Part shown: positions 1 to 64,000 of the stretch, one piece after another
How positions within the stretch are numbered: position 1 is the first letter of the stretch
Layout: each line of letters begins with the position of its first letter
Source of the DNA: an uncultured bacterium
GTDB taxonomy: Bacteria; Cyanobacteriota; Vampirovibrionia; Gastranaerophilales; Gastranaerophilaceae
NCBI GenBank assembly: GCA_902797985.1
Contig: CADBUZ010000002.1
Span: forward strand, 1-64,000
Direction: 5' to 3'
Length of the DNA stretch: 64,000 bases
Made by a program: the position numbers and the translations under genes
Notes under the pieces: generated by a model
Told to the model about the DNA's origin: nothing
Database searches by the model: none
The model's input: only the letters and a program-made list of their open reading frames with translations

Positions 1-181
1 TTTTTCTATACAAGATGTTAGCATTCCTGATATGAGTGTAAAACCTTATGTTGAATATGGAGTAGGTGTTCAACGTAAATGGGGTGAACGTTTCACAGGC
101 TACGGTCAAGCAATGATAAGAAATGGCGGACGTAACGGTGTAATGTTATCCTTCGGGTTTAAGTGGTTGTTGGGTAAATAG
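1..181 (+). CDS. C-terminal end of an autotransporter-type outer-membrane barrel protein (partial)
   Basis: Only the last 59 codons are in the window; the frame is open from base 2 and ends at TAG 179-181. The translated tail has alternating polar and aromatic residues (KPYVEYGVGVQRKWGERF, then GYGQAMIRNGG) and ends with MLSFGFKWLLGK. This amphipathic beta-strand pattern with a terminal F-x-W-type strand is typical of autotransporter beta-domains inserted into the outer membrane by the BAM complex. The passenger domain lies outside the window, so the function cannot be told. The assignment rests on the strand pattern and the terminal signature only; another porin-like barrel is possible. Confidence 0.55.
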   Translation, partial: FSIQDVSIPDMSVKPYVEYGVGVQRKWGERFTGYGQAMIRNGGRNGVMLSFGFKWLLGK

Positions 182-582
182 AATAAGAATTACATAATAA
201 ATAATATTGTTTATATATTCCAATCATATTTATTATGTACAATAGCAGTAATCTGTTCTTAAATTTCGAGTCTCAACAACCTTATTTTAGAACCATAACA
301 AGATTATTGCTCACTATGCACTTTTTTTATGAGAATTATTTTGGACAGTAGTGCTCTCTCTGAGGAGGGATAGCTTATAGCTTGTTATGTACATTAAAAT
401 GCACAAAATATTAAAGACAACAATAATTAATGCAAAAAAGACCGTCTATACAAGCGGTCTTTCTTGTATATATTGAAGTAAGAATTTAACTTACTTATTG
501 TTTTATTGCTTTCAACAAAGTGAATAATGAATAGACTATTTTCCACTTTTCATTTTCCATTTTTCACTTAAGAAATACCCCT
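182..582. other. 400-base gap without an intact gene
   Basis: No convincing ORF is present. The gap holds a perfect AT-rich inverted repeat (arms 191-203 and 227-239), which may terminate the barrel gene; a clear intrinsic terminator at 437-466; and an AT-rich inverted repeat around 518-570. The right arm of that last repeat, with its TTTTCATTTTCC-type sequence, resembles the element between hydB and hydA. Bases 575-590 carry ACCCCTTTACCCC next to the stop of the thrS fragment. Confidence 0.5.
437..466. terminator. Intrinsic terminator, probably bidirectional
   Basis: The stem AAAGACCG (437-444) pairs with CGGTCTTT (455-462) across a 10-base loop. An A-run precedes it and TTTCTT follows it, so it could end transcripts from either side: the barrel gene on the left or the thrS fragment on the right. 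Confidence 0.7.
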
Positions 583-972
583 TTACCCCTTAGCAGCGGC
601 AAAGGATTCATTTGCTCTCAAATTTGCTTCTTCTATAATCTTAGAGATAAATTCATCAATACCAAATGTGCCAACTTGTCCAATACCTCTTGCACATACA
701 GCAACCGCATTGTTTTCAATTTCTCTATCCCCGATTACGCAAACGTAAGGTATTTTTTTATCCTGTAATGATTCTCTTATCTTATAATTCATAGATTCTG
801 AGCGGTCGTCAAGGTTCACTCTGATTCCTGCTTCTCTCATTTTCTTGTAAACTTGTTCAGTAAAATCAATAACACCGTTGATTTCATCAACAAGTTGTTC
901 AGATGTGCAGAAAATGTGAGCATCGTCTTGAGTAAAGCCTTGTACATGAGTTAAAACTGACAAAGTACCTAA
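583..972 (-). pseudogene. thrS: Remnant of threonyl-tRNA synthetase
   Basis: The 126-residue open part joins two separate pieces of ThrRS. The first is the catalytic-domain segment GFTQDDAHIFC followed by a DEINGVID-type helix. The second is the C-terminal anticodon-binding domain (AGIRVNLDDRSE, KIRESLQDKKIPYVCVIGD, then GQVGTFGIDEFI). About 170-190 residues that normally separate them, including the zinc and ATP motifs, are missing, yet the frame is kept. The N-terminal editing and catalytic parts are absent, and an in-frame TAA lies at 973-975 just upstream of ThrRS-like residues LGTLS. The only start available is a TTG at 961-963. Such a product could not charge tRNA; a complete thrS is presumably elsewhere. 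It could instead be an expressed fragment, but I see no good ribosome-binding site. Confidence 0.75.
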
Positions 973-1139
973 TTAAAAATAATTTTTTAAAACACCCTCC
1001 ATTTATAACTGCTACTTGCACCTTTGGGGAAGAAATTATTCACTCAATTCTCTAATAACATTATTATGTTCCAATTGTGTAAACATTTTGTTTTTTTATC
1101 CAAAAATTCATACAATATTAATAATAAAGGAGAATTAAT

Positions 1140-2273
1140 ATGAAACGAATAGTATTGTTATTTGTAGTTATGATGTTAAACATATCAGGTGCGTTCGCAT
1201 TTTTTTCAGATATGACAACATCGCATTGGGCATATAATCAAATAAAAGATTTATCAGAAAAAAGTATAGTAATCGGATATCCGGACGGGACATTTAAACC
1301 GGACGAAAATGTTACTCGTGCAGAGTTCGCGTCTATGGCAATAAAAGCACTGGGTCAAGAGCATGCAAATGTTGTGCAATCTATTAATTTTGCTGATTTA
1401 GACCAAAGTTATTGGGCATATGATGCTATTGAAAAAGCTGTTTATTTCGATTTGATATCGAATGATAAAGATTCAGAAAATTTTAGACCGGAAGATCCCG
1501 TTTCACGTGCTGAAGCTATTAATATTGCGGTTAATTCTTTAACAACAGAGCAAATAAGTGTAGGAAAAGCAAAATCAGTCCTTTCAAAAAAATATAAAGA
1601 TGTAGAAACAACCCCTGAATGGTTCGTTGTGCCTGCAGGGAAAGCAGAAATCCTTGATATGATATCATCTATTCCTGAAAGAAATTTATATTTAGATGCG
1701 GAAAGACCCGCTACAAGAGCGGAAGTAACAGCTATTTTGAATAATATGATGATTCAAGCAAAACTTAATCCTAATGCAAAACTTGCAGAAGCAATGAGAA
1801 AAAAAACAGGTGAAGGTTATATTATAACAAAAGCTTCTGTTCAAGGTTCTGTTGGTACAATTCCGGAAGGTTCTGTTGTTCCTATAAAAATGCATAGAGG
1901 TTTTTCTTCTCAGTATTCTGTTAAAGGCGAAGAATTTAGTGCAAATGCGGATGAAAATTATATTACAAAAGATACATTTATTCTTATGTATAAAGGTACT
2001 CAGTTTAAAGGTGTATTGAATAAAGTCCAACAAGGCAGATGGTTTAAACAAAACGGTATACTTGAAATTAAAGCACATACAATCACAACACCAAATGATC
2101 AAAGCTTTATTACAGAATTGACAGGAAATATTACTGTAAAAAGAAATTGGTTTATGAGGTGGTTTAGAAAAGTATTTAAGGGTGAAAAAATAATTATTAA
2201 ACAAGGTGATAAAGTATATGTAAAATTCCAAAAACCGGTAAAAACAGACTTAACAAACGGTTGGATATATTAG
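1140..2273 (+). CDS. Exported SLH-domain protein with C-terminal beta domain
   Basis: The 377-residue product starts with a signal peptide (MKRIVLLFVVMMLN... cut near AFA-FF). Three SLH repeats follow: residues ~22-70 (FSDMTTSHWAY, GYPDGTFKPDENVTRAEF), ~80-135 (FADLDQSYWAY, FRPEDPVSRAEA) and ~150-205 (YKDVETTPEWF, PATRAEVTAILNNM). SLH repeats bind peptidoglycan-linked polysaccharide, and in cyanobacteria they hold outer-membrane proteins to the wall. Residues ~230-350 form an unrecognised, probably beta-rich domain (VPIKMHRGF, GTQFKGVLNKV). The SLH protein at 7970 has a comparable region, so the two look like paralogues. A strong AAAGGAG lies 8 bases before the ATG and a terminator follows. 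It is probably a single-gene unit. No catalytic motif is visible. Confidence 0.8.
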   Translation: MKRIVLLFVVMMLNISGAFAFFSDMTTSHWAYNQIKDLSEKSIVIGYPDGTFKPDENVTRAEFASMAIKALGQEHANVVQSINFADLDQSYWAYDAIEKAVYFDLISNDKDSENFRPEDPVSRAEAINIAVNSLTTEQISVGKAKSVLSKKYKDVETTPEWFVVPAGKAEILDMISSIPERNLYLDAERPATRAEVTAILNNMMIQAKLNPNAKLAEAMRKKTGEGYIITKASVQGSVGTIPEGSVVPIKMHRGFSSQYSVKGEEFSANADENYITKDTFILMYKGTQFKGVLNKVQQGRWFKQNGILEIKAHTITTPNDQSFITELTGNITVKRNWFMRWFRKVFKGEKIIIKQGDKVYVKFQKPVKTDLTNGWIY

Positions 2274-2301
2274 AGTAACTAAATGAATAGTTAAATATAC
2301 A

Positions 2302-2334
2302 AAAAGAGCTTCATATTTTATGGAGCTCTTTTCA
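2302..2334. terminator. Intrinsic terminator between convergent genes
   Basis: AAAAGAGCT (2302-2310) pairs with AGCTCTTTT (2324-2332) across a 13-base loop. The A-run on one side and the T-run on the other suit both the SLH gene and the convergent gene ending at 2358. Confidence 0.75.
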
Positions 2335-2357
2335 ATGCAAATCAAATAATATATTTA

Positions 2358-2759
2358 CTATTCTTCTTCTATTTTTCTGTCGAGTTCGTCTTCTTCGTCT
2401 TCTTCTTCACTCTTTTTAATTTCTTCAACAACCATTTTAGCCATTTCAACAGCAATAGCATGTCTTGTTTCTGCAGGACAGTTTTGGAGCATACTTATTG
2501 CAGTTCTTAATGTTTCGTCTAAATCATACCAACGATTACGTTTTTGGGTTGCTAAATCAATTTCTGTTGCACTAATAATATCAGTAACTTCTTCATATTT
2601 TGAATCCTCGATATTATGTTCGGTAATGATTTTAATTAAATTAAGTGCAATTTTAATTTGAGTATCATCACCAGATTCTTCTAATGTTTGCATTGCAGAT
2701 GATAATACAGGATCTTGATCATACCAACGTCTTGCGCTTGTAGTAAATTCTTCTTTCAT
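2358..2759 (-). CDS. Small acidic protein made of two RWYD repeats, function unknown
   Basis: The 133-residue product has an internal duplication. Residues ~10-50 (RRWYDQDPVLSSAMQTLEE, then a helix) align with ~76-116 (NRWYDLDETLRTAISMLQN, then a helix). Each copy has an R-W-Y-D-x-D motif followed by about 35 residues of predicted helix. The tail is almost entirely Glu, Asp and Lys. There is no signal peptide or membrane segment, so it is probably cytoplasmic. The start has a good ribosome-binding site (AGGAGGG, 5 bases before the ATG). I do not recognise the family. Confidence 0.7.
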   Translation of the reverse strand: MKEEFTTSARRWYDQDPVLSSAMQTLEESGDDTQIKIALNLIKIITEHNIEDSKYEEVTDIISATEIDLATQKRNRWYDLDETLRTAISMLQNCPAETRHAIAVEMAKMVVEEIKKSEEEDEEDELDRKIEEE

Positions 2760-2878
2760 TTTTCCCTCCTATACTCATATAGGGTGCAACTAATAGACTT
2801 ATTATACAATACTAACTTGCTAATGTAAAGAAATTTAAGTTTGTAACAGCAAAATATATGTACAACATGTTTTTGAAT

Positions 2879-3331
2879 TTATTTCTTGAATAATTTATCC
2901 CAAATCGAAATTTTTTTAGAATTCTTTTGTATTTTATTATAAACTTCTTCAAATGTTTCAATTGGTTCTAAGCTATAACCGCAATCTTCTGATAATGTCC
3001 CTCCCATCATAAAAATTTCTTCTTGCGGATATCTTCTGCAAATTCCGGGACGGGTTTTATGTATTTTACACTTATGTGTTTCAGAATCTAAATTTTGACA
3101 TTCAAAAACAAGACCAATTTCATCTTTTCCCATTACTTTTAAATATGTATAAAATCTGTGTTGGTGTTTTAATCGTTCAAAATCTTTTTCATCTTGAATA
3201 ACACCTTTTGCATGTTTCACATATATTTGGCGGCAACATCTGCCACACCCTTTGCATTTACCTGTGCGATAGTATTTTTTGCCTAATATTTTAGTATAAT
3301 AAATTTTTTTTAATTTTTTAAAAAGGGACAT
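2879..3331 (-). CDS. YkgJ-family cysteine-cluster protein (UPF0153-like)
   Basis: The 150-residue product has the YkgJ-type zinc/iron-chelating pattern. C26, C29, C32 and C33 form a C-x2-C-x2-C-C cluster, and a second cysteine set follows (FECQNLDSETHKCKIHKTRPGICRRYP). The family is thought to bind a metal or an Fe-S cluster, but its reaction is not established. The ATG lies 12 bases after the stop of the upstream gene on the same strand, so the two are probably co-transcribed. The ATG has no ribosome-binding site but is preceded by TATAAA and exactly six bases, so a leaderless internal start is possible. Confidence 0.75.
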   Translation of the reverse strand: MSLFKKLKKIYYTKILGKKYYRTGKCKGCGRCCRQIYVKHAKGVIQDEKDFERLKHQHRFYTYLKVMGKDEIGLVFECQNLDSETHKCKIHKTRPGICRRYPQEEIFMMGGTLSEDCGYSLEPIETFEEVYNKIQKNSKKISIWDKLFKK

Positions 3332-3343
3332 ACTTATTTTATA

Positions 3344-3691
3344 CTATAAAATAATGTCGTTAATCAATTGTTGGTTATTAGATAATTCCGATAGTATTTC
3401 ATCTGTGTATGATTGAAGAAAGTCTTCATTCTTAAATAAATTATCTATAAGTTCATTATCAACTTCATCATACTCCATAGCTAATTTAGTGAATTTAGCT
3501 ATGTCATTTTTACGTTCTTGTTGACGTCGTTCTTCTTCTAAAATTTCCGGAATATCCATGCAAAAGTTGTTGTGAATGCCGTTGCAGTTGATGGTTTTAG
3601 CAAAACTATCACCTAAAATTTTATTAGGTTGTATTTGCTCGTACACTTGAGATTTTGTGATTATATCTTTGTTGTTTAAGTTATTAAACAT
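3344..3691 (-). CDS. Hypothetical protein, 115 residues
   Basis: A soluble, charged, Asn-rich protein with no signal peptide or recognised domain. The middle (ILEEERRQQERKNDIAKFTKLA) is probably a single long helix; cysteines occur in NCNGIHNNFC. I chose the ATG at 3689-3691 because GGGAG stands 8 bases before it; the GTG two codons upstream is too close to that site. It lies just upstream of the YkgJ-like gene on the same strand. Its role is unknown. Confidence 0.55.
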   Translation of the reverse strand: MFNNLNNKDIITKSQVYEQIQPNKILGDSFAKTINCNGIHNNFCMDIPEILEEERRQQERKNDIAKFTKLAMEYDEVDNELIDNLFKNEDFLQSYTDEILSELSNNQQLINDIIL

Positions 3692-3775
3692 TTTCACATC
3701 TCCCCGTCAACAACATTATTAATTATTAATTATATTTTGTCATCAACTATTTAGTTGATATTTTGTAAAAATCTG

Positions 3776-4771
3776 CTATTTTACTCGTACTTTTGGAACA
3801 ACTGACATTCCAGGGGCAATAATATATTTGTTAGAATCAATTTTTTCTGTAAATACAATCTTAACAGGAATTCTTTGTACAATTTTTACGAAAGAACCTA
3901 CGGCGTTTTCAGGTGGAAAAAGGCTACTTTTAGCTCCTGAACTTCTTTGAATACTGTCAATTTTTCCTTGAAATTTGTGATGAGGATAAGTGTCGATTTT
4001 CATTGTTACAGGCATTCCGGGTTTCATATGTTCAAGTTGTGTTTCTTTGAAATTAGCTACAACCCAAACATTGTTTGGAACAAGCGTTAACAATGGTGAA
4101 CCTGCAGCTACCATCATACCTTTTTCTACTCTTTTTGCAGAAACCGTTCCATCTTGCGGAGCATAGATTGTTGTATATGATAAACTTTGTGCGGCAGCAT
4201 CTCTTTGTGCCTTTAATGATTTTAAATCAGCATCAGCAACACTATTTCCGTTTGCAAAAATGTTTTCTTGAGCTCTTGTATGGTTTGCCAATACTGCATC
4301 ATATCTTGTTTTAGCATTATCTAATGTTTGTTTTGAAACCGCTCCTGCTTGGTATAAGTTTGTATATCTTTCAACATCTCGTTTTGCAAGTGCAATTTCG
4401 GAATTTGATGCGTCTAATGTAGCTCTTGCATTTTTCTGATCTAATATTTTTCGTTGATAAGCTGCATCTGTTTGAGCAAGTTTAATTTGATAGTCAATAG
4501 GATCAATTTTTGCTATAGGATCACCGGCTTTTACTTGTTGGTTATCTTTTACATAAACCTCAATAATTTCTCCTGATACTTTTGGCGCAATACTAACTGT
4601 TGTTGTTTCTACATATGCATCATCTGTTGATTCATATCTTGTCATATCATATGCGAAAAATCCGCCTAATATCAACGCAATAATACCTATCCCTATGAAT
4701 ATTTTACGTTTTATACCTTTTTTATTATCTTTTTCTTCTGTTTGCGAATTTTCTGTTTTAATTTCTTCCAT
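3776..4771 (-). CDS. emrA: EmrA/HlyD-family membrane-fusion (periplasmic adaptor) protein
   Basis: The 331-residue adaptor has a cytoplasmic start and one membrane helix (~25-44, IFIGIGIIALILGGFFAY). The EmrA-type biotinyl-lipoyl half-motif follows (YESTDDAYVETTTVSIAPKV), then a helical hairpin of ~100 residues, the second lipoyl half (IYAPQDGTVSAKRVEKGMMV) and a beta-barrel domain (VVANFKETQLEHMKPGMPV). Such proteins link an inner-membrane MFS or ABC pump to a TolC-type channel. It lies 9 bases downstream of marR on the same strand and faces the outer-membrane factor gene at 5424 across a shared promoter region. No EmrB-type pump gene is adjacent, which is unusual. GAGG before the ATG supports the start. 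Confidence 0.85.
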   Translation of the reverse strand: MEEIKTENSQTEEKDNKKGIKRKIFIGIGIIALILGGFFAYDMTRYESTDDAYVETTTVSIAPKVSGEIIEVYVKDNQQVKAGDPIAKIDPIDYQIKLAQTDAAYQRKILDQKNARATLDASNSEIALAKRDVERYTNLYQAGAVSKQTLDNAKTRYDAVLANHTRAQENIFANGNSVADADLKSLKAQRDAAAQSLSYTTIYAPQDGTVSAKRVEKGMMVAAGSPLLTLVPNNVWVVANFKETQLEHMKPGMPVTMKIDTYPHHKFQGKIDSIQRSSGAKSSLFPPENAVGSFVKIVQRIPVKIVFTEKIDSNKYIIAPGMSVVPKVRVK

Positions 4772-4779
4772 TTTTACCT

Positions 4780-5280
4780 CTATATTGTAATTTCTATTAT
4801 TTCTGACATTGATTTTCTAAGTTTTTCTATTCCTTTTTTTAGATATTCTATATCATAATTTTCCATTTTTTTATGTACAGTTTCAAACATAGGAATAATT
4901 ATGTTTGTTAATTCGGTAAGAGTTTCAGAACCTTTTTCTGTTAAAGTTATAATATGAGCCTGTCTTTTATTTTTAGTTTTTTCAATACGTTTAATATAAC
5001 CTCTAGTTTCCAAAGAATTAAGCATTCTACCCGTATTTGCTCTGTCTTTTAACAATATTTGTGCTAAATCTCTTTGATGAATTTCACCGTTGTGAAGATT
5101 TATTATCCCCAGTGCCGTAAGCTCATCAATAGTAATCTCTAAATCAAGTTTTTCTTCCAGTTGTTTTGCCAACATTTTTGAGCATTTTTCTGTAAGTTTT
5201 ATTTGATAATATAAAGAATCAATAAAACCTTGTGCTATATCTTTTGATTGTTTTTCTATTGTTTTGTTCACGTTTATCAC
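4780..5280 (-). CDS. MarR-family transcriptional regulator
   Basis: A 166-residue winged-helix protein. Residues ~60-110 give the MarR helix-turn-helix and wing (HQRDLAQILLKDRANTGRMLNSLETRGYIKRIEKTKNKRQAHIITLTEKG), flanked by dimerisation helices. It starts with GTG at 5278-5280 with no obvious ribosome-binding site. It is the first gene of a marR-emrA unit, divergent from the efflux channel gene, so it very probably represses both units through the intergenic palindrome at 5305-5320 and is relieved by a toxic ligand. The ligand cannot be read from sequence. Confidence 0.88.
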   Translation of the reverse strand: MINVNKTIEKQSKDIAQGFIDSLYYQIKLTEKCSKMLAKQLEEKLDLEITIDELTALGIINLHNGEIHQRDLAQILLKDRANTGRMLNSLETRGYIKRIEKTKNKRQAHIITLTEKGSETLTELTNIIIPMFETVHKKMENYDIEYLKKGIEKLRKSMSEIIEITI

Positions 5281-5304
5281 TTTGTTTTATTATTAAGTTT
5301 TATG

Positions 5305-5320
5305 TGTTGCTTTTGCAACA
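5305..5320. promoter_or_regulatory. Candidate MarR operator palindrome
   Basis: A perfect inverted repeat, TGTTGC-TTTT-GCAACA, lies in the 143-base gap between the divergent marR-emrA and tolC-like genes. MarR proteins usually bind a palindrome of about this size overlapping their own promoter. No experiment or second copy in this window confirms it. Confidence 0.5.
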
Positions 5321-5423
5321 TTATTATGGTATCATCAATGGTAACAAATTTCAAGAGGGGTATATTGAATAAAAAATACTCTAAATAGTTAATTCTCAAT
5401 CGATGATTGTACGAGGTTAAAAT

Positions 5424-6887
5424 ATGAAAAAGTTAATGAGTTTAGCAATATTATTTAGTATCATTAGCACGAATATAGGTATTTTTAATTTACCGGCACA
5501 AGCTGCTTTTAGAAGTAAAGTTGAAAAAAATTCTGCTATTGAACAAGAAAAGAAACAAGATAAAGAAATATACAAACGTGTTCAAAAACAAAAAAACATA
5601 CCTTATAAAAAATTACGTGTAACTAATAAATATAATTTTATAAATATGACTTGGTGGGAAGGATTTAATGATCCATATTTAATAGGTTATATAAATAGAG
5701 CCATGTCACATAATTATGATTTGAAAATGGCAACATTAACAGTGGAAGAATACTATCAAGGTGTGAAATTGCAAATGGCCGGCGAATTACCGCAAGTTGA
5801 AGCGGGATACGGCATAGGTCTTGCAGGTACACCACCCGGTTTAGCATCAAAAGGAAGAAATACTCTGCACGGTATGGGTATACCAATTATTGCTAATTAT
5901 GAAGCAGATATTTTCTTAAAAAATCATGATAAAACTACTTCTTCAAAAAAATTATTTGAAGCATCAATAAATGATGAGCGTTCTGCTTATATTTCAATAG
6001 TTTCTTCTGTTGGTGCAGTTTATTATAATATTGTCCGTTTAGATAAAGCCATTACATTACAAGAAGAAATAGTTGAACTAAGAAAAGAAATTTATGAGTT
6101 AATGGCATTGAGCCATGCTAACGGAATTGTATCTACAAGTGATATGATTAAAGCTAATAAATCATACATTAACGGGCAAACTAATTTGGTTGATTTAAAG
6201 AAACAAAGAGTTGAATTACTAAATAAATTAGCAGTTTTAATTGGTGAAAGTCCTGCTAACATTGATACTTTTGAAAGAATTGCGTACGATAATATTGATT
6301 ACAGAAATAATATACCGAATGAAATATCATCAGATATAATTGTTCAAAGACCTGATTATTTGAAGGCAGAAGCTTTGCTTAAAAAAGCGGGTATTGACGT
6401 AAGAGTTGCAAAAAAAGAATTTTTGCCAACTATTAATATATCGGGACTTGCTTTGTTTAATTCAAGACATTTAGGTAGTATATTTACAACAAAAAATGCG
6501 TTGTGGTCTGTAGGTGGCGCTGCAATGTTACCTATATTCACAGGTGGAGCAAGAATTGCTAATTTAAAATTAAATAAGGTTAGACTTGAAAAAGCGCTTA
6601 AAAATTATCAAAAAATTAATTTAATTGCAATTCAGGAAGTTAACGATGCACTTTATATTGCTAAATCAGATAATGAAAAATTAAACCGAAATAAAGAACA
6701 TCTAAAATTAGAAACAGAAGATTTTTCACTTACAGAAAAAAAATATTCTGAAGGTGTAATTTCTAAACTTGATTTATGTCAAATGAAAGAAAATCTTTTA
6801 ACAGTAGAAAAGTTAGTATCTTCAAATACAATAGATTGTATGGTTGATTCTATAAACTTGTATAAAGCTGTCGGTGCTAAATATTAA
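5424..6887 (+). CDS. TolC-type outer-membrane efflux channel (OMF, NodT-like)
   Basis: The 487-residue protein has a signal peptide (MKKLMSLAILFSIISTN, cut near AQAAF). The OEP architecture follows: WWEGFNDPYLIGYINRAMSHNYDL opens the first repeat, AAYYNIVRLDKAI-type helices cross the middle, and the second repeat carries VQRPDYLKAEALLKKAGIDVRVAKKEFLPTI. R-P-D-x3-A-E-x2-L is the hallmark of the NodT/CusC branch, but no lipobox cysteine is visible after the signal. Trimers form the outer-membrane exit duct for adaptors such as the EmrA-like protein encoded divergently. Control through the shared 5281-5423 region is likely. Confidence 0.85.
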   Translation: MKKLMSLAILFSIISTNIGIFNLPAQAAFRSKVEKNSAIEQEKKQDKEIYKRVQKQKNIPYKKLRVTNKYNFINMTWWEGFNDPYLIGYINRAMSHNYDLKMATLTVEEYYQGVKLQMAGELPQVEAGYGIGLAGTPPGLASKGRNTLHGMGIPIIANYEADIFLKNHDKTTSSKKLFEASINDERSAYISIVSSVGAVYYNIVRLDKAITLQEEIVELRKEIYELMALSHANGIVSTSDMIKANKSYINGQTNLVDLKKQRVELLNKLAVLIGESPANIDTFERIAYDNIDYRNNIPNEISSDIIVQRPDYLKAEALLKKAGIDVRVAKKEFLPTINISGLALFNSRHLGSIFTTKNALWSVGGAAMLPIFTGGARIANLKLNKVRLEKALKNYQKINLIAIQEVNDALYIAKSDNEKLNRNKEHLKLETEDFSLTEKKYSEGVISKLDLCQMKENLLTVEKLVSSNTIDCMVDSINLYKAVGAKY

Positions 6888-6999
6888 ATTTTGATATTTA
6901 CAACTATAAACAAAATAGAACTTTCTTATCTTAGAATATTAAATTAGATTATAAACTATAAACTTTTTTTAATTTAATATTTTTTATTAATATTAAACA

Positions 7000-7008
7000 T
7001 GTTAAAAT
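7000..7008 (+). promoter_or_regulatory. Extended -10 element placed for a leaderless mRNA
   Basis: TGTTAAAAT matches an extended -10 (TG-n-TAAAAT). The hexamer ends at 7008 and the ATG of the permease gene begins at 7015. Six bases is the usual distance to the transcription start, so the mRNA would begin at the start codon. No Shine-Dalgarno sequence is present. Confidence 0.55.
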
Positions 7009-7014
7009 AAGTTT

Positions 7015-7860
7015 ATGTTTAAAAAATTAACTCAAAAATTTTCTATACATTTTGTTTTGATAATAGTGTCATTGTTATCAATATTTCCTTTTATATGGTT
7101 GTTATCGACTTCTTTAAAGGGAGTAAATGAGAATATATTTGCATATCCTCCTACAATTATTCCGCAGGATTTTACTTGGGAAAATTACATCGGGGTATGG
7201 AATCAGGTTAATTTTATAGGATATTTTGTGAATAGTATGGTAGTTGCAGGATTTACCGTACTATTAAATTTGATTTTATCAGCTCTTGCAGCATATCCGC
7301 TTGCCAGAATGGAATTTCAAGGAAAGAAAATTGTATTTTTTTCTGTGTTGGCAACAATTATGATACCGTTTCAATCAATAATGTTACCTGTGTATTTGAT
7401 TACGATAAAATTGAATCTTATAGATAGTGTAAATAATGTAATGGGATATTTGGGATTAATTCTTCCTTTTGCAGTTAATGCATTTGGTATATTTTTAATG
7501 CGGCAAGCGTTTTTAAAAATCCCCAGAGAATTAGAAGAAGCAGCTATAATTGATGGTTGTAATGTTTTTCAAATGTTTATGAAGGTTTGTGTTCCAATGA
7601 TTAAACCATCACTGGCGGTTTTAGCTATTTTTACGTTTATTGGTTCTTGGGGTGAATTTTTATGGCCGAGCATCGTTTTAACTAAAGATTCTATGTACAC
7701 CCTTCCTGTTGGGATAAATAATTTACAAGGGATGTTTTCTTCTAATTGGAGATTTATAGCTGCAGGTTCGATTTTGGCAACTATTCCTATTGTTATATTC
7801 TTTCTTGCAATGCAAAAATACTTTATTTCCGGCGAAAATGATGGTGCTGTAAAGGGTTAG
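7015..7860 (+). CDS. Carbohydrate ABC transporter permease (MalG/CUT1 type)
   Basis: A 281-residue inner-membrane permease with six predicted helices. The first is at ~14-34, followed by the periplasmic segment FAYPPTIIPQDFTWENYIGVW. The conserved EAA loop is at ~180-200 (ELEEAAIIDGCNVFQMFMKVCVPMIKP), where the ATPase docks. The order and length fit the second permease (MalG/UgpE type) of sugar importers. No partner permease, binding protein or ATPase gene is adjacent; a MalK/UgpC-type ATPase is encoded at 52250. Start at ATG 7015, likely from a leaderless mRNA. Confidence 0.85.
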   Translation: MFKKLTQKFSIHFVLIIVSLLSIFPFIWLLSTSLKGVNENIFAYPPTIIPQDFTWENYIGVWNQVNFIGYFVNSMVVAGFTVLLNLILSALAAYPLARMEFQGKKIVFFSVLATIMIPFQSIMLPVYLITIKLNLIDSVNNVMGYLGLILPFAVNAFGIFLMRQAFLKIPRELEEAAIIDGCNVFQMFMKVCVPMIKPSLAVLAIFTFIGSWGEFLWPSIVLTKDSMYTLPVGINNLQGMFSSNWRFIAAGSILATIPIVIFFLAMQKYFISGENDGAVKG

Positions 7861-7969
7861 TTTTTGTTTTATTTTCTTTTTTTTATTAAAATTACTTGAT
7901 AAATAAAAAAAATTATTATATAATCCTCATGTCAATTTATATTTATTAAGTAAAAGAAGGACTACTATC

Positions 7970-9256
7970 ATGAAAAAATTACTCGCAAGTTTGCTTTTAG
8001 CAAGTTTTATGAGTTTGAACATTACTCCGGTTTTAGCAATGGACACATCAAAAATAAAAGATATGACATCGGGGTATTGGGCTAACTCCGCAATTGAATG
8101 TGTTGTTTCAGACGATGTAATGAGTCTTGATGACAATTTCAATTTTAACCCTGAAAATCCAATAACCAGAGCAGAATTTGTAAAGGCACTATTAAAAGTA
8201 TTAAACAATTCTTGTTGCGAAATAAATGCTAAAAACAATTATTCTGATGTGAACAAAACAGATTATTACTATAATGACATTATGCGTTCAGATAGCTTAG
8301 GACTTGTGTATGGTTATCCTGATGGAACATTTAAGCCATATCAAGCTATGTTGCGTTCTGAATGCGTGTCTGTAATTAGCCATATTACAAAAGAAGCAAT
8401 CTCAGATTTACGTATTTTAAATAACTATAAAGATAAATCTGATATTCCTGTCTGGGCAAAAGAAGAATATGCAAAAACATTAACTTATGGAATTTTTGTA
8501 AATCACCCTGATGAATATATGCTTGAGCCAAATAGAACATTAACAAGAGCTGAAGCAGCTGTTATCTTTATGCAATTAAAAAATAAATTATCTTGCGTAA
8601 AACCTCAATATGTGGGTGAAGTTGAATCTGTATTAGGAATTGAACACCTTAGTATTGTAAAAGATACTCCAAACAATACAGTAAAAATTACAAATTTAAG
8701 AAAAATAGTTTCAAAAGGAAATGTAATTATTGTTGCATTCGATGAAAAATTCTTTTCAAAATGTCATCAAGCAGGTGATATAGTTAACTTTGTGCTTCCT
8801 GAAGCATTATATACAGATGAAGGAACACAATTATTACCACAAGGTACTAAAATTGTAGCTGAAGTTACAAGAATAGTTAAGCCTAAAAAATTCAATAAAA
8901 ACGCAAGAGTACATATGTTATTTAAATCAATTGTACTTCCTGACGGAAGATGTTATGAAATGTGCGGAAAACCATATACAAAAGAACATGTATTAATGGA
9001 AGGTCCTTGGATGACTTTCTGGAAATTATTCTTGTCAACAGTCGGTTTTGGTGCAATTGGTGCAGGTGCAGGTACAGGTTTTGCGTTTATTCCAAATCCT
9101 GCAAAATTAGGTGTTGGTTTCGCTATCGGTATACCTGTTGGTTGTACTGTTGGTCTTTGTATCGGCTTGCTCACTCCTGGGCTTCACTACAAAGCTAAAA
9201 AAGGCGAGCAGGTAATGGTTATTTTACTTGATGATGCAAGTATTAACAATAAATAG
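7970..9256 (+). CDS. Exported SLH-domain protein with C-terminal beta and glycine-rich segment
   Basis: The 428-residue protein has a signal peptide (MKKLLASLLLASFMS, cut near VLA-MD). Three SLH repeats lie at ~28-80 (GYWANSAI, PENPITRAEF), ~90-140 (YYYNDIM, GYPDGTFKPYQAMLRSE) and ~150-205 (VWAKEEYAKTL, NRTLTRAEAAVIF). A beta-rich region follows (~215-330; LPQGTKIVAEVTRIVKPKKF, LFKSIVLPDG), comparable to that of the SLH protein at 1140. Residues ~345-405 are a glycine-rich hydrophobic stretch that could cross or lie in a membrane. Wall-anchored envelope protein of unknown specific function. TATAAT at 7919-7924 and AAGAAGG before the ATG give promoter and ribosome-binding site; a terminator follows. 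Confidence 0.8.
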   Translation: MKKLLASLLLASFMSLNITPVLAMDTSKIKDMTSGYWANSAIECVVSDDVMSLDDNFNFNPENPITRAEFVKALLKVLNNSCCEINAKNNYSDVNKTDYYYNDIMRSDSLGLVYGYPDGTFKPYQAMLRSECVSVISHITKEAISDLRILNNYKDKSDIPVWAKEEYAKTLTYGIFVNHPDEYMLEPNRTLTRAEAAVIFMQLKNKLSCVKPQYVGEVESVLGIEHLSIVKDTPNNTVKITNLRKIVSKGNVIIVAFDEKFFSKCHQAGDIVNFVLPEALYTDEGTQLLPQGTKIVAEVTRIVKPKKFNKNARVHMLFKSIVLPDGRCYEMCGKPYTKEHVLMEGPWMTFWKLFLSTVGFGAIGAGAGTGFAFIPNPAKLGVGFAIGIPVGCTVGLCIGLLTPGLHYKAKKGEQVMVILLDDASINNK

Positions 9257-9280
9257 ATTTTAAAACATACTCTATTATAT

Positions 9281-9308
9281 AAGCCGTAAAATTCTTTACG
9301 GCTTTTTA
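9281..9308 (+). terminator. Intrinsic terminator after the SLH gene
   Basis: AAGCCGTAAA (9281-9290) and TTTACGGCTT (9295-9304) form a perfect 10-bp stem with a 4-base loop and a T-run. It can also serve the convergent phosphohexomutase gene. Confidence 0.85.
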
Positions 9309-9334
9309 TTTTGAATAAATATAAATAAGACTTT

Positions 9335-10729
9335 TTATTTTATAAATGAAAGTATATCTTTTTTAATTTTTTCAAGATTTTCAATGTTATTACTTTCAAA
9401 ATAAATTCTCAACAATGGTTCTGTTCCGCTTGGACGCGCTAAAACCCAACTATTTTCACCTAAATATATTTTTATTCCGTCTTTAGTATCTGTTTTCGTT
9501 AAATCAAACCCGCCTGCAGTTTTAACTTTTGACATTTTTTCTATTACGGTGGTGATTTCCGAACGATTATTTAGTTTGAAATCAACCCTATCATTAACAT
9601 ATTCAGAGCCCACAAAATCTTTTAAATCTTGTTGTAATTCAACCATAGTTTTATGAGAAGATGCCATTGCCTCCAATACTAATAAATTAGCTAGTAGTCC
9701 GTCTTTTTCAGGAATGTGTCCTTTTATACTTAATCCTCCTGATTCTTCTCCACCAATAAGACAATCATTTTCTCTCATTGCTTGACCCACATGTTTAAAT
9801 CCTACTGCTGTTTCGACTACATCTATTCCAAGTTTTTCAGCTGTCTTGTCAAGCATTAAGCTTGCCCCCACTGTTTTTACAAGGCAACCACTCATTTTTT
9901 TATGCTCAACTAAATGTTTTAGTAAAATGGCTATTACTTCGTTCGGGGTAACATATTCACCTTGTTCATTAATAACCCCAAATCTATCTGCATCACCATC
10001 ATTTGCAAAACCCACAGTATTTTTTATTGTTTTAATTTTTTCTATTAATTCTTTCATATATTTTGGTTTAGGTTCAGGCATTCCTCCACCAAAATTTGTG
10101 TCGTGAAGCATATGCATACTGTCAAATTTTATACCATGTTCTTTTAGTAATGTATCAAAATAACCTATGCTTGCTGAATATAAACCGTCAAAAATAATAT
10201 TTATTTCGGCATTTTTTATTAGTTCAAAATCAATAAGTTTTTCAATATGTTCATAATACTCTTTAGCAAAATCTGTTAGAGTGATTTTTCCTGATTTCCC
10301 ATTTTCAAATTTTAAAGCTTCATTCATATAAATATTTTTCTCAAGAGCATCTGTAATATCAGAAGTAGCAGGGCCTGCATAATCAGGGATAAACTTAATT
10401 CCTAAATATTCAGGCGGGTTGTGAGATGCTGTAAACATAATTGCACAAGCATTTCTATTTTTTGCACAATAGGCAAGTACAGGAGTGGGAACTACACGAG
10501 AAGAATACGACACATTAAATCCATAATCAGATATTATTTCTGCCGTGAGTTTTGAAAAAACATCTGCCATATTTCTAGGGTCATATCCTATTATAATTTC
10601 TTTTTCAATCCCATATGTTTCATAAACATATTTCGCAATAGCATGAGCTACAAGTTTTACGTTTTCTTCCGTAAAATCTTCTCCTACAATTGCCCTCCAA
10701 CCATCAGTTCCAAATTTGATTTTTGTCAT
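9335..10729 (-). CDS. Phosphoglucomutase/phosphomannomutase (alpha-D-phosphohexomutase)
   Basis: A 464-residue enzyme that interconverts hexose 1- and 6-phosphates, feeding glycogen, cell-wall or surface-sugar synthesis. Family motifs in order: KFGTDGWRAIVG at the N-terminus; the catalytic phosphoserine S102 in TASHNPP; the Mg2+ loop NDGDADRFG; the sugar-binding GGEESGG; and the phosphate-binding RPSGTEPLLRI near the C-terminus. Length is normal. Glucose or mannose preference cannot be decided. The 5' end is remarkable: the start region is tandemly repeated three times (10691-10840), and an upstream 17-codon ORF ends in a TGA overlapping this ATG (ATGA), which suggests coupled translation. 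Confidence 0.88.
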   Translation of the reverse strand: MTKIKFGTDGWRAIVGEDFTEENVKLVAHAIAKYVYETYGIEKEIIIGYDPRNMADVFSKLTAEIISDYGFNVSYSSRVVPTPVLAYCAKNRNACAIMFTASHNPPEYLGIKFIPDYAGPATSDITDALEKNIYMNEALKFENGKSGKITLTDFAKEYYEHIEKLIDFELIKNAEINIIFDGLYSASIGYFDTLLKEHGIKFDSMHMLHDTNFGGGMPEPKPKYMKELIEKIKTIKNTVGFANDGDADRFGVINEQGEYVTPNEVIAILLKHLVEHKKMSGCLVKTVGASLMLDKTAEKLGIDVVETAVGFKHVGQAMRENDCLIGGEESGGLSIKGHIPEKDGLLANLLVLEAMASSHKTMVELQQDLKDFVGSEYVNDRVDFKLNNRSEITTVIEKMSKVKTAGGFDLTKTDTKDGIKIYLGENSWVLARPSGTEPLLRIYFESNNIENLEKIKKDILSFIK

Positions 10730-10840
10730 AATATATATTTACCCCTCCAACCGTCAGTTCCAAATTTAATTTTTGTCATGATATATATTTACCCCTCCAA
10801 CCGTCAGTTCCAAATTTGATTTTTGCAATAAATATACTTA
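10691..10840 (-). repeat. Three tandem 50-bp copies of the phosphohexomutase start region
   Basis: Units 10691-10740, 10741-10790 and 10791-10840 are near-identical 50-mers. Each covers the first ~36 coding bases (MTKIKFGTDGWR) plus a leader of ~14 bases. Only the gene-proximal unit continues into the full gene. The middle unit keeps its ATG; the distal unit has lost it (TTTTGCAATA instead of TTTTGTCAT). The coding bases GGTTGGAGG of each upstream copy now lie ahead of the next ATG as purine-rich, Shine-Dalgarno-like sequence. Confidence 0.9.
10726..10779 (-). CDS. 17-residue upstream peptide created by the tandem duplication
   Basis: The ORF starts at the ATG of the middle repeat copy and reads MTKIKFGTDGWRGKYIL, then TGA at 10728-10726. 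The TGA overlaps the ATG of the phosphohexomutase gene. It is preceded by GGAGGGG from the third copy, though 12 bases away, a long spacing. It may act as a coupling leader peptide or be a neutral by-product of the duplication; expression is not shown. Confidence 0.45.
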   Translation of the reverse strand: MTKIKFGTDGWRGKYIL

Positions 10841-10935
10841 TCCCTTTGTTTATCTCATTGCCACTCTGTTTAAATTTTTTGGGCTTTCTTTATTATATAC
10901 TATAATAATTATACAAGATATGAGGAAAATAATAA

Positions 10936-11493
10936 ATGACAAATTTAACTATAGAAAAAATAGAATCGATTTTGAAAAATGTTGAAAATGGTAGTGAAAT
11001 CGTTGAATACATAAAAGAACTTGAAGAACATAAGTGTAAATGTAATGATAAAGACCATCACCACCATCATGATGATTGTGATTGCGGTTGTCACGACCAC
11101 GAAGAAGAATGGGTTGAGATTGAAGATAAATTTCCAAAAGATTTAACTGTAGAACAATGGGAAAAAATCCTTCTTGATAAAACATGTTTTTCAGAAGATG
11201 AAAAGAAGTTATTAAAAAGATTTCGACATGTTGCAATGCCGACAAGCGCTTATGAGCTGGCGGATGAGTTTGGCGGAGGCGGTGCATATTGGTATAACGA
11301 ACTTATAAAAAATATTGGAAATAATGTTGCTAAAAAATTAGGGTTAAATGAATATATAAATGCTGAAAATTGGTTTATTCTTTTTAAATGTTGGAATAAA
11401 CCCTCAGAGGATATTAGATATTATGGATTAAAATCTGAATTATATGAAGCAATCGGTAATGTTGATATGTCAGATGTTGACCTGTGGGGTTAA
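10936..11493 (+). CDS. His/Cys/Asp-rich putative metal-binding protein
   Basis: A 185-residue soluble protein. After an N-terminal helix (~1-33), residues ~34-57 are extremely rich in possible metal ligands (CKCNDKDHHHHHDDCDCGCH). Residues ~95-185 form a separate domain with PTSAYELADEF, YWYNELIKNIGNNVAKKLGL, WFILFKCW and YGLKSELYEAI. That pattern resembles small winged modules I associate with some restriction-type proteins, but I cannot name the family. A TATAAT lies at 10911-10916 and GAGG before the ATG. Roles as metal buffer or metal-regulated protein are guesses. Confidence 0.6.
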   Translation: MTNLTIEKIESILKNVENGSEIVEYIKELEEHKCKCNDKDHHHHHDDCDCGCHDHEEEWVEIEDKFPKDLTVEQWEKILLDKTCFSEDEKKLLKRFRHVAMPTSAYELADEFGGGGAYWYNELIKNIGNNVAKKLGLNEYINAENWFILFKCWNKPSEDIRYYGLKSELYEAIGNVDMSDVDLWG

Positions 11494-11566
11494 ATATTTA
11501 GAGAATAAAACTTTAAAAATTATTTTAGATGTATAATTATCATGTAAGAGAGAAAGAAGGATTTAC

Positions 11567-12223
11567 ATGAAAAAAGAATTGATATTCTTAGGGCCTCCTG
11601 CGTGTGGAAAAGGAACACAAACAAATTTGTTGGCAGAACATTTTGGATATCCACACATAGATACAGGTTCATTATTAAGAGCCGAAATTGCTTCCGGTTC
11701 TGAGAATGGTAGTATTGCTAAACAATTTATTGATAAAGGCCAATTGGTGCCGGTGTGGTTGGTTGGCGAAATTATAAAAAACAGATTAAGTCAAGAAGAT
11801 TGTAAAAAAGGATTTATTCTTGATGGGTTTCCGAGAAGTCTTGAACAGGCAGAAATGCTTGAAGAAATTCGTGAACATATTGATGGGGACGAAGAAGTAG
11901 ATTTCCGTGCAACATATTTTGATATAGAGATAGATGAACTTGTATCAAGAATAGTTAATCGTCGTTCTTGTCCTAAGTGTGGTGAAATTTATAATTTAAA
12001 ATCAAAATCCCCTAAAAATGAAGGTAAATGTGATGTTTGCGGGACAGAATTGACTCAAAGAAAAGATGATAATGAAGAAACAGCACATGCAAGATTTGAT
12101 ACATATTTTAGAGAAACAGCTCCGTTGATTGAATATTATAAATCTAAAAATGAGTTGTCTTCTATTGATGCAAAAGGAACAATAGATGAAGTATGGGAAA
12201 GATTGTTGAAGGTGGTTGAATGA
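11567..12223 (+). CDS. adk: Adenylate kinase, zinc-binding long-lid form
   Basis: A 218-residue enzyme catalysing ATP + AMP <-> 2 ADP in the cytoplasm. The P-loop is at 9-18 (GPPACGKGTQ), the AMP-binding motif is DTGSLLRAE, and LDGFPRSLEQAE is standard. The lid has four cysteines (CPKC...CDVC), so it should bind zinc. Most adenylate kinases have GPPGSGKGT or GPPGAGKGT; the Cys at position 13 is unusual. ATGTATAAT upstream and GAAAGAAGG before the ATG mark promoter and ribosome-binding site. Its stop overlaps the map start (ATGA), so adk-map-aroE form one operon. Confidence 0.95.
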   Translation: MKKELIFLGPPACGKGTQTNLLAEHFGYPHIDTGSLLRAEIASGSENGSIAKQFIDKGQLVPVWLVGEIIKNRLSQEDCKKGFILDGFPRSLEQAEMLEEIREHIDGDEEVDFRATYFDIEIDELVSRIVNRRSCPKCGEIYNLKSKSPKNEGKCDVCGTELTQRKDDNEETAHARFDTYFRETAPLIEYYKSKNELSSIDAKGTIDEVWERLLKVVE

Positions 12224-12972
12224 TAAACAGAAAATCAAGAGATGAAATCAAAAAACAACGACATGCAGGTCATATAGTGGCATTAGTTCACAAGAAAATG
12301 AAAGAAGTTGTAGAACCCGGAATAAGTACAAAAGAACTTGATAATATTGCTATGAAAGTTATTAAAGAAAATAAGGCAATACCTACATTTCTGGGATATA
12401 ATGGTTTTCCTGCAAGTATATGTACATCAATAAATGAAAAAGTTGTACATGGAATCCCATCAGAAAAAGAAATTTTAAAAGAGGGCGATATAATTGCAAT
12501 AGATGTTGGAGCAACGTATGGCGGTATGGTAGGAGATAGTGCTTGGTCTTATGCCGTCGGTAATATTTCCGAAGAAAAACAACAATTGATGAAAGCAACA
12601 GAAGAAGCGTTGTTTGCAGGTATTTCAAAAATGAGAGCGGGTAATGTTTTAGATGATATTTCCGGTGCAATTGAAGATGTTGCAAAAAGTTATAGTATGG
12701 GAATAGTTAGACATTATGGCGGACACGGAGTCGGTCATGTTATGCACGAAGATCCGTTCTTATTTAATTTTAGGGTAGGTGACCAAACAAAAATAAAATC
12801 AGGTTATGTAATTGCAATTGAACCAATGTTAAATCTTGGTGGTGATGATGTATATACAGAACCTGATAACTGGGGTGTTGTTACAAAAGACCATATGCCT
12901 TCTGCTCACTTTGAACATACAGTTCTTGCAACGGAAGATGAACCAATTTTGATTACAACACTTATGGAATAA
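12220..12972 (+). CDS. map: Type I methionine aminopeptidase
   Basis: A 250-residue enzyme that removes N-terminal methionine from new proteins. The five metal ligands are in place: the two Asp in IDVGATYGGMVGDSAW, His in GGHGVGHVMHEDP, Glu in AIEPML and Glu in HFEHTVL. The length is typical of type I. Start overlaps the adk stop by four bases (ATGA), indicating coupled translation; aroE follows after 13 bases. In many bacteria adk and map adjoin secY and ribosomal genes, which is not the case here. Confidence 0.95.
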   Translation: MINRKSRDEIKKQRHAGHIVALVHKKMKEVVEPGISTKELDNIAMKVIKENKAIPTFLGYNGFPASICTSINEKVVHGIPSEKEILKEGDIIAIDVGATYGGMVGDSAWSYAVGNISEEKQQLMKATEEALFAGISKMRAGNVLDDISGAIEDVAKSYSMGIVRHYGGHGVGHVMHEDPFLFNFRVGDQTKIKSGYVIAIEPMLNLGGDDVYTEPDNWGVVTKDHMPSAHFEHTVLATEDEPILITTLME

Positions 12973-12985
12973 AAGAGGACAAATA

Positions 12986-13831
12986 ATGAAATATAAACTG
13001 GGCATAATCGGTTATCCTTTAGGACATTCTATTTCACCTGTTATACAAAAAGCAGGGTTTGAAAGTATTGGTTTAGATGCAGAATATGATGTTATGGAAA
13101 CTCCTGCTGAAGATTTGGTTGACAGAATAAAATTCTTAAAAGCTAACGGATATCATGGTTTTAACGTTACTATTCCATTGAAAATACCTATATCATTTTT
13201 TATGAGTGATATGGATGATTATTCTAATATCGCAGGTTGTATAAATACAGTTAAAATATCAGGTGAACAAAGAGAAATGTTTGGATACAATACTGACATT
13301 TATGGTTTCAAAACAGCTATTCCTTCTGATGTTGATTTAAAAAATAAAAATGCTTGTATTTTAGGAACAGGCGGTGCTTCAAGAGCTGCAGCAGTCGGAC
13401 TTATAGAAAAAGGAATTAACTCAATAGATTTTTATACAAGAAATATTATCAACGCACAAAATGCTATTAATTATTTAAGAGATAAATTTCCTAATATAAA
13501 ATTCACGGCACATCAAATTCAAAATGTTGTTTCGCTGCCTGAAACAGCGATTGTAGTTAATGCAACACCTATTGGAATGAAAGGTTTTGCAGCAGACGAA
13601 CAACCGCTTAGTGATTACGTAATAAAAACATTAGATAAATCTACAATTGTGTATGATATAGTTTATAATCCTTTAACAACAAGGTTTTTACAATCAGCAC
13701 AGAAAGAAGGTTTAAGAACGGTTGAAGGGTTGGATATGCTGCTTTATCAAGCACAACATGCTGTTCAGATTTGGACAGGAAAAACTCCTGATGTAAAAGA
13801 AATGAAAATAGCAGCGCTGCGTAATTTGTAA
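12986..13831 (+). CDS. aroE: Shikimate dehydrogenase
   Basis: A 281-residue NADP-dependent enzyme reducing 3-dehydroshikimate to shikimate for aromatic amino acids. Substrate-binding motifs are GYPLGHSISP, NVTIPLK with the catalytic Lys, and NTDIYGF with the catalytic Asp. The Rossmann motif is LGTGGASRAAA, and the conserved NATPIGM is present. AAAAGAGG precedes the ATG, 13 bases after map. Last gene of the adk-map-aroE unit; no terminator hairpin is evident before rpsT. Confidence 0.93.
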   Translation: MKYKLGIIGYPLGHSISPVIQKAGFESIGLDAEYDVMETPAEDLVDRIKFLKANGYHGFNVTIPLKIPISFFMSDMDDYSNIAGCINTVKISGEQREMFGYNTDIYGFKTAIPSDVDLKNKNACILGTGGASRAAAVGLIEKGINSIDFYTRNIINAQNAINYLRDKFPNIKFTAHQIQNVVSLPETAIVVNATPIGMKGFAADEQPLSDYVIKTLDKSTIVYDIVYNPLTTRFLQSAQKEGLRTVEGLDMLLYQAQHAVQIWTGKTPDVKEMKIAALRNL

Positions 13832-13982
13832 TATATTTAATAGTGTTTATGAAATTTTTGAATCTCGCATGTTGCATGAAAAATATGTTTAGATTAGAAT
13901 AATCTCAACTCACATCCTCGTATCGGATAAGACGTCGTCATTAAACGTTCAAGTCCGTACAAATTTGAAAGGATAAAATAAA
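13832..13982 (+). promoter_or_regulatory. Leader region of rpsT
   Basis: The 150 bases before rpsT are less AT-rich than other gaps and include a possible small hairpin (GACGT at ~13931 with ACGTT ~14 bases later). GAAAGGAT precedes the start codon. In many bacteria S20 controls its own translation through its leader, but I cannot match this leader to a known structure. GTTCAAGTCC at ~13949 looks like a tRNA T-loop, but no tRNA folds here. Confidence 0.3.
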
Positions 13983-14249
13983 ATGGCAAACATTAAATCA
14001 GCAAAGAAAAGAGTATTGATAGCAGAAGCTAACAGACAAAGAAACGTAGCTTGGAAATCTTCTATTAAGACTGCTTTCAAAAAAGTTCTTACTCTTGCAG
14101 AAGGTGATGACAAAGAAGCTTTTAACACAGCATTATCAAAGGCATATCAACTTTGTGACAAAGCTGTATCTAAAGGTATTCTTCACAAAAACACAGCTGC
14201 AAGAAAAAAATCAAGACTTACTCTTGCTGCTAAAAAGTTAGCTAAGTAA
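13983..14249 (+). CDS. rpsT: 30S ribosomal protein S20
   Basis: An 88-residue basic protein of the small subunit. The N-terminus MANIKSAKKRVLIAEANRQRN and the helix SKGILHKNTAARKKSRLTLAAKKL are characteristic of S20, and the length is normal. It binds 16S rRNA and helps 30S assembly. It stands alone between a long leader and a strong terminator, as rpsT usually does. Confidence 0.95.
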   Translation: MANIKSAKKRVLIAEANRQRNVAWKSSIKTAFKKVLTLAEGDDKEAFNTALSKAYQLCDKAVSKGILHKNTAARKKSRLTLAAKKLAK

Positions 14250-14264
14250 TTTTAAATTATTTAA

Positions 14265-14304
14265 AATAGGGCGGATTCGAAAATTCGAATCCGCCCTATT
14301 ATTA
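14265..14304. terminator. Strong bidirectional terminator between rpsT and the TPR gene
   Basis: A perfect 17-bp stem, AATAGGGCGGATTCGAA (14265-14281) with its complement at 14284-14300. The stem is GC-rich at its centre with A/T ends on both sides. It separates rpsT from the convergent gene whose stop is at 14302. Confidence 0.9.
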
Positions 14305-15954
14305 TGTTAAATCTGATTTTATATATTCATATAATTTTTTTGATACATCTTCCCAAGTTCGTCTATCTTGTTGCCTAATAATTGTTATAGATGGGTACCA
14401 TTCTGTTTTTTCTGTATTTTCAAACCATCTCCAGTCGGGTGCATGACATAAAAGCAAATATGTTTTAACACCTAATGCCCCTGCCAGATGAGCTAATGCG
14501 GTATCTACAGTAATAAGTATGTCAATATTTTTTAATAATGCGGCCGTTTCATCAAATGTATCTATTTCCTTACTTAAATCAATTATTTGCGGATATTTTT
14601 CACACATTCCAAATATATCATTCATTTGGAATGAATAAAATTCTGTATTTGGTATATCAAACAATGGTTTAAAATAATACGGAGCATCTATTGTTCTGTA
14701 TACAGCATCTCTTAATGCCATACCTTTTGCTCTCCAGTTTAAACCTATTTTAACTTTATCACTATTAAAATAGTTTATTTTCATCATTTCTTGTTTGCGT
14801 TTGTCTGCAACAAGGTAAGATTTTTGAAAAGGAATATTGTGGAAATTTTGATGTAACAAATTAGGAATATCCATAATAAGAACAAATTTGTTATATCTTA
14901 CAACTTCATTATTTTCAACTATTTCAATATTTGGAAATTTTTCTTGCGGGAAACTTCTTTTAAATAGTTCTATTAAATTAGAAGTTGTTCCATAAATAAC
15001 TTTTTTAAATTTCTTTGCGACCATTGGTAAATATCTGATAAATTGAATGTTATCTCCAAAACCTTGTTCGTGTTGGACATATAAAATTTCGTTAGGATAC
15101 TCTTTTCCGTCCCAGTATTTATTTTTATTTCTAATATTTAAATCTCGGGCAATGCTTCTATTTTTATAATATTTATATCCCAATGCCATTTTTCTTTGAG
15201 CAAAATATACAGAACCCAAAGTATAATTATAATCTGTTTCTGATTTTGTATCTAAAGTAATTAGTCGTTTTAAATATTTTTCTGCATTTTCAAGGTCTTC
15301 TGATTGTTTACAGCAAACCCCTAAATTGTAATATGCATTGATAAATCCCATTTTTGCAGCTTTTAGAAAATATTTTTTTGCTGTTTCGTAGTCATTATAA
15401 ATACATTCATATAAAAACCCTAATGAATTAAATGTTATAGCGTGATTAGGATATTTCTTTTTTAATTCTTCACAATATTTGATAGCTTCTTCTTCCATTC
15501 CAACAGTAATATATAGAAATATCAATTCAGAAAATGAATCAGCTGTGCCAAATTTATCAACTTCTTCTTTTGCTATTCTGATAGCTTCTTCATCAAGACC
15601 ATAATTTTCATATGATTTACGACATTGAATATAGATTTCTTCTTTTTCTATGTGTTTTGTTAATTCTTCATATTGAATAGCAGAACTTGCAAAATCTCCA
15701 CGTAAATAATTAGTATCTGCTAATGCTTGCAAGGTTTCCACGCTTTTTTCCAACTCAAAAGATTTATTAATAAATTCATATGCGTAATTATAATTTTTCA
15801 TCCCACCATATAATTTTCCTATCTCTAATAGCACATCAGCATCATTGGATGAAATTTGTAATAACTTATCAATAATCAAATTTAGGTATTCATATTTGCC
15901 TAAATAAAGACATTTTTTTGCTAATTCTATAAGTTTGTTTTGATGAGGATTCAT
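14302..15954 (-). CDS. TPR protein with C-terminal heptosyltransferase-like domain (copy 2)
   Basis: A 550-residue protein. Residues ~1-270 form tetratricopeptide repeats (for example AITFNSLGFLYECIYNDYETAKKYFLKAAKMG and AYYNLGVCCKQSEDLENAEKYLKRL). From ~280 a glycosyltransferase-like fold follows: EILYVQHEQGFGDNIQFIRYLP, KVKIGLNWRAKG and, near the end, DTALAHLAGALGVKTYLLLCHAPDWRWFENTEKTEWYPS. This TPR-GT layout is known from bacterial proteins that glycosylate proteins or surface structures; donor and acceptor are unknown. The ATG overlaps the stop of the next upstream gene (ATGA-type), so it is translated after its paralogue. Confidence 0.75.
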   Translation of the reverse strand: MNPHQNKLIELAKKCLYLGKYEYLNLIIDKLLQISSNDADVLLEIGKLYGGMKNYNYAYEFINKSFELEKSVETLQALADTNYLRGDFASSAIQYEELTKHIEKEEIYIQCRKSYENYGLDEEAIRIAKEEVDKFGTADSFSELIFLYITVGMEEEAIKYCEELKKKYPNHAITFNSLGFLYECIYNDYETAKKYFLKAAKMGFINAYYNLGVCCKQSEDLENAEKYLKRLITLDTKSETDYNYTLGSVYFAQRKMALGYKYYKNRSIARDLNIRNKNKYWDGKEYPNEILYVQHEQGFGDNIQFIRYLPMVAKKFKKVIYGTTSNLIELFKRSFPQEKFPNIEIVENNEVVRYNKFVLIMDIPNLLHQNFHNIPFQKSYLVADKRKQEMMKINYFNSDKVKIGLNWRAKGMALRDAVYRTIDAPYYFKPLFDIPNTEFYSFQMNDIFGMCEKYPQIIDLSKEIDTFDETAALLKNIDILITVDTALAHLAGALGVKTYLLLCHAPDWRWFENTEKTEWYPSITIIRQQDRRTWEDVSKKLYEYIKSDLT

Positions 15955-17594
15955 TCTGTAATTTCCTTTAATTTTTCATATATTTTATCAGCTTCAATAA
16001 ACCAATCTTGTCTGTCTTCTTGTTTAAATAATTTTACTGATGTATACCATTCAGTTTTTTCTGTATTTTCAAACCATCTCCAATCGGAGCAGTATGGAAT
16101 GAGTAAAAATGATTTTATACCTAAAGCACCTGCCAAATGGGCGCAAGAAGTATCTGCGGAGATAAATAAATCGAGATTTGCCATAGCAGATGCAGTATCA
16201 TCAAAAGTTTTCAACTCTTTTTTTAAATCAATCATTTGTGGATATTTTTCTACAGCATCAAATATATCTTCCAATTGAAAAGAGTAGAATTGAACCTTTT
16301 CCAGTCCTAAAACTTTCTTAAAATAATCAATGTTTATAGTACGGTTAATAGCGGCTCTCATTCCTATTCCGCCTGCTTTCCAGCATAATCCTACTTTTAG
16401 TTTATCTGTGTTGAAATATTTGTTTTTAAAATATTCTTTTTTTTGTTCATCAAATTTTAAATATCCGTTCGGGGTTGGAATATTGTCAAAATCTATATTA
16501 AGAAAATAGGGTAAATCCGATGCCATTACATATTTGTCATAGTTATTTATATTATTCAAATCATCATAGAATTCCACATTTGGATAATCTTTTTTAGAAT
16601 AGCTTCTTTCGAATAATTGGATACAATTTTCTCTTGTTAGAACTTTTATTATTTTAAATTTATCGGTTAAAAACGGCAAATATCTTATAAATTGGATATG
16701 ATCACCATATCCTTGATCGCAATATAATAATAGAGTTTCTTCTTTTAAAACGTCGCCATTCCACATATTTTTAAGGGTTTTAGCTTCCGGTGCTTTTTCA
16801 CGTTTTATAAAATATTGATAACCTTTAGTCATATTTTTTTGAGTTAAATATAGTGTTCCAAGTGAAGCATAAACATAATCTTCATTTGGCATAAGTTCAA
16901 TCATTTTTTTATAATTATCTTCTGCTTCTTTAAAATTTCCGACTTTTTGACAACTAACAGCAAGATGATAATATGCAGAAGGCGCATTATAATCGATAGC
17001 TGTTTGATAGCAATCTTGCGCCAATTCTTCATTACAATACATAAATTCTTGTAAATTTCCTGCCATTATCCAAGCAGCTCCTGATTTTGGGAAGGATTGA
17101 ATTGTTTTAGCACAACTTATTTCAGCCTGTTTTATATCTCCTAAATCCATATAACTTTGTGTTAAACGGACATTTGCTGCTTCTTTATCGGGGTGCTTGT
17201 TATAAAACTTGAGTGCATATGCATGCGAAAAATTATACATTTCAAGTTCACGAAACGCTTGAATTATTCTGTCATAAATTTTTGTATTATCAGGATCGTA
17301 TTTAAATAATTCCTCATAAAGAATAATAGCATCGTCGAATTTTTTCATACGATATTTGCAAAAAGCTAAAGATGCGATTGTTGGGGCAGTTTTATGTTGA
17401 TTGTAGGCAGTTTCTAAAATTCTTTCCGCAGCTTTATATTTTTTTTTCATAATATAGAGTCTGCCTAAAAAAGACTGAACAATATCATTGTTTGGATTAT
17501 CTCGCAATAAATCCAAATATATTTTTTCTGCAGAATCAAAATCTCTTTTTTTTACAAGAAGATTTGCTTCAGATAACAATTTTGTATTAATCAT
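15951..17594 (-). CDS. TPR protein with C-terminal heptosyltransferase-like domain (copy 1)
   Basis: A paralogue of the gene at 14302 with the same architecture over 547 residues: TPRs (NNDIVQSFLGRLYIMKKKYKAAERILE and others), then LLLYCDQGYGDHIQFIRYLPFL, KVGLCWKAGG and DTSCAHLAGALGIKSFLLI...SDWRWFENTEKTEWY. I place the start at the ATG 17592-17594 (MINTKLL), because the paralogue begins at the same point and the upstream TTG/ATG codons lack a ribosome-binding site; the open frame extends to 17645. The two genes overlap by four bases and probably arose by tandem duplication, perhaps acting on different acceptors or as a heteromer. Confidence 0.75.
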   Translation of the reverse strand: MINTKLLSEANLLVKKRDFDSAEKIYLDLLRDNPNNDIVQSFLGRLYIMKKKYKAAERILETAYNQHKTAPTIASLAFCKYRMKKFDDAIILYEELFKYDPDNTKIYDRIIQAFRELEMYNFSHAYALKFYNKHPDKEAANVRLTQSYMDLGDIKQAEISCAKTIQSFPKSGAAWIMAGNLQEFMYCNEELAQDCYQTAIDYNAPSAYYHLAVSCQKVGNFKEAEDNYKKMIELMPNEDYVYASLGTLYLTQKNMTKGYQYFIKREKAPEAKTLKNMWNGDVLKEETLLLYCDQGYGDHIQFIRYLPFLTDKFKIIKVLTRENCIQLFERSYSKKDYPNVEFYDDLNNINNYDKYVMASDLPYFLNIDFDNIPTPNGYLKFDEQKKEYFKNKYFNTDKLKVGLCWKAGGIGMRAAINRTINIDYFKKVLGLEKVQFYSFQLEDIFDAVEKYPQMIDLKKELKTFDDTASAMANLDLFISADTSCAHLAGALGIKSFLLIPYCSDWRWFENTEKTEWYTSVKLFKQEDRQDWFIEADKIYEKLKEITE

Positions 17595-17720
17595 GATTAA
17601 TGCCGTATTAAATCGATTTCCTTTGTATATTAACATTTTGAGCAAACGCAGTCAATCAACCTTATGCTTGATATATTATAAAATTATTAAATACTCCGTA
17701 AAAAGATTTCTTACAAATAA

Positions 17721-20561
17721 TTAATTAATTTTTTTCTCAAAAATTTTTTTAAGATATTGGCCCGTATAAGAATTTTTAACCTTAGAAACGTCTTTTGGTG
17801 AACCTTGAGCAATTACCATTCCGCCATCATTTCCGCCATTTGGTCCAAGGTCAATAATATTATCCGCAACTTTAATTAAATCCATATTATGTTCAATTAC
17901 TAAAATAGTATTTCCTGCATCTGCTAATCTATGCAAAATAGTAATCAGTTTATCTAAATCAGCCCAATGTAACCCGACAGAAGGTTCATCAAGAAGATAC
18001 AAAGTTTTTCCTGTTGCACGTTTATTAAGTTCAGATGCAAGTTTTATACGTTGGGCCTCACCACCGGATAACGTTGTTGCACTTTGTCCCAATTTAATAT
18101 AATCCAATCCCACATCATGTAATGTTTGAAGCTTATTTTTTATTTGAGGAACACTGTCAAAAAACTCTAATGCTTCTTTTACACTCATTTCTAAAACATC
18201 ATAAATAGTTTTTCCTTTATATTTAACTTCTAATGTTTCTCTATTATATCGATGTCCTGAACAAACATCACATTTTACATAAACATCAGATAAGAAATTC
18301 ATCTCAATTTTTAATAAACCATCTCCTTTACAAGCTTCACATCTTCCGCCTTTGACATTAAAGCTAAATCTTCCCGCTTTATAACCACGCATTTTTGCTT
18401 CATTTGTTTTTGCAAAAAGCTCTCTAATTGGTGTGAATACATCAGTATATGTGGCAGGGTTAGAACGAGGAGTTCTTCCAATAGGTGATTGGTCAACTTC
18501 AATTACTTTATCAATATTTTCAAATCCTGTGATTTCTTCCACTCCCTGTGGTTTTGGTTTATTTCCCCTAAGCTTGTGAAGTGCATATTGATAAATAATA
18601 TCATTCATTAGCGTTGATTTTCCCGAGCCGGAAACTCCTGTTAAAACAGTAATTTTACCAAGTGGAATATCAACATCAATATTTTTTAAATTATTTTTAT
18701 GTGCATTTTTAACGTGTAAAACTTCACCATTACCTTCACGCAATTTGTCAGGTATAGGAATAAACTTTTCTCCTGATAAATATTTTCCGGTAATAGAATT
18801 TTCGCTATTTATGATATCTTCCAATTTTCCACGAGCAACAACTTGCCCTCCATTTACCCCTGCTTTCGGACCTATATCAACAATATAATCTGCATTGCGC
18901 ATTGTATCTTCATCATGTTCAACAACGATAAGTGTATTACCTAAATTCCTAAGGTGTAAAAGAGTTTTTATCAGTCTGTCATTATCTTTTTGATGTAGTC
19001 CGATAGAAGGTTCGTCAAGTACATATAAAACTCCTGAAAGCCCACTTCCTATTTGTGTTGCAAGCCTAATTCTTTGTGCTTCACCACCGGATAATGTTCC
19101 TGCCATACGAGCAAGATTTAAATAACTCAGTCCAACATCCATTAAAAATTTTAGTCTTGACCTTATTTCATCCAAAACCTGTTTAACTATTTTCATTTGA
19201 AATTCAGATAAAGTAAGATACAAATCAGAAATAAACTTGTATGCTTCATCAATCGGCATCATACAAAATTCATGTATATTAACACCTCCGATTTTAACTG
19301 CTAACGAGAACGGCTTTAACCTTCCGCCGCCACAAGCTTCACAAGGTATTGTAATCATATACTTTTGAATTTCTTCTCTCCAATATTCTCCATCCGACTC
19401 TTGATAATGCTTCATCAAAAACGGAATAACACCTTCATATCTGCGGAGTTTTTTTCTATATCGTTTTGTACCAAACTCTTTAACATTAATCCACAAAGTT
19501 TCTTTGCCCGAACCATATAAAATAATATCTTGATATTCTTTAGATAGCTCTTTAAAAGGTGTGTCCATGCTAAAACCGTAATTATCAGCTACACTTTGCA
19601 GTAAATCAAAATAATAACTGTTTGCTGTTTTACTCCAAGGATAAATAGCTCCTTCTCTAAGTGATTTATTTTTATCCGGAACAACCAAATCAGAATCAAC
19701 TCTAAAATCGAAACCTAAACCGCCGCAACGTTCACAAGCACCATACGGATTATTAAAACTAAATATTCTTGGAGCAAGCTCTTCAAAACTAATACCACAA
19801 TTTTCACATGCCAGCTTTTCGCTGTACATAATTTCATTTTGACCAATTACATCAATAATCACAAGCCCGTCTGCTTTTTGTAAAGCTGTTTGAACACTAT
19901 CTGCAATACGTGATTGAGCAGATTCTTTAACAATAACTCTATCAACTACAATGTAAATATCATGTTTTTTTGTTTTAGCTAATTGGATATCATCTTCATC
20001 AAGATTATATATTTCACCGTCAACTTTAACCCTTACAAATCCTTCTTGTCTGAGTTCATTAAACAATGATTGATATTCACCTTTTTTACCTTTTACGACA
20101 GGTGCAAGTATTTGAATTTTAGTACCTTCGGTAAGTTTAAAAATACTTGCAACAATTTCATCAATAGTTTGAGGTTTTATTTCAGCACCGCACTGAGGAC
20201 AATATGGCGTCCCGACACGAGCATATAATAATCTTAAATAATCATAAATTTCAGTAACAGTTCCAACTGTTGAACGTGGATTATTACTTGTGGATTTTTG
20301 ATCAATTGAAATTGCAGGAGTTAATCCGTCTATTGAATCGACATCAGGTTTATCCATTTGTCCTAAAAATTGACGAGCGTATGTGGAAAGGCTTTCTACA
20401 TATCGGCGTTGACCTTCTGCGAAGATTGTATCAAATGCAAGTGAACTTTTTCCTGAGCCTGATACTCCTGTGAAAACAATTAGCTCATCTTTAGGTAAAT
20501 CTAAAGATACATTTTGCAGATTATGTTGTCTTGCTCCTCTTATAGAAATAGTTTCGTTCAT
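17721..20561 (-). CDS. uvrA: UvrABC excinuclease subunit A
   Basis: A 946-residue DNA-damage sensor of nucleotide excision repair. It has two ABC ATPase modules: Walker [13 protein letters not shown] near residue 32 and [13 protein letters not shown] in the second half, with signatures LSGGEAQRI in both. The zinc motifs [21 protein letters not shown] and [14 protein letters not shown] are all present. ATG at 20559-20561 is preferred to the TTG one codon upstream because GGGAG lies ~7 bases before it. It stands alone; uvrB and uvrC are not in the window. Confidence 0.97.
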
Positions 20562-20628
20562 CAAATACTCCCTATGAGTATATTTTACCCCAAGTATTAT
20601 TTATCAGCAAACTTTTCCTTGATTATTT

Positions 20629-22047
20629 TTAAAATTTAAAATCACGTTTTCCGTTCTCTATTTCTTTTAAATATTCTTTTGTTTTTTCTTTAATGGTAGG
20701 GTTTTCAATGTTTTCAACTTCTGTTTGGATTAACTTTTCACCTGTTTTTTTAGTTTTTTCAGAAGCATAATCTTCGAGATATTCTTTTAGGGTTAAAATA
20801 GCATTTGGATGACAGAAATTATGAATTTGTTGTTTTTTACATATTTTCATAAAGTCAGCACCAACTCTGCCTGCTCTATAACAAGCCGTACAAAAACTAG
20901 GTACATATCCTAATTCCATTAACCAATTCATAACATCATCCAGCGAACGTCTGTCTGTTACGTCAAATTGAGCAGATTCTTCAGCTTCTTCAGACGGATT
21001 GGCATATCCGCCTACGCTTGTTTTTGAACCTCCGCTAATTTGTGAAACACCAAGTTTTAAAACTTTTTCTCTTGTTTCTTGCGATTCTCTTGTTGAAACT
21101 ATCATACCTGTATATGGCACAGCAATGCGGATACAAGCCACTATTTTAGTAAAAATGTTATCATCTATTGCATTTATAAAAGAGTTAGGATCAATATCAT
21201 CCGCAGGTCTAATTCTTGGAACACTAATTGTATGAGGCCCTACACCATATACAGCTTCTAAATGTTCAGCGTGCATTAACAAACCTGTAAACTCATATTT
21301 ATAATTTTCAAGCCCAAACAAGACACCAAGTCCGACATCATCAATTCCACCTTGCATTGCTCTATCCATTGCCTCGGTATGGTAATCATAATTATGTTTA
21401 GGCCCTGTTGGGTGCAATTGTTCATAACTTTCTTTATTATATGTTTCTTGGAACAATATATATGTTCCAATTCCTGCATCATGTAATTTTTTATAATTTT
21501 CAACGGTTGTTGCCGCAATGTTCACATTAACCCTGCGTATTGCACCATTTTTATGTTTGATATTATAAATTGTTTTTATAGATTCAAGAATATATTCAAT
21601 TGGATTATTAACAGGATCTTCGCCTGTCTCAAGTGCCAACCTTTTATGACCTAAATCTTGAAGTGCAATTACTTCTTTTTCTATTTCTTCTTGAGTCATT
21701 TTTTTACGTGGGATATGTTTATTTTTATAATGGTAAGGACAATATACACATCCGTTAACGCAATAATTAGAAAGATATAACGGTGCAAATGTTACTATAC
21801 GATTTCCATAATATTTTTGTTTAATATCATTTGCCAGTTTGTATATTTCTTCATTTTTTTCATCAATATCACATGCTAAAAGAACTAATGCTTCTCTGTG
21901 AGAAAGACCTTTCATTTCATTTGCTTTGTCAAGTATTGAATTTATCAATTCAATATTAGACTTATTTTTTTCAGCATAATCAAGAGATGCTAAAATTTCC
22001 TCATTAGATATAAATTCTTCGGCTTTAAGTGATTTTGGACTATACAT
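20629..22047 (-). CDS. hydG: [FeFe]-hydrogenase maturase HydG (radical SAM tyrosine lyase)
   Basis: A 472-residue radical-SAM enzyme that splits tyrosine to make the CO and CN ligands of the H-cluster. The N-terminal C-x3-C-x2-C cluster is CVNGCVYCPYHY, and the TIM-barrel segments LALETGEDP and ETYNKESYEQLHPTGPKHNYDYH follow. The C-terminal auxiliary-cluster motif CTACYRAGRVGADFM is typical of HydG rather than ThiH. I chose ATG 22045-22047 because GGGAGAG lies seven bases before it; a start at 22068 is also open. It supports the HydABC hydrogenase at 32650. HydE and HydF are not in this window. Confidence 0.93.
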   Translation of the reverse strand: MYSPKSLKAEEFISNEEILASLDYAEKNKSNIELINSILDKANEMKGLSHREALVLLACDIDEKNEEIYKLANDIKQKYYGNRIVTFAPLYLSNYCVNGCVYCPYHYKNKHIPRKKMTQEEIEKEVIALQDLGHKRLALETGEDPVNNPIEYILESIKTIYNIKHKNGAIRRVNVNIAATTVENYKKLHDAGIGTYILFQETYNKESYEQLHPTGPKHNYDYHTEAMDRAMQGGIDDVGLGVLFGLENYKYEFTGLLMHAEHLEAVYGVGPHTISVPRIRPADDIDPNSFINAIDDNIFTKIVACIRIAVPYTGMIVSTRESQETREKVLKLGVSQISGGSKTSVGGYANPSEEAEESAQFDVTDRRSLDDVMNWLMELGYVPSFCTACYRAGRVGADFMKICKKQQIHNFCHPNAILTLKEYLEDYASEKTKKTGEKLIQTEVENIENPTIKEKTKEYLKEIENGKRDFKF

Positions 22048-22126
22048 AATAATCTCTCCCTTATCCATGCTAAAACGCTAATAATAAAAAGTAAAGAGAT
22101 TATTAAATATTTCACTTTTGAATTTC

Positions 22127-23491
22127 TTAATATCTTGCTAAATACTTATCCAATTCCCATTTTGTAACAGCAGTACGATATGAATCCCACTCTTTTTCTT
22201 TTGTAGTTACAAATTCATTCATAATATGCTGTCCCAAAGCCGCATTAGCAACGAGTGATTTATCAAATAAATCAATCGCTTCTTTTAACGTACCCGGAAG
22301 AGAATCGATTTTTTGTCTTTTTCTTTCCTTCGAAGTTAATTTATAAATATTACTTTCAACAGGAGCAGGCGGTTCAATTTTATTTCTAATACCATCAAGA
22401 CAAGCTTCTAAAATGGTTGCGAACGCTAAATATGGGTTACAAGCAGGATCAGGAGAACGAAGTTCAACCCTTGTTGCGACACCACGTTTTGCAGGAACTC
22501 TTAATAAAGCACTTCTGTTTGCCAATGACCAAGCCAAATATACAGGTGCTTCGTACCCGGGAACTAATCGTTTATAACTGTTTACAGTTGGGTTCAAAAT
22601 TGCTGTAATACTCTTGATATGTTTTAACAATCCGCCAATTGCATATTTTGCCGTATCAGACAACTGATATTCTGCATTTTCATCATAAAATGCATTTTTG
22701 CCATCTTTAAACAAAGATACATTACAGTGCATACCGGAACCATTTATACCATAGATTGGTTTTGGCATAAATGTTGCATGTAGATAATGTAAAGCAGCAA
22801 TAGCTTTTACAACAACTTTGAAAGTAGCAACATTATCAGCTGTCGTAAGGACATCAGCATATCTAAAATCTACTTCGTGTTGGCCGTCTGCAACCTCGTG
22901 GTGAGATGCTTCTATATCAAACCCCATTTCTTGTAATGTAGTAACAATATCTGAACGCACATCCTCTCCTAAATCTTCAGGCCCAACGTCATAATAACCA
23001 GCTTTATCCATAGTAGTAGTGGTTATATCACCATTTTCGTCTTTTGCAAATAAGAAAAATTCAGCTTCAGGACCTATGTTCATTGTAAATCCCATTTTTT
23101 CTGCTTCTTTCATTACACGTTTTAGGTTACAGCGTGGACAACCTTCAAATGGCGTTCCGTCCGCATTATAAATATCACAGATTATTCTTGCTGATTGATA
23201 TCCTTCCTCATTTCTCCAAGGAAGAATTTCAAAAGTGTTTTTATCAGGATAGAAAAACATATCTGATGTTTCAATACTTCTAAAACCTTTTATTGATGAA
23301 CCATCAAGCATCATATCATTATTCAATGCTCTATCTACATGAGATGCAGGTATAGATAAATTTTTAACTTGTCCGTTCATATCTACAAATTGAAGTTTTA
23401 TAAATTTTACATTATTTTCTTCAATCATTCTTTTAATATCTTCGTTAGTGTACTGTTTTTTGTCTAATCTTTGATAAGTAAATTCGCTCAT
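22127..23491 (-). CDS. glnA: Glutamine synthetase type I
   Basis: A 454-residue dodecameric enzyme making glutamine from glutamate, ammonia and ATP. Visible motifs are the beta-grasp LQFVDMNGQVKNLSIP, DGSSIKGF, GPEAEFFLF, the ATP/glutamate region NGSGMHCNVSLF, and the Arg-rich PAKRGVATRVELRSPDPACNPYLAF. Around NLYKLT-like residues near 395 the usual adenylylation tyrosine is represented by SNIYKLTSKERK. The length matches the short GSI-alpha form of Gram-positives and thermophiles. AAGGAG precedes the ATG; TATTATAAT about 60-75 bases upstream is a possible -10. Confidence 0.95.
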   Translation of the reverse strand: MSEFTYQRLDKKQYTNEDIKRMIEENNVKFIKLQFVDMNGQVKNLSIPASHVDRALNNDMMLDGSSIKGFRSIETSDMFFYPDKNTFEILPWRNEEGYQSARIICDIYNADGTPFEGCPRCNLKRVMKEAEKMGFTMNIGPEAEFFLFAKDENGDITTTTMDKAGYYDVGPEDLGEDVRSDIVTTLQEMGFDIEASHHEVADGQHEVDFRYADVLTTADNVATFKVVVKAIAALHYLHATFMPKPIYGINGSGMHCNVSLFKDGKNAFYDENAEYQLSDTAKYAIGGLLKHIKSITAILNPTVNSYKRLVPGYEAPVYLAWSLANRSALLRVPAKRGVATRVELRSPDPACNPYLAFATILEACLDGIRNKIEPPAPVESNIYKLTSKERKRQKIDSLPGTLKEAIDLFDKSLVANAALGQHIMNEFVTTKEKEWDSYRTAVTKWELDKYLARY

Positions 23492-23582
23492 TGTTTCTCC
23501 TTAAATCAGTGATAAGGTATTAACCTTAACTTTATAAACTAATTATAATATTTATCCCTTATTTAGGTCAATATCTGTTTTT

Positions 23583-23609
23583 ATAAAAATTTGTAAAGCA
23601 AATTTTTAT
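23583..23609. other. Small inverted repeat upstream of glnA
   Basis: ATAAAAATTTG and CAAATTTTTAT form a perfect 11-bp stem around TAAAG in the gap between divergent glnA and the kinase-like gene. It could be a regulator site or a simple AT-rich hairpin; nothing decides. Confidence 0.3.
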
Positions 23610-23665
23610 CTCGTTTATTATCGTAAAATTTTCAATTTATAATAAGATTGTAGACAGGAGAGAAT

Positions 23666-24178
23666 ATGGCAGATAGAATAATAATTTTTTCGGGAAAACA
23701 GTACGCAGGGAAAGATACCGCAGCAAGAATAATGCTTGATATCATGCCCGATTTTCATAGATGTGCTATGGGAGATATTATTAAACTTGAATATGGGAAA
23801 CAACATAATTTAACGTATGAAGAAATAGAAGCAAATAAATCAAAATACAGAGCAGGTTTAATAGAGTTAGGCAACTGGGGTAGAAGTCAATCACCGGATT
23901 ATTGGTTAGAAAAAATAATATCTTCAGAAGGAAACATAATGGTTACGGATGTACGTGTTCCTCACGAATATGAAGTATTTAAAAATGCCGGAGCAATTTC
24001 AATCAGAATAGAAGCTGATAGACAAGTTCGTGCTCAACGTGGTGATTTGATTGGTGAACAAGATATTACAGAGGTTGGTCTTGATAATATCACAGATTGG
24101 GATTATGTAATTTCTAACAACAAAGACTATGATACCTTTAAAAAAGATATCTTAGAATTAGTTGAGAAGTTAAAATAA
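23666..24178 (+). CDS. P-loop nucleotide/phosphomevalonate-kinase-like protein
   Basis: A 170-residue protein with an N-terminal P-loop (FSGKQYAGKDTAARIM) in which K-D-T replaces the usual K-S/T. The segment LIELGNWGRSQSPDYWLEKII and the Walker B-like MVTDVRVPHEYEVFKNAGAISIRI follow. This G-K-D-T/S layout occurs in deoxynucleotide-monophosphate-kinase-like and eukaryote-type phosphomevalonate-kinase-like proteins. The substrate cannot be read here. ACAGGAGAG precedes the ATG. It is divergent from glnA and convergent with clpP, so probably monocistronic. Confidence 0.65.
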   Translation: MADRIIIFSGKQYAGKDTAARIMLDIMPDFHRCAMGDIIKLEYGKQHNLTYEEIEANKSKYRAGLIELGNWGRSQSPDYWLEKIISSEGNIMVTDVRVPHEYEVFKNAGAISIRIEADRQVRAQRGDLIGEQDITEVGLDNITDWDYVISNNKDYDTFKKDILELVEKLK

Positions 24179-24188
24179 TATATTATTT

Positions 24189-24821
24189 TTAACCTTTTAA
24201 ATCTTCAGCAGTAATAACTTTATCAATAAGACCGTATTTTACAGCTTCTTCAGCTGACATGTAATAATCACGTTCACAATCTTTTTTAACTTTTTCAATG
24301 TCTTGACCTGAATTTTGAGCTAAAATTCCTGTTAACATATCTTTCATACGAAGGATTTCTTTAGCTTCAAGTTCAATATCGGTAGCTTGACCTTGCGCAC
24401 CACCAAGAGGTTGGTGAATCATTATTCTTGCGCTTGGCAATGCTAATCTCTTACCTTTTGCACCTGATGACAATAAGAAAGAACCCATACTTGCAGCTTC
24501 ACCTAAACAGATTGTTGATACATCTGCTTTTATTAGATTCATTGTGTCATAAATTGCCATACCTGCCGTTATTACACCACCCGGACTATTAATATATAAC
24601 ATAATATCCTTTTCAGGATTTTCACTATCAAGAAGTAAAAGTTGTGCCACGATTGAATTTGCCACTTCATCATCTATTTCTGTACCCAAGAAAATTATTC
24701 TTTCTCTTAACAATCTTGAAAAAATATCAAAAGATTTTTCACCTCTTGAAGATGATTCAATAACTGTTGGTACATAGTTTATAATCTTATTTAAATCGCT
24801 TACACTTAAAATATCGTCCAT
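24189..24821 (-). CDS. clpP: ATP-dependent Clp protease proteolytic subunit
   Basis: A 210-residue serine protease subunit that forms the double-heptamer chamber fed by ClpX/ClpC. Catalytic S111 ([11 protein letters not shown]), H136 ([10 protein letters not shown]) and the Asp in [12 protein letters not shown] are present, and YINSPGG lines the substrate groove. The N-terminus is slightly longer than in E. coli after processing. AAGGAG precedes the ATG. No clpX adjoins it; cyanobacterial genomes also carry several clpP copies, so this need not be the only one. Confidence 0.95.
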
Positions 24822-24948
24822 TTTGTTCTCCTTGATTTTTTTTAATTATAGCATAAAGCATTTCAGGGGTAAATATTTTTATAGTAAAGCTCCTCACTTG
24901 CAAAAATTATTTAATTCTTTTAAAAATATTTTTATTTGATAAATTATC

Positions 24949-26061
24949 TTATTCTATAAATTCAGACAATATAATGTTACTTATCAAAAATCCGTTATTT
25001 TCTCGCTCATCTGATAATTTATACCCATTATTTGTTTTTATTATATGACCGCTATTTGTATATTTTTTCAAAATATTTTTGTATTTTTCATCAAAATCAA
25101 TATTAAACAACTGATTTATTTCAGAAACATTGACACCTTCTTCTAATCTAAATCCTAAAAAAATACGTTCTTCAAGCATTTCTTGTTTTGTAAGAAATTT
25201 TCCGAAATCTCTTGATGTAGGAGAATCAAGATATCTCGTCATATCAGTAGTATTTGAATATCTTATCTCGCCTGTATATCCGTGAGCAGAAAGTCCAAAA
25301 CCGTAATATCCTCCGCATTTCCAATAATTTGTATTATGTTTTGAATTATAACTCGATTTTGAATAATTACTGATTTCATAATGATTATATCCATTTTGTT
25401 TAGTAATCTCTCCGGCCATTAAATACATATCTGCTTGAGCATCTTCATCCGGTATATTTTCAGGTGTATGTTGATAAAAATAACAACCCTCATCTATCTT
25501 TAACCCATATAAAGACAAGTGTTCTACTCCTAAAGAAATAATTTGCTTAAGATCATTTTCAAAAATTTTTATTGTTTGTGTTGGCAATCCGTATATTAAA
25601 TCCAAACTTATATTTTCAAATTTAGAATTACGTAAAATTTCAAAAGCTTTATAAATTTCCTCAGAAGAATGTCGTCTGCCAATTATTTTAAGGATATTAT
25701 CATCAAAACTTTGAGCCCCCATACTAACTCGATTAAAACCCAGTTGTTTTAAGCCATCCGAGTATTCTTCCGTAATATCATTCGGATTAACCTCTATAGT
25801 TATTTCTGCATTAGAAGTGAAAGAAAATTTAGACAAAATTTTTGATAATTCATCAATTTCCATCACAGACGGAGTTCCACCACCAATATATAATGTCTTT
25901 AGCTGTTCCCCTGCATAGTAATAATCTATTTCTTTTAATAGTGAATATAAATATCCTGTTTTTTTATCAATATTTTCTGTTGAAACAAAAGAACAGTATT
26001 TACACTTACTTTTACAAAAAGGAATATGAATATATGCACTTGTGATGGCATTTTGAGGCAT
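24949..26061 (-). CDS. hemW: HemW-type radical SAM protein (coproporphyrinogen oxidase-like)
   Basis: A 370-residue protein with the C-x3-C-x2-C radical-SAM cluster in HIPFCKSKCKYCSF. F after the last Cys is usual in HemW, and the HemN-specific fourth cysteine is missing. YIGGGTPSV, NPNDITEEY, RVSMGAQSFDD and LIYGLPTQT follow in family order. HemW proteins act as heme chaperones rather than oxidases. The ATG begins two bases after the stop of the upstream glycosyltransferase gene, so the two share an mRNA, although no functional link is obvious. Confidence 0.88.
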   Translation of the reverse strand: MPQNAITSAYIHIPFCKSKCKYCSFVSTENIDKKTGYLYSLLKEIDYYYAGEQLKTLYIGGGTPSVMEIDELSKILSKFSFTSNAEITIEVNPNDITEEYSDGLKQLGFNRVSMGAQSFDDNILKIIGRRHSSEEIYKAFEILRNSKFENISLDLIYGLPTQTIKIFENDLKQIISLGVEHLSLYGLKIDEGCYFYQHTPENIPDEDAQADMYLMAGEITKQNGYNHYEISNYSKSSYNSKHNTNYWKCGGYYGFGLSAHGYTGEIRYSNTTDMTRYLDSPTSRDFGKFLTKQEMLEERIFLGFRLEEGVNVSEINQLFNIDFDEKYKNILKKYTNSGHIIKTNNGYKLSDERENNGFLISNIILSEFIE

Positions 26062-26063
26062 TA

Positions 26064-27620
26064 TTAGATATTTTCTTCCTCTTTTTTGCTGTTAATTGCA
26101 TCTAAAATATTTACAACATTATTTTTTTCATATGCATCGCACGCATTCCACACAACGGTTGGAAGAATATCTCCGGGAGTTCTGTTTGAGAACGGATATT
26201 TACAAAAACCATTAATTTGATTAACTGTACCATCAATATTGGCTTCAAAATATTTACAACACTTACAAAGTCTTAACAAATATCCGTAACTTTCTAATTT
26301 TTGAGCAATTTCACTTATTGCATCAACAACTCTTAAATGATTTTTAGTTTTATACTTTTTATTTTTATTTATAAATATAATCTTAGAAAGTCCTGATTCG
26401 GAAATTATTTCCAATTTACAAGGAAAATATCTTGTTCCGTCATAAACAAAAGCTTGTATAGTAAGTTTTTCTATTTTTGTTTCTTCTCCGCTTTTGAACA
26501 AACATTTTCTTATAAATCTCAAAAGAGGGAAATTATATATCACTTTACATAATGCATAAAAAGGATACAAGAACAAATAAAAATGTTCTTTCGAATGTAT
26601 TTTTGCATGCAGCAAGCTTGAACAAAACGCAATCAGATATGCGCAAATTCCCAATCCAACCACATAATAATTCAACAAACATTTAACCTGAAAAGCATAA
26701 TCAAATACAAGAAAATATCCTAATGCTAAAGTTAAACAATTTGGATAAATTAATGACATTATAAGTTCATTAAAATGAAATTTACCGGGTTTTACTTTTA
26801 AAATATTTTCAAAGAATAAATTAATCCTATGAGATAATGAAGGAATTTTAAAATCGTAATTCTCAACAGGAATATATATTTTCAAATCAGAATTAAAACC
26901 TGTTCTCACATCAATATTTGAAAGGGCAATAGTATATTTTAATTCATCATTTGTATCTTTAAAATTGAAAGAACTCATTTCATCAACAACAGATTTTCGC
27001 ATAGCCAAAATATCTGAATTAACAAGATTACTCAAGCCCAACATATCACGAGATTTCGAAATAAAATTATTTTTATATAGATTATATGAATATTTAATAT
27101 TATCCAACAATGTTAAATTTTCTCTACAGATAAGAGTTGTTGCACCTGTGATAACATCATCTTTTTGAAGAGATTCATTAACTTTTTCTAAAAAGTCACT
27201 ATTAACATAATATTTAGCATCTAAAAACACATACGCATCTAAATCTTTAATAGGTGAATATTTTTCCGTAATAATCGAAAATGCTTGATCTCTGCCAATA
27301 GTATCGACATTTTTCACATTCATGACATTAACCGCTAAATCACCTTGAAACATTACTTCCGAATTGTCGGAACAATTATCTAAAACAAGCGTAATTGTGT
27401 AATTTGAGGTTGGGTATGTTTGATTTTTCAACTGTTTAATAAGATTTTCAACAGTTTCTTTATTATTATGTGCGTACACTACAACGCATAAATTGTGTAT
27501 TTTCTTTCCATATTCATCACGAATTTTTTTAACTTTTTTCTGCGCGGTAATCGCTAATGCAACATAATACACCGTATATACGGTTAAATACAAATAAATA
27601 AGGTAAATGATAAGTTTCAT
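26064..27620 (-). CDS. Membrane GT2-like glycosyltransferase with altered DxD and a C-terminal Cys cluster
   Basis: A 518-residue protein. An N-terminal helix (~2-24) is followed by a GT-A fold (VVYAHNNKETVENLIKQLKNQ, then LVLDNCSDNSE). Membrane helices lie at ~290-370 (LALGYFLVFDYAF, YYVVGLGICAYLIAFCSSLL). Where GT2 enzymes carry D-x-D, residues 134-136 read D-A-K. The C-terminal ~120 residues form an unusual soluble domain with LCKCCKYFE, GFCKYPF and WNACDAYE, a four- or five-cysteine set that could bind metal. Loss of the second Asp suggests altered or lost catalysis. It is the first gene before hemW; substrate unknown. Confidence 0.65.
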   Translation of the reverse strand: MKLIIYLIYLYLTVYTVYYVALAITAQKKVKKIRDEYGKKIHNLCVVVYAHNNKETVENLIKQLKNQTYPTSNYTITLVLDNCSDNSEVMFQGDLAVNVMNVKNVDTIGRDQAFSIITEKYSPIKDLDAYVFLDAKYYVNSDFLEKVNESLQKDDVITGATTLICRENLTLLDNIKYSYNLYKNNFISKSRDMLGLSNLVNSDILAMRKSVVDEMSSFNFKDTNDELKYTIALSNIDVRTGFNSDLKIYIPVENYDFKIPSLSHRINLFFENILKVKPGKFHFNELIMSLIYPNCLTLALGYFLVFDYAFQVKCLLNYYVVGLGICAYLIAFCSSLLHAKIHSKEHFYLFLYPFYALCKVIYNFPLLRFIRKCLFKSGEETKIEKLTIQAFVYDGTRYFPCKLEIISESGLSKIIFINKNKKYKTKNHLRVVDAISEIAQKLESYGYLLRLCKCCKYFEANIDGTVNQINGFCKYPFSNRTPGDILPTVVWNACDAYEKNNVVNILDAINSKKEEENI

Positions 27621-27744
27621 AATTATAAATCTCCGTGATTGATTTTAACTTAAATAATGGTTCAAATCAACATGATTGTTGATATCTCATACAAATAGAG
27701 GAGAAAAAACGTGTTAATAAAATGACAATCAAATCTAATTCTTG

Positions 27745-27750
27745 TATAAT
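27745..27750 (+). promoter_or_regulatory. -10 element of the yhaO/yhaN-like operon
   Basis: CTTGTATAAT ends with TATAAT at 27745-27750. It lies inside the longer open frame starting at 27722, which supports using the ATG at 27770 as the true start, with AGAGGG between. Confidence 0.55.
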
Positions 27751-27769
27751 AGATTTAATAAGAGGGATT

Positions 27770-29038
27770 ATGGAATTTTCATTTTTACATATTGCTGATT
27801 TACATTTAGGGCGAGCTTTTTCTGATTTATCAGAAATAAACAATAAAATAGATTTTTGTTCTCAAGCATGCAATAAAGCTTTCAATAAAATTATAGAATT
27901 AGCAATAGAAAAACAAGTTAGTTTTATATTAATCTCAGGAGATAGTTTTGATAGTGATGAACACGATTTAAGCGCAAAGCTTTTGTTTTTAAAAAACTTA
28001 AAAATACTGGCAAAAAAAGGAATAAAATCATTCGTAATCTGCGGAAATCATGATTCTCTTGAAATGTATAAAAAATTTAAAAATTATTTTAATAAAGATT
28101 TTGAGGGCCTAATCAATATCACAGGCGTTACCACAGCTGATTACAAACATTCCTTCTCTCCTATTGAGGGTGTTAAAATTCATTCAATTAGTTTTAAAAC
28201 CGATGAGGGGAAAAACCCGACAGAAGATTTACCTAAAATATCTGCAGGGGATAATAATTTCAATATTGGTTTAATCCATTGTGATTTAGACAAAACTTCT
28301 TCAAAATATGCACCATGCTCAAAAGAAGATTTACGAAATCTTGGATATGATTATTATGCTTTAGGACATATCCATGTGCCTCAAGATTGCGGAGATAATA
28401 TTATATATGCAGGAACTCCTCAAGCAAGAACAAAAAAAGAAACAGGTACACATGGCTGTTATTATATTAAAGTTAATGATAAAAATATCTCAAAAGAATT
28501 TATACCAACTGATTTTGTCAGATTTAATTCACAAGATATTGATTGCTCAAATTATGAAAACAAAATTGAAATATATAACGCAATATTAGATTCTGTAAAC
28601 AACATAGAAGAAGAAGTTGAATTAAATCTATTTGAAATCAACTTAATCGGAATTTCAAAAGCTTTTGAGGAATTAAATGATACGGATAATCTACTGGAAG
28701 AATATTTAGAAAATTATTCTCAATCTGAAAATAAAAATATAAGTGTTTATAAAATAAATAATAAAACAATCCCATTATTTGAAGATTATAAACTAACCTC
28801 TGACACAGGAGTAATAGGATTAATAGCTAATTGTTTTGAAAAAAATTCGGAAATTAACACCGACAAAATTTATTCAGATATTTGTGAAATACACGAAAAT
28901 ATTTATAAAAAATTGAAACTGGATACAGATTCTGCCAAAACTATAATTGATTCTTTAGAAACAGATAAAGATGAAATAATAAACAATGTGAAAAATGAAA
29001 TTAAATCGCTCTGCAACGAGATTTATTCAATGGAGTAA
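27770..29038 (+). CDS. YhaO/SbcD-like DNA repair metallophosphoesterase
   Basis: A 422-residue nuclease-type protein. Calcineurin-like phosphoesterase motifs occur in order: HIADLHLGRAF (D-x-H), ISGDSFDS (G-D), ICGNHDS (G-N-H-D), LIHCDLD and ALGHIHVPQ (G-H-x-H). Together they coordinate two metal ions, as in Mre11/SbcD. The C-terminal half is mostly charged helix. I start it at 27770 because AAGAGGG and a -10 precede that ATG. The stop is three bases before the ATPase gene at 29042, forming the usual nuclease-ATPase pair acting on DNA ends; the order and the partner's membrane helices fit YhaO-YhaN better than SbcD-SbcC. Confidence 0.85.
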   Translation: MEFSFLHIADLHLGRAFSDLSEINNKIDFCSQACNKAFNKIIELAIEKQVSFILISGDSFDSDEHDLSAKLLFLKNLKILAKKGIKSFVICGNHDSLEMYKKFKNYFNKDFEGLINITGVTTADYKHSFSPIEGVKIHSISFKTDEGKNPTEDLPKISAGDNNFNIGLIHCDLDKTSSKYAPCSKEDLRNLGYDYYALGHIHVPQDCGDNIIYAGTPQARTKKETGTHGCYYIKVNDKNISKEFIPTDFVRFNSQDIDCSNYENKIEIYNAILDSVNNIEEEVELNLFEINLIGISKAFEELNDTDNLLEEYLENYSQSENKNISVYKINNKTIPLFEDYKLTSDTGVIGLIANCFEKNSEINTDKIYSDICEIHENIYKKLKLDTDSAKTIIDSLETDKDEIINNVKNEIKSLCNEIYSME

Positions 29039-29041
29039 CTA

Positions 29042-31642
29042 ATGTCTAAGTTAAGAATTATAGAAACACAAATAGATAATTATAACGAAACAAATAACCA
29101 ATTTATTAAATATGAAACCGGTTTGAACATAATTCTTGGCAAAAATGAAGCCGGCAAATCAACTTTGATGAACTTTATAAAAAATATTTTTATCAGAAAA
29201 TCCGATGCAAAAGGTTATTTAAAGTACGACTATGACAATAATGAACAAAATCTTAGAGCAGAAAAAAATAAACAAAAAGAAAATGACAAAACTCTTGAAA
29301 AAATAAATCCATTATCATATAAAACAGGTTTTATTATTGATTTAGATGATATTATGTTTGCTAAAAAAGCAGATGCGGAAGCATTAGTAAATATAGTAAA
29401 AGATTCCTCCGGAAATGCAATCAATATAAAACAAGATGAGTATTACAATTATATTTATGGTAAAAAACAAAAATTTGCTTTGACAGGAAGAAACATTGCC
29501 TCTAAAACCTTCCAAGAACAATTTAATCATTTAAAAGAACTTGATATGAAGATTAAAGAACTTCAATCAAAAGAAGAAGAATATAATAATATTTGCTCGC
29601 AAATAGAATATATTAAACAAGAACTCGAAACCTTAAACAATGATTTAAATTATAGAGAACTTATTTTAAATAAAAATAATACACAAAGTGAATTAGAAAA
29701 AATTAAAATAAATAAAAAACTTTTGGATAATAAAGAAGATTTTGAAAAAATCAGAGAAAATTATGGTGCATTAAATTCTCAAAAACAAAAATTACCAAAT
29801 ATCGAACAACAAATATCTGATTTGCAAAAAATATATGATGAAAAACTAAATGAATTAAATAAAATTCAGGTTTTTTCAAGTAATGAAATAGAAAATTTTG
29901 AACTTTCTTCTGAAATCCTAAATGAAATAAAAAATTATATTAATGAAAATAATAAACTTTCAAATGAAAAACAAAACATTTCTTCACTACACAAAGAAAT
30001 AGAAAAAAGAATAAATGATTTAGAATGCGAAGCAAAATCTATAGAACGTCAATTAAATTCTTTTGAAATAAAAGATTCGACTAAATATAAAAACGATAAA
30101 GATATGCTTGAAAGCTATAAAAATAATTATTCAGACTGGATGAATAAAGCAATAAACAACAATGCTATAAATACCCAAAATAATAATTGGTATAACAAAG
30201 TATTTATGCTACTGTTCGGTGGTTTATTTTTTGCATCACTAAGCGGATTAATACGATTTTGGAATAGTACGGCTATGTTAGTTTTTATAGCAATTATTCT
30301 TGTATCTTGTTCCGGTATGCTAACTGTTTGGATGAAAAATTATGAATTTAAAAAAAATAATGAAAATAACGGATACAAAAAATATTTAGATGAAAATGCT
30401 AAAAAAATTATTGAATTATGCAATAAATACAATTTTAAACTAAATAAAGATGATAATTTTATAGTTCAAATAAACGCATTTATTCAAAAAATGAATGATA
30501 ATTTGTCAGAATACAAAATCATTGAAAATGACCTTTTAAAAACCAGAATAACCCTTGAAAAAGAAAAAGAAAATTTTACTGATAAACAAGAATTTTTAAA
30601 TAAACAAGATAAAAATCTTGAAAAATTAAACGAAAAAAAATTAGAATTTATAGAAAAAACAAATATTCAAAATCTTGAGAAATATCCTGAAATCTACGAA
30701 AAAATAAAAGAATTAAAAACAATTCAACAGGAGCTATCCGAAAAACAAAATGAAATAAAAAATATTGAGATTAATACTGAAACCTTCGTTGAAGTATTAA
30801 ACAAATTTATTGAAACGTCAGAAATTAATAATATTCAAACCTTGAATAAATACGATTATGAAATATTTGAAAAAACATTATCTGAAATAAGAAACCTTTT
30901 AGACGAGAGTATTTCAGGAGAAAAAGTTATATCAGAATTAGAAAACAAAATAGAAAAATATAACGAAGAATTGACTAAGTTTTCTCAACAAAAAGAAGAT
31001 ATTGATGTTGATGAAAATAGTATCCAAAATTTAAAAAATGAAATACAAATAAAACACGATGAAAAAACACGTTTAATTCAAACAAAAGAAAATTTAGAAC
31101 AGGTATCAAGTATCGTTAATTTAAAAAACCAAAAAAATATTGAATTAAATAATTTAAAAATTGGTTTAAATAAACTTATACAAAAAGAAATTATTTTTGA
31201 AATTATAAAAAAATCAAAAGAAAAATTTAATGAAACACAACCTAATCTGGTATGCGCAAAACAATATTTATCAGAAATTACTAATGGAAAATATTCAGAA
31301 ATAGATTTTGAGAATAAAACAATCTCAGGAAAAAATGTTGGAGAAAAAGATTGGGATTGTTTAAGCAGAGGAACAAAAGAACAACTATATTTGGCATTGA
31401 GATTGGGATTTGCGACCAATTTTTCAAAAGATATAGCAGGAAACCCTAACGGACTTCCTGAAATGCCATTAATAATTGATGATGCTTTTGTGAATTTTGA
31501 CAAAGAAAGAACCGGTGCTATCTTAAAATGTTTAAGCGATTTTTCAAAAAATCATCAAGTTTTATATTTCACCTGCCATAACGAAACAATAAAAGATATT
31601 TTGAAAAAATCTAATATTGAACACCATATTATTGAATTATAA
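29042..31642 (+). CDS. YhaN/SbcC-like coiled-coil ATPase with central membrane hairpin
   Basis: An 866-residue SMC-like ATPase. Walker A is ILGKNEAGKSTLMNF (~32-46). Long Lys/Glu/Asn-rich coiled coils follow (~170-370 and ~445-740). Two hydrophobic helices at ~385-435 (VFMLLFGGLFFASLSGLI and AMLVFIAIILVSCSGML) sit where SbcC has its zinc hook. The C-terminal head has the signature SRGTKEQLYLALRLGF and Walker B MPLIIDDAFVNFD. The pair of central helices is typical of YhaN and suggests membrane tethering. It partners with the phosphoesterase encoded three bases upstream. It may act in repair or DNA-end processing, or in defence against foreign DNA. Confidence 0.85.
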   Translation: MSKLRIIETQIDNYNETNNQFIKYETGLNIILGKNEAGKSTLMNFIKNIFIRKSDAKGYLKYDYDNNEQNLRAEKNKQKENDKTLEKINPLSYKTGFIIDLDDIMFAKKADAEALVNIVKDSSGNAINIKQDEYYNYIYGKKQKFALTGRNIASKTFQEQFNHLKELDMKIKELQSKEEEYNNICSQIEYIKQELETLNNDLNYRELILNKNNTQSELEKIKINKKLLDNKEDFEKIRENYGALNSQKQKLPNIEQQISDLQKIYDEKLNELNKIQVFSSNEIENFELSSEILNEIKNYINENNKLSNEKQNISSLHKEIEKRINDLECEAKSIERQLNSFEIKDSTKYKNDKDMLESYKNNYSDWMNKAINNNAINTQNNNWYNKVFMLLFGGLFFASLSGLIRFWNSTAMLVFIAIILVSCSGMLTVWMKNYEFKKNNENNGYKKYLDENAKKIIELCNKYNFKLNKDDNFIVQINAFIQKMNDNLSEYKIIENDLLKTRITLEKEKENFTDKQEFLNKQDKNLEKLNEKKLEFIEKTNIQNLEKYPEIYEKIKELKTIQQELSEKQNEIKNIEINTETFVEVLNKFIETSEINNIQTLNKYDYEIFEKTLSEIRNLLDESISGEKVISELENKIEKYNEELTKFSQQKEDIDVDENSIQNLKNEIQIKHDEKTRLIQTKENLEQVSSIVNLKNQKNIELNNLKIGLNKLIQKEIIFEIIKKSKEKFNETQPNLVCAKQYLSEITNGKYSEIDFENKTISGKNVGEKDWDCLSRGTKEQLYLALRLGFATNFSKDIAGNPNGLPEMPLIIDDAFVNFDKERTGAILKCLSDFSKNHQVLYFTCHNETIKDILKKSNIEHHIIEL

Positions 31643-31721
31643 AAATTACATAACTTTACAAAAATAGCAAAAAATTCTTATTTACTGTTTTATATAGGTA
31701 CAAAAGTTAAGTGTGGTGTTT

Positions 31722-32522
31722 ATGAATATTCTCCCTAATCACAATTATCAATGTACTACCCCTCAAAAGCCTAATTTTACCGCCATTCCTAAGGCTAACT
31801 ACAAGCTTTTCAAAGATACGGGTAAGGTTACTGTTTTTCAATTAGAAAAATCAGACATTCCTTTTTTGGAAAAAATTAAGGTTAATTTAGGAAAATTTTT
31901 ATCTCAACATAAAATAGAAGACGAAGCAAAACAAGAAATTTTTACAGACTCATTAAACGCAAGTATAAATATATTAAAAGACAGTGAAAGACTTGGTAAA
32001 AAAGCTAAAATTTATATGGCAGTTGCCGATAAAAAACCTTGCGGAATTATTGTTGGAAGTGCTTCAAAATTAAATAAAAAAGGGAAAATAGTTTATTCAA
32101 GCAGAAAAAATCATAGTTCAAAAGAAACAGAATTAGACTTTTTATCAACTTGGCACAATTCAGAATACAAAGGGACAGGAAAATCCCTTGTAGATGAATA
32201 TTTAATCGATACAAGAGAAGCAGGGTTTAAAGATGTTTATGTACGCTCCGAAGTACCGCAATACTCAGGTGCAACATCTTTTTATGAAGGCTGTGGATTC
32301 AAATCATTAACAGGTGAAAAACAAAAATTAGATTTAAAAAAAGGTGATAATTCGTATATTGGCGGAGATTATTTTGATCCTGAAGATTTAATCCTTCCGA
32401 TGAAGGCCACTCCAAAAAGAATCAATGAAAGCATCAAGAATATTTCAGAAGCTATGAGCAGAGAAGAAATAAAAAATCCAAAAAGTTGTAATTTATTTGA
32501 TGTCACAAATGTGCATTATTAG
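31722..32522 (+). CDS. GNAT-family N-acetyltransferase-like protein
   Basis: A 266-residue protein. Residues ~20-200 match the GNAT layout: IYMAVADKKPCGIIVGSASK (beta4 strand), LDFLSTWHNSEYKGTGKSLVDEYL (acetyl-CoA loop, here G-T-G-K-S) and VRSEVPQYSGATSFYEGCGFKSL. The first ~25 residues (QCTTPQKPNFTAIPKANY) are low-complexity and not a signal peptide. ATG at 31722 was chosen; two GTG codons just upstream are in frame, and no strong ribosome-binding site helps. Substrate unknown. It is separated from the ATPase gene by 79 bases. Confidence 0.65.
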   Translation: MNILPNHNYQCTTPQKPNFTAIPKANYKLFKDTGKVTVFQLEKSDIPFLEKIKVNLGKFLSQHKIEDEAKQEIFTDSLNASINILKDSERLGKKAKIYMAVADKKPCGIIVGSASKLNKKGKIVYSSRKNHSSKETELDFLSTWHNSEYKGTGKSLVDEYLIDTREAGFKDVYVRSEVPQYSGATSFYEGCGFKSLTGEKQKLDLKKGDNSYIGGDYFDPEDLILPMKATPKRINESIKNISEAMSREEIKNPKSCNLFDVTNVHY

Positions 32523-32579
32523 AAGTTAACAGGGATATTTCGTTAAAAAAATCACGATAAATAAAATTTTTTCTATTTC

Positions 32580-32611
32580 TTGTCACGAAATTATATCCAT
32601 GATATTATAAT
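32580..32611 (+). promoter_or_regulatory. Promoter of the hydCBA operon
   Basis: TTGTCA (32580-32585) and TATTAT (32603-32608) with a 17-base spacer; TATAAT overlaps at 32606-32611. About 40 bases downstream, TAGGAGAAAG precedes the hydC ATG. Confidence 0.5.
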
Positions 32612-32649
32612 CATGTTTAAGCATACAGTGGCATGTAGGAGAAAGTATA

Positions 32650-33147
32650 ATGAATGGAAGTGGTACTTCAATCGACTTTCGAGCAATTGATAAAATTCTC
32701 GAAAAGTATGATTACAAAAAATCGTATTTAATTGCGATGTTACAAAGTGTTCAGGAAATATACAAATATCTTCCTGAGGAGGCAATGACATATATTGGAG
32801 AAAAAGTTGAAGACCTGTCACCTGCAACGGTTTACGGTGTTGCAACTTTTTATGCACAATTTTCGTTAGAGCCAAAAGGGAAATATGAAATTAAAGTTTG
32901 TGACGGAACAGCTTGTCACGTACGTGGTTCAATGCCTGTTCTTAATGCAATAAGAAACAAACTTAATATAACAGAAGGCAAACTTACAAGTGAAAACGGA
33001 TTATTCTCACTTGAAACCGTAAGCTGTTTGGGTGCTTGCGGGCTTGCACCTGTTGTGGTTATAAACGATAAAGTTTATCCGCAAATGACTTCAGATGCAG
33101 TCAGTATTGTCATAGATACCCTTTTAAAAGAAGAAGGAGGTAACTAA
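32650..33147 (+). CDS. hydC: Electron-bifurcating hydrogenase subunit C (NuoE-like)
   Basis: A 165-residue thioredoxin-fold [2Fe-2S] protein. The cluster ligands are in VCDGTACHVRG and VSCLGACGLAPVV; PEEAMTYIGEKVEDLSPATVYGVATFYAQF is the conserved NuoE helix region. In HydABC complexes it sits beside the flavin subunit and helps split electrons between NAD(H) and ferredoxin. It starts the hydC-hydB-hydA operon; TAA and the next ATG share one base (TAATG), so translation is coupled. No hydrogenase regulator gene is nearby. Confidence 0.92.
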   Translation: MNGSGTSIDFRAIDKILEKYDYKKSYLIAMLQSVQEIYKYLPEEAMTYIGEKVEDLSPATVYGVATFYAQFSLEPKGKYEIKVCDGTACHVRGSMPVLNAIRNKLNITEGKLTSENGLFSLETVSCLGACGLAPVVVINDKVYPQMTSDAVSIVIDTLLKEEGGN

Positions 33148-35003
33148 TGACAAATTTAAATATTAACATTAACGATGAACAAGCAAAAGCACAAGAAGCA
33201 ATTAAGAAACAAGGGCTTAGAGTTCTAGTGTGCGCAGGTACAGGATGTGTTGCAAACGGTTCTTTAAAAGTTATTGAAAAATTCAGAGAATTAGGCGCAG
33301 ATGTATCTGCTTTAACAGAATATGACAAAATGACTATTGTTCCAACAGGTTGTCACGGATTCTGTGAACAAGGTGTACTTGTTATTATTCCTGATAAACA
33401 CGTTACTTACGTAAAAGTAAAAGAAAGTGACGTTGAAGAAATATATGAAAGTCACGTTAAAAACAATACACCTGTAGAAAGATTACTTTATACAGATCCA
33501 AAAACAGGTGAACACGTTCATAAAAATGATGACATTAATTTTTATGCTAAACAAACAAGAACAGCACTCAAAAACTGCGGTAGAATTAACGCTGAAAGCC
33601 TTGATGAAGCATTAGCAGTTCGTGGTTATGAAGCGTTATACAATGTAATAAATGAAAATAATCCTGATGCGGTAATTGATACAATCATCAAATCAGGCTT
33701 ACGAGGCAGAGGAGGCGGAGGCTTCCCAACCGGTATGAAATGGAAATTCACTGCTGCAAACAGAGGCGGAAAATCATATGTAGTTTGTAACGGTGACGAA
33801 GGTGATCCGGGTGCATTCATGGATAGATCGGTTATGGAAGGTGACCCTCACAAACTATTAGAAGGTATGGCTATTGCAGGTTTTGCAGTAGGTGCTGATG
33901 AAGCATATATATATGTTCGTGCAGAATACCCGCTTGCAATTAAACGTTTAAGAATAGCTATTGCTCAAGCAGAAGAAAGACATTATCTTGGTGATAATAT
34001 AATGGGAAGTGATTTTTCTTTCCATATTCACATAAAAGAAGGTGCCGGTGCATTTGTTTGTGGTGAAGAAACAGCACTTCTTGCATCTATTGAAGGTGAA
34101 AGAGGTATGCCTAGACCAAAACCGCCTTTCCCTGCAAACAAAGGTTTATTTGGCAGACCAACTCTTATTAACAACGTTGAAACATTAGCAAACGTACCTG
34201 TTATTATGTTAAACGGTGCAGATTGGTTCTCATCAATGGGTACAGAAACTTCTAAGGGTACTAAAACATTTGCTCTTACAGGTGAAGTAAACAATACAGG
34301 TTTAATCGAAGTTCCAATGGGAACAACTTTAAGAGAAATCATCTTTGATATCGGTGGTGGTATCAGAGGCGGAAAGAAATTTAAAGCTGTTCAAATCGGC
34401 GGACCTTCAGGCGGATGTTTAACAGAAGAACATTTAGACCTTCCTATGGATTATGACAGTCTGATAAAAGCAGGAGCTATGGTTGGTTCAGGCGGACTTG
34501 TTGTAATGGCTGAAGATACTTGTATGGTTGAAGTTGCAAGATTTTTCATGAACTTTACCAAAAACGAAAGCTGTGGTAAGTGCGTTCCTTGTCGTGAAGG
34601 TACTAAAAACATGCTTAAAATCTTACAAAAGATTGTTAAAGGTAAAGGCGAAATGAAAGATTTAGAATTGTTAGAAGAATTAGCATATACTGTTAAAGAC
34701 GGTTCTTTATGCGGTCTTGGTAAAACAGCTCCAAATCCGGTTCTTTCAACTTTGAAATACTTTAAAGACGAATACATCGCACATATTAAAGACCACAAAT
34801 GCCCAGCAGGTGTTTGTACAGCGATGAAGAAAATCATAATTGACCCTGAAAAATGTAAGGGTTGTACTAAGTGTGCAAGAACTTGTCCTGTTGGTGCTAT
34901 TGAAGGTACTGTTAAAAACCCACACAAGATTGATCAAGAAAAATGTATCAAGTGTGAGGCTTGTTTGAACAATTGTCCATTCAAGGCGATTAGCAAAGAA
35001 TAG
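33147..35003 (+). CDS. hydB: Electron-bifurcating hydrogenase subunit B (NuoF-like, FMN, Fe-S)
   Basis: A 618-residue subunit. The N-terminal thioredoxin-like [2Fe-2S] domain has CAGTGC and GCHGFC. Next is the FMN/NADH domain with GRGGGGFPTGMKW, NGDEGDPGAFMDR and YVRAEYP. The [4Fe-4S] motif ESCGKCVPCREGT follows. The C-terminal extension has two ferredoxin clusters, CKGCTKCARTCP and CIKCEACLNNCP, as in HydB of bifurcating hydrogenases and unlike respiratory NuoF. It oxidises NADH or reduces NAD and passes electrons to HydA and ferredoxin. AAGGAGG at the end of hydC serves as ribosome-binding site. A repeat element separates it from hydA. Confidence 0.94.
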   Translation: MTNLNININDEQAKAQEAIKKQGLRVLVCAGTGCVANGSLKVIEKFRELGADVSALTEYDKMTIVPTGCHGFCEQGVLVIIPDKHVTYVKVKESDVEEIYESHVKNNTPVERLLYTDPKTGEHVHKNDDINFYAKQTRTALKNCGRINAESLDEALAVRGYEALYNVINENNPDAVIDTIIKSGLRGRGGGGFPTGMKWKFTAANRGGKSYVVCNGDEGDPGAFMDRSVMEGDPHKLLEGMAIAGFAVGADEAYIYVRAEYPLAIKRLRIAIAQAEERHYLGDNIMGSDFSFHIHIKEGAGAFVCGEETALLASIEGERGMPRPKPPFPANKGLFGRPTLINNVETLANVPVIMLNGADWFSSMGTETSKGTKTFALTGEVNNTGLIEVPMGTTLREIIFDIGGGIRGGKKFKAVQIGGPSGGCLTEEHLDLPMDYDSLIKAGAMVGSGGLVVMAEDTCMVEVARFFMNFTKNESCGKCVPCREGTKNMLKILQKIVKGKGEMKDLELLEELAYTVKDGSLCGLGKTAPNPVLSTLKYFKDEYIAHIKDHKCPAGVCTAMKKIIIDPEKCKGCTKCARTCPVGAIEGTVKNPHKIDQEKCIKCEACLNNCPFKAISKE

Positions 35004-35132
35004 GGGTAAATAAAATGGAATTAAATAATGGAAAATGTAAAATTATTTAATTGCGCTTCGCACTATAATATTTCAAAAAATTAAATAGTCGGCAAAGCCG
35101 ACAAAAATATTTTCCATTTTCAATTTTCCATT
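35004..35132. repeat. Palindromic MITE-like element between hydB and hydA
   Basis: Imperfect terminal inverted repeats of ~25 bases (35013-35036 and 35108-35132, AAATGGAA...ATGGAAAAT type) enclose two small perfect hairpins: TGCG-CTT-CGCA (35052-35062) and GTCGGC-AAA-GCCGAC (35088-35102). It begins right at the hydB stop (TAGGGGTAAATA). Similar single arms occur at ~541-570 and ~44626-44645. No ORF. It may be a non-autonomous mobile repeat or an RNA element that affects the hydB/hydA ratio. Confidence 0.65.
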
Positions 35133-35170
35133 TAAGTAAGGCATAATAAAACGAATAAAGGAAACTAAAA

Positions 35171-36937
35171 ATGACAGAAGATAAAAAGACATTATTCATA
35201 GAAGGAAAGGAAGTAGAATTTACTGACGAACCTAACCTGCTTGAAGTTATCAGAAAAGCAGGTATGAATGTTCCGACATTCTGCTACCGTCCTGATTTAA
35301 CATCATTTGGTGCTTGCAGAATGTGCGTTGTTGAAGTTGAGTATCCAAACGGAAGAAAAATGATTAACTCATCTTGTACAATGCCGCCGGAAGCAGGTAT
35401 TAAGGTAAGTTTAAATACAGAAAAAACAAGAAGAATCAGAAAAACAGTATTAGAGTTGTTATTAGCAAATCACGATAGAAAATGTTTAACTTGTGAACGT
35501 TCAGGTGATTGTGAATTACAACAATATGCAGAAGAATACGGAATAAAAGAAATTCGTTATGCAGACAAAGACGACTATCTTCCTGTAGATAACAGCAGTC
35601 CTTCAATTGTCAGAGATCCAAATAAATGTATTTTATGCGGAGCATGTGTTAGAGCATGTGATGAATTTCAACACGGGGTATTAGGTTTTGCAAACAGAGG
35701 TTCAAGAACTCTTGTACAACCTATGAACGGAAAACCATTAGCAGATGTTGAATGTATCAATTGCGGACAATGTGTAGCTGTTTGTCCTACAGGTGCATTA
35801 ACTATTAAATCAGATATTGAAGAAGTATGGTCAAGAGTTACTAACCCTGAGATTAAAACTGTTGTTCATATGGCACCATCTGTTCGTGTAGCGTTGGGTG
35901 AAATGTTTGGTTTAGAAGCTGGTACTAACAGTATTGGTAAAATCAATGCAGCTCTAAGAAAAATCGGATTTGATATGGTATTCGATACAAACTTTGGCGC
36001 CGACCTAACAATTATGGAAGAAGCAACTGAGTTTGTTGGCAGAGTAACAAAAGGTGAAAATTTACCATTATTCACATCTTGTTGTCCTGCTTGGATTAAA
36101 TATATTGAAACAGCACATCCTGAAATGCTAAATCATTTATCAAGCTGTAAATCACCAATGTCAATGCAATCACCTGTATTAGTACAATTAGCACCACAAA
36201 TGCTTGGCGTTGACAGAGAACATTTAACAGTTGTTGCTATTATGCCTTGCACAGCTAAGAAATTTGAATGCAAGCGAGAAGAATTATCTCAAAATGGTAA
36301 ACAAGATACAGATTTTGTATTGACAACAAAAGAACTTGGTAAAATGATAAAAAGTGCAGGTATAGATTTTGCTAATTTAGAGCCTGAAGAAGCAGACACA
36401 CCATTTGGAGAATACACAGGTGCAGGTACAATCTTTGGTGCATCAGGTGGTGTTGCAGAAGCTGCAGTTAGAACCGCTTATCAAATGGTAACAGGTGATG
36501 AGTTAGCAGACATTGATATTCTTGCAATCAGAGGTACTTCTGAAAGATGTAAAGAAATTGAACTTGATCTTAAGGGTACAAAAGTAACCGTAAGAGTAGT
36601 TTCAACAATCAAGGAAGCGGAAAAATCATTACAAGAAATCAAAGCCGGAACAGCTAAATTCCAAATGCTTGAGGTTATGGCTTGCCCTGGAGGATGTATC
36701 AACGGTGGTGGTCAACCTAGAAGCTGTGATAATTCTAAAATTAAAGCTCAACGTGCTGAAGGATTATATAAAGAAGACAGAGAACTTCCGCAAAGAAAAT
36801 CTCACTTCAACCCTTCTGTTAAAAAACTTTATGACGAATTTTTGGAAAAACCTAATTCACATAAAGCACATGAGCTTCTTCACACAGTATATACAAACAG
36901 ACGTAAAAATTGTTATATATCGGCAGGTGAAGAATAA
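35171..36937 (+). CDS. hydA: [FeFe]-hydrogenase catalytic subunit HydA
   Basis: A 588-residue hydrogenase producing or consuming H2. The N-terminus has a [2Fe-2S] domain (CYRPDLTSFGACRMC, SSCT), a His-ligated [4Fe-4S] cluster (HDRKCLTCERSGDCELQ) and two [4Fe-4S] clusters (CILCGACVRACDE, CINCGQCVAVCP). The H-cluster motifs are TSCCPAW (302-308), MPCTAKKFECKR (358-369) and MACPGGCINGGGQ (503-515). All cysteine ligands are intact. Together with HydB and HydC it should form a soluble bifurcating complex that re-oxidises NADH and ferredoxin during fermentation. AAGGAAAC precedes the ATG; a terminator follows. Confidence 0.96.
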   Translation: MTEDKKTLFIEGKEVEFTDEPNLLEVIRKAGMNVPTFCYRPDLTSFGACRMCVVEVEYPNGRKMINSSCTMPPEAGIKVSLNTEKTRRIRKTVLELLLANHDRKCLTCERSGDCELQQYAEEYGIKEIRYADKDDYLPVDNSSPSIVRDPNKCILCGACVRACDEFQHGVLGFANRGSRTLVQPMNGKPLADVECINCGQCVAVCPTGALTIKSDIEEVWSRVTNPEIKTVVHMAPSVRVALGEMFGLEAGTNSIGKINAALRKIGFDMVFDTNFGADLTIMEEATEFVGRVTKGENLPLFTSCCPAWIKYIETAHPEMLNHLSSCKSPMSMQSPVLVQLAPQMLGVDREHLTVVAIMPCTAKKFECKREELSQNGKQDTDFVLTTKELGKMIKSAGIDFANLEPEEADTPFGEYTGAGTIFGASGGVAEAAVRTAYQMVTGDELADIDILAIRGTSERCKEIELDLKGTKVTVRVVSTIKEAEKSLQEIKAGTAKFQMLEVMACPGGCINGGGQPRSCDNSKIKAQRAEGLYKEDRELPQRKSHFNPSVKKLYDEFLEKPNSHKAHELLHTVYTNRRKNCYISAGEE

Positions 36938-36945
36938 AAATCTTA

Positions 36946-36976
36946 AAAATCCCGAGAAAATTTCTCGGGATTTTTT
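36946..36976 (+). terminator. Intrinsic terminator of the hydCBA operon
   Basis: AAAATCCCGAGAAA (36946-36959) pairs with TTTCTCGGGATTTT (36961-36974), followed by more T. A strong hairpin, also usable by the convergent ispA gene. Confidence 0.9.
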
Positions 36977-37008
36977 ATATTAATAAAAAATTACATATAA
37001 TAGTTATT

Positions 37009-37878
37009 TTATTTATTTATTTTTTCTAAAATTTTATCTAAGATTGATTCAAATATTTCAGAATTATATTTATCAATTATGGAATGTGCATCAGAAATCA
37101 ATTCATGAACTTTTTCTTTTGCTTTATCAAGACCATACAAAGTTACATATGTTAATTTTCCTGCATCTTTATCTTTACCAATTGTTTTTCCAAGTTCTTC
37201 AAATGAAGATATTTCATCCATAATATCATCATAAATTTGAAAAGCTAATCCAAATTTTTGACCAAAATCTTCCATTTCTTTAATTTGTTCTTCACCTGCA
37301 CCTGCAATAATAGCACCTGTTTTTAAAGCAAGTTTAAATAAAACTGCAGTTTTATTTGTATGAATATATTTCAATGTTTCTTCATCAGAATCGTATAATT
37401 TACATCTTCCTTCTTCACTTAAAATATCAACAACTTGTCCACCAATTAATTGATATGCACCTGCTGATGATACAAATTCATGCAATACCTTCAAAATAAT
37501 ATCAGAAGATAATTTTGATTTTTCTATAATCAACTGCGGTGCAAAACTCAAAAGAGCATCACCTGCCAAAACAGCAATTGCTTCTCCAAAAACCATATGA
37601 TTTGATGGTTTTCCTCTCCTAAAACTATCATCATCCATACAAGGTAAATCATCATGTATCAAACTCTGTGCATGAAGCATTTCTATCGCACAAGCAGTAG
37701 GCATCGCATCTTCTATTTTTCCGCCCATTATTTTACAAGCTTCTAAACACATTACCGGTCTTAATCTTTTTCCCGGTAATGTTACTGTATATTTCATTGA
37801 TTTAAATATTTTTTCAGGATAAATAATCGGCATATATTCGTTTAATTTTTCATTTACTAATTCTATATATTTATTCAT
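37009..37878 (-). CDS. ispA: Polyprenyl (farnesyl/geranylgeranyl) diphosphate synthase
   Basis: A 289-residue trans-prenyltransferase adding isopentenyl units to allylic diphosphates. The first Asp-rich motif lies in LIHDDLPCMDDDSFRRGKPS, the second in QIYDDIMDE. GKRLRPVMCLEA binds substrate and MLHAQSLIHDD precedes the first motif, which fits FPP/GGPP synthases. Chain length cannot be fixed from sequence alone. The start overlaps the end of rsgA by eight bases, so the pair is co-translated. It supplies precursors for undecaprenyl phosphate or quinone-like lipids. Confidence 0.9.
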   Translation of the reverse strand: MNKYIELVNEKLNEYMPIIYPEKIFKSMKYTVTLPGKRLRPVMCLEACKIMGGKIEDAMPTACAIEMLHAQSLIHDDLPCMDDDSFRRGKPSNHMVFGEAIAVLAGDALLSFAPQLIIEKSKLSSDIILKVLHEFVSSAGAYQLIGGQVVDILSEEGRCKLYDSDEETLKYIHTNKTAVLFKLALKTGAIIAGAGEEQIKEMEDFGQKFGLAFQIYDDIMDEISSFEELGKTIGKDKDAGKLTYVTLYGLDKAKEKVHELISDAHSIIDKYNSEIFESILDKILEKINK

Positions 37879-38860
37879 CTTCTAATTCCTTATACAAATC
37901 TTGTTTTAACGTTCTTCTTGATCCTTGTCGCTTATTTACACTAATTTTAACCGCTGTTTTATTGTGTGTATTTTTAAATCTTGATTCTGTTTTAACACCC
38001 TGATATTTAACTCTTTCCTTATATTCTTTTGCTTCTTTTATAAATTCTAAATAACTTTCATATCGTTCGGATGAAAAATTTTCTATATTATCAAGTATTG
38101 AACAGCCGTCTTCATGAATATGAAGACAATCTTGATATTTACAAGTATTTAAATATGGTCTAAATTCTCTAAATAATTTTGCTACATCTATTGGTAATAA
38201 AAAATCAAACTTTAAATTAGAAAATCCCGGAGTATCTATTATTGTTATATCATTATCAATAGTCATTATTTCACAATGTCTTGTTGTGTGAGTACCTCTA
38301 AGTGTTTTTTCACTAACACTTTTTGTTCTTAAATCAAATTCAGGATTTAATGAATTTATTAAACTTGATTTTCCAACACCTGATTGACCGCATAAAACAG
38401 ATAATTTATTTTTCATTATTTCTTTAAATTCTTCCAATTCAAAACCTTCTAATGCAGAAGTAAATACAATATCATATCCTAAAGGTTCATATATTGAAAA
38501 TACTTTTTCAATTAATTTATCATCTGAAGATAAATCATTTTTATTAAAACAAAGCTTTATCGGAATATTATAATATTCAGCAAATGCAATATATCTGTTT
38601 AATTGATTAAAATCAAGTTCAGGTTCTTTAACTGCAGATACTATAACAACTTGATCAATATTAGCGACTGAAGGACGAGGTATATAATTTTTTCTATCTG
38701 TTATTTCTGTTATATAACCATTATCAAATTCTACAAAATCACCAACATAAATTTTTTTATTTTGTTTTTTTAATACTTCACGTATTTTACACTCATAAGT
38801 TTCATTATTTGAGCGTATATAATAAAAATCAGAATGTATTTTATAAATTTGACCTTGCAA
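37871..38860 (-). CDS. rsgA: Ribosome small-subunit-dependent GTPase A
   Basis: A 329-residue circularly permuted GTPase that checks late 30S assembly. An N-terminal OB fold (to ~70) is followed by G4 (CFNKNDL), G1 (GQSGVGKSSLINSL) and G3 (DTPGFSN) in the permuted order. The zinc motif CKYQDCLHIHEDGC is near the C-terminus. The start is TTG at 38858-38860 with GAGG about seven bases upstream; no good ATG exists at this end. Its 3' end overlaps ispA. Confidence 0.93.
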   Translation of the reverse strand: MQGQIYKIHSDFYYIRSNNETYECKIREVLKKQNKKIYVGDFVEFDNGYITEITDRKNYIPRPSVANIDQVVIVSAVKEPELDFNQLNRYIAFAEYYNIPIKLCFNKNDLSSDDKLIEKVFSIYEPLGYDIVFTSALEGFELEEFKEIMKNKLSVLCGQSGVGKSSLINSLNPEFDLRTKSVSEKTLRGTHTTRHCEIMTIDNDITIIDTPGFSNLKFDFLLPIDVAKLFREFRPYLNTCKYQDCLHIHEDGCSILDNIENFSSERYESYLEFIKEAKEYKERVKYQGVKTESRFKNTHNKTAVKISVNKRQGSRRTLKQDLYKELEDE

Positions 38861-39160
38861 AAAAATCCTCGCTATTCTTAATAATCTTAAATTATTATAG
38901 ATTGAAAAGTATTAAATGTAAATTAAGAACTCAGTCACCTATTAACTTAATCACTAAAAAAATATATTCATGTATAGGTTGAAAATCATGCCAATATTGT
39001 TATAATATATAATGAAAGTATTAATTATTTTCTTTAAAACAATTGATATTAAAGAGTTTTAGAAATTGTTAATATTTGTAAATAAAATATTATAATTAAT
39101 CAATTTTAGATATTCATATTTCTTACAAAAAGTGTAAGTGTGTATCAAGGAGAAAAAGTT
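38861..39160. other. AT-rich divergent promoter region between rsgA and a small ORF
   Basis: About 300 bases with no ORF of note. TTATAATATATAATG at ~38999-39014 gives -10-like sequences. AAGGAG at 39148 belongs to the small ORF. I see no hairpin with a T-run and no repeat. Confidence 0.35.
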
Positions 39161-39364
39161 ATGGAAAACAAAAATATCTCAAAAAAAGGTATTACAAAAC
39201 CAACAATAGAATTGGATGATTTTTTCGAATTATTGGATTCTAAAATTGTAGAAAAAATAAAAAATACTTCCATAGAATCAAGAAATAGAATATCTAATAA
39301 TGTTCATCAATATGAATATGATATTGACGGAGCAAAAAATATAATAAGCTTTTTGAATAAATAA
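39161..39364 (+). CDS. Small hypothetical protein, 67 residues
   Basis: A short acidic, Asn/Ile-rich protein (MENKNISKKGITKPTIELDDFFELLDSKIVEK and so on) with no signal peptide or recognised domain. I chose the ATG at 39161 because CAAGGAG precedes it by 7 bases; an in-frame ATG at 39140 has none. The frame is closed just before the convergent dnaA gene. Position next to dnaA and the clear ribosome-binding site favour a real gene; function unknown. Confidence 0.5.
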   Translation: MENKNISKKGITKPTIELDDFFELLDSKIVEKIKNTSIESRNRISNNVHQYEYDIDGAKNIISFLNK

Positions 39365-39373
39365 TTATAAGAT

Positions 39374-40768
39374 TTAAATATTGCATTTTATAGCTTGTTT
39401 AAGCTCTCTTATAATTTCCTTAACCTCAGTATTTCTATCAGCTTCTTCAACTATTTTCTCATAAGAATATAGCATAGTTGGATGCTTTTTATTCAAGAAT
39501 TTAGCTATTTCTTCATAACTCATTTTAGTCATCTCTCTTGCAAGATAAATTGTATATCTCCTTGCTGCACTAATGTTTTGAGATCTTGCAGGACTTTTCA
39601 AATTATCTACTGTTATATCAAAATATTCTGCGACTGTTTGAGCTATATTTTTTATGGTTATTTTTCTTTGCTGAGTTTCACTTTTTAAAACATTCATAAC
39701 AAAATCAAGCGTAATATCTGTATTTTCAATATCGGCAATAGCAGTAACTTTGTTAAATGCACCTTCCAATTCTCTAACATTATTATTAAAATTAGTTGCT
39801 ATAAATTCACAAACATCATCAGGTAATTCATTCAACAAAGCACAAGACCACATTTTTAAAATTTCAAATCTTGTTTCATAAGATGGTGGCTGAATATCAA
39901 CAACAATTCCCATTTCAAATCTTGTTCTCAATCTATCAGGTAAAGTAGGAATATCTTTTGGAAGTCTGTCTGACGTTATAACAATCTGTTTATCTAACTG
40001 CTGTAAAGTTTCAAATATATAGAATAATTCTTCCATACATTTTGTTTTTGATTCAATAAATTGAATATCATCTATCAAAAGAACATCAATATTTCTAAAT
40101 CTTTGACGAAATTTTATCATTAAATCTGTCTTGTCATAACCTCTTAAATTATTTATATATTGATTAACAAAATCTTGTGTTTTTATATATTTAACTTTTT
40201 TCTTAGGAAGATTAAAAATAGTATAGTGACCAATTGCTTGCATTAAATGAGTTTTACCAAGTCCTGATCCGCCATATATGAATAAAGGATTATATTTTTT
40301 TGCAGGATTTTGCGCAACTATTTTAGCTATTGTATAAGCTGTTCTGCTGTTTTCACCAATTACAAAATTTTCAAACTTATATTTTAAATTCAAATTAGCA
40401 TTAGAATACATTTGTTTTATACTATCTGAATTTTCTCTGTCATCACTAACGTTACGAACACTAACACGAACTTTTTGAATTTTTTTGTTTTTTTCTTTCT
40501 GAATTTTTAAAGCAGCTTCCTTATCAAACACAATATTAAAATCAACAGAATTACCTGTTAATCTTTTAAAGATATCTTTAATTTGACCAAGATGAGATTT
40601 TCTTAAAATATTAACAGCCATAGATAAAGAAGTAACAACAGTAAATATTCCTCCGGAATATCCTGTAGGTTCTAATGAATTTATCCAAGGATAAGAAGAC
40701 TCAGGAACTTCCTTAAGAAGCTCTTGTTTAACCTCTTCCCAAATTTTTTCTGTTTCCAACGTATCCAT
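39374..40768 (-). CDS. dnaA: Chromosomal replication initiator DnaA
   Basis: A 464-residue AAA+ initiator. Domain I (~1-85) begins IWEEVKQELLKEVPESSYPWI. The AAA+ core has Walker A GGSGLGKTHLMQAIGH, Walker B VLLIDDIQFIE and the sensor segment TSDRLPKDIPTL. Domain IV carries the DNA-binding signature SAARRYTIYLAREMTKMSYEEIAKFLNKKHPTML. No ribosome-binding site lies before the ATG; a TAAAAT hexamer ends six bases upstream, so the mRNA is predicted to be leaderless. It is divergent from dnaN rather than upstream of it on the same strand, with a 548-base origin-like gap between them. Confidence 0.97.
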   Translation of the reverse strand: MDTLETEKIWEEVKQELLKEVPESSYPWINSLEPTGYSGGIFTVVTSLSMAVNILRKSHLGQIKDIFKRLTGNSVDFNIVFDKEAALKIQKEKNKKIQKVRVSVRNVSDDRENSDSIKQMYSNANLNLKYKFENFVIGENSRTAYTIAKIVAQNPAKKYNPLFIYGGSGLGKTHLMQAIGHYTIFNLPKKKVKYIKTQDFVNQYINNLRGYDKTDLMIKFRQRFRNIDVLLIDDIQFIESKTKCMEELFYIFETLQQLDKQIVITSDRLPKDIPTLPDRLRTRFEMGIVVDIQPPSYETRFEILKMWSCALLNELPDDVCEFIATNFNNNVRELEGAFNKVTAIADIENTDITLDFVMNVLKSETQQRKITIKNIAQTVAEYFDITVDNLKSPARSQNISAARRYTIYLAREMTKMSYEEIAKFLNKKHPTMLYSYEKIVEEADRNTEVKEIIRELKQAIKCNI

Positions 40769-40774
40769 ATCATG

Positions 40775-40780
40775 ATTTTA
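40775..40780 (-). promoter_or_regulatory. dnaA -10 element, six bases from the start codon
   Basis: On the minus strand TAAAAT is followed by CATGAT and then the dnaA ATG. Transcription would begin at or next to the A of ATG. The overlapping ATCATGAT is a perfect palindrome and could be an operator. The deaminase gene at 43086 has nearly the same 19 bases. Confidence 0.5.
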
Positions 40781-40943
40781 ATATAAGCATGATGTGTCAT
40801 GGGTTTTGGCATGACAAAAATAAAATATTTTTTTACATTATAAAATATTAAGAATTGTAAATCATGTATTTATAAAAAGGCAAATTTTTTTATACCAAAT
40901 ACTTTATAAAAGTATAAAGCTCTCTCTTCTTATTTAAACGGAC

Positions 40944-40970
40944 AGACCTTGATAACAAGGTCTTTTTTTT
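40944..40970 (+). terminator. Orphan intrinsic terminator in the dnaA-dnaN gap
   Basis: AGACCTT (40944-40950), loop GATAAC, AAGGTCT (40957-40963), then a run of T. It is oriented for rightward transcription, but no rightward gene lies before it, because dnaA runs the other way. It may end a small RNA starting at about 40800-40900. Confidence 0.7.
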
Positions 40971-41036
40971 ATTAATATAAATTATATAAATTAATTTATT
41001 TATATTAATCATCATTAGTAATAAGCTTTTATTATT

Positions 41037-41200
41037 TGTAGAAAACTCTTTGTAAGTTAGTTATATAAAAGTTTTTAGATTGTTTAAAATAATGTAGAAA
41101 ATAAACAAAATAATGTTATAAAATTGTAGAAAAATTTAAATATTTAAAAATATAAAATAAAATATGTAGAAAATAAAAAGTTTTCTACAGGTTTTATACA
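41037..41200. other. Probable replication origin (oriC)
   Basis: The 9-mer TTTTCTACA or its complement occurs five times: 41037-41045, 41093-41101, 41125-41133 and 41165-41173 (reading TGTAGAAAA on the + strand), and 41181-41189 (TTTTCTACA). The variant TTTTATACA follows at 41192-41200. This resembles the DnaA box TTATCCACA and the cyanobacterial form TTTTCCACA. Boxes 4 and 5 form an inverted pair seven bases apart. The stretch 41134-41165 is almost pure A/T and could be the unwinding element. Position between dnaA and dnaN supports the call; strand skew was not computed. Confidence 0.75.
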
Positions 41201-41316
41201 AACAAATATTATAAATAAAAATTGTATCAATTTGTGTACATAAAAAGCCATAAAACTTTTAATTACAGTAAATTTAAGATAAAATATTGTCATAATAAAA
41301 ATCATTAGGAGGTTTT

Positions 41317-42489
41317 ATGGAATCAGGGGTTATGGAATTAGAAAATAATAGTGTTAATAATTCATCAACAGGTGATTTATCATTTCAAGTAGAAAAAGAA
41401 ATATTATTAAATGGTCTAAAAATAGTAGAAAGAGCAACTGCGCAAAAAGGTTTACAACCTGTTTTAGCAAATATATTAATTGATGCAGTTGATAAAAATA
41501 AATTAAATTTATATGCTACAGATTTTGATTTATCAATAATAACATCAATAGAAGCACAAGTTAGTAATATAGGTAAAATAACATTACCTGCTAAAAAATT
41601 ACTCGATATAGTTTCAAGATTGAATGATGGTATTATTAGTTTTGAATTAAATTCAAATATAATGACAATAAAAAGCGGAAAATCAAAGTTTGATATTATT
41701 GGTATTTCAGCAATGGAATTTCCAAAAATAGATTTATTATCAGAAGAAGATAATGAAGTAGAAATTGATTTAAAACCATTAATAATTGGCATAAAAGAAG
41801 CAGGATTTGCTGCAGCTTCTTATGAATCAAATAATAATCTATTATCAGGTGTTGTTTGCGATATAAATAAAAATGTTTTAGAAATTGCATCAACAGATGG
41901 AAACAGATTATCAAGAGCAAGAAAAATTATTACTAATAAAGACGATAAATCTATAAAGCTTATTGTTCCTGCAAAAGTTTTACAAGAATTTTTAAAGATA
42001 AGTTATTTTATTGATGAAGATACTGTTAAACTTTATACAAAAAATAATAAAATAATGATTAAATCTGAAAATGTAATAATGATTTCAAATATAATGAACG
42101 GACAATATCCGCAATATAATCAATTGATACCTCAAACTTTTCCAAAAGAAGCAAAAGTTAATGTATCAAAAATAATTTCAGCATTAGAAAGAGTTTCTAC
42201 TATGGTTAATGAAAAAACAAGCATAGTAAAATTCAATTTTGTGGATAACAGATTATATTTAATGGCAGATACTCCGGAATCAGGAAATTCACAAGATGAA
42301 ATAGATATTTCATATTCAGGTGAAGAAATTCTTATTGCGTTCAATTATAGATATTTATTAGAATGTTTTAAAAATATTGATGCAGAAGATATGATTATAT
42401 GTATGAATACAAATCTTTCTGCAACAGTAATTAAACCTGATAATGACGAAGATTTTATTTATCTTGTAATGCCTGTTCAAATAAGATAG
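41317..42489 (+). CDS. dnaN: DNA polymerase III sliding clamp (beta subunit)
   Basis: A 390-residue ring-forming processivity clamp. It has three similar domains of ~125 residues. SFQVEKEILLNGLKIVERATAQKGLQPVLANILI opens the first, and the C-terminal DEDFIYLVMPVQIR matches the conserved VMPMRL-type end. Residues 1-18 (MESGVMELENNSVNNSS) are a short N-terminal extension not seen in most clamps. TAGGAGG precedes the ATG. Faces away from dnaA across the putative origin; a terminator follows. Confidence 0.95.
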   Translation: MESGVMELENNSVNNSSTGDLSFQVEKEILLNGLKIVERATAQKGLQPVLANILIDAVDKNKLNLYATDFDLSIITSIEAQVSNIGKITLPAKKLLDIVSRLNDGIISFELNSNIMTIKSGKSKFDIIGISAMEFPKIDLLSEEDNEVEIDLKPLIIGIKEAGFAAASYESNNNLLSGVVCDINKNVLEIASTDGNRLSRARKIITNKDDKSIKLIVPAKVLQEFLKISYFIDEDTVKLYTKNNKIMIKSENVIMISNIMNGQYPQYNQLIPQTFPKEAKVNVSKIISALERVSTMVNEKTSIVKFNFVDNRLYLMADTPESGNSQDEIDISYSGEEILIAFNYRYLLECFKNIDAEDMIICMNTNLSATVIKPDNDEDFIYLVMPVQIR

Positions 42490-42511
42490 TTTAAATTAAA
42501 AAATAAATAAA

Positions 42512-42543
42512 AAAAAAGAATGACAATTTTGTCATTCTTTTTT
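42512..42543. terminator. Bidirectional terminator between dnaN and the deaminase gene
   Basis: AAAAAAGAATGAC (42512-42524) and GTCATTCTTTTTT (42531-42543) form a 13-bp stem with loop AATTTT, between two convergent genes. Confidence 0.85.
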
Positions 42544-42555
42544 AAATAAAATTTT

Positions 42556-43086
42556 TTATAAAGAAGGTTTATAAACTTCTTTTCCGGATTTAACGTATTG
42601 TTTAAGAACTTTTTCACCTTCTTCTTGAGCAATATTACCGTAAACAGTAATACCACGTTTTTTAAATTCTTCTAACCAGTTAGGTTTAAATCCTTCATCA
42701 AAACCTGTTATTTCTTCAACACGTTTAGATGGGACACTATAATAAACATTTTTAATACCTGACCACATAATTCCGCCAAGACACATTATACAAGGTTCTG
42801 ATGTTACGTATAAACTTAAATTATAAGGTGCTAAATCATACGTATCATAATATAATTCTGCTTCTTTTATTGTATTCATTTCTGCGTGTCTGTTACTGCA
42901 TTTGTCTTTAACAACAGAATTACTTGCCTTAGCTATTAAATTATCATCTTCATCATATATAGCAGCTAAAAAAGGACCTGCACCTGTTTCAATAACAGAT
43001 TTTAATTCTTTTTGTAAATCTAATATAATATTAGTTGCTTTTTCAACTTTTAAATTATTTATTTCTTCGTTTGAAATAATATCCAT
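42556..43086 (-). CDS. Cytidine/guanine deaminase-family nucleobase deaminase
   Basis: A 176-residue zinc hydrolase of the CDA/GuaD/TadA superfamily. Zinc and proton-transfer residues are in RHAEMNTI (H-A-E) and EPCIMCLGGIMWSGI (P-C-x2-C). The GuaD-like tail with FDEGF (~135) suggests a base deaminase such as guanine deaminase rather than the shorter tRNA deaminase TadA. The next gene on the same strand upstream is a concentrative nucleoside transporter at 43333, so purine or pyrimidine salvage is likely. The ATG lacks a ribosome-binding site and has an extended -10 ending six bases before it. Confidence 0.8.
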   Translation of the reverse strand: MDIISNEEINNLKVEKATNIILDLQKELKSVIETGAGPFLAAIYDEDDNLIAKASNSVVKDKCSNRHAEMNTIKEAELYYDTYDLAPYNLSLYVTSEPCIMCLGGIMWSGIKNVYYSVPSKRVEEITGFDEGFKPNWLEEFKKRGITVYGNIAQEEGEKVLKQYVKSGKEVYKPSL

Positions 43087-43092
43087 ATTATG

Positions 43093-43101
43093 ATTTTAAC
43101 A
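43093..43101 (-). promoter_or_regulatory. Extended -10 of the deaminase gene, leaderless layout
   Basis: The minus strand reads TGTTAAAAT, then CATAAT, then the ATG. A TTTACC-like -35 lies 17 bases further upstream. The sequence from TTAAAAT through the start codon nearly equals that of dnaA. Confidence 0.55.
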
Positions 43102-43300
43102 TAAATAATAAAGGAGGTAAATTTATTTAAAAAATCAGATGTTTGGAGATTATTAACTTTTTATAAACCAATAGCAGTTGCCCAAAGATAACTTTTAAAC
43201 TATTTATCGGGTTCAGTTTCTTTTATATATTCTTCATAAAAATTTTGACTCAAAATTTTTTCCGTAATATTTTTTGTTGGGTTTAATATATTAAACTTTT
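43100..43300 (-). pseudogene. Decayed short coding remnant with two in-frame stops
   Basis: One minus-strand frame reads FNILNPTKNITEKILSQNF, then YEEYIKETEPDK, a TAG (43200-43202), FKSYLWATAIGL, a TAA (43161-43163), then KVNNLQTSDFLNK. It stays protein-like across both stops. The WATAIGLxxVxxLxTS stretch reminds me of the segment preceding Fic-type toxin domains, but this is recollection, not a search result. Probably the remains of a toxin or regulator gene between the deaminase and transporter genes. Confidence 0.45.
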
Positions 43301-43332
43301 TTCTATTTATTTATCCCTTTACCCCTTTACCC

Positions 43333-44592
43333 CTAGAATAAGATACCAACAATTGTAGCGGACATAAAGCAAGTGAGAGTACCTGCAATAAGTGCTTTAA
43401 AACCTAGTTGAGCAAGGTTATTTCTTTGTTCCGGTGCGAGTTCTCCTATTCCTCCGATTTGGATTGCAATAGAGCCTATATTACCAAAACTACAAAGAGC
43501 AAAACTGGAGATTAAGAATGCTTTGTCTGTTATAACATTTTTAATTGATGTTAAATCCAAATAAGCAACAACTTCATTAAGTACAATTTTTTCTCCTATA
43601 AGTCCGCCAACATTAGTAATATCTTGAAGAGGTACCCCCATAACAAGTGCAAATATTGCAAATATTTTACCTAAAATAAATTTTAAAGAAAGATTAGGTA
43701 ACCAACTCCAAGTGAGGTGTAATTTATAAAATAAAAATGAACCAAATCCGCCTAAAAACCAATCAATCATTGCCACTAAAGCAACTAAAGCAATAATCAT
43801 TGCAGTAATACTAATAGCAACTTTCATTCCGTCACCTGCTCCCGCAGCAATAGAATCGATTAAATTAACGTGAGTTTTTTCAACAACAACTTCTATATTT
43901 TCACTTGTTTTAGGCTTACTATCTTCAGGATACATCAACTTTGCTATAGCTATTGCACCAGGGGCTGCCATAACTGATGATGCCAAAATATAAACAGCAG
44001 GGATTCCCATTTTTATATATACAGGCATCATTGCTCCTGATACACATGCTAAACTTCCTGCCATTGATGTTAATAATTCAGAGCGTGTAAGTTCTTTTAA
44101 GTATGGTTTAATCATTATTTGTGCTGTTACATTACCTACAAATGAGTTTGCGACTGCACAGAGTGATTCTGCTCCTGATACCTTCATCACTTTATTCATC
44201 AATTTACCTAATAATGCAACAACTCTTTGCATTATTCCGTAATAATATAAAATATTTACTAAAACTATCATAAGTATCATTGAACAGATAAGTTGAATTG
44301 CAAAAATTCTTGTTCCATTACAAAAGTCTATGGTAAATTTGTCACCTAATAATCCGCCAAATACAACATTTCCGCCTTGTACGGCAAAATCCATAAGTTT
44401 TTCAATAAATGCACCAATTTTTAAGAATATAAATTGTCCTAAGGGTACTTTAAAAATAAATAAGGCAAATAATACTTGTAGTAATAATGCCATACCAATT
44501 GTTTTATAGTTTATTTTTTTCTTATTATTTGATAGAGCATAAGCAATTAATAAAATAACTGCAATACCAATAAGACCAATAAATCTTTGCAT
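43333..44592 (-). CDS. NupC-family concentrative nucleoside transporter
   Basis: A 419-residue inner-membrane cation-coupled nucleoside importer. The layout is typical: two N-terminal helices (FIGLIGIAVILLIAYAL, IGMALLLQVLFALFIF), the gate region (AVQGGNVVFGGLL), the conserved segments FVGNVTAQIMIKPYLKELTRSELLTSMAGSLACVSG and MAAPGAIAIAKLMYPE, and EKIVLNEVVAYLDL near the C-terminus, where substrate and ion bind. GGGAG precedes the ATG. It probably feeds the deaminase gene downstream. Its stop abuts the repeat GGGGTAAAGGGGTAAAGGG. Confidence 0.9.
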   Translation of the reverse strand: MQRFIGLIGIAVILLIAYALSNNKKKINYKTIGMALLLQVLFALFIFKVPLGQFIFLKIGAFIEKLMDFAVQGGNVVFGGLLGDKFTIDFCNGTRIFAIQLICSMILMIVLVNILYYYGIMQRVVALLGKLMNKVMKVSGAESLCAVANSFVGNVTAQIMIKPYLKELTRSELLTSMAGSLACVSGAMMPVYIKMGIPAVYILASSVMAAPGAIAIAKLMYPEDSKPKTSENIEVVVEKTHVNLIDSIAAGAGDGMKVAISITAMIIALVALVAMIDWFLGGFGSFLFYKLHLTWSWLPNLSLKFILGKIFAIFALVMGVPLQDITNVGGLIGEKIVLNEVVAYLDLTSIKNVITDKAFLISSFALCSFGNIGSIAIQIGGIGELAPEQRNNLAQLGFKALIAGTLTCFMSATIVGILF

Positions 44593-44687
44593 TTTGAACT
44601 CCCTTTTAAACTTATTCTTTTATATTATAAATGGAAAATAGAAAATTTAAAAGGGATATAAATAATTAGGTTTTCTATCTAAAGAGA

Positions 44688-46007
44688 TTAGATTTCGCCA
44701 ATTAAATCATATTCATCGCAAGATATAATTTTTACGTTTTCTATATCTCCTGGGACAACAGGTTCATCAGTTTTAATATAAACTAAACCATCAACTTCAG
44801 GAGCATCACCTTGTGAACGTGCTACAACATATCCGTCATCGGTAAAATTTTCTATTATGCAAGGAATGGTTTTTCCTATATAGTTTTCATTTATTTCTTT
44901 TGAAATATTTTGTTGCAGTTCCATTAATTTTTTATATCTTTGGTGGGTTATTTTTTTTGAAATTTGTGGTTTCATACTATATGAAGAAGTACCTTTTTCT
45001 CTTGAATATTCAAAAACCCCCATTTTATTAAATTTCATATCTTTGACAAAATTGTATAAATGTTCAAATTCTTCTTCTGTTTCTCCGGGATAACCAACAA
45101 TAAATGCAGTTCTAATTGTAACATTAGGAATTTTTTTTCTAATATTTTCTATCATTGGTCTATAATCAAAAGCAGGTCTATTCATACGTTTTAGCATATC
45201 AGGATGTGAATGTTGAAGCGGAATATCCACATATTTTACTACTTTATCACATTGAGCAATTGTATCTAACAACTCGTCTGTCATTTGAGTAGGATATGCA
45301 TACATTATTCTTATCCAACCTAAGTTTTCTATTTTGTTTAATTCTTTCAAAAGTTCAGATAACATAGGTTTTTTATACAAATCCAATCCATAACCTGTTG
45401 TATCTTGTGCTATTAATACAATTTCAGTTACACCTTTTTTTACTAATAATTTTGCTTCTGATATTATATCTTCAATTTTTCTCGAATGATAATCCCCTCT
45501 TAAAAATGGAATTATACAGTATCCGCAACGGTAATTACATCCGTCAGCAATTTTAAGATAAGAGCTTGAACCTACTGTTATTTGTTGACGTTTTATTTCT
45601 TCCGGATAAATATAATTAGGATTATTATTTATTTCTTCAATATATTCCTTGCCACCTTCTAAATTCTTTAAAACTTCTATAATTTTTGTAAAATCAGAAG
45701 TTCCTATTAAAGCAGATATTTCCGGAATAGCTTTTTTAAGTTCTTTTCCGTGTTTTTGAGCTAAACATCCTGCTATTATGACTTTTTTCCCTTCATTTAT
45801 CATTTCTAAAATTGAATCAACAGATTCTTTTTCCGCATCATGGATAAAAGAACAAGTGTTTATAATAACAGTATTAGCATCATTCTCATTCAATGTAATT
45901 TCATAACCGTTTTCAGCTAACAAACCTAAAATTAGTTCTGAATCAACTAAGTTTTTAGCGCAACCGTGTGATATTAATGCTATTTTTTTTGTTTTATTCA
46001 TTTTCAT
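44688..46007 (-). CDS. rimO: Ribosomal protein S12 methylthiotransferase
   Basis: A 439-residue radical-SAM enzyme that methylthiolates an Asp of ribosomal protein S12. The UPF0004 domain opens with ISHGCAKNLVDSELILG and carries cysteines in NTCSFI and AGCLAQKHG. The radical-SAM cluster is CNYRCGYCIIP and the TRAM domain is at the C-terminus. HGCAKN with NLVDSE is typical of RimO rather than MiaB. The start overlaps the upstream zinc-ribbon gene by 14 bases. Start alternatives MKM/MNK differ by two residues. Confidence 0.93.
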   Translation of the reverse strand: MKMNKTKKIALISHGCAKNLVDSELILGLLAENGYEITLNENDANTVIINTCSFIHDAEKESVDSILEMINEGKKVIIAGCLAQKHGKELKKAIPEISALIGTSDFTKIIEVLKNLEGGKEYIEEINNNPNYIYPEEIKRQQITVGSSSYLKIADGCNYRCGYCIIPFLRGDYHSRKIEDIISEAKLLVKKGVTEIVLIAQDTTGYGLDLYKKPMLSELLKELNKIENLGWIRIMYAYPTQMTDELLDTIAQCDKVVKYVDIPLQHSHPDMLKRMNRPAFDYRPMIENIRKKIPNVTIRTAFIVGYPGETEEEFEHLYNFVKDMKFNKMGVFEYSREKGTSSYSMKPQISKKITHQRYKKLMELQQNISKEINENYIGKTIPCIIENFTDDGYVVARSQGDAPEVDGLVYIKTDEPVVPGDIENVKIISCDEYDLIGEI

Positions 46008-47715
46008 TTTGTGTTTCTGATTGGTTTACTTGTTGATTTATAAAATACATATGGTAACTTTCTTCACCCGTAGAAGAACTCCAATCAACTTGTGCTCTAT
46101 CTGATGAAACAGTGAAAATATTATTTAATTCACCAAGTTCCATGTCACCTGTCAATCTGTATCCGTTATAATCTCCTCCGGAGGTTGAAATTAACATATA
46201 TTTTTTGCTTCCGGAAGGTTTGTCTATTTGTACAGAATACTCACCAAATGTATCTATATTAATTATTAATATATTAGGAAATATTTTCTTTATTCCTTTT
46301 ACTGATAATGTTCTGAAACTAAAGTTTCCATAAGAGCTATCTAAACTTTTTATTTGTAAATGGTTAGGTGAGTATGCATACAATTGATTATCTTTTATAA
46401 AGAAAGAAGCATTTTCTTCTAATTGTATAGTTTGATTAGTTTTTTTGTATTTATAATCGTAAACATCATAACCATTTTCTGATTGAGCAAGAATTATATC
46501 TCCTTTTTTAAGAGGTTTTGAAACGTTATATTCTATCCATTCACTCGTTGATGATACGAATATATATTTAAAATTATCATCAGATTTTAATTGAATAATA
46601 TTTTTTCTAACGATAGTAAAAATGTCTGATAAATCACCTTTTTCCGGTGTTATAGCATTTAAACTTTTTTGATATTTGTATGGATATAATTCATCAAATT
46701 TACTTTCAGAAATTCCGTTTGCAGAAGTTGAAAGATGTGTGAATAAATCTTTTAATTGGGATAATTGATATTTCTTTAGGAATTTTTTATCACTTCTTGT
46801 GAAAGATTTATTATTTATATAAGTAGTATTAAGTCTGTCTGATGTAAACGAATAAAAGAAAGTATATTTAAACAGTAAATCTTGTACTTCATCAATATAT
46901 CTAAATTCTTTATGTGAATTTAGGAATTTTTCGTAATCGCCAATCCTTTGAGCTAATTTCCAAGGTTTTACTGTTATTTCATCTTTGTACATTACTTGTT
47001 TATTATATTTTGCATTTAATTTTAAATATTCCTTTACATCTTCAGGCATATATTTGCCATATTTTTTATAGGTAAATTTAGTATCTTCAATTAAATGATA
47101 TTTAGAATAACTATCTTCTGCACAAATAGTTAAACCAACTTTTGATAAAATTTTATCGTATTGTTTTTTGATTGCTTTAAATTCTTTTTCTGTTCGTGGA
47201 ATTTGATATTTTACATTTGCATCTAAAATATTTGTATTATCAAGATTTTGAATTTTAAGCAATTCTTTTCTGTATTTATCAAATGTTTCCATTTTTTCTT
47301 CATAACTATCATCTGAAACTTTCAAATATAACTCTAAAAAGTTTTGAACATCATTCAGGTTATCAATAAAACCGTTTAATGTTTCAGGTTGTGTTAATTC
47401 AGGAATCAGAGAAGGATTTTCTACAAATTGTTGATATTTCATCCTGTCAAAATTTAAAAAATCTCCTGCAAAATAATTTTTTCCAATTAATAAACCAACA
47501 AAAATAAAACATATTAATAACATTAGAGAAGCACCTTTTAAGAAAGTTTCTCCAAAAGAAAAAGTTTTATCTGTGTTTATATTTTTTTTGTAAGAATCTT
47601 TATAATATGAATGAGAATACATTTCTTCTTCTAAATGAGTTTCAAATTGGTGTCCGCAATATAGACAAAAACGAGAACCTTCATTTATTTCTTTTCCACA
47701 GTTTGGACAAAACAT
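45994..47715 (-). CDS. Zinc-ribbon membrane protein of unknown function
   Basis: A 573-residue protein. An N-terminal zinc ribbon (CPNCGKEINEGSRFCLYCG) is followed by one membrane helix (~55-75, ASLMLLICFIFVGLLIG), so ~500 residues should lie outside the cytoplasm. The outer part has Lys/Tyr-rich helices (~90-330) and a beta-rich end (SGSKKYMLISTSGGDYNGY, LTGDMELGELNNIF, SYHMYFINQQV). I do not recognise that part. AAGGAG precedes the ATG. It overlaps rimO, but a functional link is not apparent. Confidence 0.65.
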   Translation of the reverse strand: MFCPNCGKEINEGSRFCLYCGHQFETHLEEEMYSHSYYKDSYKKNINTDKTFSFGETFLKGASLMLLICFIFVGLLIGKNYFAGDFLNFDRMKYQQFVENPSLIPELTQPETLNGFIDNLNDVQNFLELYLKVSDDSYEEKMETFDKYRKELLKIQNLDNTNILDANVKYQIPRTEKEFKAIKKQYDKILSKVGLTICAEDSYSKYHLIEDTKFTYKKYGKYMPEDVKEYLKLNAKYNKQVMYKDEITVKPWKLAQRIGDYEKFLNSHKEFRYIDEVQDLLFKYTFFYSFTSDRLNTTYINNKSFTRSDKKFLKKYQLSQLKDLFTHLSTSANGISESKFDELYPYKYQKSLNAITPEKGDLSDIFTIVRKNIIQLKSDDNFKYIFVSSTSEWIEYNVSKPLKKGDIILAQSENGYDVYDYKYKKTNQTIQLEENASFFIKDNQLYAYSPNHLQIKSLDSSYGNFSFRTLSVKGIKKIFPNILIINIDTFGEYSVQIDKPSGSKKYMLISTSGGDYNGYRLTGDMELGELNNIFTVSSDRAQVDWSSSTGEESYHMYFINQQVNQSETQNENE

Positions 47716-47866
47716 AATCTTACTCCTTTTTTATATTGTTCTCATGTATATTAGCATAAAGATAAATTATTTAGTAACAATCTAAAATCAATACTAAAAA
47801 AGATATTGTATTGAATAAAAAATAATATTATTATATACTGATACTGCACTAGATGGAAAGATAAAA

Positions 47867-48655
47867 ATGAATATATTAGTATCAAATGATGATGGAATAT
47901 TGGCAAATGGTATAAAAGCATTAATTGAAGCATTATCAAAAAATCATAATGTGTATGTAGTAGCACCGGATAGAGAAAGAAGTGCGGCAGGACATTCAAT
48001 TACGCTTCATACTCCGTTAAGAGTGGAAGAAGTTGATGCAAAATATGGTGCAAAACGTTGTTGGATGACAACAGGAACTCCCGGTGATTGTGTAAAAATT
48101 GCCGTAAATGCAATTTTAGCAAATGATGAACTTCCGGATATGGTTATTTCAGGAATAAATCATGGGCCTAATTTAGGTGGAGATATTTTATATTCGGGTA
48201 CAGTTAGTTGTGCTATGGAGGGTGCTGTTTTGGGTATTCCAAGTATAGCAGTATCCTTGGCAAGTTTAAGAACAGAGTATGAGAATTTTAAATTAACAGC
48301 AGAATTTACCTCAAATTTAATAAATAAATTGGGTAATTATAAAATACCTTCCAAAACAGTATTAAATATAAATGTTCCGGGATTGGAAAAAGAAGATATT
48401 GCAGGAGTTGTGATAACAGAATTGGGAAAAAGAATATTTTCTGATAGATATGAAAGAAGGGTTGATCCAAGAGGAAAAGTTTATTATTGGATGGCAGGTG
48501 AATTAATAAATGAACCGGAAGATGCAAAAACAGATATAGCAGCTGTTAGAAATAATAAAATTTCTATTACTCCAATCACTTATGATATGACAAGAAAAAG
48601 TTTTATAACCGAGCTTGAAGATAAAATTACTTCATTTGAAAATAATTGGTGGTAA
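47867..48655 (+). CDS. surE: 5'/3'-nucleotidase SurE
   Basis: A 262-residue metal-dependent phosphatase acting on nucleoside monophosphates. It has NILVSNDDGI with the paired metal-binding Asp, APDRERSAAGHSITL, the Asn in SGINHGPNLGGDILYSGTVSCAMEGA, and the typical C-terminal DIAAVRNNKISITPITYD. Length is standard. A TATACT box lies at ~47833. The ATG has only a weak purine stretch (GGAAAG). Convergent with the next gene; no terminator hairpin seen between them. Confidence 0.95.
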   Translation: MNILVSNDDGILANGIKALIEALSKNHNVYVVAPDRERSAAGHSITLHTPLRVEEVDAKYGAKRCWMTTGTPGDCVKIAVNAILANDELPDMVISGINHGPNLGGDILYSGTVSCAMEGAVLGIPSIAVSLASLRTEYENFKLTAEFTSNLINKLGNYKIPSKTVLNINVPGLEKEDIAGVVITELGKRIFSDRYERRVDPRGKVYYWMAGELINEPEDAKTDIAAVRNNKISITPITYDMTRKSFITELEDKITSFENNWW

Positions 48656-48660
48656 AAATA

Positions 48661-49896
48661 TTATTTTGAAACTTTTTCAAAAATATTTTTTAAAACGAAT
48701 TTAACGTGAGAATAAGTTAAACCACCTTGCATATAAACAGCAAAAGGCGGACGCATAGGTCCATCTGCGGAAAGTTCAATAGTTGAACCTTCTATAAAAG
48801 TTCCTGCTGCCATAATTATTTTATCTTCATACCCCGGAACATCGTCAGGTATTGGGGTAACATATGAGTTAATCGGTGATAATTCTTGAATAGTTTGGCA
48901 GAATTTTTCTAACGGTTCGGGCGAGTTGAACGCAATAGTTTGAATTAAATCAGTTCTTTTTTCGTTATATTTAGGGGTGGAAACAAAACCAATATCTTCA
49001 AAAATTTTAGAAGCGAGGACAGCACCTTTAACAGCATCACAGACAACAGATGGAGCCATAAAAAGACCTTGAAAAATTAGTCTGTGTTGGTTTAGCATAG
49101 CGCCGCCTTCTCGTCCGATTCCGGGAGCGGTCAGACTCATAGCTGCTTGTTCTACATATTCTGATTTTCCTGCAACATAACCTCCGGTTTCAACAATTCC
49201 GCCTCCGGGATTTTTTATTAGTGAACCTGCGATTATGTCTGCGCCAACTTCTAATGGTTCTTGTTTTTCAACAAATTCACCATAGCAATTATCTACAAAA
49301 CAGATACAGTCAGGATTTTTTGATTTTACAAGTTTACAAATTTTTCCAATAGTTTCTATATTAATAGATGGTCTGAGAGAATATCCTCTTGAGCGTTGAA
49401 TTTCAACCATTTTAACAGAATTATCTATTTTTTGTTCTATTGCTTCAAAATCTACTTCCCCATTAGATTTTAGAGGAACTTCATCATATAATACACCGTG
49501 ACCTATTAATGATTCTCTTTTTCCCCCAGTAATTCCAATAACTTCTTGCATTGTGTCATAAGGTGTACCGGTGACAGATACAAGTTTTTCTCCGGCTCTT
49601 AAGTTTCCAAATAATACGCAAGATAGTGCGTGTGTTCCCGAAACAATATGAGTTCTTGCAAAAGCTGCTTCTGCTTTGAAAACTTGAGCAAAAACGTTAT
49701 CTAAAACTTCTTTTCCAAGATCGTCGTGACCGTATCCTGAAACGGTATAAAAATGCTCAGGAGCTACTTTGTTATCAATAAAAGCTCTTAAAACTTTTTC
49801 CTGATTATAATCTCGAATTTCTTCTAATTCTTCGAATTGAGGTTTTAGAATTTCTTCGGATTTTTTTATATGATTATTGGTTTTTTCAGAAATCAT
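48661..49896 (-). CDS. Aluminium-resistance/methionine gamma-lyase-family PLP enzyme
   Basis: A 411-residue fold-type I PLP enzyme. YGHDDLGKEVLD near residue 55, SGTHALSCVLFGNL, TGTPYDTMQEVIG, the aspartate in CICFVDNCYGEFVE and the probable PLP lysine in IAGSLIKNPGGGIVETGGYVAG follow the layout of the family often labelled aluminium resistance protein in cyanobacteria and Firmicutes. The real reaction is uncertain; C-S lyase activity is the family guess. It is followed upstream (same strand) by prfA 29 bases away, so both may share an mRNA. Confidence 0.85.
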   Translation of the reverse strand: MISEKTNNHIKKSEEILKPQFEELEEIRDYNQEKVLRAFIDNKVAPEHFYTVSGYGHDDLGKEVLDNVFAQVFKAEAAFARTHIVSGTHALSCVLFGNLRAGEKLVSVTGTPYDTMQEVIGITGGKRESLIGHGVLYDEVPLKSNGEVDFEAIEQKIDNSVKMVEIQRSRGYSLRPSINIETIGKICKLVKSKNPDCICFVDNCYGEFVEKQEPLEVGADIIAGSLIKNPGGGIVETGGYVAGKSEYVEQAAMSLTAPGIGREGGAMLNQHRLIFQGLFMAPSVVCDAVKGAVLASKIFEDIGFVSTPKYNEKRTDLIQTIAFNSPEPLEKFCQTIQELSPINSYVTPIPDDVPGYEDKIIMAAGTFIEGSTIELSADGPMRPPFAVYMQGGLTYSHVKFVLKNIFEKVSK

Positions 49897-49925
49897 TATA
49901 ATTTTTCCTTTATCAAAAACTAAAA

Positions 49926-51011
49926 TTAAACATTTGTTTGAGCCAGTTTTTCAAGTTTTAATTTTTGGTCATATTCAATCAGAAGTTGAAGCAATTCATC
50001 CATATCACCATCGATAACAGTCCAAACATTAAGGTTATGTCCAATTCTATGGTCAGTAAGACGACCTTGCGGGAAATTATAAGTTCTGATACGTTCACTT
50101 CTGTCACCGGTACCTACTTGAGAACGTCTAAGGTCAGTAACTTCTTGCATTTGTTTTTGAACTTCTAAGTCATAAAGTTTAGCTTTTAAAATTTCCATAG
50201 CACGTTCTTTGTTTTGAAGTTGAGAACGTTCTTCTGTACAGAAAATCATAATTCCTGTAGGTTTGTGGAATAATCTTGCAGCTGTTTCAACTTTGTTAAC
50301 GTTTTGTCCGCCTGCACCGCCTGAACGAGCAGTTGACATTTCTATATCTTCAGGTCTTATTTCAATTTCAACATCATCAACTTCAGGCATAACGGCTACT
50401 GTTGCTGTTGATGTGTGTACACGTCCTTGTGATTCCGTTTCAGGCACACGTTGTACACGGTGTACACCTGATTCATATTTTAATTTTGAATATACAGCAT
50501 CACCTTTTATTGAAATAATGATTTCAGAATATCCGCCTGCTTCACATTCTGTTTTTGAAAGCACCTGTGTTTGCCAACCTTGTTTATCAGCGAATTTAAG
50601 ATACATTCTTGCCAGGTCGCCTGCGAAAATATTAGCTTCATCTCCACCTGCTCCGCCACGAATTTCTAACATAATATCTTTGTCATCCATTGGATCTCGT
50701 GGAAGAAGAAGTACTTTCATTTTTTCTTCATATTCAGGAAGTTTTGATTCGTTTTCTTCCATTTCTGCTTTTAAAAATGCTTTCATTTCTTCATCTTTTT
50801 CTTCGTGAATCATTTGTTTTGCATCTTCAATCGCATCTACTGCTTCTTTCCATTTGTAATATAATTCTACTGTTTCTTCCATTGATTTTCTTTGCTTTGA
50901 TAAATCACGGAATTTTTTATAATCTTGTATAACTGCAGGATCTGAAAGAGTTACTCCCAGTTCATTATATTTTTTCTCAATTTGTAGAATTTTATCTAAC
51001 ATGTCTTTCAT
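49926..51011 (-). CDS. prfA: Peptide chain release factor 1
   Basis: A 361-residue factor that ends translation at UAA and UAG. It carries the GGQ motif ([18 protein letters not shown]) that triggers hydrolysis and the RF1-type decoding region ([25 protein letters not shown]), rather than the SPF motif of RF2. Length matches RF1. GAGG precedes the ATG (MKDM; a second ATG three codons in is less well placed). The methylase gene prmC, often next to it, is not here. Confidence 0.96.
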
Positions 51012-51147
51012 AATATTTTCCTCTTTTGTTATATTATAACAGAAATATAATTTATATTTGTTTTGTTAGGATTTATATAAAAACCTGCATAACACATGTT
51101 TACTAATTCTTGTTTTTTATGTTAAAATAACCAAGTAGGGGTATTAT

Positions 51148-52257
51148 ATGGATATTAGAAAAATATTATCTATACAAAAAAATGTCGATATTCAATCCAG
51201 TTTACCTGATGGTGCTCTTTTTGTCGGCACAAATGCTATTATCCAATGGGCGAATGATATTGCGCATGATTTGTTCAGATTGGATGAAGGATTACTTATT
51301 TCAAAATCAGTTAATGATATTTTGGAAAACGGATATGATTTAATTATTAATTCTGCAAATACCCATAAAGCATTGATAGCTAAATCAACACAGGGTGATG
51401 AATATTTTGAAATCACTTCTCGTGAAATAGAAAATGGTCATGTTGTTATTTTAAGAGATTCAACTCAGAATTATAAGAGAATTTCTAATATCTTAGAAGA
51501 ACAGGAATATACTCAAAAAGTTAATAATGATAAAAATGTTTTTTTAGAAAAACTTGCTAATGAATTTAATTCACCAATACAGTCTGTTATCGGTTTTGCA
51601 CAAGGTTTGCTTGATGGGCTTGGTGGTCCTGTTTCAGAAAGACAAGCTAAGTATATCAATATTATTAAAAAAAATTCATCAGAATTGCTTTATTTCTTTA
51701 ATAAACTTGTAGAGCTTTCTCAATCAGAAGGCAGTTTAATTGAGGATGAAGAAAAACCGTTCGATATAGTTACGGTACTTGATACTATTGTAAAAACTAA
51801 CAGGCATTTATATAATGAAAAACCTATTAAAATTGAATATGAAATAGGCAATGATTTAAAGAAAACTGTTTATCAAAAAGAAAATTATTTTAGATTAATG
51901 ATGCAAAATTTAATTGAAACAGTTGCACGTGAAATAGATATGGGTAGTGTAAATGTTGAAATTTCCGAAGCGGATGAGGAATTTTTATCCGCAAGAAATA
52001 TTCCGTTATCATCAGCTATTCATATAGGAGTTTCAAGTAATAATATAACAGTTTTAGAAACGGAACTTCCTACATTATTTAATCCATATGCAATAGTAGA
52101 CAGTGCAAGTAAAAAAACAATATCAAGAGCGATGGCACTTGGAACTGTGGCAAATATAGCTAAAGAACTTGGTGGATTTATATGGGCGGAAATTCTTCCA
52201 ATGAAAGGTCTTGTTTTTAATATAGTTATTCCGAGAGAGAAAAAAGATAATGAGTAA
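51148..52257 (+). CDS. PAS protein with degenerate histidine-kinase module
   Basis: A 369-residue soluble protein. Residues ~10-110 look like a PAS domain (DGALFVGTNAIIQWANDIAHDLF). Residues ~125-195 match the dimerisation helices of histidine kinases (VFLEKLANEFNSPIQSVIGFAQGLL), but the phospho-accepting His is Asn138 (normally S-H-E-L-R-T-P). The ATPase part (~205-365) keeps an N-box-like MQNLIETV and a GTVANIAKELGGFIWAE segment but lacks clear D-x-G-x-G. It should not autophosphorylate; a sensory or scaffold role is likely. Its last eight bases overlap the MalK/UgpC-type ATPase gene (ATGAGTAA). TGTTAAAAT at 51120-51128 gives a leader of about 13 bases containing GTAGGGG. Confidence 0.7.
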   Translation: MDIRKILSIQKNVDIQSSLPDGALFVGTNAIIQWANDIAHDLFRLDEGLLISKSVNDILENGYDLIINSANTHKALIAKSTQGDEYFEITSREIENGHVVILRDSTQNYKRISNILEEQEYTQKVNNDKNVFLEKLANEFNSPIQSVIGFAQGLLDGLGGPVSERQAKYINIIKKNSSELLYFFNKLVELSQSEGSLIEDEEKPFDIVTVLDTIVKTNRHLYNEKPIKIEYEIGNDLKKTVYQKENYFRLMMQNLIETVAREIDMGSVNVEISEADEEFLSARNIPLSSAIHIGVSSNNITVLETELPTLFNPYAIVDSASKKTISRAMALGTVANIAKELGGFIWAEILPMKGLVFNIVIPREKKDNE

Positions 52258-53302
52258 TGTCAGTCTTAAAAATCTTTGTAAATCATACGATAAATCAAAA
52301 GTTATAATAAATAATATTAATCTTGAGATAGCTGATAAAGAGTTTATTGTTCTTGTAGGTGCTTCAGGATGTGGTAAATCAACTATATTAAGAATGATTG
52401 CCGGATTAGAGGAGATTACTTCAGGTACAATATCTATTGGGGATAGAGTTGTTAATAATATTCATCCAAAAGATAGAGATATTGCGTTTGTTTTTCAAAG
52501 TTATGCATTATATCCGCACATGAGTGTGTATGATAATATTGCATTTGGTTTGAAAATGCGAAAAACCGATAAAAAAATTATTGATGAAAAAGTTCGTGAA
52601 GTAGCGGAAGTTTTAGATTTAACCCAATATTTAGACAGAAAGCCAAAACAGCTTTCAGGTGGGCAAAGACAACGTGTTGCGCTTGGTAGAGCTATGGTTA
52701 GAAATCCTAAAGTATTTCTTATGGATGAGCCGCTTTCTAATCTTGATGCTAAATTAAGAGTTCAAATGCGTTCTGAAATTAAAAAATTGCATAAAAAATT
52801 GGATACAACATTTATATATGTTACTCATGATCAAACAGAAGCGTTAACTATGGGCGATAGAATTGTTGTATTAGATAAAGGTGTTATACAACAGGTTGAT
52901 ACCCCTAAAAATATATATTCAAATCCTTCAAATACTTTTGTGGCAGGATTTATAGGGCAAATGAATTTTATAGAAGCAGAAATAACAGATGAAGGATTAA
53001 AATTTGCCGATATAGTTGTTCCTATATCCGATAGTATAAAAGAAAAATTTGCAAATCGAAAAGCGGTAACTATTGGTATTCGTCCGGAGAATATGACATA
53101 TGGTGAAACACGTTTTACTGTAGATGTTGAGATTAGTGAAATGCTTGGTAGTGAAAAAATAGCTTATTTTGATATTCAAGGAAGTAAGTGTTCTGCAAAG
53201 CTTTCTCCTGATTTTGAGATTGGAGAAAAAATAGAGCTTTCCGTTACTCCTGAGAATATGCTGTTCTTTGATAAAGAAACAGGGAAAAATATATTTAGTT
53301 AA
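52250..53302 (+). CDS. MalK/UgpC-type ABC transporter ATPase
   Basis: A 350-residue ATP-binding subunit of sugar importers. Walker A GASGCGKSTILRM, Q-loop AFVFQSYALYPHMSV, signature LSGGQRQRVALGRAM, Walker B VFLMDEPLSNLDAKLR and H-loop YVTHDQTEA are intact. Residues ~235-350 form the OB-type regulatory domain (NTFVAGFIGQMNF, IGIRPENMTYG). Such ATPases often serve several permease sets. No permease is adjacent; an orphan MalG-type permease is at 7015. Translation is coupled to the degenerate kinase upstream, and purA follows after 21 bases. Confidence 0.92.
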   Translation: MSNVSLKNLCKSYDKSKVIINNINLEIADKEFIVLVGASGCGKSTILRMIAGLEEITSGTISIGDRVVNNIHPKDRDIAFVFQSYALYPHMSVYDNIAFGLKMRKTDKKIIDEKVREVAEVLDLTQYLDRKPKQLSGGQRQRVALGRAMVRNPKVFLMDEPLSNLDAKLRVQMRSEIKKLHKKLDTTFIYVTHDQTEALTMGDRIVVLDKGVIQQVDTPKNIYSNPSNTFVAGFIGQMNFIEAEITDEGLKFADIVVPISDSIKEKFANRKAVTIGIRPENMTYGETRFTVDVEISEMLGSEKIAYFDIQGSKCSAKLSPDFEIGEKIELSVTPENMLFFDKETGKNIFS

Positions 53303-53323
53303 GAGAGATTAAGGGGAAATAAT

Positions 53324-54601
53324 ATGAAAAATACGGTTGTTGTCGGTGCTCAATGGGGAGATGAAGGCAAGGCTAAAATTACTGATTTGCTTGCACAGAA
53401 GGCAGATTTTATTATCAGATATCAAGGCGGATGTAATGCAGGTCATACGGTTGTTGCTAATAACCAAACATATAAATTTCACCTTGTTCCATCAGGTATT
53501 TTGTACGAAGGAAAGGTTTGTATGCTGGGGGCAGGCACAGTTATTTTGCCTGAAAATTTTAAACAAGAAACTGAAGAATTGAAATCTCAAGGGGTTGATT
53601 TAACTAATTTAAAAATATCTCCTTTAGCTTCAATTACAATGCCATATCATACCGAGGTTGACGGTTACTCTGAATCTCAAGGCGGTAAAGGTAAAATAGG
53701 AACTACTAAAAAGGGAATTGGTCCTACTTATACAGATAAATATGCAAGAATCGGTTTGAAAATTCAAGATTTATATGATTTAGAAACATTGAACGAAAAA
53801 CTTGATGTTATTTTACCTTTAAAAAATAAACAACTGGAAAAAGTGTATGGACTGGAGCCATATACAAGAGAATGTTTAATAAGTTTGTGTGAAGAATATG
53901 CAAAAATATTTAAACCATATGTGTGTTTTGAATGGCAAAAATTGTTAAACGAGCATAAAAAAGACGTTATCTTATTCGAAGGCGCTCAAGGGGTAATGTT
54001 AGATGTTGATTATGGAACTTACCCATTTGTAACAAGTTCAAATCCGATAGGCGGCGGGGCTTCAACAGGAAGCGGATATGGCCCATGTCAGATTGAAGAA
54101 GTTGTAGGTGTTGCAAAAGCTTACGTTACTCGTGTTGGCGAAGGTCCGTTCGTTACCGAATTGGATGATGAAATTGGTGCTAAAATAAGAGAAATCGGTC
54201 ATGAATTTGGAGTAACAACCGGTCGTCCTCGTCGTACAGGCTGGTTTGATGCTGTGACTATGAAATATGCAGTTTTAGTGGGTGGTTTGACCTCTATTGC
54301 TATTACTAAAGCTGATGTTTTTGATACGTTTGATGAAATTAAAGTTTGTGTTGCATATAAAGACACTCGTAATGGAAAAGTTTACGATTATTATCCGACA
54401 GATATTTATATGCATAAATATTTAGAACCTGTTTATGAAACATATAAAGGTTGGAAGGAAGATATTACAGGGATAAGAGAATATGATAATCTTCCTGAAA
54501 ATTTGAAAAAATATTTCGCAAGATTGGAAGAATTATTGGATTGCCCAATTTCTATTATTAGTGTTGGTCCTGATAGAGAACAAACAATTTTCAGAAAATA
54601 A
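53324..54601 (+). CDS. purA: Adenylosuccinate synthetase
   Basis: A 425-residue GTP-dependent enzyme converting IMP and aspartate to adenylosuccinate, the first step from IMP to AMP. VVGAQWGDEGKAK carries the catalytic Asp, GCNAGHTVV the catalytic His, KKGIGPTYTDKYARIG and FEGAQGVMLDVDYGTYPFVTSSNP are typical, and TTTGRPRRTGWFDAV binds substrate. The usual GDEGKGK reads GDEGKAK here. AAGGGG precedes the ATG. Probably transcribed with the ATPase gene upstream. Confidence 0.96.
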   Translation: MKNTVVVGAQWGDEGKAKITDLLAQKADFIIRYQGGCNAGHTVVANNQTYKFHLVPSGILYEGKVCMLGAGTVILPENFKQETEELKSQGVDLTNLKISPLASITMPYHTEVDGYSESQGGKGKIGTTKKGIGPTYTDKYARIGLKIQDLYDLETLNEKLDVILPLKNKQLEKVYGLEPYTRECLISLCEEYAKIFKPYVCFEWQKLLNEHKKDVILFEGAQGVMLDVDYGTYPFVTSSNPIGGGASTGSGYGPCQIEEVVGVAKAYVTRVGEGPFVTELDDEIGAKIREIGHEFGVTTGRPRRTGWFDAVTMKYAVLVGGLTSIAITKADVFDTFDEIKVCVAYKDTRNGKVYDYYPTDIYMHKYLEPVYETYKGWKEDITGIREYDNLPENLKKYFARLEELLDCPISIISVGPDREQTIFRK

Positions 54602-54612
54602 TATTGACTTTA

Positions 54613-55050
54613 TTACATTTCAACCATAAACGTAACAGGGCCGTCATTGATAAGTTCAACATCCATCATTGCGCCAAAAACTCCTGTTTTTGTCGGTATA
54701 TTTTTATGTCTGATTTGTTCAGTGAAGTATTCGTACAGTTCATTAGCTTTTTGAGGTAATTCAGCTTTGTCAAAACTTGGGCGTGTTCCTTTTTTGCAGT
54801 CCCCTGCAAGAGTAAATTGAGATACAACAAGAATTTCTCCTTCGACATCAATTATCGATTTATTCATTTTTCCTTGTTCATCTTCAAAAATTCTTAATTT
54901 GCAGATTTTTTCGGCTAATTTTTCTGCATTTTCTTTTTCGTCACCTTTTTCAACCCCTAGTAAAATAAGTAATCCATGGTCAATTTGAGAGAATAATTTT
55001 CCCTCAATTGTAACAGATGATTTTTTTACTCTTTGGATTAAGCCCTTCAT
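54613..55050 (-). CDS. dtd: D-aminoacyl-tRNA deacylase
   Basis: A 145-residue proofreading enzyme removing D-amino acids from tRNA. The N-terminus MKGLIQRVKKSSVTIEG, the active-site VSQFTLAGDCKKGTRPSF, KTGVFGAMMDVELINDGPVTF and overall length match Dtd. The cis-Gly-Pro that excludes L-amino acids is in DGPVT. No ribosome-binding site is present; TATAAT ends six bases before the ATG, so the mRNA should be leaderless. Convergent with purA, 11 bases apart. Confidence 0.94.
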   Translation of the reverse strand: MKGLIQRVKKSSVTIEGKLFSQIDHGLLILLGVEKGDEKENAEKLAEKICKLRIFEDEQGKMNKSIIDVEGEILVVSQFTLAGDCKKGTRPSFDKAELPQKANELYEYFTEQIRHKNIPTKTGVFGAMMDVELINDGPVTFMVEM

Positions 55051-55056
55051 ACTGTA

Positions 55057-55062
55057 ATTATA
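55057..55062 (-). promoter_or_regulatory. dtd -10 element, leaderless layout
   Basis: The minus strand reads TATAAT, TACAGT, ATG. The six-base spacing would put the transcription start at the start codon. No -35 match is obvious, and a second TATAAT overlaps five bases upstream. Confidence 0.5.
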
Positions 55063-55176
55063 TTATAAATAATTTTTATTATCTTTTTTTTGTTTATTTT
55101 AAAAGAAACATCAATTTTTTTCTCTCAGAATGAGAGATTGAGTTTTTGAGGTTAATTTATTCAAATAATAATAAAA

Positions 55177-55461
55177 TTATATTCTATTATGCCAAACGCC
55201 GCCTTGTCTATCAACAACGGCATCATAGCAAGACCATACTCTGAAAACTACTGTTAAACCTAATATAGCATGAGTTATATTTTTGTCATATTCTTGGTCA
55301 TTAACAACTTGTCCAATCCCCGGCCAAATCAATAATGATAACGCACCTGCAACAATAGAACGTCCGGACACATCTCCATTTTTGCCATGTGTTCCGGCAA
55401 ATGCAGGAAATCCCATTGATAATACTGATAAAACCATTAACGATACTAATAATTTTTTCAT
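55177..55461 (-). CDS. Small exported protein, 94 residues
   Basis: A signal peptide (MKKLLVSLMVLSVLSMGF, cut near AFA-GT) leads to a short protein with two hydrophobic segments: VAGALSLLIWPGIGQVVND and HAILGLTVVFRVWSC. The P-G-x-G-Q signature and pattern resemble small membrane proteins of unknown role that insert in the envelope. ATG at 55459-55461 is chosen because GGGAGA lies eight bases before it; an upstream in-frame start at 55482 would spoil the signal peptide. Function unknown. Confidence 0.6.
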   Translation of the reverse strand: MKKLLVSLMVLSVLSMGFPAFAGTHGKNGDVSGRSIVAGALSLLIWPGIGQVVNDQEYDKNITHAILGLTVVFRVWSCYDAVVDRQGGVWHNRI

Positions 55462-55553
55462 AATATAATCTCCCTCTTTCAAATATTATATCATATATAA
55501 TTATAATTGTTTTTTATAATTATTTTTTAATATGCAATTATGTAAATTTATGT

Positions 55554-55559
55554 TAAAAT
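55554..55559 (+). promoter_or_regulatory. -10 element of the 99-residue gene
   Basis: TATGTTAAAATA (TGTTAAAAT core) recurs here as an extended -10. Transcription would start near 55566, leaving a ~65-base leader with TAGGAG before the ATG. Confidence 0.45.
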
Positions 55560-55631
55560 ACAGTCAGAAAAAGTGAATTATTAACACCAAAAATAGTTTA
55601 ATTAATTATAATGGTGTGTAGGAGTTAACTT

Positions 55632-55931
55632 ATGTTTAACAATTTAAAGAAGTCTATCAAGGCTATTAACAAACTTAATCCAAAAGCGTTGTTAACAAGT
55701 TTTATTCAATCACAACAAGTAAATCGTAGAGATTATACTGAACTATTGACTTCAGACACAGAATTAAAATCAATTGCCGACAACAGAAGGCTGGAAGCGA
55801 TGGTTGGCGAAGAAATAAAGGCTATTTTCCCTGAAATAACGGATAAGTCTTTTGAATTATTAGTAGATGCTACAATGCATTTAATCAGAAAAAAACAGCT
55901 TCAAGCCACAGACGATATTTGTTTTAAATAA
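55632..55931 (+). CDS. Small hypothetical protein, 99 residues
   Basis: A soluble, helix-rich protein (MFNNLKKSIKAINKLNPKALLTSFIQSQQVNRRDYTELL and so on) without signal peptide or recognised domain. GTGTGTAGGAG precedes the ATG and an extended -10 and terminator flank it, so it looks like a complete monocistronic gene. Function unknown. Confidence 0.6.
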   Translation: MFNNLKKSIKAINKLNPKALLTSFIQSQQVNRRDYTELLTSDTELKSIADNRRLEAMVGEEIKAIFPEITDKSFELLVDATMHLIRKKQLQATDDICFK

Positions 55932-55961
55932 TCGTCAAGGGAAAATTATTCCAAAGTTTTT

Positions 55962-55985
55962 AGCGGGGTTTTACCCCGCTTTTTG
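55962..55985 (+). terminator. Intrinsic terminator
   Basis: AGCGGGGT (55962-55969) pairs with ACCCCGCT (55973-55980) around a 3-base loop, then TTTTT. It ends the 99-residue gene and lies before the promoter of the next gene. Confidence 0.9.
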
Positions 55986-55995
55986 TATGTTTTTG

Positions 55996-56024
55996 TTGAA
56001 TTTTTTAGCGCAAATGGATATAAT
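55996..56024 (+). promoter_or_regulatory. Promoter for a leaderless mRNA of the acetyltransferase gene
   Basis: TTGAAT (55996-56001), a 17-base spacer and TATAAT (56019-56024) make a near-consensus promoter. The gene's ATG begins at 56031, six bases after the -10. No ribosome-binding site intervenes. This is the best-formed of the leaderless promoters in the window. Confidence 0.6.
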
Positions 56025-56030
56025 TTGAGT

Positions 56031-57020
56031 ATGGCTGTTATTAAAAAGTTGAATTATTTTGATAAACCAAAACTAAAAGAATTAAGTCCGTTTCTAAATT
56101 ATGAAGATGAAAACTTATTTATCGATATTATTACGAACGGACTTCCGGGACATTTACATTATTATTTGCCTTTAAAATACAAATGTCTTAATGAATCATA
56201 TCTTTTAGAGGATAATCAAAAAATACTCGGTCTTATTACTGTTAATACATTTAGCGGTAATCCTTATAAAATAAATATTTCTCAGTTATTTTTTATAGAA
56301 AATGCTTATGAAGTAGCTCAACAGCTGATAGAGTTTGTAATTTCGCAATATGGTGCTATGGGTGCGCACACTTTTTATATTTTAGTTGATGACAAGTATA
56401 CGGAATTATCTCAATTATTTATGAACAGCTGCGGATTTAGACAATGTTCTTATGAACAAATTTGGGAATCACCCAAAACATCTTTAAAAAAATGTAAAAA
56501 TATTACATATAGAAGATTTAAAAAATCGGATATTCACGAAGTTGCTGACATATATAATGATTCTGTTTTAACACATTTCAAACCAACTTTACTAAGAGAA
56601 GAAGCGGAATTTAAAGAACCGATATTTTCAGGATTGAAATATGCAAATGAATACAGATATGTAATTGAAGAGCCCGGAACATCAAGAATTATCGCATATT
56701 TTAAAATCTCTACAGCAGACAATACAAATTACACTGTTGATTTTAACTACTCTGATGGTTATGAAATAGATTTTAATTCAATATTATATTTTGCTAAAAG
56801 AGAAATTTTAAAGCGGACAAGGAAATTTAAATTATTTATAAAAACAAAAAATTACATAAATACAAATAAAGCGCAAAAAGAATTTTTGCAAGAAGCAGGT
56901 TTTAAGTGCATTAGTACAAAAAATCTTTTTATAAAAGATTTCTTTAAAATTGCAAAAGAATATTCCCAAGAGGAAAGATACGCTGTAATGGGCGGATTAC
57001 ACAATAGTCCTTCTTTTTAA
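56031..57020 (+). CDS. Two-domain GNAT acetyltransferase-like protein
   Basis: A 329-residue protein. Residues ~50-150 (YLLEDNQKILGLITVNTFSGNP, then AHTFYILVDDKYTELSQLFMNSCGFRQCSYEQIWE) and ~160-310 (ITYRRFKKSDIHEVADIYNDSV, VIEEPGTSRIIAYFKIS, AQKEFLQEAGFKCISTKNLFIKD) each look like a GNAT fold, though an acetyl-CoA loop is hard to see in either. The longer frame from 55983 starts inside the terminator, so I use ATG 56031, which has a well-placed promoter. It precedes the AsmA/TamB-like gene by 68 bases. Substrate unknown. Confidence 0.6.
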   Translation: MAVIKKLNYFDKPKLKELSPFLNYEDENLFIDIITNGLPGHLHYYLPLKYKCLNESYLLEDNQKILGLITVNTFSGNPYKINISQLFFIENAYEVAQQLIEFVISQYGAMGAHTFYILVDDKYTELSQLFMNSCGFRQCSYEQIWESPKTSLKKCKNITYRRFKKSDIHEVADIYNDSVLTHFKPTLLREEAEFKEPIFSGLKYANEYRYVIEEPGTSRIIAYFKISTADNTNYTVDFNYSDGYEIDFNSILYFAKREILKRTRKFKLFIKTKNYINTNKAQKEFLQEAGFKCISTKNLFIKDFFKIAKEYSQEERYAVMGGLHNSPSF

Positions 57021-57070
57021 AATCGAATGTTAAAATAATATATATAATTGTCTTACCTTTATTTTGAATG

Positions 57071-57076
57071 TATAAT
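57071..57076 (+). promoter_or_regulatory. -10 element of the AsmA/TamB-like gene
   Basis: AATGTATAAT with TATAAT at 57071-57076 and ATG at 57089. The predicted leader is only about five or six bases and has no ribosome-binding site. Confidence 0.45.
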
Positions 57077-57088
57077 TAGAACAATACA

Positions 57089-60000
57089 ATGAAGAATAAG
57101 TACTTAAAATATATATATGCATTAATCATTTTTTATTTGGTTTGGTTAATATTTATTCCGTTGGGATTCAGACTTATAATAAAACCTGTTCTCAACTTAA
57201 TCAAACCAATAGCTAATGTTGAAATTATTCGTCCGAGATTACATACGGGAATTTTACCAAATATAAAATTTAAAGCTGATAAAATAACTCTTTTGAATAA
57301 AGATAATTCTTCTGCTTTTGAAATTACAAAACCAAAACTCAACGTAAGAATTATCCCATTTTTGGCCGGAAAAGTTCACATTAACAGTTTTGAAGGAGTA
57401 AATATTGATGCAAAATTGAACCTAAAAGATAAACTTTATTTAGGTGACTATCCTATACTAATTCCGGAGAAAAAAATTGATTTAAAAATAAATAGAATTA
57501 AAATTAAAAAACTTGATATTATGCTGGATGAAACTAATTCAAAACACGTTTTATCAGGTGATAATTTGTATTTTAAAACAACAAGAAGAGCCTTCGTCTG
57601 CAGCGGAAAATCAGCTTTAAAATCAAACCAAAACACTGCTTTTATAAATTATAATGTTAATTTCCCCAGATATAAAAATCTTAGAAACACAAAATTTGAT
57701 ATAAATGTTTTAAATTTAAATCTTCAACCTTTTTCAAATTTAATATCTAATTTGACAAATAACGAAGTAACATCAATGTTTGGTACAATCAATTTAAGTT
57801 CAAACAATAAAAATTTAACCGCTAATTTAGATAAAATAAAAATTTGTTTTAAAGATAAATATAGAGATATTATTTTACCTGAAACTTTTAAAATTGAATC
57901 TAAACATAAAATAAAAGAAAACGGATTTAAAATCAAAACATTAACAGCAGACGGTAAAAATATACATGCTTCACTTAAAGGTGAAATAAAATCAATTTTT
58001 TCACAAAAACCGTTTTTCAATCTTCAAGTTGATATAAAACCTTCTGATATGAGAGCCGGAGCGTTAATGCTTCCACCGATAATTACGCCTGATATAAATA
58101 TTCCAAAACTAAAACAATATCCGTTTTATGCAGATATATCAGGAAAAATGAAAATAAAAGGTAAATTTCCTGAACCTGATATTACAGGTGATATAAAGGT
58201 AACAAATGGGGTATTAATCAGACCTATACCAAACACAACAAAAGGTGCTGATATAAACATTAAATTTATGGGTAAACAATTATTACTAGACGTAGTAGTT
58301 CCTGCAGGCGGTAAGGAAGTTGTTTATGTATCAGGCGATATAATGGTATATGGCGACAAATATGCCCATTTGAAAGTTAAAAGCTCACAAAACGTAAATT
58401 TAGGGGTAGCTGAATTTGCTCTTAATCCAATTCATGAAGTATTTTGTTTCATGCTGGGGCCTGTTCCTATTATGGATATTAACGGTTTGGGTAATGTTGA
58501 TATTAGAATTGAAGGAACTAAAAAAGATCCGCATATTTGGGGTGATTTTAATTTTAAAAATACTTCTGCCAGATTTTTAAAAATTAATAATATGGTATTA
58601 GAGCGTGCTAACGGGAATTTAAATTTTAATGACCAAAATGCTCACTTTAAAAATGATACCGGAATTTTACATGGGAAAAAAGTTACAGTAGATGGAGTAT
58701 GTACATTATTTGGTGATTTAGATTTTAACGTTACCGCTAATAATCAAAACTTAAGTGATTTATATAAAATTCTTACAACTTCACCAATGTTAAAAGATAT
58801 AAAATCAATTGTTCCTGTTCTGACTAATATCAAAGGTTCATCCGATTTCTTCTTAAATTTAAAGGGTAAATTATTAGATATCAACGATTTAAAAATAAAT
58901 GAAAATGTCTTTCCTAAAGGCTTCATTAAATTGCTTGGTAATTCAGTTAATATAGAGAATTTAACAGTTAAAAACCTAAAAGGACAAATAAATTTTAATA
59001 AAAAAGATTGTGATTTTGATTTAAACGGAAATCTTTCATCAGGTTCAAAATCAACAATAATAGGATTCATAAAAGATAATATTGCAGATATAGATATTAA
59101 TACTCCTAAGCTATATGTTAATGACCTTAGTCCTAAAAGTTTTAAATTTTTAGATCCTTTATATGTTAAACTAAAGGCACATTATAAAGGTCCTTTAAAT
59201 GAAATAGAAATTGGCGGAATTGATGCAATAATAGATATTTTACACGATTTTAAACCTGTTAAAAACAGTAAAATCAATTCCGGAAAAATATTATTAAAAA
59301 ATTCTAATTTAAATATTTCAAATCTTAAAGGCAAAATAAAACAAAATCCGTTTAATGTTAATTTAAGAGCAGATAATATCGGAAATAAAAAATTAAATCT
59401 CACAAATGCAAAAATTAATGGAAATATAAATTGTAAATCATTTGATTTAACTGCTATTAATGCAATTATTCAAGCAAATATTATGCCTTATGATATTCAA
59501 AAAGAACTTAATAAGCTATATTTTAAATCAGGAACAGCAGATATATGGGCAAAAATTAGAAATAGTAAAACAGATGCTACAATTAATATTCATCCTGCTA
59601 AAATTAATTATTTATTATACAAAAATACAAAAAAAGAAAATGTTATCACCCCTATTAATCTAATTAGCGGACAAATAACAATTAGAAACAACTTACTTAA
59701 ACTAAACAAAATAAATACATTAGTTGATGAAATGCCTGTTTTATTATATGGGGAAATCAAAAATATCTATCAAAACCCTCAATATAATATAAAACTTCAT
59801 TCAAAACTTATGCAAAAAACATTTGATAAATATTGGAACTCATATAATATTTATCCGATTAAAACAAATGGAGATATTTTATATTATGCAAATATATTAG
59901 GAAATAAAACACGAACAAAAATCAAATCTGATGTAAAAATAGAGGCAAATTCGAGTATATATTATATGGGTGCAACTATTGGTGACTCTATTAATCCAAT

Positions 60001-61474
60001 TACAGTTAATATAGATGCTGATATAGATAAAACAGGATGGATAAAACTAAACAAATTTAAATATAATAAACTCATATCTTCTCAAAACCATAAACAAACA
60101 ATCCTGCCTCTGGTATCTATGCACGGTCAATTAAAAAATTTAGGAAAAATATTCGAATTTCATAACTTTATAATAAAAACAGAGAACCCGACAAATGCTA
60201 ATTTGTTCAATATTATCTTTAAAAAACCTACAATAAAACAGGGTTATTTTACATCAAATCTAAAAATGAACGGACGCTCTGACAGACCAAAAATTATAGG
60301 AAAATTAGACGTTAATAATTTGGAAATGCCTTATTTGAATACAACTGTCAAAGGGTTAAATATTAACTTTAAGCCGGATGTTATCACTTTAACAACAAAA
60401 GGAACAGTTTTAGATAATTATATTATGGGCAACATTAATATTAAAAATAATCTTGTTCCTCCGTACAGAATAAACAATGCGGATATATATATAAACGATT
60501 TAAATATAGATAGTTCAATGAATCAGTTGAAACAATTAGAGTTAAAAGGAATATCTTCTGCAATATCAACAGATATAGATACAAGCGGAACTACTCTTAT
60601 TCATTCAATTTTATTAAATAACGTAAAAATCAGGGCGGGAATTGTAAGAATTAGAAACATAAAAGCTTCTAATCTTATTGCAAATTGTTCAATGAATGAA
60701 AAAATGCAGTTATCCGTAGATAAATTCAAATTTAACATGGCGAGCGGAACAATATCAGGAAAAATAAAATATAACTTGTTGAATAATTTAACGAACATGG
60801 AATTAAATGCTAATAAAGTTAATGCAAATGAACTTTCTATAGCATTATTTGACCTGCCAAATCAAATTTTTGGTTCTTTAACAGGTGCGATTGAATTAAA
60901 CTTTAATGCAACAAATGATACGACAAGATTATCAACATTAAGCGGATACGGAACATTCAATGTTTCAAAAGGAAGAATGCCTAAACTTGGCTCATTAGAA
61001 TATTTATTAAGAGCAGGAAACCTGATTAAAGGCGGAATAACAAGTCTTTCAATGAATGGAATAATAGATATAATTACTCCTATGAAAACAGGCGAATTTT
61101 CCGGTATAAAAGGAAGACTAAGAATAAAAGATGGTATTGCAAAGACTGTGGAAATTCAAACAATCGGAAAAAACCTGAATTTATATATGGCAGGCAGTTT
61201 AAACTTGTCTAATCAGAATGCTGATATGCACGTATATGGTCAATTATCAAGAAAAATTTCAACAATACTGGGCGCAGCAGGAAATATTTCTTTGAACACT
61301 TTATTTAATAAAATTCCTTGGATATCATTAGATAATAATAGTCCGTTGATTAATGATTTGAATAAAATTCCGGGTATAGAATTGTCAAATAAATCTACAA
61401 GACGATTTATGGTTGAAATTCTTGGTGACATTAATGGTGAAAATTTTGTTAAAAGCTTCAAATGGATAAACTAA
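57089..61474 (+). CDS. AsmA/TamB-like envelope-spanning protein
   Basis: A 1461-residue protein. One N-terminal membrane helix (~8-30, YIYALIIFYLVWLIFIPLGF) is followed by over 1400 residues of repetitive beta strands with a polar/hydrophobic rhythm (for example ISGKMKIKGKFPEPDITGDIKVTNGVLI and NGRSDRPKIIGKLDVNNLEM). The C-terminus has the AsmA/TamB-type end (LSTLSGYGTFNVSKGRMPKLG, LRIKDGIAKTVEIQTIGKNLNLYMAGSLNLSNQNADM). Such repeating beta-groove proteins bridge inner and outer membrane and are linked to lipid transport or outer-membrane protein assembly. This supports a diderm cell. It lacks a TamA partner nearby. Confidence 0.8.
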   Translation: MKNKYLKYIYALIIFYLVWLIFIPLGFRLIIKPVLNLIKPIANVEIIRPRLHTGILPNIKFKADKITLLNKDNSSAFEITKPKLNVRIIPFLAGKVHINSFEGVNIDAKLNLKDKLYLGDYPILIPEKKIDLKINRIKIKKLDIMLDETNSKHVLSGDNLYFKTTRRAFVCSGKSALKSNQNTAFINYNVNFPRYKNLRNTKFDINVLNLNLQPFSNLISNLTNNEVTSMFGTINLSSNNKNLTANLDKIKICFKDKYRDIILPETFKIESKHKIKENGFKIKTLTADGKNIHASLKGEIKSIFSQKPFFNLQVDIKPSDMRAGALMLPPIITPDINIPKLKQYPFYADISGKMKIKGKFPEPDITGDIKVTNGVLIRPIPNTTKGADINIKFMGKQLLLDVVVPAGGKEVVYVSGDIMVYGDKYAHLKVKSSQNVNLGVAEFALNPIHEVFCFMLGPVPIMDINGLGNVDIRIEGTKKDPHIWGDFNFKNTSARFLKINNMVLERANGNLNFNDQNAHFKNDTGILHGKKVTVDGVCTLFGDLDFNVTANNQNLSDLYKILTTSPMLKDIKSIVPVLTNIKGSSDFFLNLKGKLLDINDLKINENVFPKGFIKLLGNSVNIENLTVKNLKGQINFNKKDCDFDLNGNLSSGSKSTIIGFIKDNIADIDINTPKLYVNDLSPKSFKFLDPLYVKLKAHYKGPLNEIEIGGIDAIIDILHDFKPVKNSKINSGKILLKNSNLNISNLKGKIKQNPFNVNLRADNIGNKKLNLTNAKINGNINCKSFDLTAINAIIQANIMPYDIQKELNKLYFKSGTADIWAKIRNSKTDATINIHPAKINYLLYKNTKKENVITPINLISGQITIRNNLLKLNKINTLVDEMPVLLYGEIKNIYQNPQYNIKLHSKLMQKTFDKYWNSYNIYPIKTNGDILYYANILGNKTRTKIKSDVKIEANSSIYYMGATIGDSINPITVNIDADIDKTGWIKLNKFKYNKLISSQNHKQTILPLVSMHGQLKNLGKIFEFHNFIIKTENPTNANLFNIIFKKPTIKQGYFTSNLKMNGRSDRPKIIGKLDVNNLEMPYLNTTVKGLNINFKPDVITLTTKGTVLDNYIMGNINIKNNLVPPYRINNADIYINDLNIDSSMNQLKQLELKGISSAISTDIDTSGTTLIHSILLNNVKIRAGIVRIRNIKASNLIANCSMNEKMQLSVDKFKFNMASGTISGKIKYNLLNNLTNMELNANKVNANELSIALFDLPNQIFGSLTGAIELNFNATNDTTRLSTLSGYGTFNVSKGRMPKLGSLEYLLRAGNLIKGGITSLSMNGIIDIITPMKTGEFSGIKGRLRIKDGIAKTVEIQTIGKNLNLYMAGSLNLSNQNADMHVYGQLSRKISTILGAAGNISLNTLFNKIPWISLDNNSPLINDLNKIPGIELSNKSTRRFMVEILGDINGENFVKSFKWIN

Positions 61475-61518
61475 CAATTTTTTCAAATATGTTCATTTCA
61501 ATATTCTTTCATTTATGT

Positions 61519-61524
61519 TAAAAT
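61519..61524 (+). promoter_or_regulatory. -10 element of nusB-ftsY
   Basis: TTTATGTTAAAATAA again carries TGTTAAAAT. Transcription would begin near 61531, with CTAGGAG before the nusB ATG. Confidence 0.45.
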
Positions 61525-61553
61525 AAACCCAGATACAAAACTAGGAGAAATTT

Positions 61554-62213
61554 ATGCAAGCACGTAGGGCATCGAGAGAATTAGCTTTAATATTATTTTC
61601 ACAATTTGATAAAAAAATAGTTGAATATTCAGATAAAGACTTTGAAGATATAATTTTAAAATCAATTAGAGTATTAACTAATAACTCAACAGATGAACTG
61701 AAAACAGCAGTAGGTTCATTGATTGATATAAAAGATTTTATTGAAACATATGAAGCGGATGATCCGTCTAATCTTGAACGTCCTATAGGAGTTAAAAATA
61801 AACCTGTTCAAATTCCTACTACAGCTGATATGATTGAAAAAATAGATACAATATTAGATGTAGTCGAAAAAACAGTATTTGCCCTTGAAATTGCAGAATT
61901 TGCAGTATTGGAATCACAATCTGATGTTCAAGATTATGTTGTTAAAATAGCAAAAGCGTTCAAAGCACATTATGCTGAAATTGATGAACAAATTCAAAAA
62001 TTCTCAAAAGGATGGGATATTAACAGATTAGTTAAAATTGATAAGGATGTTTTAAGAATTGCTATTATTGAATTACTCTACATCAAAGAAGCTCCGATGA
62101 AAGTTGTTGTTGACGAGGCTTTAGAGCTTGCTAAGAAATATTCAACTGATGATAGCTCAGCCTTTATAAATGGTGTTCTTGCTAAAGTTGTTATAGAAAA
62201 CGGTGTTAAATAA
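61554..62213 (+). CDS. nusB: Transcription antitermination factor NusB (long, cyanobacterial type)
   Basis: A 219-residue protein against the usual ~140. The N-terminal MQARRASRELALILFSQFD and the C-terminal DKDVLRIAIIELLYIKEAPMKVVVDEALELAKKYSTDDSSAFINGVLAKV are diagnostic for NusB. The extra ~75 residues lie in the middle (~60-130), as in cyanobacterial NusB. It binds boxA RNA with S10 during rRNA transcription. Its TAA overlaps the ftsY ATG (TAATG), and this gene order is known in cyanobacteria. Confidence 0.92.
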   Translation: MQARRASRELALILFSQFDKKIVEYSDKDFEDIILKSIRVLTNNSTDELKTAVGSLIDIKDFIETYEADDPSNLERPIGVKNKPVQIPTTADMIEKIDTILDVVEKTVFALEIAEFAVLESQSDVQDYVVKIAKAFKAHYAEIDEQIQKFSKGWDINRLVKIDKDVLRIAIIELLYIKEAPMKVVVDEALELAKKYSTDDSSAFINGVLAKVVIENGVK

Positions 62214-63127
62214 TGTTTGGTTTTTTTTCTAACAGTTTTAACAATTTAAAAGAAACTGTCGCAAAAACAACACAAGCACTTGTTGGTAATGTTGTTGATA
62301 GTGTCGCTGAAGAAGAAGAATTTTCTGAATTTGTACTTGATGATATGGAAGATTTACTCATTAGTGCTGATTTAGGAGTAAATTATGCTTCTGAATTGGT
62401 TGATAAATTAAGAAATCAAGACAAAATAAAACCGTCCGTTGTAAAAAATTATTTAAAAGAAGAATTTACAAAAACACTTAATTCTGCAGGCAGCACAACC
62501 CTTCAATATAAAGAAAACGAATTAAATATATATTTTATTACAGGGGTTAATGGCGCAGGAAAAACAACATTAATAGGGAAATTAGCATATAAATTTAAAG
62601 AAGAAGGGAAAAAAGTTTTAGTGGCAGCAGCAGATACATTTAGAGCTGCCGCAGAAGAACAATTAGATATTTGGTCAAAGAGAGCAGGAGCAGAAATAGT
62701 TCGCAGAGATAAAGCTGATCCGGCATCAGTTGTTTATGAAGCTATTCAAAAAGCTAAAAATGAAAAATTTGATGTTATCCTTGTAGATACTGCAGGAAGA
62801 TTACAAAATAAATATAACTTGATGGAAGAATTATCTAAAATTAAAAACGTCATAGATAAACAAGCTCCTGAAAGTTTAAGAGAAAGTATCCTTGTCATTG
62901 ATGCTAATACAGGACAAAATGGGCTTCAGCAAGCTAAAGTGTTTAAAGATGCTGTCAATTTGACATCTGTTGCACTAACAAAATTGGATGGTTCTGCAAA
63001 AGGCGCTATTATTTTGGCAATTGCAAAAGAAATGTCACTCCCTGTCAAACTCATAGGAGTGGGAGAACAAATGACAGACTTGAAACCATTTAATTCTAAC
63101 GATTTTATTGATGCTTTATTCAACTAA
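62213..63127 (+). CDS. ftsY: Signal recognition particle receptor FtsY
   Basis: A 304-residue SRP-GTPase that docks ribosome-SRP complexes at the membrane. The four-helix N domain (~20-95) follows a short start without the long acidic A domain of E. coli. The GTPase has G1 GVNGAGKTTLIGKLAY, AAADTFRAAAEEQL, G3 DTAGRLQNK, and G4 TKLDGSAKGA (usually TKLDGTAKGG). Its start overlaps nusB by one base. Convergent with the helicase gene, eight bases apart. Confidence 0.95.
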   Translation: MFGFFSNSFNNLKETVAKTTQALVGNVVDSVAEEEEFSEFVLDDMEDLLISADLGVNYASELVDKLRNQDKIKPSVVKNYLKEEFTKTLNSAGSTTLQYKENELNIYFITGVNGAGKTTLIGKLAYKFKEEGKKVLVAAADTFRAAAEEQLDIWSKRAGAEIVRRDKADPASVVYEAIQKAKNEKFDVILVDTAGRLQNKYNLMEELSKIKNVIDKQAPESLRESILVIDANTGQNGLQQAKVFKDAVNLTSVALTKLDGSAKGAIILAIAKEMSLPVKLIGVGEQMTDLKPFNSNDFIDALFN

Positions 63128-63134
63128 ATCATTA

Positions 63135-64000
63135 TTATAAATAGTTTGTAATTCTGTTAACACATGCTTCTGATGATTTTAACCATTCACGATATGAAAA
63201 ACGACAAACTTTAAATCCGCATCTTTCAATAATAGCTTGTTTTTTCATGTTTTTCATATTTGATTTTATGTTGTCCTTAACACCGTCACATTCTATGACA
63301 AACTTGTTATTAACAACAATATCCGCATTAACTCCGCCTAAATCAACACCGGCTTGTATTTCATAACCTAATGATCTTAATGTATCTGCAACTTCTCGTT
63401 CGAAAGAGTTTTTATACGTATTTTCATCAAGTTCCTTATTCACAATTTTTTGATATTTATCTTCATATTCTCTGATATATGATAAATAACGTCTAAACAA
63501 CCCTTCCGGAAGATCAGTAAAATCTTTTGAAACAAAGTTAATCATTTTATTTTTAGCACGGGTAACTGCAACATTAAATAAATTTGGCTTTTGTAAGAAC
63601 GTCAAACTTTGAGGAAAACTATTATTTGCAAATGCCCAAGAAATCAAGATAATATCTCTTTCATCACCCTGAAAAGTATGCGCAGTACCAATCTCTATTT
63701 GATGTTTTTCAATCATATAATCTGAAATTACTTTTCCCAAAGATATTTTCAACTGTTCAACTTGTGCTCTGAATGGTGAAATAATACCAATAGAAACAGG
63801 TTCATCCGGATTATCTCTTTCATTATCTACAATAATTTCATGAACACGTTTTACAAGTGCTTCAATCTCAGGTAAATTTCTCGTTGCATCTAAATCAACT
63901 TTTCCATCAGGCACTTGGACAACTTCAAGAACCTTTTCGTTTGGATTATTCTGACGCATTATTCTAATTCTGTCAGAATAAAATTCTTTATTTGAAAAAT
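63135..64000 (-). CDS. Superfamily 1 helicase with C-terminal PD-(D/E)xK-like nuclease domain (partial)
   Basis: The gene runs off the right edge; the frame stays open beyond 63959 (FYSDRIRI...). Visible helicase motifs are ISPFRAQVEQL, IGTAHTFQGDERDIILISWAFAN and FNVAVTRAKNKMINFVS, the C-terminal RecA fold of Upf1/Dna2-type helicases. The last ~110 residues (SFEREVADTLRSLGYEIQAGVDLGGVNADIVVNNKFVIECDGV, then CGFKVCRFSYREW) match small Vsr/DUF559-type nuclease folds with D and E-x-D residues. Helicases of this kind occur in repair and in antiphage loci. The ATPase half lies outside the window. Confidence 0.75.
   Translation of the reverse strand, partial: FSNKEFYSDRIRIMRQNNPNEKVLEVVQVPDGKVDLDATRNLPEIEALVKRVHEIIVDNERDNPDEPVSIGIISPFRAQVEQLKISLGKVISDYMIEKHQIEIGTAHTFQGDERDIILISWAFANNSFPQSLTFLQKPNLFNVAVTRAKNKMINFVSKDFTDLPEGLFRRYLSYIREYEDKYQKIVNKELDENTYKNSFEREVADTLRSLGYEIQAGVDLGGVNADIVVNNKFVIECDGVKDNIKSNMKNMKKQAIIERCGFKVCRFSYREWLKSSEACVNRITNYL

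Follow-up and report, generated by a model that had tools for sequence, protein, structure and literature searches.

The region at positions 40963-41200 of the window, the 64,000 nt stretch of DNA analysed here, is, as judged from sequence evidence, very likely to be a chromosomal replication origin (oriC), belonging to a bacterium of the Gastranaerophilales type. The window corresponds to bases 1-64000 of the 87,163 bp contig G000:C2, part of a 1.86 Mb draft genome in 55 contigs, close relatives of which, by DnaA, are genomes from rumen and other gut metagenomes, with one labelled as a cyanobacterium. Other members of the phylum among the genomes searched behave like Cyanobacteriota, and the source is accordingly taken to belong to the Melainabacteria / Vampirovibrionia. 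An origin had originally been predicted at this locus, and that interpretation is well supported by a cluster of DnaA boxes beyond chance expectation, a match to a profile of related sequences, a conserved anatomy and a switch in nucleotide skew in a related genome, G188. Each of these elements (the box cluster, its spacing, the DnaA-trios, the A/T tract, their conservation and the co-location with the G188 skew switch) was established by computation.

The region is flanked by two genes that face apart, as had been claimed, both of whose identities were confirmed by profile searches. On the minus strand is dnaA, encoding the chromosomal replication initiator (39374-40768; TIGR00362, E 3e-131), the product of which passes the TIGR00362 equivalog threshold with 438.6 bits against a cut-off of 343.9 and matches both PF00308 and PF08299, the AAA+ and C-terminal helix-turn-helix domains each being present. 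On the plus strand is dnaN, encoding the beta clamp of DNA polymerase III (41317-42489; TIGR00663, E 2e-78). Between the start of dnaA and the putative unwinding element lies a rightward intrinsic terminator consisting of an 8-pair stem and a T run (40944-40971, plus strand), a type of which one was found where 0.1 would be expected. There is no annotated rightward gene ahead of this terminator, which may shield the A/T tract against transcription or be the relic of a past neighbour. A search of the window against Rfam returned no match at the gathering score.

It had been proposed that five exact copies of the nonamer TTTTCTACA and one variant occur within about 165 bases, and these were found at 41037-41200, a span of 164 bases. 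The trio-proximal copy, box 1 (41037-41045, minus strand), is an exact match in which all nine bases, together with the following AAAT, are invariant in an alignment of 17 relatives. Box 2 (41093-41101, minus strand) is 56 bp from box 1, a distance of 53-56 bp in most relatives, and box 3 (41125-41133, minus strand) is 32 bp from box 2, a distance of 32-33 bp in several relatives. Box 4 (41165-41173, minus strand) and box 5 (41181-41189, plus strand) constitute the left and right halves of an inverted pair, TGTAGAAAA N7 TTTTCTACA, and are accompanied by the variant box TTTTATACA (41192-41200, plus strand), which is also enriched at the origins of related genera.

Across the window there are eight copies of TTTTCTACA compared with 2.2 expected, a total reached in none of 100 shuffles. 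The genome-wide count suggested alongside the original prediction gave a divided answer, there being no overall excess (86 copies, versus 104 of a reversed control) and a single, unique cluster; hence the word itself is not enriched, and it is the cluster that is unusual, with five copies within 153 bp anywhere in the genome having a Poisson expectation of ~3e-9. The same genome-wide counts rule out a titration system operating through over-representation of the box. All five exact boxes have T at position 6, and consequently fall outside the canonical TTWTNCACA, which has C at this position. The cyanobacterial box, TTTTCCACA, has no copies in 40769-41316, and the difference between it and TTTTCTACA is, as had been stated, confined to one position, the T for C at position 6. 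The idea that this represents a lineage-specific DnaA box was borne out, as TTTTCTACA is found across the order.

On the minus strand, the boxes lead into a module running from box 1 (41045-41037) through a spacer (41036-41025) and putative DnaA-trios (41024-41016) to A/T-only sequence extending down to 40963. The spacer, AATAATAAAAGC, was delimited through alignments of relatives and is 12 bp long; known box-trio spacers peak at 10-13 bp (PMC8287927). The trios, recognised from the alignment of the 17 relatives and the profile match, read TTA TTA CTA where the relatives have TTATTATTACTATTA, with the TTA at the equivalent place being invariant in all 17. The window's run of three clean trios is shorter than those of its relatives, although it may continue as far as 41004 if a single additional A is skipped. 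The components correspond to those of an unwinding system, comprising the box at 41037, a spacer within the limit of ~16 bp and three trios, the complement of which, 3'-AAT AAT GAT-5', has the middle adenine.

Adjoining the trios is a putative DNA unwinding element, an A/T-only run of 47 bp (40963-41009), in agreement with the earlier claim of such a stretch beside the boxes. It is the longest A/T-only run in the 64 kb, the second (41130-41165) being 36 bp in length, and the least stable 60 bp duplex step of the window is found at 40963-41023. Relatives harbour an A/T-only tract at the equivalent place, and those aligned have in common the arrangement TTTTCTACA-AATA-8 bp-TTATTATTACTATTA, beyond which the sequence is exclusively A/T. 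When 84 kb of the contig was searched with a profile constructed from the 17 relatives, the window having been left out, the sole match with E <0.5 was at 40971-41107 on the minus strand (E 8e-11); the profile had no match at six dnaA loci of relatives.

Evidence from nucleotide skew is decisive only in the relative G188, a member of the same family. On a 740 kb contig of this genome, strand-corrected third-codon skew switches at 312-314 kb, with a gain in lnL of 1390 over a model of no change, and the boxes, at 313,844-314,007, are within ~2 kb of the switch. The minimum in cumulative GC skew that had been anticipated near 41 kb was not clearly present in the raw values, whether for the window or for 84 kb of the contig, whereas the strand-corrected analysis did place the best switch on this contig at 41-43 kb, albeit weakly (lnL gain of 11-12, with 19 of 500 permutations as good). 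The window contig alone would not prove an origin. Its strand-corrected third-codon skew also flips sign at ~14 and ~63 kb (positions 1-14000 of the window, and contig C2 from ~63 kb, locus L164), as expected for a rearranged neighbourhood, which suggests recent inversions around the origin.

In most genera of the order, the box cluster is found just upstream of dnaN. Similarly, 128 bp separate box 5 from dnaN in the window, an adjacency typical of cyanobacterial-type oriC, and by eye the ~110 bp directly upstream of dnaN still aligns with the rest of the genus. The inverted pair TGTAGAAAA N5-10 TTTTCTACA is present in 43 of 146 genomes of the family, mostly once in each, compared with one genome for a reversed-pattern control, and tandem box pairs are present in 127 of the 289 genomes of the class. 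No box cluster was found beside dnaA in four congeneric relatives or at ~40 further dnaA loci of the family, and at these same loci dnaN is almost never within reach. Hence the divergent arrangement of dnaA and dnaN, put forward as a feature of the origin, found no support, with dnaA being away from the cluster in the relatives checked. Two genomes of the same genus, G063 and G111, have the A/T tract on the dnaN side of the boxes, between these and the gene, whereas the window's module is reversed, with its A/T tract toward dnaA. These comparisons indicate that the divergent order is a local rearrangement, in which the module has been inverted relative to dnaN, and not a trait of the lineage. 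At one other locus, L021 (G061, genus g30), dnaA and dnaN are in tandem ~1.3 kb apart, without a TTTTCTACA cluster upstream of dnaN.

The adjacency of dnaA and oriC might instead be an artefact of draft misassembly, the real order being the oriC-dnaN of the genus and dnaA having its place at another locus. No relative examined has dnaA beside the cluster, the orientation of the module with respect to dnaN is likewise reversed, and in a draft of 55 contigs such a join could be an assembly error; nevertheless, this appears unlikely, because the join lies inside an 87 kb contig and gene order around oriC varies family-wide, making a real change of this kind an ordinary rearrangement. It is more improbable still that the true origin is elsewhere and the boxes represent a DnaA-controlled promoter or titration site governing expression of dnaA and dnaN. 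The boxes do sit in a divergent promoter region, and autoregulation of dnaA by its product is known from other bacteria, but the cluster in relatives is away from dnaA and sometimes not beside dnaN, yet keeps its spacing, trios and A/T tract, and it is at the cluster that the skew of G188 switches. The distance from cluster to dnaN is ~5 kb in G001 and ~2.6 kb in G118; in genera g2 and g8, the separation of about 3-5 kb implies that the cluster is more than a dnaN promoter element.

As an origin, the region can be compared with a number of known systems. The oriC of cyanobacteria (Synechococcus elongatus, Anabaena and Cyanothece; DoriC) are alike in being situated beside dnaN, usually away from dnaA, and in possessing several 9 bp boxes beginning TTTT (PMC4674748, PMC6323995), but have TTTTCCACA in place of TTTTCTACA and Asp, rather than Lys, at DnaA residue 433. 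The basal unwinding system of Bacillus subtilis and most bacteria has the same succession of box, 12 bp spacer, trios and A/T tract (PMC8287927), although here the trios are mostly TTA/CTA, as opposed to CTA, and the box is outside TTWTNCACA. Likewise, both the box and residues of the reading helix are changed in the lineage-specific boxes of Thermotoga maritima (AAACCTACCACC) and the Epsilonproteobacteria (fixed T5); by contrast, the changes here are at position 6 and residue 433, a residue called highly conserved in one of the reports on these boxes (PMC5043019, PMC10225481).

On this reading, the module is an instance of the common box-spacer-trio unwinding system. The C-terminal domain of DnaA is predicted to bind the TTTTCTACA boxes, and from the box at 41037 the protein would extend leftwards over the single-stranded trios at 41016-41024, whereupon the A/T-only tract at 40963-41009 would open and the helicase be loaded there. 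DnaA binding, the direction of opening and helicase loading are in this sense what we infer, as is the role of residue 433 in causing the change at base 6, the T for C at this position probably being matched by DnaA Lys428, the equivalent of Asp433 in E. coli.

Alignments including 1j1v place the Lys428 codon (39485-39487, minus strand) in the DNA-reading helix. Asp433 is listed as a base-contact residue (PMC7561715, PMC5043019), and the helix starting at residue 434 reads TnCACA (PMC5742627). Outside the class, DnaA carries the signature [KR]DH[TS]T at 25 of 30 loci, the motif being unmatched in five, and boxes are mostly TTTTCCACA or TTATCCACA. Within it, the equivalent of Asp433 is usually Lys, the remaining cases having Arg, Asn, Thr, Gln or Gly. 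Asp is paired with C at base 6 in the cyanobacterial outgroups; in the present group, Lys or Arg goes with T and occasionally A, and a nested clade has Asn or Thr together with C or A. Among TTWTNNACA boxes pooled from origins of the order, position 6 is T in 259, A in ~91 and C in 8 of those accompanying Lys/Arg433, versus C in 37, A in 44 and T in 4 of those accompanying Asn/Thr433; Fisher's test on T:C gives 2e-35, a value that ignores kinship and relates to residue groups defined after the boxes of some genera had first been seen. In a tree of domain III only, the Asn/Thr genera with located origins group together, with full support, as a single clade nested among the Lys members of the order, which implies about two switches and not many. 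T6 is retained by the R433 genera g2 and g17, and is also used by families f4 and f5, which combine Lys433 with Pro423 (and, in f4, the Gly pair), such that other changes in the helix are not needed for T6.

This covariation, the new part of the analysis, suggests that the box and its reader in DnaA changed together, on the basis of about two independent switches and with exceptions remaining. Whether residue 433 itself sets base 6 is finely balanced; were it to do so, there would have been two switches. Early in the non-photosynthetic class, close to its base, Asp would have given way to Lys and C to T, and within a single clade of the family Lys would later have been replaced by Asn/Thr, the T reverting to C or changing to A. 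It is plausible, if somewhat doubtful, that the two changes are instead unrelated, with A+T pressure causing the box to drift and the change in the protein having other reasons. The small number of independent switches and the A+T richness of the genomes are in keeping with this, as are the use of A6 by several K433 genera and the C6-type triplets found, at sites that may not be origins, in K433 genomes of f6 and in an f11 genus-mate of K433. The ambiguous picture in genus g3 (Asn433) and the absence of a box cluster in the R433 genus g26 also weigh against the link. Against the drift reading, the N433/T433 genera are equally A+T-rich yet have their 37 C and 4 T, alongside 44 A, where ~2.7 C and ~7 T would be expected, the K/R433 genera have 259 T to 8 C, and f5 genomes, with K433 and a G+C content of 44-49%, also use TTTTCTACA/TTATCTACA near dnaA. 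A search for triple-box patterns in family f9 (T433) produced no convincing cluster; in the f9 genome G160, contig C6 lies on one replichore across all skew samples (to 580 kb).

The residue 433 link is a good, testable lead. If true, it would constitute a natural change of DnaA recognition for which the order offers a ready set of natural variants, with which to study how a protein indispensable for initiation and the boxes it reads can change in step while the cells remain viable; Lys433 DnaA would prefer T6, and Asp433 DnaA C6, among TTTTCTACA, TTTTCCACA and TTTTACACA. Origins in this large uncultured gut group would be missed by finders that use TTATCCACA or TTTTCCACA, or that expect oriC close to dnaA, whereas for this group the TTTTCTACA pair and the trios provide a direct handle on them. 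A literature search, largely outside subscription papers, found no description of oriC in this group, and one for the literal TTTTCTACA returned unrelated primers and sequences only.

Some further features of DnaA and of box-like repeats were observed. Pro430 of the window's DnaA (39479-39481) is equivalent to Thr435 of E. coli, where the T435M substitution loses box binding (PMC5742627); Pro is found here in the window's genus and several others, and the box is the same whether a genus has Thr or Pro. A tandem array of an 18 bp unit, TTTTCTACAGGTTTTGTG, is present at G165:C5:130931-131029, the genome being one from f9 with T433. In a Q433 genome of f11, tandem arrays of a 22 bp unit containing TTTTCGACA are present at G184:C12:18444-18584 and G184:C34:16105-16157, and these may represent iterons or a different type of box.
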